64,000 bases of DNA from NCBI GenBank assembly GCA_963669155.1, contig OZ022587.1, positions 3,934,621 to 3,998,620 of the forward strand, written 5' to 3'. The position numbers and the translations under genes were made by a program. Below, piece by piece: positions 1-64,000 of this stretch (position 1 is its first letter; each line of letters begins with the position of its first letter). Origin of the DNA: Arbacia lixula. Its lineage: Eukaryota > Echinodermata > Echinoidea > Arbacioida > Arbaciidae. Below the pieces are notes generated by a model. That model made no database searches, was not told the DNA's origin, and worked only from the letters and a program-made list of their open reading frames with translations.

Positions 1-2
1 TC

Positions 3-418
3 CCCCTCTATCCTCTTTCTGCCTCTTTCCTCCTCTTTCCCCCTCTTTCCCCCTCTTTCCCCCTCTTTCCCTCTCTCTTGTTCTCTCTCCCCCTCTCTCC
101 CCCAATCTCCTCCCCTCCCCCTTCCTTCTTCTTTCCCCTCCCATCTCTCCCCACTCCTTTCTTCCAATCTCCCCTTCCCATCTCTCCTTCCCCAATCTTC
201 CCCTCTTTCCTTCCTCCCTCCCCATCTCCCCTCCCCCTCTCCTCTCCCCTCTCCTCTCCCCTACACCTCTCCTCCCCCTCTCCTCCCCCCTCCTCCCCCC
301 TCTCCTCTTCCCCTCTCCTCTTCCCTACCCCTCTCCCCCCTCCTCCCCCCTCTCCTCTTCCCCTCTCCTCTTCCCTACCCCTCTCCCCCTCTCCTCTCCT
401 TCCTCAACTTCCCCTGAT
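3..418. repeat. C/T low-complexity tract
   Basis: A nearly pure pyrimidine stretch of CCCTCTCC-type words with little A or G. It ends in a TCAG acceptor that opens the exon at 422, so it is most likely the 3' end of an intron with an extreme polypyrimidine tract. The open frame through it encodes only Ser/Pro/Leu low complexity and is not taken as coding. Confidence 0.85.
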
Positions 419-421
419 CAG

Positions 422-541
422 ATCATTATGCTGCTGACTGAAGTCCGTGACGCCACCGAGGCTTACATGGAGGACTTGATGAGCATCCAACTCAGCGGAA
501 ACAAACTCAACCCTCTCCTCGAGGAACTGTTCAACTCGTGA
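422..541 (+). CDS. terminal exon of an unrecognised gene (partial)
   Basis: The exon is proposed from a long polypyrimidine tract, a TCAG acceptor at 418-421, balanced codon use and a TGA stop at 539-541. It gives 39 residues, beginning IIMLLTEVRDATEAYMEDL and ending EELFNS. The composition is acidic and leucine-rich, as in a helical C-terminus, with no motif I can assign to a family. The start assumes a phase-0 junction after the acceptor. The rest of the gene lies left of the window. Two AATAAA hexamers (1405 and 1654) could end its transcript. The exon call is fairly secure; function is unknown. Confidence 0.6.
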   Translation: MIMLLTEVRDATEAYMEDLMSIQLSGNKLNPLLEELFNS

Positions 542-1722
542 GATGTATCACCATGGCAACCAACTGACCCTAGCTATGATGCATCCGTATGATATTTCCA
601 ACAATTTTCATTTCTCTTTTTCACTATCTCCATCAATTGAATCATTGTTTTATATGGTGGCTGTGGACTGCAGGTATCAATCTTCAAAAGTCGATATAAA
701 AAGAAGATTGTGTTTGGAAACGTGCTTTGTAATTCTTGTCACAAAAGATTATTTCATGCAGCTTTGGTGATGGAGTATCCGATGGAGGACAGAAAAAGGC
801 CGTGCACATGAGATGCAATTTGATGTGGAGATGTCTTTGAAGTGCATCATAGGATGGAGATGGTGCACATCATAGAGATGGTGATGGTGCGAGACTCTGC
901 TGGAGCAGAGCCCCACCATTATTGAATCTCTTGCACAGCTTGCCTTGGTTGCCTAAAGGATTGTGAGTGAATCCAGACAAATTGACTGTCTATTCTAGCT
1001 CAAAGGATGAGTTCATCAGAAGGCGGGGATTTTCAGATTCTGAGACACCAGTGTTAGTGTTTGTTGTGTGTATTATTTCATAAGCTGCTGAATGTTAATG
1101 CAATCTGTTGACACAACTCACAGATGAATACATGTGTAACATGTCATCTGCAATATAGCATTTGTATCTATAGAAAGTAATGAAATTATGGTCTGTCTGT
1201 GAAAGAATCCAAGTGAAATTAGATTTGTACTGTTTTAAGATTTGTTGTGTGTACATTTTACTGTTCTGGAAAATTCTGAATTTGATGTAATCATCTCAGA
1301 TCTCCATGGTTATCTGTATATGTGTCTCAAGTGCATATGTCACCTGAATTAGTAACCGTTTATGGGCCATTTTCACCTGTTTGCACCATTATTACCCCAT
1401 GAAAAATAAATGATTTTTCAGTGGGTGTCCACCAACTTCACGCGATTAAATGTTTTGGTCTGAAAGGAATTGCCAATGAAACATAAATGAAGAAAGATAA
1501 ACATGCCTTCAGTACACCTCCCTGTAGACCTGTGATAATTCTGTCTTAAACTCCATATTGGCATGAAATTTGCCAGTAAAGTTCTGATTAAATTAAACCT
1601 GCCTTTATCCATAGAGCCAATGTTGACTTCATGGGAACTGTCTCTATAGTACCAATAAACCGCCTGAAACCAACGTTCATCTTTACTTTGTTAGTAAAAA
1701 ACCAATACAGTGAAACATGTCT
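542..1722 (+). other. probable 3' UTR and flank
   Basis: AT-rich sequence after the TGA at 541 with no convincing reading frame. AATAAA occurs at 1405-1410 and 1654-1659, so a long 3' UTR is plausible. No repeat was recognised in it. Confidence 0.4.
1405..1410 (+). promoter_or_regulatory. candidate poly(A) signal of the left-edge gene
   Basis: AATAAA about 865 bp after the stop at 541. A second candidate is at 1654-1659. Which one is used cannot be told from sequence. Confidence 0.3.
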
Positions 1723-2094
1723 TTAAAGGGCATATACTGTACTGGGAAGGCAAAAAAGCCTTCAAAATGTAATTGTTAGCAATCTTCTTGCCAATGGTCT
1801 TAAATTCATGTATTGTCTATTTTAGAAGCTTGCTGAAAGTTATTTGCCCTCAAATGATCCACATATGGAGTAATTAATGATTAATGATTAAATCCTCAAA
1901 ATGTTCGGGCCGAACATTTTGAGGATTTGTGATTTAATCACTCATTACTCAAAATGTAGATCATTTGAGGACAAATAACTTTCAGCAAGCTTCTAAAATA
2001 GACAATACATGAATTTAAGACCATTGACAAGAAGATTGCTAACAATTACATTTTGAAGGCTTTTTGCCTTCCCAGTACAGTATATGCCCTTTAA
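1723..2094. repeat. full-length palindrome (foldback MITE) with TTAA ends
   Basis: The two halves are inverted copies of each other over almost the whole 372 bp, folding around position 1909 (GTTCGGGCCGAAC). The ends read TTAAAGGGCATATACTG and its complement, both carrying TTAA, the duplication typical of piggyBac-type insertions. No coding capacity. The palindrome is read directly; the superfamily is an inference. Confidence 0.85.
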
Positions 2095-2251
2095 TCTGTC
2101 ATTGGGTTGTACTATTTGAGTAGAATACTAAAAGAACAGACCTCAAACCTTTAATCAATTAAAAAACTGCTGCTATATTAAATTTTAAAGATTGTTTCCT
2201 TCTAACACATGGCTCTCAGTGATTTCCAAGGCTGTGTTAGCATTACATGAA

Positions 2252-2625
2252 CATTATTATTATTATTACTTATTACTTATATAGCGCTTTTCCCATAAGG
2301 CCCAAAGCACTTACAATGAATTAAGTAGAATTACATAATCTGAAACTACGTACTACAAAAGAGATGGGTTTTTAATGCCTTTCTGAAAATTGATAGTGAT
2401 GGAGACTGTCTAATTGTAAGTGGCAAATCATTCCAGTGTTTTGAAGCTGACACAGTGAAGGTTCTATCGCCGGCTAATGTACGAGTTTTTGGATATGTGA
2501 GACGAAGAGTGTCACTGGCCGACCTAAGTGCTCTTGCTGGTGTATACAGAGTCAAGCAATTAGTTAAATACTCTGGAGCCTGTTCGTTCAGTATTTTGTA
2601 GACAAACATAACTCTAATCTCGCAT
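2252..2625 (-). mobile_element. 5'-truncated non-LTR retrotransposon (LINE) 3' end
   Basis: The minus-strand frame 2609-2346 encodes the C-terminal tail of a LINE reverse-transcriptase polyprotein: a LRSASDTLRL stretch, then GDRTFTVSASKHWNDLP, then a SIFRKALKTHLF ending, a widespread arrangement in CR1/L2/RTE-like elements. It is followed on the same strand by a short 3' UTR with a GCGCTATATAAG motif and a TAATAATAAT simple tail, the usual end of such elements. An in-frame stop lies just upstream, so only the last fragment was inserted. The clade was not resolved. Confidence 0.85.
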
Positions 2626-3797
2626 CAAGGTATGGGTTAGTAATAGTCCAGAAACAGGGACCTGTATCAAATGATGAATTTGTGCGATATTGCTGCATTT
2701 TTACACATGTATTCACTTAAAAACCTGTAGAGCAGCCGTTCATGTGGCGCACGAAATTTTAAGGAGAAATGAGGAGATTCCTTGGGCTGACGTCAGGATG
2801 ATATGGGCATTACTTCATGTATAGTATTAAGATTATGCAGAGTTTTTTTTGTAGATATTTGTTTTTTCTAGTCTCGTAAAGTGCCTAGCTACTAGCAAGA
2901 TGGGTTGACGTGCGACGGATGACTTGTATGATGCTCAGAGATACAGACTTATTGTTAATTTAAATCGCTAGTCAAGTTGCGATCAATCACAATTATTTAT
3001 AAGACTTGGCCCCAGTGTTTATTTTTGATACTGGATATGAAAAATTCATAACCCCAAACCTCATGAAATTATTTGTGGTGCCTAGTCTTAGAAGTTTTTT
3101 TTTTCTTAAGAGGAGAGCATGTGTAACTGACTTTGCGAAGGTGCCTAAATTTGAAATTAAAAGTCAGAATATGTGGTGTTTAGACATCACTTTTTTTCTT
3201 GAGAGGAGAGCAAGCCGGCGTGTTCGTCTGACTTTGAAAAGGTGCCTACATGGGGAACTGAGATTTGATGATATGTCCACATCGGGTCATCTGTCTAACA
3301 AGCTGAGCGCTGTATGCTGCATTTATGGTTCGGACTTAATAGTGAGATATGTTTTCTAATCGTAATGACGCTGATTTCCTTTGTATATAGGGTCACCTCT
3401 TCTGTTTCCTGAGAACATTCCATGTTTGTAACTTACCTAAAGGGATAATCATGATTTGACAAAAAGACATGCATGCAGAATGGTTGTATATATCTATTTT
3501 TATTTGATTCTTTTATTTCTGGGTTTGGATTTTTAACTGCGTTTTAATAATTTTTGTATAGTTATGCTTCAAGTGCTCGTAGGTAGCTGCTTCATTTTGG
3601 AAGTCATTTTTTTTTCATCACTGAAATATTCACTCTATTTGTATAGTATATGGATGTTTGGGGGCATTTTTCTGAAAAGAAATGTAACAAGAGTAATGTT
3701 AGTTTGTGTTGTGTGTTACATATGTTATGATGTTCGTTTATGTAAAATACTCACATGATCAGTTATGTAATTTTGTCTTGTTTGAGGTTTTCAAGCT
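2626..3797. other. intergenic, no gene seen
   Basis: AT-rich DNA with several T-runs. Near 2972-3012 a sequence ending GACTTGGCCCC resembles the ends of the foldback at 35716-35857. No supported coding sequence; the 117-codon open frame near 3006 has no recognisable similarity or splice context. Confidence 0.4.
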
Positions 3798-3940
3798 GGG
3801 GCCATGTTTCATAAAACATGTAATTCATACTATAAATGACCTTAATCGATCAGAGTTGCTTATCATCCAATGAAATAAAAGAATGACTGTTACATAGCTA
3901 AACAAAATACATTGATGATATGTTTTATGCAACAGGGCCT
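3798..3940. repeat. short foldback with GGGCC..CATAAAA ends
   Basis: The left end GGGCCATGTTTCATAAAAC and the right end (complement of TTTTATGCAACAGGGCCT) match as inverted repeats, about 18 of 21 positions. The 143-bp element is AT-rich with no coding sequence. Its ends resemble those of the elements at 4212 and 21851. Confidence 0.65.
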
Positions 3941-4211
3941 TGGTGAAAATGAAAATGCTGCTTAAATGGTTGACCTGACTCAACCTTAAAAAATTGAAAT
4001 ATGGAAGTGAAATATGTAGTTTAGTATAATGTTTACAAATATATGTCATTTTTGTGCTTTTGTTTGTGTAAGAATACACATGCAAACCAATATAGCAGCA
4101 CTTTATCAGGCAACATATGAGTTAAAGAGTGCTGGTGTCCGTAGGTATATAAACAAAGTTATCGTAACTTGTTTGGGTTTCCTGCAACATATATGTAGAG
4201 CACCAAGTTCT

Positions 4212-4371
4212 GTGCCCTGTTGCATAAAATTTACTGTTGATGGTAACTTTGCTATCAATGGCAACTGCTATGGCAACCTTGAATTTGATTGGCTGTTGAG
4301 CAATGTTACCATGGTAGTTACCATTGGTGATAGAATCACTATCAATGGTAAGTTTTGTGCAATGGGGCCCT
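4212..4371. repeat. foldback MITE, GGGCCCTGTTGCATAAAA family, copy 1
   Basis: Inverted ends around a body rich in GGTAACT/AGTTACC and CATTGATGGTAAC words that fold back on themselves. A closely similar copy is at 21851-22009 and a partial one near 34994-35105. Such elements are non-coding and can form stable hairpins. Confidence 0.75.
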
Positions 4372-4571
4372 GATATGACAGGGGAAGTTGTAACGTCACT
4401 GATAATGTGAAGTTAGACCACTCTCTCTGTTTAGCACTGTAAGCACGCAAGCATGCCATGAAATCGTCATGCGTTGCATGTGTGACTTTTCTCAGCAGGA
4501 AAGCACACAAATCCCATAGAGCAGCATTTGTGTGGCTGATGAAGGGTTAATTGGAGAGCAGGTAGTGTGTG

Positions 4572-5079
4572 TTAAAGGGATAGTTCACCCTGAAAATAAG
4601 TTGATCTCAATACAAGCAGACACATGAAAGAAACATATTAGTGAAGGTTTGATGAAAATCCATCAAGGGATAAGAAAGTGATGATCTTTTAAAAGGAAAT
4701 TAGTTTGTGATGTCACATGCGATGTGCTCTCTGATATGTTATGTACATTTTTTGGGGGGAAAATATTAATTTTCTCAAAATTCTATGCATCATTTTACCT
4801 GTGCATTTGATACATCATGAGAAATAAATTTTTACAAACAGATATGGATACAAAATAATCATTCCGTTGTCAAAAAACAGAAAAAGAGCAATTTGTGGAA
4901 TTATACTGCACACAATATGCGAGAGCACCTCGCACGGGACGTCACAAAAGTGAAATTTCAAAAGATCATAATTTTCTTATGCTCAGATGGATTCTCATCA
5001 AACCTTCACTGATATGTTTCTTTCATGTTTCTGCTTTTATTGTAGCCAACTTTTCTTCAGGGTGACCTATCCATTTTAA
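4572..5079. repeat. TTAA-ended foldback MITE (AGGGATAGTTCACCCTGAA family), copy 1
   Basis: Long inverted arms start TTAAAGGGATAGTTCACC and run through ACATGAAAGAAACATAT, TGATGAAAATC and GTGATGTCAC words; the right arm is their complement. The copies at 55855-56363, 45626-46040 and 21402-21633 share the ends and a central GACGTCACAA motif. Both termini carry TTAA. Non-coding. Confidence 0.85.
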
Positions 5080-5581
5080 CCTGTTAATGCAGGGATGATT
5101 TCATCCCCATAGACTTTACACTGGATCAATAACTTCCCAGAAGCTTAGGGGTTAACTTGAAAAATGATGTGATGCGCATGTGTGATATGTTAAATGTTCA
5201 ACCCAGACTGCGGATATATATGCCTTATGGACATGATAAATCCTCATTGTTATGTACTGGTTGGTGTGAGTGTGTGTTTGTATACAATAACTAACACACT
5301 GTTTTCAGGTTTGTGTCAACAATCAAGAACCTCTTGCTGTATCGACGTTGAATATAAAGTCTATGTTTTGAAAAGGTAACTAGCACTGTGTACACCCTGT
5401 TTTAGTCTCCATCATTGAATATGTTTGAAATGTGATACTGGTATATAACATGTATCATATTGATATGTCTCGTTATATTCATAGTGGGATGTGTGTTGTC
5501 ATGACGATATGTCAGTGAAATGTGTCACAGTTATGTGACAATTTCATTATTGGCCTTTATAACTGGTGTGTGTTGGTTGTG
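5080..5581. other. intergenic spacer
   Basis: Between the MITE and the tandem array. No gene or clear repeat seen. Confidence 0.3.
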
Positions 5582-6085
5582 TATCTTGTCATTGTGTAAT
5601 TACTGTCACTGTAATTACAACCACTGTGTCATTGGTACTGTGTCATTACTGTCACTGTCATTTCTGTGATTTTGTATTACTATCACTGTGTAATTACTGT
5701 CAAAGTGTAATTACTATCAGTGTTTAATTACTGTCACTGTGTAATTACTGTCAAAGTGTAATTACTATCAGTGTGTAATTACTGTCACTGTGTAATTACA
5801 GTCACTGTGTATTGACTGTCAAAGTTTAATCACTATCAGTGTGTTATTACTGTCACTGTATTTACTGTCATTGTGTAATTACTATCCTTGTAATTATTGT
5901 CACTGTAATCACTCTCAGTGTGTAATTACTGTCACTGTAATGACTCACTGTAATTATTGTAACTGTAATTACTGTCATTGTAGTTACTGTCATTGTGTAA
6001 TTACTCTCCTCGCAATTATTGTCACTGTAATTACTATCACTGTGTAATTACTGTCACAGTAATTCCTGTCACTGTGTATTTACAG
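5582..6085. repeat. degenerate tandem array of GTGTAATTACTGTCACT
   Basis: More than 20 imperfect units of about 17 bp built from GTGTAATTACTGTCACT, with variants TCAAAGTGTAATTACTATCA and TCACTGTAATTATTG. The 5841-6047 open frame is the array read in one frame and is not a gene. TAATTA homeodomain-type cores recur in every unit. Confidence 0.9.
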
Positions 6086-6433
6086 TCACTTCTGTAATAT
6101 ATCATTACTGCCTTTTGTGATATCTGTGTAGTGGTTGTGAAGGTTTGCCTTATCATGTGAAGGTTATGTGGGTCCATTCAGCCCGTCCGTCCTTATCAGT
6201 GTAACAATTCAAATGTTTTCTAGGAGGACTATTTTGTGATGGCTTCACACCAATTTTGGGCAGGTTGACGTTTTACCTTCAAGGGGCAACACTTTCACAC
6301 TAAAATTCATAAATGAAATAAAGTGATGGTGAATTCTAAAAAGTAGACAGTGACAGTGTACCTCATGTGCAGGCCTCAAATGTAAAGTTGTGTATATAGA
6401 TGGAGATTTATACCATCGTATGTTAAGACCATA

Positions 6434-6662
6434 ATAGAGTAACAAAGTATGACGTCACTTGAGCATGTTGTCAAGACAACTGGTTCTAAACTATGCGGGT
6501 AGATCAAGCAGTGGTGATATAAGTAGGGGCATTTATTAGGCGTGCCTGAAACTATCCTGCTAGACAATGTCAGACCAGTAAATCTCTCTCTTGAGGGCTG
6601 TTTATTAGAACCAGAGACCCGTACAACACTGGATATGACGACACCGCTTTGGTACTTTATAC
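6434..6662. repeat. MITE with TGACGTCA-type ends, copy 1
   Basis: The inverted ends combine TACCAAAGCGGTGTCGTCAT with a TATGACGTCACTTGAGCATG arm, enclosing about 230 bp. Shared inner words (CTAGACAATGTC, TTAGAACCAG, TGTCAAGACAA) recur in copies 8601-8816 and 19994-20222. Confidence 0.7.
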
Positions 6663-7405
6663 TGCTTGAGAGTAGCTCCAAAATTAGAGAAGCTAAAAAG
6701 TAAATATTAAAAGGGGGTTAATTGACTGGTGTAATTTTCACCTCATCATCTGTAAATATTGTCTTGTATAGGTCCTTATCTTGGCAATGTTGAAGTGAAT
6801 ATAGTAATCGAATCAACTGGAGCAATGCTGTACAGAGAGATGCTCCTTGTCAAGTTTTGAGTACAATAAACTTATAAGCACCAACAAGATCATTTGCTTC
6901 AAATTCAAAGTGGTATTCCAATCCCAACATGAATCGCTCTAAAAAGAAGCAGAAAAATATGAGAAGCAAGACCAAGTGTGAAGAAAATCATACAAACACT
7001 GAGATAGTTATGAATGTTATGAAAGTTATGAATTATATAAAGATTATTTTGCAAGTTATTTTTGGACTAGAGTTCCCCGTTATAAAAGTTTCCATTTGAA
7101 TAACAACTTGAGCTTGATCAGTAGCACACTAAAAATAAGTTTCCATGCATTTTTAAAAATTCCACTTCACTGTTAACCTTTGTATTTCACAAATTGAAAA
7201 CTGATCCTTTAAGATAATTAAACTTTTGGTAATATCACATGGTTGTATTCTTTCAGAATAAGTGACCCACTTCTGGGGTGAAGAAAGGAAAAGAAAGAGT
7301 GAAAAAGAAAATAGATTATTGTTTTGTAACTATTAAACTAAAATCTTTTTTTCTTTTCTTTTTTTTTGTAGGTATTTGTTTCCATGTTGTCATGTCTTGA
7401 TCCGT
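6663..7405. other. intergenic, no gene seen
   Basis: AT-rich, featureless to the eye, with a T-rich stretch before 7380. No supported open frame. Confidence 0.3.
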
Positions 7406-7481
7406 GAACTAGAAATAGCTTGGGTGGTTAAGTCGCTGCCCGGTAAGCAGTAGATTGCAGGTTCAAATCCTGTCTGGTTCC
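7406..7481 (+). tRNA. tRNA-like Pol III unit (probable tRNA pseudogene or SINE head)
   Basis: A cloverleaf can be drawn: acceptor arms GAACTAG (7406-7412) and CTGGTTC (7474-7480) pair; D stem GCTT/AAGT encloses GGGTGGTT; anticodon stem CTGC/GCAG encloses loop CCGGTAA (anticodon GGT if taken literally, Thr); T stem GCAGG/CCTGT encloses TTCAAAT. The A box TAGCTTGGGTGGTTAAG and B box GGTTCAAATCC are good, and a T6 terminator follows at once. Against a working tRNA: five rather than two bases join the acceptor and D stems, position 33 is C rather than T, and a GGT anticodon is unusual for eukaryotic Thr. A tRNA-derived pseudogene or SINE promoter is more likely. Confidence 0.5.
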
Positions 7482-8600
7482 AAGATTTTTTCCTGACTTG
7501 TTCTTCATTTATTTACAGGATGGAGCATGCTAACCTTACTACTGGGTGTATGCCTAAAAGTCCCTTTGTAAATTGAAATTGCCCCAGAAAGATCTGTCAA
7601 TAAAATCTAGCCAAAAATCTTTGTGTATGGATGAGATAGTAAGGTAGTTACACAGATAAAACTGCTCCCTATTTTCTTTTGGCTTGTTTTTGCTGGTGCT
7701 CATGAAGCTAAATTTGGTTAAAAGGAACAAGGCAAATGAACCTTGGTGCTGTAAATACTTGGATAGAGGGGAAGTCTGCTTCATATAAGGGGGATTCAAT
7801 CATGAAAACAAATTTACTATTTGCTATTTTAGATTTTGTATTTGCCATTGATGTATATTTTCTTCTTACAATCATTTCGGCATTGCTTGCACAAAGGGTT
7901 GAATTTGAAGAAATATTTTTGGTACATATCTCGCTCCATCGTTACGATCTTCAACTTTTAAGAATATGGGTCGATGAAAGGGGTATTGACTGATGTGCTT
8001 GTTTTAATGTGAGAGAGCTTTTTCTTCCTTTTGGGTTATTTTTTTTTAAAGAAATGTAACATATTCATTAAAAGGGATTTATTTGAACGGATTTCCATGA
8101 ATATTTGACATATGTTTCTCACGAGAAATTAATGTATATCTGCAACTCATGGAATGACTTGTGCACAGGGTCTGCAAACCCAAGACTACATTGTAGTCCG
8201 GCTTGGGGCTACCTCATTACACCTCAGAATGAAATAATTACATTGCCATGGTTACTCGTCATTCAACATTTATCAAGATTTTAAAGCAAAAATAATTCAC
8301 TCTGAACAAGCCATAGTGTCTATTGTAAATGATTTACAAGTAGATTTCAGCTGCGAAACATTGCATTCTCTCATTCATACATCTTGAAATGCTGCTAGCC
8401 AAATATCATGAAAATGTTTTTTTTTTATACTTGTTCAACCCATTCTTACTGTATCACAGCTGGTGCATTTGTTTTCCTAGTGATTCAAACACATTGCATA
8501 GGATAGCATATTGTCTGTCTGATAAAGAATTTGATGAAAATGACAATTTGATGTAGGTGATGGGGAGGGTTTTTTTTGTGTGCTTTTAATACAACTGTGA
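7482..8600. other. intergenic, no gene seen
   Basis: AT-rich intergenic DNA. Short open frames around 7554-7993 have no family features and no splice context. Confidence 0.3.
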
Positions 8601-8816
8601 ATAGTGTACCGAAGTGGTGTCGTCATACGAGCATGCTGTCAAGACAATTAGCTCTCAAGAAACTCACTCCAGTGAGAGGTTTAGCGGTCCGATGTTGTCT
8701 ATTGGGCTAGTGTCGGGCATTCCCAATTACAGTCCCCATTGTGATCACCCTCATTGTTTAGAACCAGTTGCCTTGACGATAATGCTCAAATGACGTCACA
8801 TTTCGGTACTCATTGG
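8601..8816. repeat. MITE with TGACGTCA-type ends, copy 2
   Basis: Ends GTGTACCGAAGTGGTGTCGT and the complement of TGACGTCACATTTCGGTACT form inverted repeats. Shares inner words with the copies at 6434 and 19994, including GGGCTAGTGTCGGGCA. Confidence 0.75.
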
Positions 8817-10618
8817 GAAGACAATATCCATGTAGAAGGATTGTGGACTTATATTAGAAATTACATGTATGGAAATGATCATTTGGAAAAAACGAACTCA
8901 AACTTTCCTCTTCAATTGTCAAAAGAGATGTGTGAATAAAGAAGTAGTTGTTCTCCCAGCAACTCAGTTAAATTTACCACTGTGGGTATGAAGATGTGTA
9001 TTAAGTCAAAGCAATTTCCAAGGCTCAGTATTGTGAGGGTTAAAATAAATATATTAAGTCCAAACCTCCATAGAAGTTACATGTTTTCGTTGTATAAGCT
9101 AGTGAGGTATGCGACAGTAGCCTTCGCATTCATTTATCTATTAAGAATCTCATGAAAGTGATAGGTTTCTATGACAACGCTGGTATGGAGTAGCTGTGGA
9201 TAAGCCTACAAATGACGAGCCTTCTTTCCTTCTGCTGTGTTTTTAATCTTGCCTCGCAATTATTTGATAAAATGCAATCTACTGTAAGAGCAAACACGAT
9301 AGCCATGTACATCTCATCATGCCTGGTTTTGATGAATCCACTGACTGCCGGCTCGTATGGTAATATATCCATTCCAATTCAGTGATATATGATTCCGCCA
9401 AATCCTTCAGGGAAAATGCAACTCTGAATTATTGAAGATTTTGACTGAGAACAATAACGGCAGGATAGGATTCGATGGCAGTGGAATATGGAGATACATG
9501 CAGAGAAACATATATATTAGTATATTAAGAACTGTTCGGATAAGTTTTTTTTATGATTTTTTTGTATGAGGAATCTGCTAATAGTGATAATGTCACATTG
9601 AGGGATAGTCTGGTACTAGAGTGCTTTCATAAAAAATTATGATTGATGTTTGGAGAACAAAGGATGCATTTTCAGACACTACAGAAAATTCTTGTCATTT
9701 AATTAAAGAGCTACCTGATACTTTTGATGTTGTTTGGGAAATTGTAAGACCAATGAATTTCCAAAAGACAATTAATTTACCTGAATTTCGTGTGCATTTA
9801 ATGTACCAACATGGATATTATCATGTGTCTCTACAGACTACAGTGAATGACAAGAATTGTTATGGAGCATTTTCTACAGTGTGACATTCATTGTTTCTCC
9901 AGACATGAATCATGACTTCATACCAAACACTCTGTACCATATTATGCAATTGTGTGACATTATGTGTCTGCGATGTTACCGGTTGTAACAAAAGCTGAGC
10001 TCTAAATATGTGAATATGCATACTATGTTTAATGTTCAACTGCAGTTGTGTATTATGTATATTTCTGTTATAGCAAAGTGCCAACTGAATCTGTTATTGT
10101 AATTGTATGTTTGTGAAACCAAAATCATCTCCTCCCCCACCCCCACCTCCCCTTACAAAACCAATTTTGCAGCTTAACGATTCCAAAACTGGAATATAAG
10201 AGTCTTTATTTTTATCTTGCGATTATAAAAACAGTACTTGTTTTTCAACTGAAAAAAATGCGTCTAACCTGAAAAAAATCTTAGCCTTAGAAATATTTGT
10301 ATGAAATTATTTGCATCAATTACATTTTGCGTCAATTATATTAGCCTATCAGAAATGTCGGAATAGATATCAGGAGAAACTTTACTTCTTCCAGATGTAT
10401 TGCTTTTACAGAAATATTTTTAATCAGGCAGGAATATCTTTGTTTTTCTTTTCTTTTTAGAAATTATGAAATGAAATGCTCAAAGTGCGGAAATAACTAT
10501 CATGACTATTGAAATTGAAATATAACTCATGGAAAGATCTTATATAAAGTCGTATGTGAATGTGGAACCTCTATACCTTGCTCCGAATGAAAGACCCTAG
10601 AGGCAATGAAATAAATGG
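8817..10618. other. intergenic, no gene seen
   Basis: About 1.8 kb of AT-rich sequence. An 81-codon open frame at 9639-9884 has mixed amino-acid composition but no motif, homology or splice signals that I recognise, so no gene is called. Confidence 0.3.
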
Positions 10619-10850
10619 GATATATATATATATATAAACATATATATATGTATGTATGAAAACATATGAATGAAGATCCTTTCTCTTCATATTTTGTGTG
10701 TAGTGTCGTCGCATTGTTGGATAATCAATAGTTGTCATTTTAGTTGCAGATTTGTGATAGTTGATCCAGTGGGAGTATATAATGTGTGTGTGTCTGTGTG
10801 TGTGTGTTTGTTTGTGTGTGTGTGTGTGTGTGTGTTTGTGTGTGTGTGTC
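10619..10850. repeat. (TA)n and (GT)n microsatellites
   Basis: (TA)n at about 10619-10652 and (GT)n with TTTG interruptions at about 10783-10850, separated by about 130 bp of plain sequence. Confidence 0.9.
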
Positions 10851-10934
10851 ATCTGACATCTGTTCTGCTCACACAACCAATGGTGCCATTAACAGAAGTG
10901 GGCCATTGATATGAGACATTTATACATTCCGGAG

Positions 10935-11040
10935 AAGCTGTTGCCACGCATTCACGTTCGTAATTGTTAAAATACCAGAAAAGCACATTTTGAGAACACT
11001 TGGCGGTGGCGTCGAGCATGGGTTCAAAGAAAGAACACAT
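10935..11040. repeat. fragment of the 722-bp TTAA MITE
   Basis: Words including CACGTTCGTAATTGTTAAAA, CAGAAAAGCACATTTTGAGA and CATGGGTTCAAAGAAAGAA align with 57020-57122 of the intact copy. The termini are missing, so this is a fragment. Confidence 0.65.
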
Positions 11041-11176
11041 ACATATGATACTTCCCTAACGGTCTCCCTTCCCAAATCGAGCAAACTAGTTATTTACAGT
11101 ATACTTTCTGGAAATTATATGAAAGAGTACAAAAATATCAAAAATTATGTGGTAAGATGTGGTCAAGAGTGTCTGT

Positions 11177-11326
11177 TGCACCACAAATTGTCGTCCCTGC
11201 ACAAATTGACGTCGACGACAATTTGTGCAGAACCCTGACACCACAAATTGTCGTCCCTGCACAAATTGACGTCGACGACAATTTGTGCAGGGGGCTGACA
11301 CCACAAATTGTCGTCCCCCCTCGAAA
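11177..11326. repeat. palindromic iteron array, left copy (60-bp period)
   Basis: CCACAAATTGTCG recurs at 11180, 11240 and 11300, giving a 60-bp period. Each unit contains a near-perfect palindrome of CACAAATTGACGTCG with its complement. The array is inverted relative to the one at 18000-18245. Confidence 0.9.
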
Positions 11327-11480
11327 CACATTCAATATGACGTTGAAGCCTTCAAGGCCATTAGGGGCTTACATTTTGGGTAATATAATAATTCCTGACA
11401 AACATAATACATGAAAACCAACACATAACTCAAGTGTATGAATGCACACAAACCAAAATAAAAGGTCACGTTAAAGTTTG

Positions 11481-11775
11481 TGTGTGTGTGTGTGTGTGTA
11501 CGTGTGTGCGTGAGTGTGTGTGTTTGCGTGCGTGCATGTGTGAGTGTGTGCGTGAGAGTGTGTGTGCGTGCATGTGTGTGTGATTGTGTGTGTGCCTGTG
11601 TGTGAGTGTGAGTGTGTGTGCATGTGTGTGTGATTGTGTGTGCGTATGTGTGTGTGTGTGTGTATGAGCGTGTGTGTGCGTGTGTGAGTATGTGCGTGTG
11701 TGTGTGAATGTGTGCGTGTGTGCGTGTGTGTGTGTGTGAGTGTGTGTGTGCGGGTGTATGTGTATGTGCGTATAA
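11481..11775. repeat. imperfect (GT)n tract
   Basis: About 295 bp of TG-rich repeat with GTGCGTG and GTGAGTG variants. Non-coding. Confidence 0.95.
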
Positions 11776-11879
11776 ATAAGATTTATTTATTTAAAAAAAA
11801 TGCTGGTAGCTTTATGTAACAAAAAAAAAAAAAAAAGTTTGTGTGAGTGTGAGTGTATGTGTGTGCGTGTAGGTGCGTG

Positions 11880-12954
11880 TAGGAACATATGCCTAAAAGG
11901 TAAAATGATATTTAATAATAATTTATATGATAAGGAAATTTACTTCATTAAGGATTTAGTGTTTCAAGGACTGATGAGACCAGTGGAACATTTTCAGAAC
12001 TTGGGGATTAACTGTGACGATTTACTTTTGATTAATGATACATTTAAAGTGATACAAGAAGTTTTAAAAGATGACACGGTTGTGGTTAAATTTCACGAGG
12101 TTGATATAGCGAATTTTGATATAGGATTAAATATTTCCGAACAAAACGTAATGTTTAGAGACATAAAATCCAGAAAGGTATATGATTACTTGGTTAAAGA
12201 ATTAAGAAAATTATTTGTATTGCAGATTAGTGATAACCAAACTGTTTTCCAGTTTACTGAAAAGCAAACTACGGAGACATATAGTGGTTTGAGAAGCATG
12301 ACTCTCATTAGGAAACACATGTGTTTTTAAACTGCCCAAAAGTTAAGGAAGTCTGGCAAATTGTGATTCAGTTGTTTGAATTAACAGAAGTTGCAACTTT
12401 GGAATGGAAGGATATATTCGTCGTTCTTCCAGGTAAATCTATAAGAATAAAATTTGTTAATACGCTGATAGTTATGGTAAAATATATTATATTTAAATCT
12501 AGAACAGGATCTACTCTTCCCTCATCAAGGAAAATACAACGGGATATTTTGAACTATAGAGAGGAGGAAAAGAAATTGGCAATTAAAAGGGGTAAATTGG
12601 GACTACATTTGCAAAAGTGGGAATATATTGACAGGGTAATTTAAGAGACTATGTAGGTTGTTTTATGTAATAACATGTATAATTATTTACAACAACAAAA
12701 TAACGGGAAAGGTTAGTTTAATAGACACTATAAGATATTTATGTAACATATGATTATTTACAAAAATATAATTGGAAAGGTTATATGATACTGCTTTGGT
12801 AGGTTATGGAAAGATTTTTTTTTTAAACTATGACAGTTGTGAACGCGGGAGTAAAGAGGGGAGCGTGAGCAGGTTGGGGAAGGTAAGGGTGGGGGTTGAG
12901 GTGGGAGGGTTAAAAGGAAGGGGGTATACATGTAGAAGTTAGTGGTTTTTTTTT

Positions 12955-12985
<31 letters not shown>

Positions 12986-13388
12986 GGGGGGGGGTATATA
13001 GCGAATTTAAGGGAAGGGTAGTTTAAGCGGTTCTGTATATGGTTGGGGTGGGTTGGTGTCAGGGGCTTGGGGGGGGGGGGGGTGGCTGTCCAGATGGGAG
13101 TTAGGAATGGCTAGGACTAATTTTAGGGGTGTATTATAGGTTGGGGGATTAGTGGATTTGTTTATTTAAAACTTGATTCCGGAAGCTATTCGTTCAGTTT
13201 ATTTGATTAAACATCGTTACATGATTATAACAATTGAGTAATTATATTTAATATTTTCAGCTACAAATGCATATATATATAATTTGCATGATTGTTTTGT
13301 TTAATTTGTGTTAATATATTTAAACTGATTGTATGAATTTAATTTGTATTATTATGGACTCAGAATAAAGATCATTGAAAAAAAAAGT
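11880..13388 (+). mobile_element. L1/Tx1-like LINE 3' remnant
   Basis: Two overlapping frames together read as the C-terminal part of a LINE ORF2 protein. The first (to 12330) includes YFIKDLVFQGLMRPVEHF, like the region between the RT domain and the terminal zinc knuckle in L1/Tx1 elements. The second (12321-12644) begins with FLNCPKVKEVW, as in the usual H-x-F-x-x-C-P terminal motif, and continues with NTLIVMVKYIIFKSR. A frameshift near 12300 separates them, so it is dead. A 3' UTR runs to AATAAAGATC at 13365 and an A-run, the poly(A) end. Codon use is AT-rich, unlike the host genes. Confidence 0.75.
12940..12993. repeat. poly-T / poly-G run
   Basis: A run of about 30 T followed by a run of G, inside the LINE 3' region. 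Assembly errors are likely here. Confidence 0.85.
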
Positions 13389-13390
13389 GT

Positions 13391-13478
13391 GATTGTGTGT
13401 GTGTGCGTGTGTGTGAGTGTGTGTGCGTGTGTGTGTGAGTGTGTGTGTGTGTGTCTGTGTGTGTGTGTCTGTGTGTGT
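13391..13478. repeat. (GT)n microsatellite
   Basis: Directly follows the LINE poly(A) tail; a typical microsatellite seeded at a LINE end. Open frames through it are artefacts. Confidence 0.95.
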
Positions 13479-13599
13479 AGGAGGGGGGGGGGTTATGGGG
13501 TAGCGGTACCAGGTCAACGGATTGAATCAAGGTTTGTGTGTATTGTGCCCGAAATAGTCCCCATTTAGTCGACTGGAATTGTGTGAATCAGTCATATAG

Positions 13600-16500
13600 T
13601 GGGGCGGTTAAGCAACAAATATGAGGTGAATTGTGCACTTTTGTCTACCAGCACCAAATTTGGCCCACATGTTAAAAATCATATTTGGAACAATATTAGA
13701 TATAGAGGCATTTTTAGGGGCGCCTGGGAGCAGACACCAAAGTGCCCTAGGGGCCCTCATATGTTATTTTAACTTCTTTTTGAAAACGCACGCCCCGACT
13801 TGAAAAAAAAACCTTGATATGAATCATCCTTGGATAATAGGGACCTTACCTTGTTAAAATGTGTGGTCATAGGGGGCAAGGGGGCAGGTGGATAGCCCCC
13901 AAACGCCCCCAAACGCATTTTCCCTTTGTTTTAGGACATTTCCTCAAGAAAAAATAACTTGATTTTAACCAAACTTGATAGGAATCATCCTTAGGTAATA
14001 GCAAACTTTAATTGTTAAACTTGGGATACAACAAGAAGCAAGTGGCTGGGGAAGGGGGTAGCCCCCAAAACGCGGCGGGGGAAACTTTCTTTAAATTTTT
14101 TAAATACTTTCTCTCAAGAATAAATAACTAGAATCATCCTTAGGTATTAGGGACCTTAAGTTGTTAGAATGGGGGGGGGGGGGACACAAATCGCAAGGTG
14201 CCGGGAGGGGGTAGCCCCCCAAAAAAAAAGAAAAAAGAAAAGGAGAGAGAGAGAGAGAGAGGGAAAAAAACGATGCCCCCATGGGGCAACAGAAGAATAA
14301 ATAACTTTTTAACCAAACTTGATAGGAACCATCCTTAGGAAAGAGGGACCTTAAGTTCTTAAAATGGTGGTATGCAAGTGGCAAGGGACGGGGGGGGGGG
14401 GGGGGGGGGGCTAGCCCCAAAAGTTCCCCAAGGGGGTTAATTCCACTTATGATTTCCTTTTTACTCAAAGGTAAATGACTGGATTTCAATCAAACTTGAA
14501 AGAAGTTACCTCTAAAAAGTGGACTTAAGGTTGTAAAAATGGGATACATATCTAAAAAATGAATGTTGGATTTCATCAAAGCTCCACAGATTATTCTCAG
14601 ACAATTTTACCCCATCTGACATTAACTAGCTACAGCACAGCCCCTCCCCCTCCACCTCAGAAATGCGCCTTGCGGTCCATTATTTCAAGAAAAACGGAAT
14701 GTTTTCTCGAATGTATCCAAACTGCACAGTAAACAAGGATCAAAGATTGAGTCCAAAATGACTGCCAAAGCCATGTATTTAGCTTTATTCTGTTCCACTT
14801 TTACCTACAAGCATCAAATTTGGTACATAGGTTCATGATTATGAACTAAACAAAATCAGATATAGAGGCGCTTAAACATATGTCCTTGAGACGCCATTTT
14901 TCAAGTAGGCGTCTAAATTAGCTACCAAAACAATGTTTTTAGCTTTGTAGTTTTTGAGGCCTCAGAACTGGTGGCTATATCCATAATGGCTGGAAATTTC
15001 TGTCAGAACTCTTGGTCCACCGCCATACCATGGACCCTATCACGTGGGACGGTCCTTGGAAAGGCGATGAACAAAGAGTTTATACAGATGATGAAATGAG
15101 CAGCTCCTGAAGAGGAACATGACATTGCATTGTGTGAAAAGAATGTCACCATGAATCTATCCAAAAAATGGATGAATAAAGAGCATTTATTTACATCACT
15201 TAATGTAGCAAACATTATGTTTCTTAGTGAAGTAATTAGCGCATCAATTTTATTTTCCCGTTGACACTGATTTTTTTACGGATTTCTATTCTATCTAGTC
15301 TTTTCACAATCAACTATCAAGCACCATTGAGTGATGTGACAATTTGTGTTTTGTTTATTCAAATTGTGGTGGCCATCTTAAAAACTGATTAACTACATTT
15401 AATTTGTTTATATTTTTCCAGTTATTTTCTATGGAAATAGTAATTGCATCACTGTTCTTTCATATTCTGAGCATTACCGATTGTTCTTTCACCATGTTCA
15501 CTGCTAACTATCTTATATATGGTTATAAAAAGAGTCTTAAAACATTTATAAGTATTATTATGTCATGATACTGAAGGATAGCGAAATTGATAAAATGTTT
15601 AAATGCCTCAAAACGATATCTCATATCATTCCAGATAGTATTTTAAACATATGTTCAAAATTTGGTGCTTGTCGAAAAAAGTTAGCAGGACGAAAGAAAA
15701 AAGTTAAGACATGCACTGAGGGAGGGAACGAAGTCCCCCATGAAAACAAGATAGTAATTGACATGTAAGGCGCTATATTAATTCGAGGGTGGGGGGGGGG
15801 TCCTCCTTGTCCCCTCATCGGATGAGTACGCGACTACATGTGTATGTTAGATTATCCTTGGTTACTGCACAGTTTGGATAAATTTGAGAAAAACACTCCT
15901 TTTTTCTTAACATTTTGGACCGCAAGGCGCATTTCTGAGGTGGTGGGCGAGGGAGAAGGAGGAGGGTGGCTAGTTCAAGACAGATGGGATCCCCATTTGT
16001 AACAAATTTTCCCATTGCCTCAGAATAATCTGTCGAGTTTTGATGAAATCTAACATTCATTTTTAGATATGTATCCCATTTTTACAACCTAATTAGGTCC
16101 TCTTTTCCGAGGTCACTTCTTTCAACTTGGTTAAAAGACAGTCATGTACCTTTGCGAAAAGGTAACAAAACCACAGGACTTTGCCCCCTGGGGGAATTTG
16201 GGGGCTCCCCCCCCCCTCGCCACTTGCATAGCATCATCTTAATAACTTAGGTACCTATTATTTATTTATTATGTATTCTTCTGAAAAAGTAAAGAATAAG
16301 AGGAACTGGAGGCATTTCTTTTTTTTTTGGGGGGGGGGAAGGGGGGGGGGGGCTACCCCCTCCCAGTTCCTTGCAATTTGTGTCCCCCCATTCTAACAAC
16401 TTAAGGTCCCTAATACCTAAAGGTGGTTCCAGTTATTTATTCTTGAGAAAAAAGTATTAGAAAAATAAAAGAAAACTTCCCCCTGGGGCGTTTTGGGGGA

Positions 16501-16970
16501 TACCCCCCCCCTTCCCCAGCCCCTTGCCACTTGTGTACCCCAAATCTAACATCTAATGTTCCCTATTACCACAGGATGATTCCTATCTAGTTTGGTTAAA
16601 ATCCAGTTATTTATTCTTGAGAAAATGTCCCAAAATAAGAGAAAAATGCCCCCAGGGGAGTTTGGGGGCTATCCCCCGGCCTTCTTGCCATTTACGACCA
16701 CACATTTGAAAAAAGGTAAGGTACCTATTGCCTAAGGATGATTCCTATCAAGGTTTTTTTTTTCAAGTCCGGCCGTGCGTTTTCCAAAAGAAGTTAATAA
16801 CATATAAGTGCCCCAGGGGCAATTTGGGGGCTGCACCCAGGTGTCCCTGAAAACATTTTGAGATACCTCTATATCTAATATTGTCCGAAATATGATTGTG
16901 AACATGTGTGCCAAATTTGGTGCTTGTACACAAATGTGCACAATTATTCACCTCATCCACTCCACTAGTG
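13600..16970. mobile_element. 3.3-kb foldback element with 1.1-kb inverted arms
   Basis: The left arm (13620 to about 14760) and right arm (about 15840 to 16956) are inverted copies. Both begin ATGAGGTGAAT..TTGTGCAC and pass through AGCACCAAATTTGG, TTAGATATAGAGG, AACGCACG and a series of roughly 130-bp subrepeats. Each subrepeat contains GATAGGAATCATCCTTAGG, a GGGACCTTA step and a CCCCC/GGGGG run. The centre (14760-15840) is less repetitive and carries no recognised transposase. Such elements resemble Foldback/Galileo-type transposons in architecture; a relationship is not shown. Confidence 0.8.
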
Positions 16971-17014
16971 TTGGTTGGTAAGTGTATGGGTGTGGATGTC
17001 TGTCTGTATGGTGG

Positions 17015-17031
17015 TGTGCGTGTGTGTTTTT

Positions 17032-17087
<56 letters not shown>

Positions 17088-17090
17088 TGT
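17015..17090. repeat. (GT)n microsatellite
   Basis: A GT run just outside the right arm of the foldback. A similar run lies just outside its left arm at 13391-13478, in the same orientation. Confidence 0.95.
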
Positions 17091-17514
17091 ACGTGCAGTT
17101 AACACAAATACTGCTCTAAGAGAATAAAGACAGTTAACACAGTCAAGTTTTGAGTTCTAACACATAAAAGTGGGGCAATACCAGAACAAACAATTCATAA
17201 ACTGTTGCCCCTGCTTTCGTATTATTCCTAGAAGGAGATAATGAAATTTGACTTTAACTGACTCGCTGTCTTTACTCTAGAGCATTGTCAATTATTTTAA
17301 TTTTGCCTTATTGGCACGATAATAAGGGTGATCGTATTTTGTTATTTGTTTATAATTCCATTCACCATCATGATATTTCTTTTTTGTTATCACACCAATA
17401 TAGTAACCCCGATGACCATCGTCACTGTGTAATTTTTTATTATATTTATAGTACAATGAAACAGAGGGCAATGCAAAACCCATTATACACGACTTCACAT
17501 CTACACAATGTACA

Positions 17515-17882
17515 CATACACGCGCGCTCGCCCCCCCCCCCTCACAATCACACAACCACCACCATCCACCCACACGTAATATTCCGTACTTACACAGTTA
17601 CGCACACATATATTGCACACACCCACCTCAACATCCCCATCACGTACACATACATACCAGCTCAACACTCATCGCTAACACACGCACACGCAAACAACCT
17701 AGCCCATACGCCAGCACGCGCGCAACACACACACACACACACATACACACACACATGCACCCACACACACACACACACCCACACACATACACACACACAT
17801 ACACACACACATACACACATACACACACACACCCACCCACACACATACACACACACACTCACATACACACGCACACACACAA

Positions 17883-17944
<62 letters not shown>
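17515..17944. repeat. long (CA)n tract
   Basis: About 430 bp of CA-rich repeat with ACACCCAC and ACATACAC variants, ending in a pure (CA)n of about 60 bp. The long Thr/His open frame at 17285-17989 is only this repeat translated. Confidence 0.95.
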
Positions 17945-17946
<2 letters not shown>

Positions 17947-17999
17947 TACATACACATCACAGGCACAACCACACATGGCAATATTTTGAAGACAGGGAC

Positions 18000-18245
18000 T
18001 GGTGACAATTTGTGCAAGGGGTGACAATTTGTGCAAGGGGTGACAATTTGTGCAACGAGCTTTCAGTTTGCCTGCACAAATTGTCGTCCGTGTGGGTGAA
18101 AAATGGGAACATCACCTGCAGCACAAATTGACGACGGCGACAATTTGTGCAGGGGACGACAATTTGTGGTGTCAGGTTTTTGTCAAATTTTGCACAAATT
18201 GACGCCGGCGACAATTTGTGCAGGGACGACAATTTGTGGTGCAAC
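18000..18245. repeat. palindromic iteron array, right copy
   Basis: Repeats of GACAATTTGTGCAGGGACG and palindromic CACAAATTGACGCCGGCG units, inverted relative to the array at 11177-11326. At the inner end there are three direct 19-bp units (GGTGACAATTTGTGCAAGG). Confidence 0.9.
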
Positions 18246-18689
18246 AAGTGTCCAATGGTCAACATTTCTTCACACTACAAACAAAATTATCTTACTTTCC
18301 CTCGAGACACACGGTAGATATCTCCTGACGTCATATGACAGATGCATCTCTCGAGTAATTTCTTGTTACCATGGGGACCATGCTTGAATGCCATCCGATC
18401 TCCCCTAGGATTGTTCGTTATCCTTCTTCTTACATCGATTCACTTTAAATAAGTAAGTGTGTCGGGTGAAGAGAGTATCCGTAGTGCGAGGCAATGCCAC
18501 CGCATATTGTATTGATATCATTACCACTGTATCTCGATATTATGTAGGACCTTGGCGGGAAAGGAAGGAAACGTATTGCTATTCTTGCAAATAGTCGATT
18601 TCGTAATGAATTTATTATGTATTCATTTCATAACTGCGTAGTAACGCATTATCAAACACATCTGCATTTCACTATTGAGATTGATTGGG

Positions 18690-19690
18690 TACTACAGAAC
18701 GAAATCCCAGTAGAAACCAATGAGAGAAAAAAAAACATAAGAGGTTTCTACTGGAAATTCTGTACTGATCTCTTTTGGCCATTCTCTACTTGTTTGAATA
18801 CGGAATGTGGAATGATTTCCTGTAGAAATCAGTGGAAAAAATACCAGTTAAAATTAATAAATACAACAAAAAAAGTATTATGTCCGCCCCCGAGGCAAAA
18901 TGACATAATTTTTTTATCGAAGAGGTCTTGGGCAAAATGACCTGGCAGGATTTTTTTTTTTTTTTTAACTTATTGACTAACTTCTGTGTGAAAATCACGT
19001 TAATCCAATTAGTCATGCATGAGTGGGCAAAGTTTAAAGGCAAAAAAGTCACTTTTCAAAAGTCACAAGGGTAATTTTGGGATTTTGTCAGATGAATTTT
19101 TGATGAATTCCATTTCTGGTGCATGATTTATGGCCTTTTAATGTTTATCATCCATCTCTCGATGCACTAACACCTATCCCGACACTTAACCCATTGTTCT
19201 GGTTGAGTGAGCATCGTTTAATAAATACTCGCCCCTCTTGAGTTTAAAACTTTTAAAAACCCTTTATTTTGGTGAAAAAATAAACTCTGGATATTTTGAC
19301 AAAGATGTTACATGACCTGTTATGTAAGCATAAGAAGTAATTTTCGTGTCATGGTTGAATGAAAACACTTTAAAAATTGCCAAAATGTATTGTTAAAACG
19401 GCATAAACAATTTTCAAACAGAAGTTAATCAAGAAGTTAAGAAACAATCCTGCCAAATTATTTAGCCCAAAACCTCTTCGATAAACAGTTATGCTATTCT
19501 GCTTGGGGGGGGGGGGGGGGGGCTTACTTAGTTTGTTGTTTTCGAAAAAATACCAGTAGAAACCATCAAAAATCTCTATTGGATGTGTTACGATACATAT
19601 TAATCACCTACTGGTCTTTTATTGGATCTAGTAGAGATATCCAAAGGATTATACTGGTTTCTATTGAAATCTATTTAGGCCTATACACTG
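18690..19690. repeat. CAGTAGAAACC-family element split by a MITE
   Basis: Outer parts 18700-18848 and 19541-19690 contain CCAGTAGAAACCAATGAG, ATTGGATCTAGTAGAGAT and ACTGGTTTCTATTG words, the same family as the satellites at 36.6-39.1 kb. Near-terminal inverted ends (TCCCAGTAGAAACC / TCAATAGAAACCAG) bound it. The middle is a MITE (18855-19540). AAAAAATACCAG occurs on both sides of the insertion and may be its target duplication. Confidence 0.7.
18855..19540. repeat. foldback MITE (GCAAAATRACATAACTTTTTAT family), copy 1
   Basis: Inverted arms: the left has GCAAAATGACATAA, GAAGAGGTCTTGGGCAAAAT, GGCAGGATT and CCAATTAGTCATGCATGAGT; the right is the complement in reverse order. Other copies are at 25399-26682 and 49588-50320. 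Flanked by C/G homopolymer runs. Confidence 0.85.
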
Positions 19691-19993
19691 CATATACAAA
19701 AATGTTTTCACATTCATTTAAAAATGGGCAGCAATAATGCAACTTTACTTGAAGTTTGAATACTCCGTTAAACTTTTTGCTCAAATACTCGTTTTCTTTC
19801 ATTTTCTGATGGATTCTGATTTTTTTTCTTTGTTTTAATCACATAGTCTCTGTTCATGTAAGCACGTGTACTCAGAAATTGTAAAGTACACTTCTGAAAA
19901 ATTTCTTTAAAAATCCACAAGGTCAGCCCAAAATTCACGTTAGAAGTTTCGACATGAGCACGATGGAGGCAGTGATGTTGTCAGTGCAAGTGG

Positions 19994-20222
19994 ATAGAGT
20001 ATCGCGGTGTGACGTCATTTGAGCATATTGTCAAGAGACTTCTAAACTGCAGGTAGAGCAGGCAGTGGTGATCACTGTGGGGATTCTAATTGTGAGTGCC
20101 CGACACTAGCCCGCTAGACATTATCGGAACGGAAAACAACCTGTCAACGGATTGATTTTTCTTTAGAACCATGCTAGGTCTGACAACATGATCATATGAC
20201 GACACCACTTCAGCACTCATTA
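19994..20222. repeat. MITE with TGACGTCA-type ends, copy 3
   Basis: TGTGACGTCATTTGAGCAT at the left and CATATGACGACACCACTT at the right are inverted ends. Inner words CCCGACACTAGCCCGCTAGA and TTAGAACCATG match the other two copies. Confidence 0.75.
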
Positions 20223-21401
20223 AAGCGAGTTCATCGTTGCAATGTGCGCATGAGCAGAAATTCCATAGATAGTAGACCATGTGTGTACCCATTATAATGC
20301 AGATATGACAATAATAATAATGACATTATGATATGATATGGTAAGGGCACGTTGTAAAATAATACACCTTACACAGCCTCACGATCAAATTCCAGTCTGC
20401 ATTCTAGTCGTTCTTGATTCAGTGGAGTGTCCGACCCACAGAACTATTCCACTACGTAGTGGTGTTAGTGTAGAGATCAGTGGGTATAGTTCAGTGGTCC
20501 GACTGGTACTAGCTCAATCCTACTCAATGAAACCAAAAGAGGGCAGCAGACATGATTATTCAGCAAGGTCCACGTTCACAAGAGTGGTTTTATATAACGT
20601 TACTGATCTCCGCAAAATCAGGGTTTAACTTTGACCGCGTACTAAACTGAGACTAATTTTGTAATTTTTTGTAATTTTTTTTGTAATCATTGCTTTTTTT
20701 TTATCACGAAATCACAAGTGTGAATGATTTCAATTATTTACTTTTAATCATGACTATTTTGTGGACAAACTCAATATCCCATAGTGAAAATGCTCTACAA
20801 GTAAACTTCAAGTAACTAGACGTGTAAAATAAAAATAATGTTCAAGTTTGATGACGATTGTCCTGCTTGTAGCCGATTGTGCAAAAACTATTTACGTAAC
20901 GAACGTCCGAGGCAATAATTATTAACTGAGAAAGACTAGCCCGATGATTGACAATGTCTCAAAAAATTAAGTACTGCTAGGACATTGCGAATTTATGCTC
21001 CCAAAGGTGTTCATGATATTATTATTGAGAGGTGGACATGCTTGTACAATTTATTGAAGTAACTAGATGTTTAAACGGAAAAAAATGTAACATTTGAAGA
21101 CGATGATAAACAATACAAGTTATGTTTGAAGTCGTTTTGGTACAGAAACATTAAAACAAAACGCGTCTGGGATATTAACTAGGAGGTTAGGAGCCCTGAA
21201 CTGACGACTTGGAAATGTCACAAAGGTCTTAGTTCATGATAACAAACAAGTGTACAAATTATAAAAACAGTTAATAATTTTACAACAACAAAATAATAAT
21301 ATGTTGAAATGATTTATCTAAAGAGATAACTACGTATAGGAAATCGATTATCGAAGGTGTTTCATGACATTATAATTTAGAAGTGGACATAATATTTCAC
21401 T
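20223..21401. other. intergenic, no gene seen
   Basis: AT-rich DNA. A weak tRNA-like stretch (TATAGTTCAGTGGT with a poor B box) near 20486 was considered and rejected. No coding sequence supported. Confidence 0.3.
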
Positions 21402-21633
21402 TTATGAAAGAGTTCACCCTGAAGTTAGTTTTGTTTAAATAAAAGCAGATAGAAAAGTATAAGTGAAGTTTTGATAAAAATCCGTCAAAGGATAAGTTAA
21501 GATCGATCTTTCAAAATTTTGATTTTTTGACGTCACAAAATCAAAACTTAAAACAAACAAGTAACAATATGTTACTTTAATCTCTCTGATTTTATCCAAC
21601 CCAACCCAATTTCACGGTGAACTATCCCTTTAA
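21402..21633. repeat. short copy of the AGGGATAGTTCACCCTGAA MITE
   Basis: About 230 bp with AGTTCACCCTGAAGTTAGTT at the left, TTTTGACGTCACAAAATCA in the centre and GGTGAACTATCCCTTTAA at the right. A deletion derivative of the family at 4572. Confidence 0.8.
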
Positions 21634-21850
21634 AGATAAGTGTTTGATTTTGAGCGATAAGATGAAGTTTTCAAACAAATTTGATATAAGGGTGAACAGT
21701 GAGAGTTCATCGGGTCATATTCAAACAAGGTTTTTGCTAGAGCAACGTTTCTCCTGAACGCGTTTCTTTTTAACAAAGTGCTCCAAAGAGGCTTTAGGCT
21801 GCCAGAGGACAACTTGATGATCGGAAGGTCCAAGTGGAGACTCCACATCT

Positions 21851-22009
21851 GGGCCAGGTTGCATAAAACTTGCAATTGATGGTAACTCTGTCATTAATGG
21901 TAACTACCATGGTAACATCACTTGACAACCAATCATATTTGAGGTTTTCATACAAGTTGCCATTGGTAGCAAAGTTACCATCAATGGGAAGTGTTATGCA
22001 ACAGGGCCC
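21851..22009. repeat. foldback MITE, GGGCCCTGTTGCATAAAA family, copy 2
   Basis: The left end GGGCCAGGTTGCATAAAACT and right end (complement of TGTTATGCAACAGGGCCC) bracket ATTGATGGTAACT / AGTTACCATCAAT arms. Similar to 4212-4371. Confidence 0.8.
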
Positions 22010-22411
22010 AGATTGACAGTAATAACTTCCTCCACCACCACCACCACCATCACTCCCCCTGTTTGACCGCAGGTCGTCATCCCACTGCCATGGTTACCAT
22101 GGTTACTTCATCTTGTTTCGTGTTTTCCGACACATCCTTCTTTACCCCAAAACTAGTGCATCCATATTCCAAATTGAGTCATCTCCACGCTTCAATATGT
22201 ATTTTTTTTTGTCCTTACAATCAAGAGCATTACTAGTAGTACGATTTAAGCCGAACGAAAGAAATATATTGATACATTACGAACAAATTTGAGAGTTTAT
22301 TTCAAAATGATATGAATGCGCTAACCTTTCACGTATAACATCACATCAAGTAAACAATCTAGTCAAGTAATAATCTATATATTAATCATTAATATATTAA
22401 TCATTAATCAT

Positions 22412-23046
22412 TTAAAGGGCCCCTGTCATCAAAATATATGTTGACTTCTGTTGATGCAACTTAATATGTATATAACAAAATCACTAACTGTTCAATGGAA
22501 ATATGTGTCCTATATTTAAAAATATTTTTTTTCTATATTTTTCTCAGCACCGATAAGCCCCGCCTCCAAAATATCATCTAATTCAAGATTCCCCTTGTGA
22601 CATCATCAAAGGTAAAAATTAGCAGGATAATAGCTATAATTTATGCACAAACTAAACATTGCAAAGACTACTTGCAAGTGTTTATAATAACATCACATAG
22701 CTAGCACATTTCTGTCATAAGGAAACGATTATTCCCCATGAAAGGTTGTTAGGTGGTATTGTGTAAAAACATGTGATGCTCTTGTAGGCAGGTGAAGATA
22801 ATCACTGCAATGTTTTGTTTGTGCATAAATTCTGCTTATTATCTTGCTAATTTCTACCTTTGATGATGTCACAGGGGGAATCTTGAGCTGGAGGATATTT
22901 TGGAGGCGGGGCTCATCAGTGCTGAGAAAAAATAATTAAAAAATATAGGACACATATTTCCATTGAACAGTTAGTGATTTTGTTATGTACATATTATGTT
23001 GCATCAACATAAGTCGATATATATTTTGATGACAGGGAACCTTTAA
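22412..23046. repeat. TTAA-ended 635-bp foldback MITE
   Basis: Inverted arms of about 250 bp: TTAAAGGGCCCCTGTCATCA and CAATGGAAATATGTGTCCTA at the left have complements at the right, ending AGGGAACCTTTAA. The inner arms carry AAGCCCCGCCTCCAAAATAT and ATCTTGAGC words. TTAA lies at both termini. Confidence 0.85.
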
Positions 23047-23493
23047 AACGTTTCCCACTCTCCATTTATAGGATTTACTCAAATTTGATCTTCTTCGATG
23101 TCGCACTGAATGGTGAAAAGTATTAAAGAAATTATAGCTACCGAGTGATTAAAAGCGACTCAATATACATAAGTAAAGATAGCGTTTTTTGTGACAAAGA
23201 ACGTAGACTTTATTGTATCAGAGTCCATCATGTTTAAAACATTAAGTGACCATCGTTATGGATTCAGCAAAAACAATATTCAATTGATGTTGCTATTTCC
23301 TAACTCTATAATCAGGATGACAAATACTCTAACGAAAACAAATTTACAGCTGATTTTAAATAGATGTAAACAACACATATTGATCCACAACATCCAGATG
23401 TTTACATCAATGCATCAACATACATTTTTACCCGGAAGTCATGTCTATAGAACTTACTGACAAAACATACACCACACAATCTGAATACTGCTG

Positions 23494-23499
23494 TTTATT
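23494..23499 (-). promoter_or_regulatory. candidate poly(A) signal of the Ig gene (distal, duplicated)
   Basis: The second AATAAA, in an identical context 215 bp further on, created by the tandem duplication. Confidence 0.4.
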
Positions 23500-23708
23500 G
23501 AAAGTTATATAATCATTGTTACAATATGATATAGATACCTTAAACCTTCCAAATACTGTGTCATTTCGAAATTTACATTTTCCATGAATTTACATATTAT
23601 ACAATTAAAATATGGTTTGATTTCGGTTTTAAATTACCATTTTTACCCGGAAGTCATGTCTATAGAACTTACTGACAAAACATACACCACACAATCTGAA
23701 TACTGCTG

Positions 23709-23714
23709 TTTATT
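23709..23714 (-). promoter_or_regulatory. candidate poly(A) signal of the Ig gene (proximal)
   Basis: The first AATAAA on the minus strand after the stop at 24185, about 470 bp downstream. Confidence 0.45.
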
Positions 23715-24184
23715 GAAAGTTATATAATCATTGTTACAATATGATATAGATACCTTAAACCTTCCAAATACTGTGTCATTTCGAAATGTACATTTTCCAT
23801 GAATTTACATATTATACAATTAAAATATGGTTTGATTTCGGTTTTAAATAGATATATCTATTAATCAACTACCAACATTTACCATCGAGATTTATCACAG
23901 GTAGGTCGACATGTAAATTCAAAACTTGAAGAGAAAAAAAGCTGTCACAACAGCCTCAAAATCTACTGATGATTTTGCAAAAAGTCAGTTTCCAGTTAAA
24001 TTATTGGGAGGAAAGTTTTAATCCTGTATCTTTTTTCCATTTTCCGTGGCTTTTACCAAATTGTATATTTTTGAGCTGGAAAAGGCAAAAAGTCTTTAAG
24101 TACACGATCAGTTTCTAATTTCACTTCTAATTTTAAAGTCAGCTTTCATGAAAGGATCACATATATTTTCTTGCATTATCCAGA

Positions 24185-24488
24185 TTACATTGCAGAGGCA
24201 TATTCCGTCTCTCGTTCCTTCATAGCACTGCTTCGTGCCGCTCTCTGATTGATCAGCTTCTGATTGACGTAGCAGCTATCGTCCGTGATCGATGCACTCG
24301 CTGAGGACTGGATGTCGGTGGTTGGTGCTGCTGCTTCCGTCGCTATCAGACCTTGATACAACGGCCGCTCGTTCGGCTGGGTCTGGGGCGAGGTGGAGTG
24401 CAGTTGGATGTCGAGGTCAGTGTAGACCCCTCCCTCGGGCTTCATGTTTGCGTCAGTTGGTTGCTTATTTCCATTGGAGCAGCGGCAA
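24185..24488 (-). CDS. Ig receptor exon 14: cytoplasmic tail and stop
   Basis: Acceptor TTCTTAG. Encodes CRCSNGNKQPTDANMKPEGG, then tyrosine motifs VYTDL, LYQGLI and SCYVNQK, ending TEYASAM. CRC after the helix could be palmitoylated. YVNQ fits the Grb2 SH2 consensus, the two YxxL motifs fit sorting or SH2 docking, and S-A-M at the end weakly fits a class I PDZ ligand. The open frame extends upstream of the acceptor, but that part is intron. Confidence 0.9.
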
Positions 24489-27400
24489 CTAAGAAGGAAA
24501 GCGAAAAAAGAAAAACAAAAACAATTGAAGAAAGAAAGATAAAGAGTTGGGGAGCAAAAGGAAAAGCGGATAAGAAACGGAAAGAAAGGGGGGAGAGAAC
24601 AAAGATTATTCTTTAAATAAAAGTTGGTAAAGTACCTTAGGTCATACATGTCGTTATGATAAAAAAAGCTCTTGATGTAAATCTCAGAGCATTACGAAAG
24701 AGTGCTCAAATATGAAGATGTCAAAGAAATATAAAAAATGTCACGATGTGAGGGAAGTAAGTTTGGCGCACGATGCTGCGATTCCGTTAGATTACTTGTA
24801 TCAAATCGTGCTTAGTGTTAAGTCTTATCTTGTCTGTAGATAATCAAGACATCTATTCCAGCTTTTATAGGTAACCTTTATCATGTAAGCAAGGATTTCC
24901 CATAAATTCCTGATGTATACGTGGTATTAATGCGCCGCGTGTTCAGACACATTAACACCAGCGGAAGTTTGTCTCAGAACTCACCGCCATCTGATAAACA
25001 GAACAGTCCCAACAGCGTTGTATATCACCAGCAGCAAGACGATTATTCCAAAACCAATGGCGACACCTAAGTGCAAGTAGATAATTGCGATCGAAATACT
25101 ACGTGATAATCGGAATACGAGGAAAGAAGAAGTTTAATTTTAAAATAAAAAACTAAATTAATGGAATAGAGCTGGAGTGGAGGTACATGATTGAAGTACG
25201 GCACATTTGTCAAACAGTTTTGCTTTCCATGAGGGTTTTATTTTGTCTGAATTAGAATAATAAATTAGATTCACATTTCGTCATTAATATAACATAATAT
25301 CATAGCATAGCTCTTCATAAAACACAGGATGCACAGTGGTCATGTGGTAGCACAGTATGGGGTCATCATACCTAAAGAACACATCAATAAGCCAAATGTA
25401 AACACACAAAAAAGTAATTCCCCCCCCTTAGCAAAATAACATAACTTTTTATGGAAGAGGTTTTGGGCAAAATAATTTGGCAGGATTGTTCCTTAACTCA
25501 TTGACTAACCTCTGCCTTAAATCATATTAATCCAATTAGTCATGTATGAGTGGGCAAATTTTAAAGGCAAAAATGAAACTTTTCAAAAGTCACAAGAGTA
25601 ATTGTTCATGCCGTTTTAACAATACATTTTGGCATTTCTTGTGCGATTTTTAAAGATTGTCCGTTCCTTTTGCAAGCTTGAAATTTGAAATCGTCTATCA
25701 CGATCGTAAATTGAAGAAAGTGTGATTCAAGACCATTTCTAAGAATAAAGCATGTTGAAGCTTTCTGTATATGTAAAAAATTTCAGCCGTTAAATTTCAA
25801 ACTGACTTTTTTCGTACTACGAAAAAAGTATTAGTCTTTGTTACAGTATGTACGTGGTTATTATGCATGTGTGAAATCCTAATTTTATGAGTAATTATCA
25901 AACTTTGGAGATGATTCCTTCTCTTGAACATTTTTTTTCATAATGCGTTTTATAATTTAATAAACAGATTAATCAATAAAGCAGATATTTCAACACAAAC
26001 TGCTAAGAGCCTGAGGTAAAGACTATTAATCAGACGTTGTTTACGTGCATTATTTGAATTTTACACTACGCATCAGTTTCAAATTATGAATATACAGCTT
26101 GCTAACACTTCTCTATGTGTTTTGCCAATGTTTCGATGGTTTTGTGGTGATCTGAAAAAGGGACGGGTTGTCTTTAAAGTGTTTTTACTCAACCATGACA
26201 CAAAAATGACTTCTTATGTTTACATAACAGGTCATGTTACATCTTTGTCAAAATATCCAGTTTCTGTTTTTTTTTTCACCAAAATAAAGGGTTTTTAAAA
26301 GTTCCAAAATCAAGAGGGGTGAGTATTAACGGTGCTCACTCAACCAGAACGATGAGTTAAGTGTGGGGATAGGTGTTAATGCATCGAGAGATGGATGATA
26401 AACATTGAAAGTACATAAATTATGCACCAGAAATGGAATTCATCAAAAATTCATATGACAGAATCCCAAAATTACCCTTGTGACTTTTGAAAAGTAACAC
26501 TTTTGCCTTTAAAATTTACCCACTCATGCATGACTAATTGGATTAATGTGATTTTCACACAAAAGTTAGTAAATAAGTTAAGAAATAATCCTGCCACATT
26601 TTTTTGCCCAAAGCTTCTTCGATAAAAAGTTATGCTATTTTGCTTGGAGGGGGTGGGGGTGGGGGCTTACTTTTTGTGTTTATATGATATACCATGACAG
26701 CTTGGACAACGTCTTGAGGCCGACACTGAATTGATTATTCCTGAATGTAAGGCGCAGCACTTTTTGTTGTTTCTGTTATCGAAATTGTTGATAACGTTTG
26801 CTATATTTTATGATAAGTTACGTGATTAACTCTTTATATTTATTCATTTTACAGTTATTGTTTGCAGTTGATTATGATTTTGTTATCTCATTTTATTTTA
26901 TGCTGCAAGTCTTTCCTTCATTTTCACCGAAGCCCCATGAAAGACTAATCTTTCTGGCTTAAAAAAAAACGTGAGCTACATAAATAAGCACCTCTGAGAG
27001 AATCGCAGTCACATCGACCGATGGGCGATCCTGCCTGGTCGTCGCGTGGTTCGTGTTCAGATGTAGTTGCCTCGGAGTTAGAGGGAGTTAGACTCATCTC
27101 AGCTAAGTTAAAGAAATAAATAGAAACGAGACATACTTGTGGACAAGTATAAGGTGGCCTGCATTGGCAAATTCATGCACAGGCGTGGGCTGGTAAACGC
27201 ATGCTGACACCATGGACCATCCATCATTGTCCATGGTGAAATTTCAGGGTAAAAGATTTAAACATAAACAAGATAATCATGTCATGATTGGAAATAAATG
27301 CACCTTCCATCGACATATCACGTACATACCTCCGATCAGTGCCTATAATCACCTTTACACCATGAAAACGGGATCAAAATGAAAAATAAAGGAAACTACA

Positions 27401-30400
27401 CCATAGAGCAATGTCTCAGCTACAACATACTGAAATTTGAGAGAAAATTGATAAAGGATTACTGAGATACGCAAAAACGGGTAAAAAAGTTTATGACGTC
27501 AAACATGAAAATGATTTTTTTTTCGATTCATGTGGCAATTGATGACGGCATGATATCTTTAACGACAGAATCATACATGAAAAAAAAACATCTACACTTC
27601 ACACTCTTTTAGAATATTAAAAAATGGGGGTCACCAGCCATTCTGAGGAGCTATATGGCCGATTGAATATTTGCACACAAAAAAGTATTGACGCACGCGC
27701 AGACTTTAAACTTTGACGCACCCGCACGACCTTGTTATTGCATGGAAATGGCTCAAAATGACAGGATGTGTTGTACGTAGTGTCAGAAACATGAATCCAG
27801 TAAAAAAAAAAACGGTTTTCCGACATTGCGTTTGCTTAACGCACGGAATAACTGCGCGCGCGCGTGAAATTTTTCGAAACACTAGAATTGGCCTAAAATA
27901 TATGCAAACCAATTTTGAGTTGATTTGGAGCATTTTTGAATATTGCGCGCACGGTATTGCACTAACCTACGCGTACGCGCTCGTTTCTTTTCTGAAAATA
28001 TAATAAAAAAAACAATAGAATATATTTGGCATGAATATTACATTTTTTTCTTCAAAGAAAATTCCACCTGAAATATAATTTAATCCAAACAGCATTCCAA
28101 TCGTGTGAAAGAACTTAATACGCTCTTTCATTTGATACCAAATATGTCATGGAAGTATTTATATTTCTGAAGATTTTGCGATGTTAGGCAAGCGAATAAA
28201 TTTCCCTGCACTCCATGGGTGTTTGTAAACTTTGGGCCTCAACTGTATCTCTGCACAGACACAGAATCTAAGAGAGAGTTTGGGTAGTGATTATACGTAC
28301 GGGCAGTGGATGTGGTGATTTCGCTGCTCTCCAGACTGCGTCCAATGCTATTTTGAGCAGAAACTGTAATGGTGTACCAGCTAAATGCATCCAACTCCTC
28401 TATTAAGTATGAAGTACTCCTGATGCCTGTTAAAACAACAAAGAAAAGATTTTGATTAACAAACAACAAGGAAAAGCTATGATTAATTTAGAATTTTAAC
28501 ACCTGTCCCAAAATAAGTTCCTCTGTATAAAAAAATATAATAATTTGAGAGGCAGAGCAAACAAAGTTTTCAAGGAAATTCAGACAACTGATAAAAAAGT
28601 TATGAATGTTTGACTGATGTAAACATTTACATTTTGGGGAGGCAAATTGGCAACTCAGTCATGAGGCTGTGATGTCACAGCTGTCATTATTACCCGGTCC
28701 CCAGAAACATACCAAAATCAGTTTGTTTTAACTCTGTTGTCAGTAGTTTTTCATTATATTTAAATGCCGCTGATCAGAATTTCAATTGCTTTGCTACCAA
28801 TTATTATCATATTTCTGCAACTTAATTGGAAAATTATTGTGAGGAAGGAATTTTCCAAACATTATAGTTCTGTCTCTGAAGGAAATATTTATACCACAAT
28901 ATACATTGCGTGCACTGTTGGCATATTTTAAATAACAATGCACAATGGTGATACTCACGAGCAACCAATTCCGATCAATATTCACTCTTTATTTATCAAT
29001 AATGTGCCCATGCACCGTACATACATTCAGTGGTTAGAGTTCTTTTGATTCATTACCTGTTATTTATGCCTATACTTTTTACATATTGTATATATGTGCT
29101 GTTAATCAATGAGACAATTCTTATACTGTTACCTTCGCTACCCTTGTTAAGGGTGAAAGAATATTAATAAACTTTTGTTTCATTTTATTTTTTCATTTCA
29201 GTGGCTGGCTATCCCAATATAATCTTGTTTAAGGCGGTGAGCGATAGTCTAAAAATGTCTAAAAAGGGGTTAAGGGTGAAAGAGACTGCAGGGGCTCACC
29301 AAAGACCTCCTGACAGTCCTCCGTGGTGTGATTCCAGCAAGACTTGACGATGAAGGTCTGCTCCACCCCTCCATCAAAGCCTGGTTGCCATGACACCATG
29401 ATGGCCGCAGCAGTGGTCTGGGCCTCGTCAATCATCAGTTTGGAAGGGGCCACTGGTTTGGCTGTCACGAATCACAAGGGATAAATAAAATGATATTATA
29501 TACGGCAATATGATAGATGGGCCAGCGATTATTTAGAACAAGATTTATCCAAAGAAAGAGACTGCCCTCTCTCTGTGCATGCAGATAGTCTTTGTCTTTT
29601 ACGTCCTTCTCTTTCTCTCTCTCTCTCTCTCTCTGCCCCACTGATTTGATCTCTTTATTTCTTTACAGTCGCGTTTTTGTCCCACTCAACTCCTCACCCT
29701 TTCTTTTTCTTTCTTTTTTCTTCCACATAACATTCCCCATAGCATAAACCAGTTGAAGTGGTACACATCTTTCTTTCTGTCTCTCTTTCTCTATCACTCT
29801 ATCCTGTAGATCATGTAATTAATATACAGATTTTTTATTCCTTCAAGCTTCTACTTGTTATGAAAAACCCTTCCGTTTGATTTTCCTTTTCTTCGTACGA
29901 TGTATTTTATGACATAATTTTAGCTCTCATTCCATGAATAGCCTGTTTATTAATGTTCTAGAATGTCCCAGCTATGTACAAACTGACACACGTTTCTTCT
30001 ACTGGATACTCATTTGTGTAATGGAAATCAAGCAGAATAAAAATTAAATTAAACCAAATCAAATAAAATCAAATCTCTCCCTTCCCTCTCTGACTCTCTT
30101 ATCTGCTTGCCCATTCAGAAGAGGAGAAGGGGAAATAAAAAGTGCTTAAAAACATCCCGCTCAACTGGCATGGGCTTACAAAAGGAAAATAAAAGATTAA
30201 GGGTCGACAACTCCAAAAAAAAAAATATTGTTAGTTGTGATTTCCTTGTTGCCAAGGACATTTTCTCTGCCAACATCAACAAGGCGGAAGAAGAATTCCT
30301 AAAATATTAACAAACAAGATATTGCCTAAACGGATTCAGGACGGACGGACGGAAGGATGGACAGATGGACAATCCGAAAACAAAATGCTATTTTGATAGT

Positions 30401-33400
30401 GGCATATCAAAAAAGGAACTTGAGAGGCAATACCTATTGATTGACATGTTAATTCAAAAAAGTATTCAACAAAACTCAACTCCTGTATTTTTGTAAAGGA
30501 AATTTCTCCCACAGTTTTGCAAACAGTTTCTGCTCACAATAATCAATACTTGGTAGTACATCACTGAACATATCACAAGTAAAGATCACTGGTGAATAAA
30601 TAGATGACTATGTTCATGCAGTATGTGATTATCCCCTTGCCTTGCTATCATGAGAGTACTGTTGTCGCTATATCAGGCAAACACTCACATGTTCCACTGA
30701 GCGTGATAGTGACCTTGTCAGTTCCCAGACTACTGGTGGCATTGCACTGATAGTCAGCGTGGTCAATCTTGGGGTGGACATCCACGATGGTCAGCGTGCT
30801 GGTCACTCTGCTCACATAATCCGTGTTCTCCTCCGTCTCAGTGCCGGTCAGCTCCACGGTCTCGTTGCCAAGGCGATGCCACGTGATGGTTGGACGCGGG
30901 TTGCCCTCAGCGACGCATGTCAGGGTAGCGTTGGAGCCCTCACTGGCTGCTGATCGGTTGTCGGCCTTGTTCAGGATGGTTGGGGGGACTGTGCATATAG
31001 GGAAAAGGGATATGCATGATGCATGTGAGCAACCATAGGATAGGATAAGCAATATAGAAGTAGTCAGCAGGCCAAGGCTCTACTTTCTTCAACTTTTGTG
31101 TCTTCTATTATTATTAACTCGGTGATCACAGTCAGATTTTCTAGCTTTGTGAACCCTAGTCCAGATAGGATGTCAGAATTTGTCAAATAACTGCATCAAC
31201 CAAAGAAGGTTGGCTTAATTGTGCCCTATAAGGAATTTTAAGTTTATTCATAGCCTATCATCTATTGTCTGTACAGCAGATTACGCAAGAATCGTGCTGC
31301 CCAGTATCTGAGTAGAGAAAAGCCAGCAGGCTCAGTAAAGAATGTATTAAGAGTGATAACATTGTGACTATTTGTTTGATATCGTCTTTGACTCACAATC
31401 CACAATGAGCTGCATGTCAGCCTCGCTGTTTGACTGGATGTCGTTGTTGGCGATGCAGCGGTAGATGCCTGCATGAGCCCGTCGCACCTCCCAGAACCTC
31501 AACAACTGGGCCCCTCCGACCTGAACCTGGTCCAGCATGATGTCCGGGCTGTCTGCAAAGATCCAAACGAGGGCGGGCTGCGGGTTGCCGTCAGCGCGGC
31601 AGGTGATCTCCAGGTCTGCTGTGCCTTCTGTGATGGACCGTCCAGGTATGTTACGAGATATGACTGGTGTTTCAGGGGGGTCTGAACAAATAAGACACAA
31701 GTGCACAAAGCTGTCAAACCCAACAACACTACCACTACCATCTCTACAACTACTATCAGTACAACCACTACTACCAACAACACTACCACCAAACCACTAA
31801 CACCAACATTTCTACCAACAACATGCACCACACTACCACCAAACCACTAACTCCACCATTAATATCAACAACACTACCACCAAACCACTAACTCCATCAT
31901 TAATATCAACAACACTACCACCAAACCACTAACTCCACCATTACTATCAACAACAATACCACCAAACCACTTACACCACCATTACTATCAACAACACTAC
32001 CACCAAACCACTAACTCCACCATTACTATCAACAACAATACCACCAAACCACTTACACCACCATTACTATCAACAACACTACCACCAAACCACTAACTCC
32101 ACCATTAATATCAACAACACGACCACCAAACCACTAACTCCACCATTACTACCAACAACACTACCACCAAACCACTAACTCCACCATTACTACCAACAAC
32201 ACTACCACCAAACCACTAACTCCACCATTACTATCAGCAACACTACCACCAAACCACTAACTCCACCATCACTACCAACAACACTACCACCAAACCATTA
32301 ACTCCACCATTACTATCAACAACACGACCACCAAACCACTAACTCCACCATTACTACCAACAACACTACCACCAAACCACTAACTCCACCATTACTACCA
32401 ACAACACTACCACAAAACCACTAACTCCACCATTACTATCAGCAACATTACCGCCAAACCACTAACTCCACCATTACTACCAACAACACTACCACCAAAC
32501 CACTAACTCCACCATTACTATCAGCAACACTACCACCAAACCATTAACTCCACCATTACTACCAACAACACTACCACCAAACGACTAACTCCACCATTAC
32601 TACCAACAACACGACCACCAAACCACTAACTCCACCATTACTACCAACAACACCACCCCCAAACCACTAACTCCACCATTACTACCAACAACACTACCAC
32701 CAAACCACTAACTCCACCATTACTATCAGCAACACTACCACCAAACCACTAACTCCACCATTACTACCAACAACACCACCACCAAACCACTAACTCCACC
32801 ATTACTACCAACAACACTACCACCAAACCACTAACTCCACCATTACTATCAGCAACACTACCACCAAACCACTAACTCCACCATTACTACCAACAACACT
32901 ACCACCAAACCACTAACTCCACCATTACTATCAACAACACTACCACCAAACCACTCACTCCACGATCACCTTTTCTACTTCAACTACTACCACAATCAAC
33001 ACTTCCATCACCACAACTACCATAACTACCAACCAATACTACCATTACTACCGCTACCATGACTACTACCACCATCACCACTGCCATTTCTATCACCATA
33101 ACTAATACTACCACCACTACCACCACCACCACAACCACCACCACCACCAACACCACCACCATCACTACCATCACTGCCACCACCACCACAACTACTACCA
33201 CTACCACCACCACAACCACCACTACCACCATCACCACTACCGCCACCACCAGCACCACCAGAGACTACTCACACTGGACGTCTGGGACGCAGGGGTCCGA
33301 GCATGTGGTCGGACAGGAGGAGGTCTGAGAGGAGCAGCAGCGGAAGGCTTGCTGGACGTCTGACCGGGTGAAGTTCCTGGTGTAGCGCAGCGTGGTCTGT

Positions 33401-36400
33401 CTGCCTAGCGGGGAGGCCGTCTCCTGGAATAGGGTCTCCAAGGCCTCAGGGTCATTGATGTTGGTCACTCCTGCAGGGACCATGCATGAATATTGTGAAA
33501 ATGTTCTTTAGATCTATCCCATATACCCCATATATCCACAAATTAGTGTCAATGCTTGGTCCTATATAATTCAGCCTATAACTCCAAAAGCCAGTGTCCA
33601 TGCTTTTTTCGCTCTCTTTTCATTATTTTTTTTTTTGCATCAGACATGTATTTTGATAAGAGTCAATGACAATGCAATTGTAAAAGGCCTTAAAAAAACA
33701 CAATTGATAGTGATATAGAGCAGTATATGAAAAACAGTAATTTGTACACAAACCGATGAGACATATCACTTTTTCAATTGCATGATGTTCCATAGCCTTT
33801 GAACGGAGTGTCCTTTTTTTTCAAACTTGGTCTCAAAATTTGCAAGACCCTTCAAAAGAAAAAGGTCATGAAAAGGATTGTCACAATCAGCAGTCATGAC
33901 TTTTGTACAAGGGGGGGGGGGCAGAATAGGATTGACCCTACTTTATGGGATTAGTGTGGATTAATGGTGAATTCATCCACAAGATGAGGCGTGTTAATGG
34001 TTAATCCACAGCACCAAGGGTAGAAACTTGGCCCTACCTTGGGTCCAGACCAGGTTTGAGGCTGGGTTGCTTGCTCCTGACTGACACTTCATGGTCGCTG
34101 ATGCTCCCACTTGGACCGTTGGACACAAGCTCACCTCCACTTCCAACGGGCAATCTGTTAACAGGGCATGCAGAATGAGGACAAATCAACACCAATAACA
34201 TACAAAGCTGTCACATTCTTCCTAATGTGACAGGGTGTCAAATTTGCAAAAGTCATGAAACTCAACAGGAATCAACAGTATGCCCTCACAACTAAGTGTA
34301 CACAATCTCAGTCATAGCCTCACAAACATTTTCAGGAAGAGTGAAAAACTATCCTTGTTTTATGTTTGAAACGCAGCCAGCATTGTCAAACTTTATAACC
34401 GTATTGTCCCTATCGTAGGAGTATTTCATGAGAATTTCATGGCTAACACTGCACTTCAGGGTGTAAAGCATTAAGACATTAGAAGGTGCTTACAATTGAC
34501 GGTGAGTGTATCACTAAGCACTCTCATGGGTTGTGAGAGTGTTTCATGGCTAACACTGCACTGCAAGGCAAGTCCATTATCCTCCCTGTGGGGGGTATAG
34601 CTCAGCTGACTCGTGGCGTCGATCCGGTCAGCCACGTCGGCAGACATCTGCGGCGTCGCGTCAGCCGTCAGATTGCGGTCACCGACGAACCACGCAAAGG
34701 TGGGGGCGGGGTGTCCATTGTCTGCCTGACATAGCACCATCGTCTGTTGGTATTCGTAGAAGTTGTCCAAGGTGCCGGTGATGACGGGTGGATCTGGGGG
34801 ACCTATTTCACGCATGAAAGGGGAAAAAATAGGTTTTAATCTTGACCTATGACCAATTATCTTTGACCTATCAAATCCAAACTATAAACACTTAATTGTC
34901 CTGTCATACATGTACATGTATATCATTGTACAAGTTTGATGAAATTTGATTAATTATCTCTTGAGTTATCACGTGAACAGTGAGAAAGGTCGGACAAACG
35001 CCTCTTGTGACTCTGCCACCAATGGCAACTTCTATGAAAACCTTGCATTTGATTGGCAATGTAAACATGGTAGTAACCATCGATAACAGAGTTACCATTA
35101 ATGTTCAGTTCGTATCTCACCATCCACAGCTAGCATGAGACTGGTATCCATCCTGGTACCGAAGGTTGATGCCTCGCAGCGCAGCACCTGGCCGTGGTTG
35201 GCCCGCGAGGGCAGCATCATGATGCTGCTGGCTGCGTCGGTGAGGCGATCGTCATCGGTGTTGGCGGAGTAATCGGGTACGCCGACGCCAAACTCCACCA
35301 GTTCTCCGTCCAGGTACCAATTGAGGGTGGAGGCTGGCCGAGTGCCCAAGCTGCGACAGGTGATAGTGACAGCGATGCCCTGCTGGAGGGTCAGCGTCTC
35401 CCCGTCGGACACCACCTCAGACCCATACTCCAGGTCTATATGGTTCGGAGTCACTGGGGGGGGGGGGGGGGGGAGTTCACACCAGGAAAAAATATATCAA
35501 CATAACCCCCTCAAAACAAGTTCTACAACTCAGGTTTGAGGGGTCATACATCTTTAGTTTTTTTCCTTAGCGTACATAAAATGGGATATCATTAGAATTA
35601 AAAAAGCTCGATTATTTATCTTTACAATGATGTATCGCTTGTAATGCTTACACAAGCATGGAATACCGGCGGAGGCTTGTTTTTATAGGCAATGGGTAGA
35701 AGTGGTAAATACTATAAGGCTCTATCAAATAAAGAGTTGCGATTGATCTGAGTTGATCCCAAGTCCAATCCCCCATCTCTAATGTACAGAGTTACGATTA
35801 ATATCAATCAAAAATGAAGTTGCAATCAATCACGATTCTTTATAAAACAGGACCCAGGACATAATCATGATTTAATTTCAGATCATCAGGAGGAAATTTT
35901 CTTTTCACACTTTGTTCTCCTTTAGTAATACACACAAATCCCATAGAGCAGCAATTTATCTTACACACTATGGGTTAAATAGATTGGGGGATAACATCTA
36001 CAGGTAATGAGTAGCAGTGATCCAATTCTGGTTTGATTCCAGAATTAGAAAGAAACCATCTAAAATGATCAGTTTTCTAGTACTAGACTCTATTTGTCAA
36101 TTGGGATCATCAATGTCCAATATTCTATTTATTTAGTCAAAGTGCTATTGAGGCCATCCAAGACTTACCATGCACATCTAGCTGGACAAACGATGACATG
36201 CCAGTGTCTAGGGCCGGGTGGGTCACCTGACAGCTGACCGTGGTCATGTGATCGTCCATAGTGGGTGTAATGGACACCTGGCGGCTGGAGGCGGTCAGCT
36301 TGCTCCCACCGATGGCCTGGTCATCCTGGGTCTCCTGAGTGACCGCCACGGTGTCCGCTGACCACTCGATGGCGGCCGGAGGGTTGGCCCCTGGCTGGAT

Positions 36401-39400
36401 GCTGCAGGTCAGGGTGTAGGTCTCGCCTAAGATCACAGGAATCATGTCGGTAGACATGGAGGTCTCGTCGTCTACGATCCTCACAGTCTGAGGGGGAACT
36501 GCTTGCAACACAAAAAGATATTAAAGCTCTTAGCAGGAAAGGAAGCTTTATAATACTTAATCAAAAGAGCAGCAAGACCCAGGTCGAAATTCCCATAGAA
36601 ACCAGTAGAAACCAGTAGAGACCGTCTACTGGTTTCTACTGGTCCAGTAGAGTCTACTGGTCTGAAGAGGAACTACGAAATCAAACCAGTATAGAAACCA
36701 GTAGAAACCAGTAGAGTCTAATGTGTTGAAGACCAGTAGAAACCAATAGAAACCAGTGAGATCTAATGGTTTGAGAAGGAGTGTGAAAAAAAACAAAGTC
36801 AAACCAGTAGAAACCATTAGAGACTAGTGGATTCTAATGGTATTGAAGACCAGTAGAAACCAATAGAAACCAGTGGTTTTTTTTTCACACTCCTTCTCAA
36901 CCATTAGATCTCACTGGTTTCTATTGGTTTCTACTGGTCTTCACTACCATTGGAATCCACTGGGTCTAATGGTTTCTACTGGTTTGACTTTTTTTTTTTT
37001 TTTACACTCCTTTTCAAACCATTAGATCTCACTGGTTTCTATTGGTTTCTACTGGTCTTCAATACCATTAGAATCCACTGGTCTCTACTGGTTTCTACTG
37101 GTTTGACTTTGTTTTTTTACACTCCTTTTCAAACCATTAGATCTCACTGGTTTCTATTGGTTTCTACTGGTCTTCAATACCATTAGAATCCACTGGTCTC
37201 TAATGGTTTCTACTTTTTTGACTTTGTTTTTTTTACACTCCTTTTCAAACCATTAGATCTCACTGGTTTCTATTGGTTTCTACTGGTCTCCAGACCATTA
37301 GAATCCACTGGTCTCTAATGGTTTCTACTGGTTTGACTTTGTTTTTATTACACTCCTTTTTAAACCATTAGATCTCACTGGTTTCTATTGGTTTCTACTG
37401 GTCTTCAATACCATTAGAATCCACTGGTCTCTAATGGTTTCTACTGGTTTGACTTTGTTTTTTTTACACTCCTTTTCAAACCATTAGATCTCACTGGTTT
37501 CTCTTGGTTTCTACTGGTCTTCAATAACATTAGAATCCACTGGTCTCTAATGGTTTCTACTGGTTTGACTTTGTTTTTTTCACACTAATAGAAACTAGTG
37601 AGATATAATTTTTTGAAAAGGAGTGTAAAAAACCCAAAGTCAAACCAGTAGAAACCAATAGAAACCAGTAAGACCTAATGGTTTGAAAAGGAGTGTGAAA
37701 AATACAAAGTCAAACCAGTAGAAACCATTAGAAACCAGTGAATTCTCCTGGTATTGGAGATCAGTAGAAACCAATAGAAACTAGTGAGATATAATGTTTT
37801 GAAAAGGAGTATGAAAAATACAAAGTCAAACCAGTAGAAACCAGTGAGATCTAATGGTTTGAAAAGGAGTGTGAAAAATACTAAGTCAAACCAGTAGAAA
37901 CCATTAGAGACCAGGAAATTCTACTGGTAATGGAGACCAGTAGAAACCAATAGAAACCAATAGAAATAGAGATGCTCATGAATATTCATGCATGTATTTA
38001 CGTGTCCTAATTTTGTACTCTTAAATAGATAACCTCCACCTAACCAGATAAAAGGAATTTTACCAAGTAATTATTTCAAGTTTAAACATAAAATAGTGAA
38101 TGTCACCTACTTAAGTGAAGACAATAATGATAACAACAACAAAAATGATCTTCTTAAATGTAAGTTGTAGTAACCAATATCTTATGAACCTTATAACCGT
38201 ACTGCTATATATATGAAAGTCTGTGAGGGAAAGGGCAGGAATTAGGATAGGTATAGGATAGAATAGAAATAAACATAGGATAGGTTAGGATTAAGTTAAA
38301 ACGATAAGGATATATGCCATAATTCGGATTATCATATACTAAATTGAAATCGATACTTCATCAATATTTTTAATTTTGATTCCTATTGGTCTCCTGGTGG
38401 CGCAGTAGGTATTCTACTAGTTTCTACTGGTATTCTGATGGATCCAGGAGAAATTGCTACTGGTTTCTACTGGCACTCTACTGGTATTTTTCTAATGGTT
38501 TCTACTGGAATCATTTCACTTTCCATATTCAAACCAGTAGAAAAATTCCAGTAGAAACCAGTAGGAAGCTCTATTGGATCCAGTAGAGATTCCTACTGGT
38601 TTCTACTGGTCTTCTACTGGTCTTCTATTGGATCCAGTAGAGCTTCCTACTGGTTTCTACTGGTATTCTACTGGTCTTGTATTGGTCTTGTATTGGATCC
38701 AGTAGAAATTTCTACTGGTTTCTACTGGTATTCTACTGGCATTTTTCTAATGGTTTCTACTGGAAATCATTTCACTTTCCATATTCAAACCAGTAGAAAA
38801 ATTCCAGTAGAAACCAGTAAGAAGCTCTATTGGATCCAGTAGAGATTCCTACTGGTTTCTACTGGTATTCTACTGGTCTTCTATTGGTCTTGTATTGGAT
38901 CCAGTAGAGATTTCTACTGGTTTCTACTGGTATTCTACTGGCATTTTTCTAATGGTTTCTACTGGAAATCATTTCACTTTCCATATTCAAACCAATAGAA
39001 AATTTCCAGTAGAAACCAGTAGAAATTCTAATGGTTTTTCTCTACTGGTTTCTACTGGGGAACTAGACTTATAATAACACTAGAGCAATTCGACTGCCAC
39101 GCAGTCGATAAATATGCCTCCGCCTCTTTGCTATTCTCAGAAAATGTGTATGTTTGGTAGGCAATGTACCATTGCTCGTATGTGAAATGAAAATATCACA
39201 TTATGTTTTTCCAAGTTTAGCCAAGTTTGGCAATGTTCATTGACATTTGACTTCCTACTTCTTTGACTTCCAATGTAACCAGTCCGTCTAAATCCATCCT
39301 TGTATCAAGTTTGTTTAAAATTAGCCAATTTTGGTGAAGTTCATTGACCTTTGACCTATCAAGAATTTTACCCAAACTTCACCAGTCTACCTCCATGACG

Positions 39401-41411
39401 TAATACATCTCTGTAATATGTTTGGTTTGAATTGAATCATTAGTATTGGATTCAATGTGAAAAATATCTATTTGGGGGCAATTTTTAGCCAATTCTGGCA
39501 AAGTTCATTGACCTTTGATCACTGACCTTTGAGAAATTTCATTAGATTTGACCCCAATTTTACACATTTCATTAGTTTCATGCAATACATACATGTACCA
39601 AGTTTGAAGCAAATCTGTTTAACGGTTCTCAAGATATTGCCTAAACGGATTCGGGACGGACGGACGGACGGACGGACAACCCGAAAACATAATGCCTCCG
39701 GCCACTTCGTGGCGGAGGCATAAAAATTAAAGTGAACATAATAATGCTTGAGTATATATTGAAAGGTGCTTAAGCTTGAGAAGGTAATTGTCAGCTTACC
39801 ATTCACAATTAGTCTCAATGTGCTCTCACCGATTCCATAGAACAGGAGCACTTGACAAAGGTAGGTATCATCATCCTCAAGGGTTACCGCAGCGATGGTC
39901 AGATTCCCGCTGAACATCATGTCCACGTCTAGCGTGTACTTGGTTGCGTCGCTGTTGGTGCTGGTGCAGGTAGTAGTAGGGCAGGCAAAGGAGGCAAAAG
40001 TTGTGGTCCCAATTCCCCATTGCAAGGAGCCGAATTCAAAGGATTCCGCGCGTGGCGTGTACGTGCACACCAACGTCACTGACTCCCCTTCGCGCACCGA
40101 CAGCTCACTCTCTGTTCTCACAGTAACGTCAGCCTGTCCTGAAGCTGTTCAGGTAAAGAAGTGACTCTTGGAATGAATGATGACAAAATCAGGCTATTTA
40201 CACTGCCAGAAGAGCATTGTGATGTTTCCCAAAATTGCCAGCGAAAAGGTGAACGTTGCTAGGCAACTACCCCCCAAACATCCAAAGAAATCTTTGGAAG
40301 TTATCCTCCTCTGAATCTCGGTGAACCTTCCACGAATAAGAAGTGACATGTAGTTACAATACATTGCAAGAAGCCGAATTCAAAGGGTTCCTGAATTATA
40401 CAACATTTTGGATACATTTGCCAATCTTAAGCATGCCTGTCAAACTATGACATACTCATGATAACCACAAAAAGCTAGTCCAAAGTTTATCTGACTGGCA
40501 ACAATTAAACCATTAGATCCTGCGTGTATTTCCACCCATTAAAATTAAATCACCAGGAATAGGTGTAATTCTTTTGAACTTTGAATACATCATGGAATGT
40601 ACGTATTTATAGATATGCCAAGATGGGGAGAGGGAAACCCTTGTAAGTGTGAACAGGCATACATGTGTGGACTCAAATGGTTTCAGTGGTAACAGACCTG
40701 CAGTGAAATCAGTAAAAGAATCATGCCGTCACGACGGCATACTGCCTCTCATCCCTCTTAATCCTCAATCAATGGTTAATCAAGTTGCAAGCTCACTCGG
40801 GTAAGGCAATATGGGCTTAATCCTTCATGCGACAGACATAATGGCCTCTATGGGATTTGTGTGTATTACTTGTGAATGAATACACACGAGGCACACAAAG
40901 AGTTAAACCCAGCAAACACAAAACGTGTTCAGAACGTTTCCAGAACGTTTTTTTTACGTCCTGTACGTCTTCGTGCTAAATGACCGTTTTTAAAATGTTT
41001 ATATAACGTTTGAGTGTGGACTTTATTTTTTTCGTTTTTGAGAACGTTTAAAAAAAGTTTTTCAGACGTTACAAAATTAAACGTTTTGTATCGGACGTTT
41101 ACAGAACGTTTGACATAGGACATTTACCAAACGTTGTTGTTAGGTCCTGTACGCGTCTTCGTACTCACGAATATTCATGCATGCATTAGGCCTATTGACT
41201 TGTCTCATATTTTGTACATTTTGAAAGATGAACGGCATAAAACTAGATGTAGAAGGAATATTCAAGCATACATTCCAATAAACTTTCCAAAATTTAGACA
41301 TTAAAACCATAAATACCACCTAATTGAGTGCACACAACAATAATTACAACAAAAATATTCATCTTTAGGTCTACTAACCATTATTTTTTGGTGCATAAAA
41401 TTACCGTAGTG

Positions 41412-41468
<57 letters not shown>

Positions 41469-44400
41469 GAAAGTGGGTGTATTAAAGTTACGATAGGAGT
41501 AGGGTAGGGTAACATAGGATTAGAAGAGGAATATTGTAGGGTTAGGCTTGTGTGTGCGTATATATATATATATATATATATAAAGTGTGTTCACTCAGGT
41601 GTACAAATGTCACTCTGTATTTATTTTTTTTTTATCAAACTGGTGATAAATTAATATTTTAGATGTGTTTTAAAAGTGTTTTTAAACGTTCTTAAAACGT
41701 TTGTAGAATATTTGGACGTTTACAAATCGTTCTATAAACGTTCCAGACATGTTTTAAAAGGTTTTATAGACGTTATGAAAACGTTTTTAGTGCAATTCCT
41801 GATCTTCAAGACGTTTTAAAAACGTTCTACAAGCGTTCCAAACTTTTTTTTAAGGGTTTCTGCATGTTTTAACAACATCTACAATATATTTTTATGTGCC
41901 ATGTTTTATCAAATGTTCATCATGTATATGTATGTGAACATGTCATAGCAACATTTTAAAGGTCATTACATAATCGTGACGTCATGCACGAGTAATTAAA
42001 TGAAAATCTGTTATCTCATGTAGCTCTAGAACTGATCATTTGTCCGTAATGAAATTTGACATACATAAAATGACAATACAATTAATTTCAATGGAAAAAA
42101 CATGCGCGTACGCGTACTTTAGTAAAAAAAAAAAAACGCGCACAAAATTTTAAAATGCTCCAAATCAACTAAATTTTTTTGCATGTGTTTCAAGCCATTT
42201 CAAGCAGTTCAAAAATTTCTGCGCGTACGCGCGCGTTCGTGCGTTTTTCCGTGCGTAACTAAAACGCAACGTCAGAATTCTATCTCTTCACTGAATTCAT
42301 GTTTTTGACGCTACATAAATCACATCCTGTAATTTTGAGCCATTCCCATACAATAATAAGGTCGTGCGGGTACGTCAAATTTGCAAGTCTGCGTGTGCGT
42401 CGATATGCTTTTGTGTGCAAATGTTGCAAAAAACATGACTTTAATCGGCCATAGCTTTAATCGGCCATAGATCCTCAGAATGACTGGTGATCCCCATTTT
42501 TCTTTTATATTTGCAAAGATTATGAAATGTAGATGTGAATTCATATGTGTCATTTTATCGTTGAGTACATCATGACGTCATCATATTGCCATATGAAAAT
42601 GAAAAATGAACTTTCATGTATGACATCATGATTTTTTTTTTACTCGTTTTTGCGTCTCTCAGTAATCCTTTATCAATTTTCTCCCAAATTTCATTATGTC
42701 GTAGCTGAGAAATTGCGCTGTGGTAAAATTGTCTTAATTTTTCATTTTAATCACGTCTTCGTGGTGTAAATTGCATTATACGCATTAATTAAAAAATCTG
42801 ATGTATGTAGCCTCCGTGTTATGTCAAATAATGCGCGGCATTTATCTAAAATCATGAAATGACATGACGACCTTTAATATGCTGTATCTCGCTTATGTTT
42901 GGGTCTTTTACTTTGAAATTTTAATATGTTGTAGCTGAGTCTATTTGCTTAAAAAAAAACGTGTCTCTATTTTCTATTCAGATGTCGGGATCATGGCGAA
43001 AGTTCAGCTTGAAAATTTATTTCTAAGTCATTATAGCCCCTTTTTCTGCTTTACGTGTTAAGTGAATGGGAAGATTTGTGGCTCAATGGGGAAGGCGATG
43101 TTTTAAGAACGCGATCTTTTACAAGTTGTATCTCGCTTATGTTTGAATCTTTTACTCTGAATTAAAATTGGGTATGTTGTAGCTGAGTGTACTAGCTTCC
43201 TGGAACGTGGTCTTTATTTTGTAATCAGATGTCGGGATCACGGTGAAATTTTAGCATGAATATCGATGTCTAAATCATTCTAGCCCCTGCTGGGTATTAC
43301 GTGTTAAGTGAATGGGAAGATTTGTGGCTCAATGGGTAAGGCGCTGTTTTAACATCTCGAGGCCCCCGGTTCGATTCCTGGAGTGGGTAGGAATTTTTGT
43401 ACGCCTTTTGCAATGTTTATTTTGCCACCTTCTTCCGTTCTATCCCTCACTTTGTCATTCTCTTTGATATTTTCTTTCCCATTTTTTGACTATTGATTAC
43501 AATCTGTTAGCAGATACATGTGACTATTTAAGCAAGTCTCTGAAATGTTAGTATATTGTTCGTGCGCTATGAGCTTTCTTAAAAGCGATGTCTCTAATTT
43601 CTTATGAATAGATGGTGTTACAATTGAAGGCCCATAGTGTCACCGTGCTTGATTTCCAATACCTCAAATGATAATACAATAGTAGATATAATAATAACAT
43701 GTATTCAAAATGAGCAAAAGCTTGACTGAATAAAATTGTAAAGTACTGTATCATATAATCAATAGTACACAATGGAGGTAACTCAAACAGAAGGGTTTCC
43801 ATAACAAGCCGAAGCTTATATGACTATGTTGCAATCACGCCGCATTGTATACACTTGGATAATTATGTTTTAATGACACTGTTCTAAAGGTTGAGGGTAA
43901 TAGTATAATGAAACAAAGCAATGGTTATGGGTCGTACTCATTAGAGAACTAGTCTGACGTTTCTTAAAGAAAACGTCTGGCATTTCTCAGAGAAAAAGGG
44001 TAATTCTTGTTGACAGGTCAGATGCATGTTGCATTTAATGTACTTCCTATAATGGAAAATACAAACAAGTCCATCTTTTAGGTAGATTTTAGTGGGGAAA
44101 ATTCAATTTTAAAGAATGTTTAGGCATACACCCAGTAGAACAAGGGATAACATCCATCCATCTTGTACAAATGAATGGAAAAGGAAAGAAAATGTCCACA
44201 CACCAAAAAGTATTCTTTGTAGGTTTCCAGCGTATTATTGAGAAAATGGTCAATTTTGGTAAACCTGGAGATTTGACCCACTTATTGGTTAAAGGTGTAA
44301 AAATAAAACAAAAACAAAGACATAACATAATTAATTATCCATATTTAAAGACGACTGTGCTAGTGTTTAAACCAAAAATATATTAATAGAATGGACAGAG

Positions 44401-44689
44401 AGAGAGAGAGAGAGAGGGTATATGATATGAGCTATCCATCACTTCTTTCTTTCCTCTTCATTCTATATTGTATTAATATAGTTTTGGTTTAAACACCAGA
44501 ACAGTCCTGTTTAAATGTTAAGAATTCAGTACATATCTATACTCTTGTATTCTTATTTTTCTATTTCCACCTTTTCTTTATCACTACAAAAAGTGAAGAT
44601 ACTCTGGTCTCACTTGCTTGAAGACACATGCTCCACACCAAAGCAATCGCCAAGGCAACGACGCCTCTCATCATAATCCTTCCAGCCAT
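24185..44689 (-). CDS. nephrin/SNS-like Ig-FnIII transmembrane adhesion receptor (14 exons, 1025 aa)
   Basis: Spliced from exons 44689-44614, 40144-39800, 36498-36169, 35453-35121, 34802-34494, 34154-34038, 33470-33273, 31681-31397, 30988-30689, 29461-29300, 28426-28301, 27102-26992, 25066-24985 and 24488-24185; every junction is GT-AG and the total is 3078 nt. Protein: signal peptide 1-25; a V-like Ig 26-140; Ig domains at about 141-250, 251-361, 362-464, 465-569 (split by an intron), 570-664 and 665-764, each with the Cys..Trp..Cys pattern; FnIII 765-860; Ser/Thr/acidic stalk 861-897; membrane helix about 898-922; tail 923-1025. Many N-glycosylation sequons are visible. Ig repeats plus one membrane-proximal FnIII is the nephrin/SNS/hibris plan, which acts in homo- or heterophilic cell adhesion; human nephrin has more Ig units. 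The tail has YTDL, YQGL and YVNQ (Grb2-SH2 type) motifs. Orthology is inferred from layout only. Another Ig-superfamily receptor is possible. Confidence 0.88.
24985..25066 (-). CDS. Ig receptor exon 13: transmembrane helix
   Basis: 82 nt, phase 1 in and phase 2 out. VAIGFGIIVLLLVIYNAVGT followed by VLFIRW is a clear single-pass helix with a basic inner boundary. The two leftover bases join the T at 24488 to make Arg. Confidence 0.9.
25399..26682. repeat. foldback MITE (GCAAAATRACATAACTTTTTAT family), long copy 2
   Basis: A 1.28-kb copy in the intron between exons 12 and 13. The outer inverted arms match 18855-19540 and 49588-50320 (GCAAAATAACATAACTTTTTAT-type ends, CCCCC/GGGGG runs). The inside is about 600 bp longer than in the other copies and has no recognised coding sequence. 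Confidence 0.85.
26992..27102 (-). CDS. Ig receptor exon 12: membrane-proximal stalk
   Basis: 111 nt, phase 1. Acceptor CTTAG, donor AGAG|GTGCTT. Encodes a hydrophilic Ser/Thr/acidic linker (TPSNSEATTSEHEPRDDQ) ending RCDCDSLR. Supported by phase fit on both sides rather than by homology; the donor is weak. Confidence 0.72.
27343..28010. repeat. CpG/GCGCGTACGCG-containing repeat, copy 1
   Basis: Matches 42062-42785 in inverted orientation: shared words include GATAAAGGATTACTGAGA, CACGACCTT.TTATTG, TGGCTCAAAATGACAGGATG and CCAGCCATTCTGAGGA. It contains short CG-rich islands (GCGCGCGCG, TACGCGTACGCGC) unlike the surrounding AT-rich intron. Confidence 0.75.
28301..28426 (-). CDS. Ig receptor exon 11: second half of FnIII
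   Basis: 126 nt, phase 1. TSYLIEELDAFSWYTITVSA is the strand E-F Leu and Tyr signature of FnIII, and NSIGRSLES is the NxxGxS turn. Confidence 0.93.
28430..29299. other. intron between exons 10 and 11
   Basis: Plain AT-rich intron with no repeat recognised. Confidence 0.5.
29300..29461 (-). CDS. Ig receptor exon 10: first half of FnIII
   Basis: 162 nt, phase 1. KPVAPSKLMIDEAQ leads into IMVSWQPGFDGG (Trp of strand B) and FIVKSCW. Two cysteines (SCW..DCQ) probably form a local disulfide. Sequon NHT. Confidence 0.92.
29462..30688. other. intron between exons 9 and 10, with (CT)n and a repeat fragment
   Basis: Holds a (CT)n run at about 29610-29634. A fragment at about 30311-30400 (ATATTGCCTAAACGGATTC, GGACGGACGGA) matches the end of the repeat at 39070-39722. 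Confidence 0.6.
30689..30988 (-). CDS. Ig receptor exon 9: Ig domain 7
   Basis: 300 nt, phase 1. Starts FPPTILNKADNRS, with ATLTCVAEGNPRPTITW and ADYQCNATSS. Sequons NAT, NET and NAT. I-set type. Confidence 0.95.
31397..31681 (-). CDS. Ig receptor exon 8: Ig domain 6
   Basis: 285 nt, phase 1. Starts YPPETPVISRNIPGRS (Tyr completed across the splice), then LEITCRADGNPQPALVW and AGIYRCIANND, a typical I-set domain. Confidence 0.95.
31720..32965. repeat. 41-bp minisatellite, about 28 units
   Basis: The unit has CCACCATTACTACCAACAAC followed by ACTACCACCAAACCACTAACT. A 41-bp period was measured between 32141 and 32182. Common variants are TATCAGCAACAC and CGACCACC. It sits in the intron between exons 7 and 8. 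Confidence 0.95.
32966..33262. repeat. (ACC/ACT)n trinucleotide tract
   Basis: Irregular ACC, ACT and ATC triplets merging with the minisatellite on its right side and ending about 10 bp from the donor site of exon 7. Poly-Thr and poly-Val open frames here are artefacts. Confidence 0.95.
33273..33470 (-). CDS. Ig receptor exon 7: second half of Ig domain 5, Cys-rich
   Basis: 198 nt, phase 1. Encodes a stretch with NFTRSDVQQAFRCC for the second Ig Cys, then a cysteine cluster (SCPTTCSDPC) before PDVQ. Such a cluster at the end of an Ig domain is unusual. The donor is about 10 bp from a long (ACC)n tract. Confidence 0.9.
33475..34037. other. intron between exons 6 and 7
   Basis: AT-rich intron with a G-run near 33910. 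No gene or repeat family recognised. Confidence 0.5.
34038..34154 (-). CDS. Ig receptor exon 6: first half of Ig domain 5
   Basis: 117 nt, phase 1. Encodes YCPLEVEVSLCPTV, then ATMKCQSGAS and NLVWTQ, so the intron falls just after the Trp strand. Acceptor ACAG, donor AAG|GTAGGG. Too short to stand out as an open frame; supported by the exact phase fit to both neighbours. Confidence 0.85.
34494..34802 (-). CDS. Ig receptor exon 5: Ig domain 4
   Basis: Starts GPPDPPVITGTLD, with MVLCQADNGHPAPTFAWF and LALQCSVSHE. Phase 1 both ends, 309 nt. Sequon NLT. Confidence 0.93.
34994..35105. repeat. partial foldback, GGGCCCTGTTGCATAAAA family
   Basis: CACCAATGGCAACTTCTATG at the left and AGAGTTACCATTAATG at the right match the inner arms of the copies at 4212 and 21851. 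The GGGCCC ends are lost. Confidence 0.55.
35121..35453 (-). CDS. Ig receptor exon 4: Ig domain 3
   Basis: Symmetric phase-1 exon of 333 nt with VTITCRSLG, TLNWYLDGE and VLRCEAS. It is preceded by a long C-run (G-run on the plus strand) that serves as the polypyrimidine tract of its acceptor. Confidence 0.92.
35716..35857. repeat. short foldback, ATAAAGARTYGYGATTGAT ends
   Basis: The left AATAAAGAGTTGCGATTGAT and the right complement of ATCAATCACGATTCTTTATA are inverted. About 140 bp. A single right end of the same type lies near 2972-3012. Confidence 0.65.
36169..36498 (-). CDS. Ig receptor exon 3: Ig domain 2
   Basis: Starts VPPQTVRIVDDE and contains YTLTCSIQPG, AIEWSAD and TTVSCQVTH. Phase 1 at both ends (330 nt), so it is a symmetric exon that could be skipped or duplicated without a frame change. 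Confidence 0.92.
36595..37975. repeat. CAGTAGAAACC satellite, left arm with alternating orientation
   Basis: Built from CCAGTAGAAACCAGTAGA and its complement. From about 36870 to 37590 the units are in one orientation with a 115-116-bp higher-order period (CACTCC at 37005, 37120, 37236, 37351 and 37467). Each unit has ACCATTAGATCTCACTGG, TTTCTACTGGTCTTCAATAC and a GTTTGACTTTG + T-run. From 37590 to 37975, and from 36595 to 36870, the units are inverted. In the intron between exons 2 and 3. Confidence 0.95.
37976..38365. repeat. non-satellite core shared with 41160-41560
   Basis: Starts CATGAATATTCATGCATGTA, then CAACAACAAAAATGATCTTC, ACCGTACTGCTATATATATG and an AGGATAGGTATAGGATAG purine stretch. 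The same order of words appears at 41160-41560 inside a different foldback. Confidence 0.75.
38366..39062. repeat. CAGTAGAAACC satellite, right arm
   Basis: About 200-bp higher-order units with TCTATTGGATCCAGTAGAGA, TTCTACTGGTATTCTACTGG and ATCATTTCACTTTCCATATT, repeated three times. The extreme ends of left and right arms match as inverted repeats (TTCCC.AGTAGAAACCAGTAG). Confidence 0.95.
39070..39722. repeat. interspersed repeat with ATGCCTCCGCC ends and GGAC run
   Basis: Starts near ATATGCCTCCGCCTCTTTGC and ends ATGCCTCCGGCCACTTCGTG with its hairpin partner GGCGGAGGCAT. Internal repeats of TTCATTGACCTTTGA and a (GGAC)n run at 39655-39680. A fragment is also at 30311-30400. The exon 2 open frame runs into it only by read-through. 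Confidence 0.75.
39800..40144 (-). CDS. Ig receptor exon 2: V-like Ig domain
   Basis: Acceptor ACAG, donor G|GTAAGC. Contains LVCTY for the first Cys, LQWGIG for the Trp strand and LEDDDTYLCQV for the second Cys, a classic D-x-x-x-Y-x-C. Two extra cysteines (ACPTTTC) lie between them. One sequon, NLT. Confidence 0.9.
40146..40914. other. start of intron 1
   Basis: Ordinary AT-rich intron between exon 2 and the AACGTT foldback; no feature recognised. Confidence 0.5.
40915..41880. repeat. AACGTTT-type foldback with (TA)n
   Basis: The arms at 40920-41155 and 41650-41860 are made of AACGTTT, TTAAAACGTTT and AGAACGTTT words in both orientations. Between them lies the core shared with 37976-38365 (CGAATATTCATGCATGCATT, AACAAAAATATTCATC, ACCGTAGTGCTATATA), then (TA)n at 41414-41466 and a second TA run near 41561. 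In intron 1 of the Ig gene. Confidence 0.85.
42062..42785. repeat. CpG/GCGCGTACGCG-containing repeat, copy 2
   Basis: Inverted relative to 27343-28010. Carries GCGCGTACGCGCGCG, AGGTCGTGCGGGTACGTCAA and CGTTTTTGCGTCTCTCAGTA. Confidence 0.75.
42882..43395. repeat. tandem duplication, about 244-bp period, SINE-like
   Basis: GTATCTCGCTTATGTTTG recurs about 244 bp apart (42884 and 43128), followed in both units by GTTGTAGCTGAG, CAGATGTCGGGATCA, CGTGTTAAGTGAATGGG and AAGATTTGTGGCTCAATGGG. The second unit ends in the tRNA-like stretch below. Confidence 0.85.
43328..43392 (+). other. tRNA-like Pol III promoter (SINE remnant)
   Basis: A box TGGCTCAATGGGTAAGGCG and B box GGTTCGATTCC at normal spacing, followed by a T-run. 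The acceptor stem does not close, so it is not a tRNA gene. The first unit of the tandem pair has the A box but lacks the B box. Confidence 0.6.
43396..44613. other. intron 1, remaining part
   Basis: AT-rich intron with a (GA)n run at about 44397-44416. No supported gene; short open frames on either strand have no features. Confidence 0.45.
44614..44689 (-). CDS. Ig receptor exon 1: signal peptide
   Basis: The start ATG at 44689 has a strong context (AAGATGG). It encodes 25 residues with a basic start (MAGRIMMRG), a hydrophobic core (VVALAIALVWSM) and a small-residue cleavage region (CLQA). The donor is A|GTGAGA. It is phase 1, and joining to the exon at 40144 restores Thr-Ser-Gly-Gln, a good mature N-terminus. 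It lies 4.5 kb from exon 2, so annotation by long open frames alone would miss it. Confidence 0.82.
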
Positions 44690-45148
44690 CTTAGTGTAGT
44701 CTCTGGGCTATTATCGCTGGCACTGGAAATGGTACTGGGACTAGTATCTGAAGATGAACACCTAGTGTGTAACTAGTTCTCGTTTCCTTTCTTGATATCA
44801 CAAAGTCGCTTCCTTTGACAATAAATTGTCTGCGCTCTCCACAGAAAACCGATGTTATCTCATGGCGTTTGTATGGAATTTGAGAAGCCAACTTCTTTTT
44901 TAAATCATAAAAAACGTCTGAAGGGCAGGTAATTATATATTGACTGATAATGAAGTATGTCTGTTACAAAGCTATGGAATTCAGTACTTCTACAATGTAA
45001 CAGCTGTGGAACCACCAATGCAGTCTTATATAAATAGTCACAATCTGCAAGAAGCCTTTGCATTAGCTTCTCTCGCTCTAGCTGAAATTAGCGTTGGTCG
45101 AGATACACCAGGTTTACTTTCCAATCTCTCCAAAGCAAACAGACGTGG
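44690..45148 (-). other. 5' flank of the Ig gene
   Basis: Upstream of the Ig start codon. A TATATAA-like run on the minus strand near 44933-44940 would give a 5' UTR of about 200 nt; this is only a guess. No CpG-rich promoter is evident. Confidence 0.25.
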
Positions 45149-45215
45149 CGGCAAGCAATAGTCCCCTCTCCCCAAAATTCCAGTATATCGAGGTCTCCTT
45201 CCACTTGCCTGTGAA
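45149..45215 (+). repeat. 67-bp duplicated segment, copy 1
   Basis: CGGCAAGCAATAGTCCCCTC and TCCCCAAAATTCCAGTATAT recur at 46643-46705 in the same orientation, with CTCTCCTTC..CT following. The 45094-45585 open frame across it has no recognisable family. Confidence 0.7.
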
Positions 45216-45625
45216 GTTTTTACTTCGGTGTGGCTCCCGACCTTTTCATCACACACATGGGCGCTGCGTTTCTACCCGCCCGTGTCTGAACAATCCTTGG
45301 ATAAACGCTGGCCACTGCGCAATCACTTACATACACTACGTTGCGGTCCCTGACTACCTGGCTAGCGGGCTGGCTGGCTTGCTGGATGTACTCTACCATC
45401 ATCAGTCTACACTTGAATGCTTCCTCTCTGTCTCGCTCTTTCGCTTCCTCTCCGTTTCCTTCCTTGTACGTTTTTTCTTGATTATGGCTGTATTCTCAAC
45501 CACACACATGTTTTGGAATGGTGCAGTTCAATTATTGGATCGAAAGTTCTGCTACATTATCTACTTTCATTTTCTGTGGCTTTAACAAAATGTTATTAGT
45601 TTGATCTGCAAAAGCGACATCCTGT

Positions 45626-46040
45626 CTTTAAATAGAAATTTCCCCCTGAAATTGTTTTGGTCTCAATACAAGAAGACACATGAAAGAAACATACCATATG
45701 TTGTATACAATTTTTTTGGAAAATGTCAATTTTCTCAAAAGGATATTATACCATTTTACCTGTGCATTTGATATACCATTAGACACATGGTTTTACACAC
45801 ATATCGCTTGGAAAGAATGCATTCCTTCAACAAAAAACATAAAACGGTCAATTTATGGAAAAAAGTAGTACACAACATATGGGAGAGCACCTCACACGTG
45901 ACGTCACAAAATCAAAACTAGAAAATCTAATAACTTTGTTTTCCTTTGACCGAATTTTGTCAAACCTACACTGATATATTTCTCTCATGTGTCTCCTTTT
46001 ATTGAAACCAAAATAATTTAATGGTGAACTATCCCTTTAA
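45626..46040. repeat. AGGGATAGTTCACCCTGAA MITE, copy 3
   Basis: The left end is degraded (TTCCCCCTGAAATTGTTTTG); the right end is intact (ATGGTGAACTATCCCTTTAA). Central GTGACGTCACAAAATCAAAA and GGGAGAGCACCTCACACGTG match the other copies. Confidence 0.85.
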
Positions 46041-46642
46041 AGGGAAGACATAGCTAAGGGTCAAGACTGCTGGACCCGGAATCATGGCAGACTTGAACTA
46101 CTCAGACCACGGGTTCCATTCTTCTCTTCTTTTCAGAATCATGTTGAAATAATGTTCTCAAAATGATAATTTAAAAGTCATTGAAATCAAAACAAGACTA
46201 GTGCCCCTGACTTTGGCAACTATATGCAGGAAGTTTCTACCATGATACCGGATCTATCCCTAACCCATATAGCGTCATATGACTCTCTGATGACTACTCA
46301 ATTACAATGATTACTCTAGTTTTCCTCATTCCTATCCTCTTGGTATAAGTTTCCCTCATGATTCTGGATGTATCCTGTAGCGTTTTCTATAAATATGTGT
46401 AAACCCATGACATGAGTTCCTTATCATGTCACATGACTCCGTGATGCGGGGAAAAAAAGTCATGCAAAATTTTCGGGGATTACTTTTTTAGCACATTGGG
46501 CATTTTACTTCAATTTTACATTGTGTCTATATGAAAATTTGGGGGGCTCTTTTAACATTTTCCAGGGCTCTTGTAAGCATTTTGGGGGCAAAATCGCCCC
46601 GAGCCCCCATGGATTTTCCCTGCTTTGATGACATATCAATGA

Positions 46643-46705
46643 CGGCAAGCAATAGTCCCCTCTCCCCAAAATTCCAGTATATCGAGCTCTCCTTCTACTC
46701 GTCTG
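46643..46705 (+). repeat. 67-bp duplicated segment, copy 2
   Basis: Direct repeat of 45149-45215, about 1.5 kb downstream and 300 bp before the UGT exon pseudogene. Confidence 0.7.
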
Positions 46706-46996
46706 TGAAAGTTTTCATCTTTCCTTCCTTCTTGGTAAACTTTCTCCCATAATTATAGATCTACATGTAACCCTTCACTTTACCTGCCAGGTACAAGTGT
46801 GCATATGTGAATGGGAAGGGAAGGTGTGTGTGTGTGGGGGGGGGGGGGGACGTAACTTGTCAATTGCTTCTGACAGGGTAGTTGCCCGTGTCGATAAGAA
46901 CGACAAAAATCTACAGAAGTCTTTGTGATTAATCTTTTGGGTATGAAGTTTAATGTACAGAAAGTAGGGGGGGGGGGGGGGTTCGCTTGTAAGCTG

Positions 46997-47272
46997 CTTC
47001 AAGAGGAACGCGGAGAGGGCGTCAGCCATTATGCAAGACAAATTGTCAGCCCGCTCGACACGGCGGTCTTCTGGATCGAGCACGTGCTCAAGTTTGGCGG
47101 GGATCACCTCCGGCTGCGAGGCGCCGACATGGGCTTCGTAGAGCTTTACTCCCTAGACGTTGTGGCCTTCCTAGGCGTCGTCCTTCTGCTTTGGGCCTAC
47201 CTGACCTACTCGGTGGTCGGTGTGTGCTGCAGATGTTGTAGACGAGGACCCTCGAAAGCAAAGAAAGACTAA
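46997..47272 (+). pseudogene. orphan UGT last exon, frameshifted
   Basis: About 94% identical by hand count to the last exon of the UGT gene at 58584-58860, in the same orientation, with the same end (SKAKKD, stop at 47270-47272). One base is missing near 47040 (20 instead of 21 bases between the ATG and the CCGCTCGAC block), so the conserved entry frame soon meets TAG. The acceptor CAG is replaced by CTG after a long G-run. No other UGT exon was found in 44-47 kb. It is the remnant of an upstream tandem UGT copy; a sequencing error cannot explain both the frameshift and the lost acceptor and exons. Confidence 0.85.
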
Positions 47273-47990
47273 CATAACATAAAGCCTCTTGAAAGGATAA
47301 AGGGATACAAACAGGTTAGCCCAGCTGCATTCATCGTCAGTATCCAGGGTGTTGATTTTCTCGCATGCCGCCCTCTTTACGTGCTATGTCATTGTTCACT
47401 GGAAATAAATTGTTACCAGTATGAGCATTTGTGTACCAGCTTGATACTTCTTTCATTTTCCAATCCTCATCAATATTTTGGAGCTGAATTGTGTTTCTTA
47501 CCATTCATAATAAAGTGATGCAGTTCAATATATTGCATGTACCTACTGTACTACTACATGACTCTGTTGGAAAAGAGTTGGTAAAAACTCATCCTGTCAA
47601 AATATGTTGAAATAAAATGAATAAAAAAAAAACAATTGGCACACAAATTTAGCAAAATCGGGCAACAACGTAAAACCTACACATTTTAAAAAGTTGTACA
47701 ATTAGAAGACCAGGTAGGGATCACTTAATTAGTCAGGCTCTCATGATATAAAATTCAATATTTTCCAGAAGAATTTCACAGCAATTCTCTGATTGTAGGA
47801 GAGTATTTACATACCTGCATATTTATATTAAAAGAAATTGAATGTATCCTGTTTTGGTAAGAGATAATAAGAGGTGCTTTACTGATCCAATGCAATGCAT
47901 TATGACTACGCCTACGACATCTCTGAATGTTTTGCGAATTTAAATCGTGAAAATGCCACCATTGTTTAAAAAAATGTACGCATAAAACAT

Positions 47991-48536
47991 ACAAATGAAC
48001 AAGAACACGAGCATGACTAGTGAGGTTAAGAAAATATCCTGAAAATCCATCGTGTAGAAATGATGATATTGGCATAACCGTATCCCAGTCCTACTCCCCT
48101 AATAATTAATTTTTTATTCGATTTGCTTTGACTGAATTTTAATTGATTTTTTTCTGCTTGATTTCAATTCAATTTAATTTTTTTTATCAATTCAACGAAC
48201 AAAATAAACAGTTTTCATGACTAATGAATACTTAGGTCATGTATGTGCCACGAACACATCCTTGTACACCGGTAAATGATAAGAAATCTTATCTTTTATT
48301 ATATTGATCAGCTACTTTTATATCCATTGATTATTGCAGTATATATAGTTTTATAATATTATATTGCAGATTCAGATTCAATGTTGTTGCACCAGGTAAA
48401 ATATCCAAATGAAGATGCGTCCAAGTCCCGACATGCAAGCATCAAGATACAAATTGTTTGTATCATGATTTATGTCAAGTTCCTTTCTCCCTCTGCTCAG
48501 GTTGACCAGCCAAATTTACCCCCTTTGTCCTTCTGA
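47991..48536. other. spacer without recognised feature
   Basis: AT-rich, T-run-containing sequence within the left duplication arm. No clear counterpart was found in the right arm. Confidence 0.35.
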
Positions 48537-48954
48537 CATAATTGCTATTGAAGTCTACGCATTCATTGAAATTCAATGTTACCTTTTGAGCCGACACGTA
48601 ATTCTTGAACTTAAGCTCCACTGATGAAAGGTGTTAAAACCTTTTATTGGGCGGAGTGCCTGCTAATAATGTCAGTAATATAAGTGAACACTTTGCTTGC
48701 ATGAGAGGGCGATGTTGATCTTGATGATTGCTGGTTTGGAGCATTTTGCTAGGGTTATAGGCAGTGGCGTAGACAGGTTCGTACACCTGGGGGGATGACT
48801 GGGCTGCCAACGCTCTAGAAGGAACGAAGCGACCGAGCCGGGGGAGGGGGGTGCCCCCCCCCCCCCCACGGTGAAAGCTTTTGCGATTTTGAACTTGAAA
48901 TCGTGCAATCTGAAGCATACTTAATGAGGTAAAATAAGACACACAAGCGTGCAC

Positions 48955-48993
48955 GCACATACACACATACTCTCTCTCTCTCTCTCTCACACA

Positions 48994-49036
<43 letters not shown>
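48955..49036. repeat. (CA)n and (CT)n microsatellite in the hAT element
   Basis: CT run then CA run, about 80 bp. Confidence 0.95.
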
Positions 49037-49039
<3 letters not shown>

Positions 49040-49059
49040 TTGTACTACGCCTGAAATGG

Positions 49060-49458
49060 ACAGTCATATTTTCGACGAGATCTACACACCGTGGCATAGG
49101 AGTACGGAATGGACTGACACATATTTTGCAGGGACGATTCGTATTGGATCCAGGGGTAGTTTGGGTACCAGTTGGCTTGAAACAGAATTTTCTGCGGTCT
49201 ATTTTCTAGTACGGGAATGGAAGAAGTTGGGGGTGATTGGGGCTAACCCAGTCGTTAAAACCGGCATCAGTTTCATCATCAGCTTTCGCCTCAGATGCTC
49301 CATCACCCTCAACGGCACTTTCTTCTGGTAAGAACAGGCCTTTCTCCGACATTATCCGACTTTGATGTAGACGGCTGTTCGCCATCATGTTCTTCTTTAT
49401 CATTATGCTTGGAAAAAGAAGTGATCTTTGATGTTTTCAACTTCTTATTATGAGCCAT
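49060..49458 (-). pseudogene. transposase N-terminal fragment, TTF-type zinc-finger region
   Basis: From an ATG at 49458 the minus strand reads MAHNKKLKTSKITSFSKHND, like the Lys-rich start of hAT/ZMYM-like transposases. After at least one frame break comes FQANWYPNYPWIQYESSLQN with a Cys nearby, matching the conserved F-Q-x-x-W...P-W-[LI]-x-Y entry to a TTF-type zinc finger. Frame breaks and missing downstream parts make it dead. It agrees with the hAT-like ends around it. Confidence 0.55.
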
Positions 49459-49587
49459 CCTAGAATCCGAAAACCAATTCACGTTGTGAATTAGGTAAGG
49501 GACATACGCACATATATTTTCCCCTTAAAAAGTTAAGGAAGACAAGGCCTCCTGCTTAGCGGACTCACCACGTGTTTTTGTTTTCTA

Positions 49588-50320
49588 AACACAACAACAA
49601 CAAAAATAACCCCCTAAGCAAAATAGAATAACTTCTTATCGAAGCGGTTTGGGGCAAAATAATTTGCAGGATTGTTCCTTAACTTATTGACTGTCCTCTG
49701 TGTGAAAATGACATTAATCCATTTAGTCATGCAGTAGTGGGCAAATTTTAAAGGCAAAAAATGTAGATTTTTCAAAAGTCACAAGGGTAATTATTTATGC
49801 CGTTTTAACAATACATTTTGGCATTTCTTTATTTTCTGCGATTTGTAAAGTGTATTCACTCAACCATGACACGGAAATGACTTCCAATGTATACATAACA
49901 GGTCATGTTAAATCTTTGTCAAAATATCCAGTTGTATTTTTTAAAGAAAAAATACAGGGATTTTAAAAGTTTCAAATACCAGAGGGAGGAGTATTTTTTA
50001 AATGGGTTAAATGGGTTAAATGTCGGGATAGGTGTAGGTGCATCGAGAGATGGATGATAAACAATGAAAGGACATAAGTTATGCACCAGAAATGGAATTC
50101 ATCAAAAATTCATATGACCGAAACCCCAAATTACCCTTGTGACTTTTGAAAAGTTACATTTTTGCCTCTTAAATTTGCCCAATCACGCATGACTTATTGG
50201 ATGTTTGGATTAATGTGATTTTCACACAGAAGTTAGGCAATAAGGTGAAAATCAATTCTGCCAAATTATTTTACCCAAAACCTCTTTGATAAAAAGTTAT
50301 GCTATTTTGGTTAGTGAAGA
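49588..50320. repeat. foldback MITE (GCAAAATRACATAACTTTTTAT family), copy 3
   Basis: The left arm AGCAAAATAGAATAACTTC..TATCGAAG and the right arm TTTGATAAAAAGTTATGCTA are inverted. Shares TTCAAAAGTCACAAGGGTAA with copies 1 and 2. Nested in the hAT element. Confidence 0.85.
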
Positions 50321-50958
50321 CAAACCACAAGATAACCACAAAATACTTGTAAGATTTTCTCTTTTTTACCGCCTGAATTGGCTTTCACCGTGTGAATGCG
50401 GCTAATACCAATGAACATGATTACACTGATGATGAGGATTGATATCATCATCTTGATAATTATCATTATTAATATTATAATTGTTATTATTAGTTATCCT
50501 ATCATTATCATCATCATTATGACTAATTAAGTAAGCAAATATCATTCCTCCAAACCGGGGGGGGGGGGGGGGGGGGGGAAGGGGGATGATTGTACATGCC
50601 ACCCCCACCTTGTGAAGTGGGGGGATGCATCCCCCTCATTCCCCCGTTGTCTACGCCCCTGGTTAAAGGTCATAATCGTAATCTACAATGCTGTATACAA
50701 TCAACGTGAGTCAGCAGAATATCACATATTCAATCTGGGCAAACACTTGATCGAGATTTTCTGATGTAATATCCTTGAATGTTGCTTGAGTAGATATTTA
50801 CGGCGTATACCGGTTGGCGCAAGGGACACAATGCGAGGCGGGGTGGGGGCAATACTCTCACCCCTCCTTACTCCCTTATACTGGTTTAGCTGTTTAGCTC
50901 GGAATGTAACAACAGCTAATACACACGTATCACATCGCTAATGCAGTTTGGTTAATAT

Positions 50959-51682
50959 CAAGGATGTTTAAGCACATAGTGCCAGCAGCCATTTAATTAA
51001 TGCAGATTCATTGTACTCTGCTTTAGTCATAAAAGAACGCTTTACAATGATTTTCTCTTTGATCTCCCACGTGCGAAGCCGCCGATTTTGTTGATTTTTG
51101 CCTGAATTTGACAGACAAACAAAATCGGATGCGCAGGAGAATTTGGGGAAATATCCTCACCTCCATATACTTGCGCAGTTGTGACATGTGACATGCAATA
51201 CCTACGATGCATCTATAAAGATTCAATCGAGGAATATTGTTACAATATGGCCAAAAGGCTCTAAAAGTGATATTAAGTTGCAGTACAAAAGTCTCAATTT
51301 CTCAATGTTCTGCATCATATTCCAGTAAAAACAAATGGCATGAAACGTTACTTTCAGATATTTTCCGTTCGGACAAGTAACATGAAAAACGTGCCCAGCT
51401 GCGCCCAAGGTAGTATTTTCATCTCAAAAAGTATCACATTTTGCATTCGATTGTATTTGTCAACTATGTAGCAAGCACTTAGTGACAAAATTAAAAGTTC
51501 AGCAGCGAAAGCTGAAATGTAAGCATGTATAGGAATGTGTATGACCTATTATAAAATCCAGGTGAACCTGACGCAATCACGAATACTTCAAATTGTTGAG
51601 AGTAGCTGCTAGTCATGAATATTAAGTGGCGGAATCGAACCTTGTTTAAAGGGATGGATATCCATGTACTTAAACATCCTTG
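50959..51682. mobile_element. 724-bp TIR element (CAAGGATGTTTAAG ends)
   Basis: Ends CAAGGATGTTTAAGCACAT and the complement of ATGTACTTAAACATCCTTG are inverted, 18 of 19. The flanking 8-mers GTTAATAT and GTTATATA are possible diverged duplications. The paralogous site near 61258 reads straight through (TTTGGTTATACATGTG). The interior is non-coding by eye. Confidence 0.75.
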
Positions 51683-51901
51683 GTTATATAGGCCTATGTA
51701 GTAACCTTCTAACATGCGATTAAAGTATGCCTACTACTACGATCAGACCACGGGAAGATTACATTTACCTCACATGTGTCACATTAATTGGAATATACTT
51801 CGGTTTTAAGTGAGCGCATGACAGAGGCAAAGAGAATGATTCCCCTAGCTGTACCCACCTCAATGTTCACTGCCATTATTTGCAATTGACTGAGTGGGTG
51901 T

Positions 51902-52623
51902 TAGACCAGGGATGTGTTATGGAAGGATAGGAAGCAACTTTCTTTCTTTGAACCCATGTGCCAAGCCGCTGAAAAGTTATGGTGTTCTCAACAGGTGCTG
52001 TTCAGGTGTTTGAACAATTATGAACATGATTGTGTGGCAACGGTTTCTCAGAGAGAACAAAAGAAATGTACAGTTTTATTTCGCTTGTCCCGTTCTGTTA
52101 ATGACATTAATACTTCCATGAGCACAACAGGTATCAGCAAACACAAGTAAAATATCTCTGCTTCACGCAAACACACACAAACGCCGTTAATGATAACACA
52201 CAGCTTAATATATCATTTTGAGGGTGGTTGAATCTCCCAAATGCACAAGTTGTCGGAAAGTGAAGAAATTGGTCAATTTTGTAAATAATAGAAATAGCTT
52301 ATATGTCCGATTTTTAATGATTCCTCAATACTTTCCGAAACAAAAGCAGAGTATTAGGATCTGTTATTATATGCCGTTAACTTCCTTATAGTTTGCAAAC
52401 GAATTTGTCAAAAACAAAACGTCTACAGACAAATGGGAAATTAAAGAAATTTCTTTTCAAGTTGACATCAGCTAAATGTCGGCTCGGCACATGGAACATC
52501 AAAGCATTGTCATGATTATGGAATTCTTTTGACATCCATGATCACGCTTTAGAACCCATACAGATGTTTGAATGTATTATGCTCGAGTTTCTACTCCTTC
52601 CTATAACACTTCGCTGGTTAAAC
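51902..52623. mobile_element. 722-bp TTAA-type MITE, copy 1
   Basis: Ends near ACCAGGGATGTGTTATGGAA and the complement of TTCCTATAACACTTCGCTGG. Nearly collinear, in inverted orientation, with 56439-57161. The paralogous site in the right arm (near 61040) lacks it. Confidence 0.85.
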
Positions 52624-52964
52624 GATGGTAACATGTTTTCGATTGCAACATTGGTCTCGATCACGCTTCTAAGCCTGAGATCGTACGTGCTGGATCAACC
52701 TCTCCTTACTAATAGAATCCCCGGACCCCGTGCTATAACGGGCCCTGCTACTCGACCACAGATACTAACCTCTCCTTTCGCCTTTCAAGGTCGGTCAAAG
52801 TCCAACTGAGTGACATTGAAATTTACATATTAATTTTCGCGCTGTGTACATAATCTTTTTCCGAGCGGGCGGAGACCCTAATGTTTGAATAGCGCGGTAA
52901 GATTAAGTTGGCATACGGCCAACTGTATTGTTGAATTTTCACTGGACTATGTGGACGGTTTCGT

Positions 52965-52970
52965 TATATA
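52965..52970 (+). promoter_or_regulatory. possible TATA box of the UGT gene
   Basis: TTATATACAG about 105 bp before the first ATG. It lies just beyond the part of the upstream region that is duplicated at 60780-61042. Weak evidence. Confidence 0.25.
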
Positions 52971-53073
52971 CAGTAGCTAGAGATTAACGTGTCCTCGTAG
53001 TTAGCGTGGATAATTATCAATTTTATTTTCAAAGCAAGCGGCCACAGAGAAGATCTTACGTTTTGTGAGCGCG

Positions 53074-54084
53074 ATGGGTTGTCCTATGCAATTGACCGGG
53101 AAGAGACGAGGAGGCCGTCGTCTCATGTCAGTCATAGCAGCGATGAAGCTGGTGCTGGGATCGCTCTTGTTAGTAATGGTGGCTGGCCCTAGTGGCAGCT
53201 CTGGAGCTAAGATTCTGCTTCCAGCGACGAGCTTGATGAGTATGCCGAGCCACTACATGGGTCTAACAGCAATCACGAAGGCCATGGTTGAACGCGGGCA
53301 CGATGTCACCCTCCTAATCATCGACAAGCGAGAGGTTAAGGGTTTTAGGCCGGGGTCGTATACGGCCAACATCACCTATCCGAACTCAAAATCTGACGCG
53401 GAGGTCGCCGACTTTTACGAGCTGAAGGCCGCAGGGACTGCTTTCCTTGCAAACGCTTCCATCTTGACAGTTCTACAGGACCCCCGGCCTGCGCTTGCCT
53501 ATGAGATGATGTCATTCGGCTGCTGGGAGCTCTTCGGACATGAAGACACCCTGCAGCGGTTGAAAGGTGAGAACTTCGACCTGATCCTGACGTTCCCCGT
53601 AATGGACTTCTGCGATGCCCTGATCGCTGCTTACCTCGATGTACCCTACGTCGTTTTACTGGGCACAAGGAGATCCCCCGCATATCACGAAGGCAAGTTG
53701 GGCATCCCGTCACCGAACTCCTACGTACCCTTCAGCTTTTTCACACCAGACTTCTCTGACCAAATGAGCTTCTTGGAGCGCATCCAGAACGCAATTTTCC
53801 GTTACGTCGTCCAAGATCTCATGGAATACGTGTTAATTTCCCGTCCGCTCAGTCAGATACAGCGATTACATAACATCCGCCCAGACCTTACCATAGCTCA
53901 GATGTTCCAGCGTGCCGAACTGTTCCTTTGCCATAATACATGGGCCTTGGAGTATCCGAGACCTATCGCTCCTAACTGGATACCAATTCCTGGATACACC
54001 ATTAGCAAACCAAAGCCTCTTCCGGACGATATACGTCGGTTTATCGAAAGTTCTGGAGAGCACGGCATCATAGTTTTCAGTTTG
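53074..54084 (+). CDS. UGT exon 1: signal peptide and acceptor-substrate domain
   Basis: 1011 nt (337 codons), phase-0 end at TTTG|GTGAGT. Covers the N-terminal, acceptor-binding half and the start of the C-terminal domain up to VFSL. GC-rich, codon-biased sequence contrasts with the AT-rich flanks. Possible in-frame starts are at 53074, 53086, 53125 and 53143. The minus-strand frame at 53372-53713 is its shadow. Confidence 0.93.
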
Positions 54085-57000
54085 GTGAGTAAAAAGGTTT
54101 ATGTCTTTTATCTTCATATTTTACGACTGCACTGTGTATTGTCCACATACACGTTTTTTTAAACAAAGTAATGTGGCTAAACTGGGTCAGTCGGTGAATT
54201 GATTGATGGAAGACCCCTAGCTCTTCCTATTCGGTGGAATTTTAGTTGCTGATGCTTAAAGCGAAACAAAGAATCGGATCCAAACCTCCGAACATTCTGA
54301 TATGTTTGAATTGTGGATGTTTACATGCTCCTTTCTTGCATGCATTCTTAAATTATCCAAATATAAATCTGGAAAAATGGCGCCACAGATAAGGTCACGT
54401 AATCACGACGACGAAGTTAAACAAGTTTGTTTGGTCATTGTTTTCCCCCTTGGCCCTCGTTCCTATACACCAATGGTACAGTTGTCTGCTCTTAATTGGT
54501 GTAATTGGTTTGGATAGGATCATGACGTTAGCGGTTGCTAGCTTGAAAGGTTCCTTTTGCACAATAGTTAAATAACATAACATAAATGTTTAGCCTGAAA
54601 CCACTTGATTTATTCAACCATCTTCCTCATTAACGCATTTTTCATTATTACCTAATGGTTGCTAGATAGGAATGGTATACGTACATTGTTTAGCCTAAAA
54701 TTACCTGATTTATTGAACCTCCTTTTTCATTAACGTCTTTTTCATTGTGTTCCAGGGATCGGGGGCTGTGTCACTTTCCACCAAGGCCAAAACGGACGCC
54801 TTCTCTCTAGTCTTCAGCGAACTGCCACAAAAGGTCATCTGGAGATACATTGGCCCCACCCCCAGTTTCCTTGGCAACAATACTATGCTTACTGATTGGC
54901 TTCCTCAGAATGACATCATGGGTAAGGACTCATACAAACAGCCGCAAAACCATCACCGGATTGTCAAACAAAACTCTTTGTTTTTCTCCAACTTTTATCA
55001 GTGGTGTAATTATATAGTCAGTGATACGTTGCCATCCAACAAGATACTAAATTTTAATACTATACGTGGGAGTCGATGTTTAACATTTTGTAGAGTGACG
55101 GAAACCCAAAGTCACTCGCGGGAGCAATGTGTAGTATACGTTTGCGACTGTTATAATTGCTAATTCTCATTGCAACGAAAATAGATATTTAGCGCCGATT
55201 GGTTAAAGGTGATACTTATAGGAAATAGAATGAAATAAATATAGTTCATTTTATAACTGAATGAGTTATTAAAGCAATTTACACAGCTAACATGCCATGA
55301 AAGTGTTCAGTTTTGTGTTTAATGAAAGTCAAATTTCACTTAATTGACTCTCTTCCTGACCTACGAAATCGCCTAAGGGAAAGTGGCGTTGTGTGTACGT
55401 CACAGCCGGGATATGTTTTACAATGACCATTGTGTATCACACCTGTTAATCCACTAGCAACTGCCATCACAGTTTCATTAACAATGCATGATGCATCTTG
55501 CGGAAAAGAAGCTGCGGATTGGCATGTGTGATGCACAATAACGCCTCCCTTCTCTTACGTCAGACCTAAAAGGCCGTTTCGGATGACAGTAGGGCAAATT
55601 TGTCCCCGAGAATACGGTGATTGTTTCACCCTAATTTCGTTTTTTGGAAAGTGATATATTGTTTGAATGTCATCCGAGCTCATTGTATGGCTTATAAGCT
55701 TTCTGTAGATGAATATCTTCATATTTTTGGATTTTCTTTGAATATCACCTTTAAATTTCTTTATAAGGTGAGGGCGCCATTTCCATCGGAGAGCTCCAAT
55801 GTAGGCTTAATATAACGAATCAGTGTTTCCATTAGGATGCGGCTTCTTAGGGCGTTAAAGGGATAGTTCACCATGAAAAATAAGTTTATTTCAATAAAAG
55901 CAGACGCATGAAAGTAACATATTAGTGAAGGTGTGATGAAAATCTGTCAAAGGATAAGAAAGTGAGGATTTTTTTAAATTTGATGTTGTAACGTCATGTG
56001 CTAAGTGCTCTTCCATGATTATGTTGTGTACAGTTGTTTTTTTAACTGTGCATTATCTAAAAAAAATATGCAACCTTTTACCTGCGCATTTGATACATCA
56101 TCAGAAACACTTTTTACACCCATACTTGCACGAAAAATAATCCGTCCGTTGTCACAAATAGAATAATAGCAATTTAATGTTATTATACTGTACACAACAT
56201 ATGGGAGAGCACCTCGCACGTGACGTCACAATGTTGACATTTCAAAAGATCATGACTTTCTTTATCCTTTGACGGAGTTTCGTCAAAACTTCCCTTATAT
56301 GTTTCTGTCATGTTTCTGCTTTTATTGAGACCAACTTAATTTCAGGGTGAACTACCCCTTTAAAGGCGCACAGACAGCACGCACAGTATGCGACTCGCTC
56401 AGTCGCCCGGGATAGATCAGGCCCCCAAAATGCAAAGTTTAAGCAGGGATGTGTTAGGAAGGAGAAGCCACTCGAGCATAATATATTCAAACATCTGTAT
56501 GGATACTAAAGCGTGCTAATGAATGTAAAAAGCATTCCACAATCACTACAATGCTTTGATGTCCCATGCGCGCCACCGACATTTAGCTGCTGTCAACTTG
56601 GAAAGCAATATCTTTAATTCACTGTTTTGTCTCTGGAAGCTATGTTTCTTACCACATTTTTGTGCAATTTTCAAGAAAGTTACGGGCAACACCACTAAAG
56701 ATCCTGTACTCAGTTTTCTTCTAAATAATTGTTGAATGATGCACAAACGGAGGTATAAGATAATATTCTTACACAATTAACAAATTTCTTCAATTTCCGC
56801 AGATTTCCGCAAATGTGGGATTCAATCATTATCAAAATTATATCTTAAGCTGTTTATTCTCATTAATAGAGTTTGCGTGCGACTGAGATATTTCAGTAGA
56901 AAAAACTATTTATTTTTGTTCGCTGATATCTCTTTTCCTCACATAAGTATTGATGCAATCCAACAGAACTGGACAAGCGAAATAAGACTCTACATTTCTT

Positions 57001-58860
57001 TTGTTCTATCTAAAGAAACCGTTGCTACGCAATCCTGTTCGTTATTATTAAAACACCTGAAAAGCACATGCTGAGAAGACTTTTTTTCTTCGGCGGTGCC
57101 ACGCATGGGTTCAAAGAAAGAAAGTTGTTTCATATCCTTCCATAACACATCCCTGGTTTAAGGTTATCATCAAAAGCCAAGAACCATTGAGCGCTACTCA
57201 AGGTGTACCGATCCAATCACTTTATGCCAGACTTTTATTCATGTAATTATCAACGTGAGAATTTTTTTTACCGTCGACAATATTGTCGTACCAAGTCACT
57301 ATACAGATGGACAATTCCAATTGTTCGATAAAGCAACATTCAAGGATATTACATCAGGAAATTGCAATTGTCAAGTGTCAAATTGCCCAGACTCGATATC
57401 TGATTTGAAATTATGTTGGCTTATCATCGTAGATTAGGAGGATGACCTATACCCCAGCTAAATACTCCAGACCTAGAAACCAAAGTTCACGCTATGTTCC
57501 TGTTGGAAATCCGAGACTGGTGATAGAGAACAACAGATAAATTTAGATATACAGAGGGTGGCTCTACCCAAGACCTTTAGAAGTTATAATATCTGAATGT
57601 GGGCAATTCCATGAAATTTTGAACAAATTTCAAAATTTCAAATGCCTTTATATTAGGCAACAGAGTTTAGTGTAAGTTGATAATTATTGTGTAATATGTG
57701 TTTCGGCAGTGTTTTCATTTTGTTTTTAAATGTTTAGCCCTCAAATCTATGTCGCTCTTATGAAATTGAACTACACATAGGCCTACGTATGGGCCTCAGA
57801 TTTTTTTTTTTTTTATATTAGCTCAATTGCAGTTCCACTGGTCTTTCAAAGGCTTAATTACGAATTGAAGCAATACAGCATAGGAAAATGTTATTTCTTG
57901 ACTTACAACAAGAATAAGATTGGATGGACCAAAGGTAAGATATTTTTTTTTACGAATGGACAAAGTGTAACGCAAAGGAAACTAAGGTTTTGTTTTCGCT
58001 CTCACAGATAAAACTAAAGATATTCCTTCTAAAGAGATCTGAAATCTACACGTGTGACATGATACGTGTGAATTTCAAGCTTCTCTACTGAATTCCTCTT
58101 TCCCGATCCGTTTGTTGGTTCAGCTCATCCAAAGGCTCGTCTACTGATCTACCATGGCGGGAGCGCCGGGGTTCACGAAGCCATTAACTACGGGGTTCCG
58201 ATGCTCCTTATTCCTTTGGCCGGTGACCAGGGTACTAATGGACATCTGGTCGCAGTGAAAGGCATGGGTCTTGTGCTTGACGAATCTTCCATAGACGAAG
58301 ACATCATCAGGAGTTCCATTCACGATATACTAAACGATGACAGGTACGTGGCTTATGTCGAAATAATTTCTTTGGGTTTCTTTGGGTAATTGGCTTTAGA
58401 AAGGGGTGTGCGTGGCTGCATATTTGATTGTACCAGTAACTTGCTGGTTGGTTAGAATGTAATCATCCTTTGAAAGAGTATATGACACAGAATTATGCTG
58501 TTTAAAAGGCTTACAAGTGTTATCATTTGACATACATACTACATGTATTACTATTGCTATTGCTACTTTTTGATTCCATGCAGCTTCAAGAGGAACGCGG
58601 AGAAGGCGTCAGCCATCATGCGAGACCAGATCGCCAGCCCGCTCGACACGGCGGTCTTCTGGATCGAGCACGTGCTCAAGTTTGGCGGGGATCACCTCCG
58701 GCTGCGAGGAGCCGACATGGGCTTCGTAGAGCTTCACTCCCTAGACGTTGTGGCCTTCCTAGCCGTCGTCCTCCTGCTTTGGGCCTACCTGACCTACTTG
58801 GTGGTCGGCGCGTGCTGCAGATGTTGTAGACGAGGACCCTCGAAACCAAAGAAGGACTAA
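53074..58860 (+). CDS. UDP-glucuronosyltransferase (UGT), 4 exons, 557 aa
   Basis: Exons 53074-54084, 54756-54921, 58124-58343 and 58584-58860 join in frame (1674 nt), all GT-AG. UGTs transfer a sugar from a UDP-sugar to lipophilic substrates in the ER lumen, for detoxification or hormone and pigment clearance. Visible features: a hydrophobic signal (MKLVLGSLLLVMVA); MPSHYMGLTAI with His60 at the position of the catalytic His in human UGT2B7; ERGHDVTLL; GIIVFSLGSGAVS; WRYIGPTPS; TDWLPQNDIMAHP; the UGT signature YHGGSAGVHEAINYG..P..DQ; PLDTAVFWIEHVL; a C-terminal helix; a CCRCCRR cluster; and KPKKD at the end, a KxKxx ER-retrieval signal. Start: the ATG at 53074 gives 557 aa; the ATG at 53143 (MKLVLG) gives 534 aa, nearer the family norm, and starts at the signal peptide. 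The exon 1 end at VFSL|G matches the vertebrate UGT exon 1/2 boundary. Subfamily and substrate are not determinable. Confidence 0.95.
54756..54921 (+). CDS. UGT exon 2
   Basis: 166 nt; acceptor TTCCAG, donor ATGG|GTAAGG, phase 1 out. Encodes GSGAVSLSTKAKTDAFSLVF through LPQKVIWRYIGPTPS to DWLPQNDIM. The conserved W-x-P-Q-N-D is intact. Confidence 0.95.
55855..56363. repeat. AGGGATAGTTCACCCTGAA MITE, copy 4
   Basis: Both ends intact: TTAAAGGGATAGTTCACC at the left, GTGAACTACCCCTTTAA at the right, TTAA at each terminus. 509 bp, almost the same length as the 508-bp copy at 4572. Confidence 0.9.
56439..57161. mobile_element. 723-bp TTAA-type MITE, copy 2
   Basis: Ends TTAAGCAGGGATGTGTTAGG and the complement of CCATAACACATCCCTGGTTTAA are inverted, with TTAA at both termini, as piggyBac-type elements leave. 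Inverted match to 51902-52623. Interior non-coding. Confidence 0.85.
57335..57480. repeat. diverged third copy of UGT spacer sequence
   Basis: AGCAACATTCAAGGATATTACATCAG and TAAATACTCCAGACCTAGAA resemble 61438-61535. The Cys-containing open frame 57255-57437 lies over it and is not a gene. Confidence 0.55.
58124..58343 (+). CDS. UGT exon 3: nucleotide-sugar signature
   Basis: 220 nt; acceptor GGTTCAG, donor ACAG|GTACGT, phase 1 in and 2 out. Encodes HPKARLLIYHGGSAGVHEAI, then GVPMLLIPLAGDQGTN, the PROSITE-type UGT signature with the D-Q pair that contacts the UDP-sugar. TH is replaced by YH before GG, a mild departure from the usual T-H-G/A-G. Confidence 0.95.
58584..58860 (+). CDS. UGT exon 4: C-terminus, membrane helix and ER tail
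   Basis: 277 nt; acceptor CATGCAG. Encodes SFKRNAEKASAIMRDQ, PLDTAVFWIEHVLKFGGDHL, HSLDVVAFLAVVLLLWAYLT (helix start), CCRCCRRG and KPKKD-stop. Reads through without breaks, in contrast to the copy at 46997-47272. Confidence 0.95.
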
Positions 58861-58920
58861 CACTCCAATCCCCCTTTTTTGACGGAGGGGGGTGCAGCAA
58901 CAGCTGAAAAATTTTCATAA

Positions 58921-58926
58921 AATAAA
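58921..58926 (+). promoter_or_regulatory. poly(A) signal of the UGT gene
   Basis: AATAAA 61 bp after the stop codon, in ATAAAATAAAGCC. It gives a short 3' UTR. Confidence 0.7.
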
Positions 58927-59689
58927 GCCAAAGGCCTAGTCAAGTTTCTGGCAACATATTGTTTGATAGTAAAATGATCAAAAAAGGTTGAGCCGAAAAA
59001 TTACTTTGCCGCTTTGTTGTAATTATAATAAATAAAAGCATCAGTTACTGGGAAGACAGCAAGTCAGTACCTTAAAGTACAATAAATCTTAATTGAAGGA
59101 GTCTAATGAAAACATTCATGCTTTTCTTAAAATGTTTCATGTTCGTTTTTCTGCTTTAGCTTTTACTGAAAAAAAAAGTCAGATTCATCAACAAAATCTT
59201 TAATCCATCACAGTAGATACAATTCGAGAAATCGTAATAGACATATTTTATATTAATATTTATATGCGAATCATGACACAAGTAAGTTGTAGAATGCAGT
59301 GTGTGCGAAGTACTCTTGGTTGAAACCGATGTTAACAAATGTTGTACGTGCTGTGGTTTACCAACAGCCCACATAGAATAGAGATGTTCCTCACTGGTGC
59401 TTGTACCTTCTTCGTCAGCCCTGTGCACATTGTATTATCGTCATATTTCATGCTGTTTTGCAAAAATGACGTTGATTTAAATTGAATTAGAAATTCCTTC
59501 GTTAATGCGAATATGTGCAATACACAACTGGAGCTTTAAACCTTTTGGGGTAATGTCAAATCAGATTTATCAACACGGTTATCTCCTTGAATTTCTCGTG
59601 GACTTTCATTATCTGTGTCGTGTTGACTTTATGAGATAACTAATAGTTCTCCCCAATAGTTCACTCCAATATATGTTTGCAAGATAAGC
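58927..59689. other. UGT 3' flank
   Basis: AT-rich, no gene. Additional AATAAA hexamers occur (for example near 59030 and 59082). Confidence 0.4.
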
Positions 59690-60060
59690 ATGAACAAAAA
59701 GAATTGGCACACGCTTGAGTGAAATGAGGTAAGAACTAATGAAGCTGTAAATTGTTTTAGATTTGTGAAATTGAGATACACGGCAGTTGTTCAGATGTTC
59801 TGGTTTTAGCATGGGTCTCTATTTTTTGTGTGCGAAAATGTTTAGAAATTTCAATATATTCTAAAACGTTTTTTACAGCCGTTTTCTGTGAATATGAAAG
59901 CATTGAACTCTTACATGCAATTAACTTGAATATTTGTACCACATTTGAGTAACGGAGAATGAAAGGTGTTTTACTGGTTCGATGTAATGCATACTGACCA
60001 CGCCTACGACATGTGTTGCGCATTTAAATCAAAATAACCACCATCGTTTCCCGAAAAGAA
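59690..60060 (+). repeat. direct partial copy of the post-UGT spacer block
   Basis: GAATTGGCACAC, GTGTTTTACTGG..CGATG.AATGCAT and ACCACGCCTACGACAT match 47630-47975 in the same orientation and 63330-63620 inverted. It places the functional last exon and this block in the same order as the orphan exon and its block at 47.0-48.0 kb. Confidence 0.7.
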
Positions 60061-60074
60061 AAGTTAAATATGTG

Positions 60075-60076
60075 CG

Positions 60077-60109
<33 letters not shown>

Positions 60110-60110
60110 T
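60075..60110. repeat. (GT)n microsatellite
   Basis: A short GT run after TGCGCGTGTATG. Confidence 0.9.
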
Positions 60111-60410
60111 AAGCCTACACTTGTGCAGGACAAGATGTTTTTTTTTGTATAAACTGATTTAATTTTTGTTTTACCCTGGAATGATTTGTATATCACTGTG
60201 CATGTAGTTTTTTTTAATTGACTGATAATAACTGTATTCAATTTCCATTGCTATTTATACCTCAATTGAAGGCTATAATTTATTCAACAAATATTAAATA
60301 CAAAATAAAGATTACTAAAAAAAAGTTTGAAAAATGTGTGGGTTGTTTCTTCTTATGTGTTGTCACAACCGGCCGTGCACCTCTCTACGTGTAGTCTGCG
60401 TCGGGTTTTG

Positions 60411-60445
60411 CAGAAAATCCTTGCGTCAGACGCAAGGATTTTCTG
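60411..60445. repeat. perfect 17-bp stem hairpin, 1-nt loop
   Basis: CAGAAAATCCTTGCGTC, A, then its exact complement. It lies in a CG-rich stretch (60.36-60.55 kb) next to CCGTGCACCTCTCTACGTG, which resembles CCATGCACCTCTCTGCGTG at 62082. Confidence 0.85.
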
Positions 60446-61336
60446 CGCGTTTTTTTCAGGCACGCACTGGCACGTACGCAGGAGGACGCGCGCAAGAATC
60501 GCAGAAGTTATGGCACGCAGGATGCGGACTCCCACCTACAAAAACACACACGGCCGCCTGTGTCCAAAGAGAGGTAGTATATGTAAATAAGAATTACTCG
60601 TTTAACGGGCTGTTTATTACAAATATGAGTAAACGATGTGCAATGTTAGTGGATGAATCTCCCGTCTAGACATGTTGAATTAAATAAATGATTATTTATC
60701 TCGTATACGTAATCGTTGATTCGTTTACTCCACATTCAGATTCATTTATTCATTCATAAAACGAAACTGTTCTGTGTCCGTTCAACAATGCAGTTGGCCG
60801 CATACTCTTACCACGCTAAAACAAGCTCTCCGCCTGCTCGGTAAAAATTATGAAAAAAAAAATGTCAGCAGCGCGAAAATAAATAGAATTTGCAATGACA
60901 CTGAGTTCGACTTTGACCTACCTTGAAAGGCGGGAGGAGAGGTTAGTTCATGTGGTTGATTAGTATAGGGTCCATTATTAACATGGTACATACGTGTCTG
61001 GTGATCACTCATTAACAGGTTGATCCAGCACGATCTCAGGCCTCAGAGTTCGGCCAGTTGCAAATAATGGCAGTATATAAACGTGAAGAGGATGCGGGGG
61101 AATTACTCTAATTACCTCTGTTATGCGCTCACTTAGAATCGAAGTATATTCAAATTAATGTGACACATGCAAGATAAATGCAATCTTCCCATGGTCTTTT
61201 ATCAAAGTAGTATAGGTATACTTTAATCGCATGTTGAAAGGTTAGCACATGTATAACCAAACTGCATTAGCGATATGATACGTATGTGTTGGCTGTTGTT
61301 ACATTCCGAGCTAAACCACTATAAGGGAGGAAAGCC

Positions 61337-61371
61337 GGGGGGGGGGGGGGGGGTGGGGGTGGGGGGGGGGG
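61337..61371. repeat. poly-G run
   Basis: About 33 G with two T interruptions, in the right arm opposite a shorter G/C-rich stretch at about 50835. Length is unreliable in assemblies. Confidence 0.8.
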
Positions 61372-62069
61372 TGAGAGTGTCGCCCCCTCCCCCATTGTGT
61401 CCCTTGCGCCAACCGGTATACGCCGTAAATATCTACTCAAGCAACGTTCAAGGATATCACATCAGAAAATCTCGATAAGTGTTTGTCCAGACTGAATAGT
61501 GATATAGCCTAGCAAAATACTCCAAGCCTGAAATCGCCACGATCAACATTGCCCTCCCATGCAAGTAATCTGCTCACTTATATCATCAGCCGGCACTCCG
61601 CCCGATAAAAGGTCTAAACACCCTCCATTAGTGGACCTAAGGAGAAGAGTTCCTTTTGTGACAGCCACCCAAAGTCAATAAAAGAAATATGCAACTTAGA
61701 ATAATGCATTCAGCAATATAACACTATATTATACAGATAGTTTGAGGGGTCTATATACATTTTTAAAGAAAATAAAAATATACCTATATGATAATAATAT
61801 AGAGATCATTCGAGGGTTATAGATCATGTAGATAAAATAAACCGGACCCATGTGATTATGGTACGCGCGTCCCTACGCGCGACACTGGTGCAACCCCGGT
61901 GTCCTAGGGTTAGTGTGGGGTCGTACGTTGGGGATACATCGGGTGGCTGTCGAAAAAAAAATCTCTCCGTTCATGAGTGATCATTTTCGCTTTCGTCTCA
62001 TTTCATGCCTGCTCAAAAGTAAACACTGAAATTCAATGAAAGCGTAGACCTCAATAGCAATGAAATGTC

Positions 62070-63299
62070 GTGGTCGTAATCGGCCATGCACCTCTCTGCG
62101 TGCGGTTTACTGTGTGGTTTTAATAGCTCATATTCTGGTCCAAAAATTCCCCCCCACCCCCATACAGCGCAGAACCACATTTCTTTTAGATTTTTAAGTA
62201 GTGCACATTTTATAAAAAATGGATCTTTTAGCCGAAATTTTGAGCTTGGACAAAACAATTTCAAAATTTACCAATACTCCCCCATCGAAATGTACAGGTC
62301 TGACAATGGGAGATAAACATAATATCGATTCTTACTTGAAAATGAACTAGCCCCACAAGACTATGACCACCCCTTTGAAGGAATTCAATGTTTCTCTTTA
62401 ACAACAACAATGAATAAAACAACACTTTTTTCATTGTGATACATGATTAGATTAATTCTTTCTTTTAGCATAACAAATGGAAATTGGATACCATGGAGGA
62501 AACACAAAAGAACAACTTTTCGCCTTCGAATTATAGGTGAGCAACAACGGTGAACAGCAACGGTCATTCCACCCCCCCCCCCCTCTCTCCAACACGCCTG
62601 TCCTCCCAGTTTTCCCGGCTTCGCCACAGATTATTTCATTTTCGGACTAAGAACCTTACTTCGTTTTCGGATTAACGAACCTTCGAAAAAACGAACCTTA
62701 TTTCGTTTACGGATTGACGACTCTTATTTTGTTTTCTGACTAACGAACATCGAGGTATCGGCAATTTACGTGTTTTGGAATTACGAACCTTCGGAATAAC
62801 GAACCTTGGGAATATCGAACTGTAACCCAATTTCGCAGGTCATCCTGAGCGTATAGGTAGAAAGGAACTTCCCATCGGCTAAGTCATGATCTATAAGGTT
62901 CGTATCTTGAAGCTTCCTTGTCCGGGCTTGGAGGCACCTTTATTCGGATATCCTGTCTTGGTGCGACATCATTGTAGACTGCAATCTTGTTCGCATGTTG
63001 ATATACATTATAAAAGCCTAAAATAAAAAGCAACTGGAGTGATACACATCTTTGTTTCTCTCTCTTTCTATCTTTTACTCTATCCTCTATAAAATATATT
63101 GTTATTGAAATAAACGTTTTTCATACCATCAAGATTCGGTTTACCATGTTTGATTTTCTTTCATTTGGTATGTTGTGTTATGTAATGTACTTCAGACTTT
63201 CCTTTCATCATGCTTGTGCCTATAATGAATAGCCCCGTGTGTGTGTATCAACGTTTTATCAACGCTTTATCATATCTGCCATACAAAGTATGTGTTATT
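62070..63299. other. right-arm-specific DNA with an AACGAACCTT tandem array
   Basis: Contains a degenerate tandem of TTCGGAATAACGAACC (about 62640-62825) and a C-run near 62571. No gene supported. It has no clear counterpart in the left arm. Confidence 0.7.
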
Positions 63300-64000
63300 T
63301 TCGGAAACAATGGTGGTATCATCACGATTTGAGTTCGCAATGCATACCGTGATCTTGTAGGCGTGGTCATAATGCATTGCATTGGATCAGTAAAGCATAG
63401 GATGCATCTAAGTCCTTCATAGATATGGAGGTATTTAAATACTTTCGTATAATCAGAGAATTGTTGTAAAATTGTTCTGGAAAGATATTGAAACTTATAT
63501 CATAAGAGCCAAGCTAAACAAGAGATCCTTACCTGGTTTTTCCGATTGTACAACTTGTAAAAATCTGTAGGTTTTAAGGTGTTGCCTCATTTTGCTAAAT
63601 TTGTGTGCCAGTTGTTTTTTTGTATTCATATCATTGCAACATATTTCCCAACATATTTCATTGCAAACTATTTCCCAACAGAGTCCTGTAGAAGTTCAAA
63701 AGGTACACGCAATTTGTTGAAACTACATCACTTCATTATAAAAAAACACACAATCCAGCTCCAAACAATTGATGAGAATAAGAAAAAAAATGAAATAAAT
63801 TTGGTACACAAAATGTTTATTTACTGCCAACAATTTGTTTCCAGTGAAAAATGACATAGCACGTTAGAGGGCGGCATGCGAGAAAAACATTTCTACAAGT
63901 CTCGGTCGAAAATATTTCAGTAAAGTATGAGCTATTCCTTAAAATCAACCCCCGGCTACTGACGATGAAAGCAGCTGTGATAACCTGTTTGTATCCTTTT

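Follow-up and report, generated by a model that had tools for sequence, protein, structure and literature searches.

Inverted arms around a UDP-glycosyltransferase gene of Arbacia lixula: the possible footprint of a small inversion

Results

Two inverted arms flank UGT1

In the window, the 64,000-nucleotide stretch of Arbacia lixula DNA analysed here, the spacer in front of a UDP-glycosyltransferase (UGT) gene returns behind it in reverse, raising the question of how one spacer came to stand on both sides of one gene. The sequence-only reading described five blocks in the order A-B-C-D-E before the gene and E'-D'-C'-B'-A', inverted, after it. Both places and order are borne out: the region 46,993–53,068, before UGT1, recurs at 60,754–64,364, inverted and in the same order. 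BLAST of 46,993–53,072 against 60,750–64,364 returned nine matches on the minus strand, their order strictly inverse, and none on the plus strand; one of the nine is an orphan copy of exon 4 (ox) itself. Together the blocks on the left measure about 1.5 kb rather than the 1.7 kb first given. The genes and the elements of the two arms are listed below.

53,074–58,860, plus strand: UGT1 (U1), exons 53,074–54,084, 54,756–54,921, 58,124–58,343 and 58,584–58,860; 557 aa; GT-AG introns
64,360–64,084, minus strand: exon 4 of U2 (an intact gene encoding 557 aa); exons 3 to 1 reach up to 73,590, all four beyond the window
46,967–46,981, plus strand: 15 consecutive G, immediately beyond the left end of the duplicated segment
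46,993–47,274, plus strand: ox, a dead U2 exon 4 copy marking the left end of the duplicated segment
47,273–48,516, plus strand: block A, left copy, gapped, flanking ox on its 3' side; inverted matches to parts of 64,026–62,829
48,541–48,602, plus strand: block B, left copy; inverted match 62,061–62,000
48,614–48,753, plus strand: block C, left copy; inverted match 61,638–61,508
48,756–50,718, plus strand: 1,963-bp insert in the left arm only, with a CA repeat and an inverted-end repeat (49,610–50,312); right arm flush
50,719–50,954, plus strand: block D, left copy; similarity to its partner is unusually high
50,955–51,692, plus strand: 738-bp insert in the left arm only; right arm flush
51,696–51,888, plus strand: second part of the block D region, left copy; inverted match 61,250–61,055
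51,901–52,623, plus strand: dispersed repeat inside a 771-bp insert that only the left arm carries
52,665–52,965, plus strand: block E, UGT1 promoter/5' flank; 52,735–52,935 matches 60,978–60,781 inverted, more weakly to about 60,754
59,667–60,064, plus strand: A'', direct and older relative of block A, within the 3' flank of U1 itself
60,065–60,753, no strand: junction from U1's 3' flank to the inverted arm; no exon found
60,754–61,050, minus strand: block E', UGT promoter lacking a gene body; right end of the duplicated segment
61,055–61,505, minus strand: blocks D', right copy, contiguous, with a G-rich run (61,337–61,371) inside
61,508–61,638, minus strand: block C', right copy
62,000–62,061, minus strand: block B', right copy
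62,064–62,828, no strand: repeat-bearing insert in the right arm only; absent on the left save for two tiny aligned pieces
62,829–64,000, minus strand: block A', right copy, U2's 3' flank, running on to 64,083

The repeated unit consists of U2 exon 4, the spacer and the UGT1 promoter, and the right arm is U2's 3' spacer. First-order Markov resampling of the right arm, repeated 100 times, produced no match. Minus-strand matches were found in 4 of 12 control stretches (3,615 bp each, drawn from the first 43 kb); all except one lay inside the CA repeat or the 49.6–50.3 kb repeat, and the remaining one (51,940–52,049) lies inside the repeat at 51,901–52,623. These repeats occur elsewhere: the one at 49,610–50,312 recurs near 18.9, 25.5 and 26.2–26.7 kb, the one at 51,901–52,623 at 56,437–57,161 (minus strand) and near a third gene, U3, and that of the right-arm insert (62,064–62,828) at 65.8–66.8 kb. 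Block A (47,353–47,975) has two full-length places in the whole genome, itself and the inverted one (77% identical), together with eight short partial matches, one of them the direct copy at 59.9–60.05 kb and seven elsewhere. Block D has three places, every one in this locus. With blocks A and D confined at full length to this locus, we reject dispersed repeats as the origin of the arms.

With exon 4 and block D left aside, 293 of 1,555 sites differ between the arms (18.8% substitutions), and the longest exact runs they share are 99, 72 and 53 bp. Each side carries private inserts, of 1,963, 738 and 771 bp on the left and about 765 bp on the right, besides smaller ones. Given these substitutions and inserts, the arms are old, and hence not an assembly copy. 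Inverted repeats are a known source of misassembly, and our case is built on the assembly rather than on reads; against this stand the divergence of the arms, the private inserts on both sides and the 0 N in the window, which make an assembly artefact or collapsed haplotypes a negligible prospect.

An intact neighbour beyond the window

Residues 59–547 of U1 match positions 11–492 of the Pfam UDPGT profile (E 2e-105), a full-length domain. UGT1 had been called the only intact UGT, which holds inside the window but not beyond it, where U2 starts, last exon first, 84 bp past the end. The exon structures of U1 and U2 match, their introns are GT-AG and both reading frames are complete. In a genome search the exon 1 regions of U2 and of U3, 7.1 Mb from the pair, match UDPGT, and both proteins align with U1 over its whole length. 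By their Pfam domain the pair are predicted UDP-glycosyltransferases. The best solved relatives are the C-terminal domains of human UGT2B (UGT2B15, E 1.6e-40). A vertebrate-UGT1-like array is present on another contig of the same genome.

Truncated gene pieces mark the edges of the duplicate

The orphan last exon noticed at 47.0 kb is real, and its reading is corrected here to a dead copy of U2 exon 4. It differs from U2 at 10 of 276 sites and from U1 at 15 of 276; five grouping sites (plus one three-state site) place it with U2 and one with U1. Its private changes are eight substitutions and one deletion, a 1-bp loss relative to U1, U2 and U3, and its acceptor has changed from CAG to CTG. Intron 3, whether of U1 or of U2, has no homologous sequence upstream of ox; homology stops at the exon edge.

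At the opposite edge, E' shares 55 sites with the UGT1 promoter and 51 with that of U2, an ambiguous count; its BLAST match to UGT1 (E 2.9e-34) is much stronger than that to U2 (E 4.9e-8). The right arm had been described as a UGT 5' flank lacking a gene body, and tblastn with UGT1's four exons agrees, giving no match at E<=1 in 58,870–60,780. An exon-1-only tblastn beside E' returned chance-level matches (best E 0.93). Left of ox (40,000–46,980) the best tblastn match to UGT1's exons had E 0.12, and blastn with the twelve exons of U1, U2 and U3 found none at E<=0.01 in either interval. Within these intervals, where E 0.12 was the best value in the exon searches of both, we reject a decayed gene body, be it next to E' or on the left side of ox.

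The two ends of the copied segment, U2 exon 4 and UGT1's promoter, are each continuous with their own gene in one copy only. As in a staggered-break footprint, inverted duplicates are present at both ends of the inverted segment, and the truncated pieces ox and E' lie at the duplicate edges while complete U2 and U1 are kept at the other copy. A history of tandem duplication, inversion and deletion had been put forward for this array. A'' and the inverted arms support the first two; deletion is not needed, because ox and E' bound a single duplicated segment and the searches next to them showed no remnant of a gene body.

The gene duplication is older than the inverted arms

The direct copy of block A reported at 59.7 kb is real, though much older than the inverted pair: over 288 common columns A'' is 62–63% identical to A and A', which are 83% identical to each other. 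Site support follows the same pattern, with 79 sites grouping A with A' and 20 and 17 for the alternatives. This flanking copy points to an older duplication. K is 0.22 for the spacer and 0.51–0.53 for A'', and Ks of U1–U2 exon 1 is 0.38 (0.13 to 0.63 by part). These ages are coherent and place the gene duplication before the inversion.

Patches of high identity

Block D differs between the arms at 14 of 220 sites, compared with 293 of 1,555 in the rest of the spacer (Fisher p 8.4e-7). A run at codons 150–190 of U1–U2 was equalled in 0 of 20,000 permutations at all sites (p 0.022 at silent sites); the same test gave 0.0135 (silent) and 0.32 (all) for U1–U3 and 0.995 (silent) and 0.009 (all) for U2–U3, the p values of the six tests being uncorrected. 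Low p values in two of the four tests on U3 pairs are unexpected under local exchange. These patches suggest past gene conversion, with constraint as an alternative.

Exon 4 also changes slowly. At 4-fold sites the three gene pairs differ at 2/45, 3/42 and 5/42 positions in exon 4 and at 26/138, 40/120 and 40/121 in exon 1, and the low silent divergence of exon 4 extends to the comparison with U3, 7.1 Mb away. Either conversion or constraint may account for it. The genome holds four near-full-length copies of exon 4, all on this contig, and four short partial matches on other contigs. The proposal that the arms drive recombination and copy-number change is borne out only in part: conversion-like patches are present, but set against them are the spacer differences (293/1,555), exact runs of at most 99 bp and just four near-full-length exon 4 copies.

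RNA structure was rejected as a cause of the slow exon 4: four pieces from this exon, one of them minus-strand, gave z scores between +0.65 and +1.21. A known RNA was rejected too, as no Rfam family reached its gathering threshold in 46,500–64,000. A 134-bp identical tract in exon 1 scored z -1.61, and 11 of 200 shuffles were as good. The last exons of U1 and U2 form 96.6% identical inverted repeats of 297 bp, 5.2 kb apart. Read-through RNA from this convergent pair might fold on itself and be antisense to the neighbour, and the resulting dsRNA could regulate both genes, with slow silent change in exon 4 and a fresh dead exon as consequences; we consider this highly improbable.

Discussion

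A proposed inversion with staggered breaks

On balance, we favour the view that a single small inversion within a tandem of two UGT genes left the arms as its footprint. In the ancestor, U2 and UGT1 would have stood head to tail with a single spacer between them. UGT1 and its 3' flank would then have been inverted relative to U2, with the intergenic break staggered: U2 would have been cut where its exon 4 begins, UGT1 within its 5' flank. What lay between these cuts would have ended up at both ends in opposite orientation, its right copy today measuring 3.6 kb with inserts. U2 would have retained its last exon and UGT1 its promoter, leaving both intact and now tail to tail. Two pieces without use would remain, a copy of exon 4 upstream of the UGT1 spacer and, at the opposite end, a promoter. 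Later gene conversion may have kept exon 4 and block D similar.

Several points weigh against an inversion. The ancestral U2–UGT1 order is putative, and the sides at 46.99 and 60.75 kb, which would have been adjacent before the inversion, show no similarity to each other. One edge is an exon boundary, where random breakage would rarely fall. In addition, ox is too similar to U2: even with drift in ox alone since the inversion, about 30 differences are expected and 10 of 276 are seen (P 2.3e-5), so that an inversion needs conversion or a later death of the exon. The latter is what a possible, though less probable, history offers, in which a larger unit (a whole U2-like gene, the spacer and the next gene's promoter) was duplicated in inverted form and the left gene later lost exons 1–3 while its last exon decayed. 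The mild decay of ox, with eight private substitutions and one deletion, fits a recent death, and constraint until lately, as the slow silent sites of exon 4 in three gene pairs would imply, could explain ox without conversion. This history costs one event more, its deletion must stop at the edge of exon 4, and the search for exons 1–3 in 40,000–46,980 reached a best E of 0.12.

Kilobase staggers are long, and template-switching repair could give the same pattern. Template switching or foldback repair (BIR/MMBIR-like) would have reverse-copied exon 4, spacer and promoter at one break, with no staggered cuts. Its product is identical, it has been proposed as an alternative origin of inverted duplications at inversion ends (PMC7584159), and G runs adjoin the segment or sit inside it (46,967–46,981; 61,337–61,371). 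We recognised neither a templated insert nor microhomology that would be diagnostic, although about 19% divergence may have erased such traces. The present data do not separate this route from staggered breaks; we hold it to be unlikely.

Relation to known systems

Inverted gene-bearing palindromes are known from Y chromosomes, where gene conversion keeps the arms alike. Our locus resembles them in having inverted arms with high-identity patches. It differs in that identity is about 81% over most of the spacer, short of the near-identity along most of the arms expected of a palindrome maintained by conversion (293/1,555 sites differ); conversion, if any, is patchy, and the palindrome is not maintained.

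A closer parallel comes from inversions in Drosophila, where truncated gene copies at staggered breaks are described (PMC5080602, PMC7584159). As in O4, O8 and others of Drosophila subobscura, inverted duplicates flank the inverted part, and a duplicate may carry a truncated gene copy that decays while the whole one is kept (PMC5080602), likewise ox and U2 here. At our locus a single gene and its flank make up the inverted part, which now spans about 7.7 kb, compared with 9.9 Mb for the Drosophila O7 inversion (PMC7584159). Also in contrast to Drosophila, the duplicate combines one gene's last exon with the other's promoter and is known from the inverted state alone. Vertebrate UGT2-type clusters likewise contain complete UGT genes side by side, each with a full set of exons, as well as pseudogene pieces; the pair described here is convergent, has four exons per gene rather than the six of vertebrate Ugt2b (PMC2819257), and is distant kin only. 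Most simply, the mechanism is of a known kind, well preserved, and not a new system.

The locus would offer a clean, datable example of an inversion among UGT genes. A detoxification gene pair could flip its orientation without gene loss, since the duplicated ends give the last exon to one gene and the promoter to the other. A pseudo-exon or orphan promoter in a gene cluster need not be a dead gene; it can instead be the scar of an inversion.

The UGT pair and its relatives

Self-comparison of the window confirmed the blocks A–E before the plus-strand gene UGT1 and their inverted copies A'–E' after it. The sequence-only reading had called UGT1 the only intact UGT. This holds inside the window; once 40 kb was added on the right, a second gene, U2, was found. 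The main features, in window coordinates continued past the right end, are:

46,993–47,274, orphan last exon
46,993 to about 53,068, left copy of the UGT spacer
53,074–58,860, plus strand, UGT1
59,667–60,064, A'', a direct relative of block A
60,754–61,050, E', orphan UGT promoter
64,364 to about 60,754, inverted, right copy of the spacer
64,360–64,084, minus strand, last exon of U2
73,590–72,580, minus strand, first exon of U2

UGT1 and U2 share an identical four-exon layout with GT-AG introns and 557 codons each. A third close relative is U3, with 555 codons, on the same contig (OZ022587.1) at a distance of 7.1 Mb from the pair. Searching the genome (607 Mb in 590 contigs) with the exon 1 protein gave 86 matches, in which UGT1, U2 and U3 are set apart at 100, 84 and 72% identity; among the other 83, the top-scoring match has 43% identity, and identity nowhere exceeds 49%, a value reached over 59 residues. 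UDPGT matches number at least 88 genome-wide. Some 30 of them, single open frames of ~490–590 aa spanning most of the domain, are apparently intronless UGTs, and multi-exon ones also occur.

Two further features were observed nearby. Of nine ORFs that were scanned, five contain immunoglobulin domains; these five lie on the minus strand (30,648–40,148), with a tandem repeat at about 31.7–33.3 kb. To the right, a tandem segmental duplication occupies 75,267–104,000, where the comparison ended, and is for the most part much younger than the UGT arms. Segments recurring further right are:

75,267–78,766, 88.8% identity
80,013–83,155, 97.3% identity
83,153–85,301, 97.4% identity

Age of the inverted copies

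The two spacer copies align in one chain of 2,055 columns at 84.5% identity, which contains some very short, low-weight pieces and nine individually significant matches. With exon 4 and block D left out, 293 of 1,555 aligned spacer sites differ. Private inserts measure 1,963, 738 and 771 bp in the left copy (smaller ones, 277 and 103 bp) and about 765 bp in the right (smaller ones, about 350 and 141 bp); several hold repeats present elsewhere. The differences and the inserts on each side argue against a copy made in assembly and point to arms of considerable age. In the second intron of UGT1, at 56,437–57,404 (minus strand), a fragment of block D (57,331–57,404) and the repeat that is also present at 51,901–52,623 are found inverted, with their order kept.

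A'' lies in UGT1's own 3' flank and is 62–63% identical to both A and A'. Site patterns group A with A' in 79 cases, against 20 and 17 for the alternatives. The distance of A'' to A/A' (K 0.51–0.53) is within the range of exon 1 silent divergence between UGT1 and U2 (0.38 overall, 0.13 to 0.63 by part), while A and A' are separated by K 0.19 in the stretch common to all three and the arms by K 0.22 over the spacer. These values argue that the gene duplication predates the inverted duplication.

Recombination between the arms

Inverted arms of this kind had been proposed as possible drivers of recombination and copy-number change. Exon 1 of UGT1 and U2 contains an identical run of 134 bp. At codons 150–190, the observed run of agreeing sites was reached in 0 of 20,000 permutations of all sites and in 2.2% (nominal) with silent sites only. 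Because two of four tests on pairs with U3 were low as well (0.0135 and 0.009, nominal), the silent-site result alone is weak. We consider gene conversion likely in exon 1 of the two genes.

Conversion may also have acted in exon 4 and block D. Block D differs less between the arms (14 of 220 sites) than the spacer does elsewhere (293 of 1,555; nominal p 8.4e-7). Exon 4 shows slow silent change in all three gene pairs, the two with U3 among them (four-fold sites, Fisher p 0.018, 0.0005 and 0.009, nominal). Between UGT1 (58,584–58,860) and U3 (11,092,094–11,092,370 of the contig) exon 4 has nearly no silent differences: 3 of 42 four-fold sites differ vs 40 of 120 in exon 1, despite the 7.1 Mb separation. 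Folding analysis did not point to an RNA structure in exon 4. In vertebrate UGT clusters, the available text of a 2007 study (PMC1885805) describes gene conversion as not predominant.

Origin of the orphan pieces

The orphan last exon is nearest to exon 4 of U2 (10 of 276 sites different), and their 3' flanks match; it lacks one base and its acceptor AG is gone. E' matches UGT promoters. Searches next to the two orphans recovered no remnant of a gene body (best E 0.12, left of the exon), which bears out the earlier description of an orphan exon at 47.0 kb and of a right copy with a UGT 5' flank but no gene body. Given these matches and the lack of remnants, the simplest reading takes the orphans as opposite ends of a single copied segment that runs from U2 exon 4 through the spacer to the UGT1 promoter.

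We lean towards a single inversion of UGT1 with a staggered break as the explanation of the arms. From a proposed ancestral order U2–spacer–UGT1–flank, UGT1 and its flank would have been inverted, and staggering of the break between the genes would give the present order in one event with both genes kept. The dead exon is fresher than expected (10 differences from U2 exon 4 vs about 30), for which this inversion would also call in gene conversion. An inverted duplication followed by deletion must instead add a late death of the exon, to which the slow silent change of exon 4 lends help, but it takes more than one event, and we consider this main rival less likely. The array had been read as rearranged by tandem duplication, inversion and deletion: the older A'' and the younger, inverted arms agree with the first two, and the staggered inversion would dispense with deletion, as no gene is lost.

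The mechanism proposed here is already known. Drosophila inversions with comparable duplicated and truncated gene pieces are described in the available text of PMC5080602 and PMC7584159. In the titles and abstracts of the matches listed, with subscription journals mostly outside the search, no UGT cluster was described with a footprint of this sort.

A variable-first-exon array on another contig

On contig C17 (4,296,001–4,332,000, 36 kb examined), seven UGT first exons in tandem are followed by a single downstream exon set:

near 4,303,066, small exon, then e2, e3 and e4, common exons downstream of the first exons

Each first exon ends in CAG or AAG followed by GTA, a candidate donor. At least one contains a stop (TAA), and another is one base short towards its end when compared with the adjacent first exons. 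With splicing as predicted from the sequence, this is the layout of vertebrate UGT1, in which several first exons stand ahead of one common set. The 2007 study, in the text available, calls such organisation vertebrate-specific (PMC1885805). The C17 array may be worth more attention than the inverted UGT spacer.
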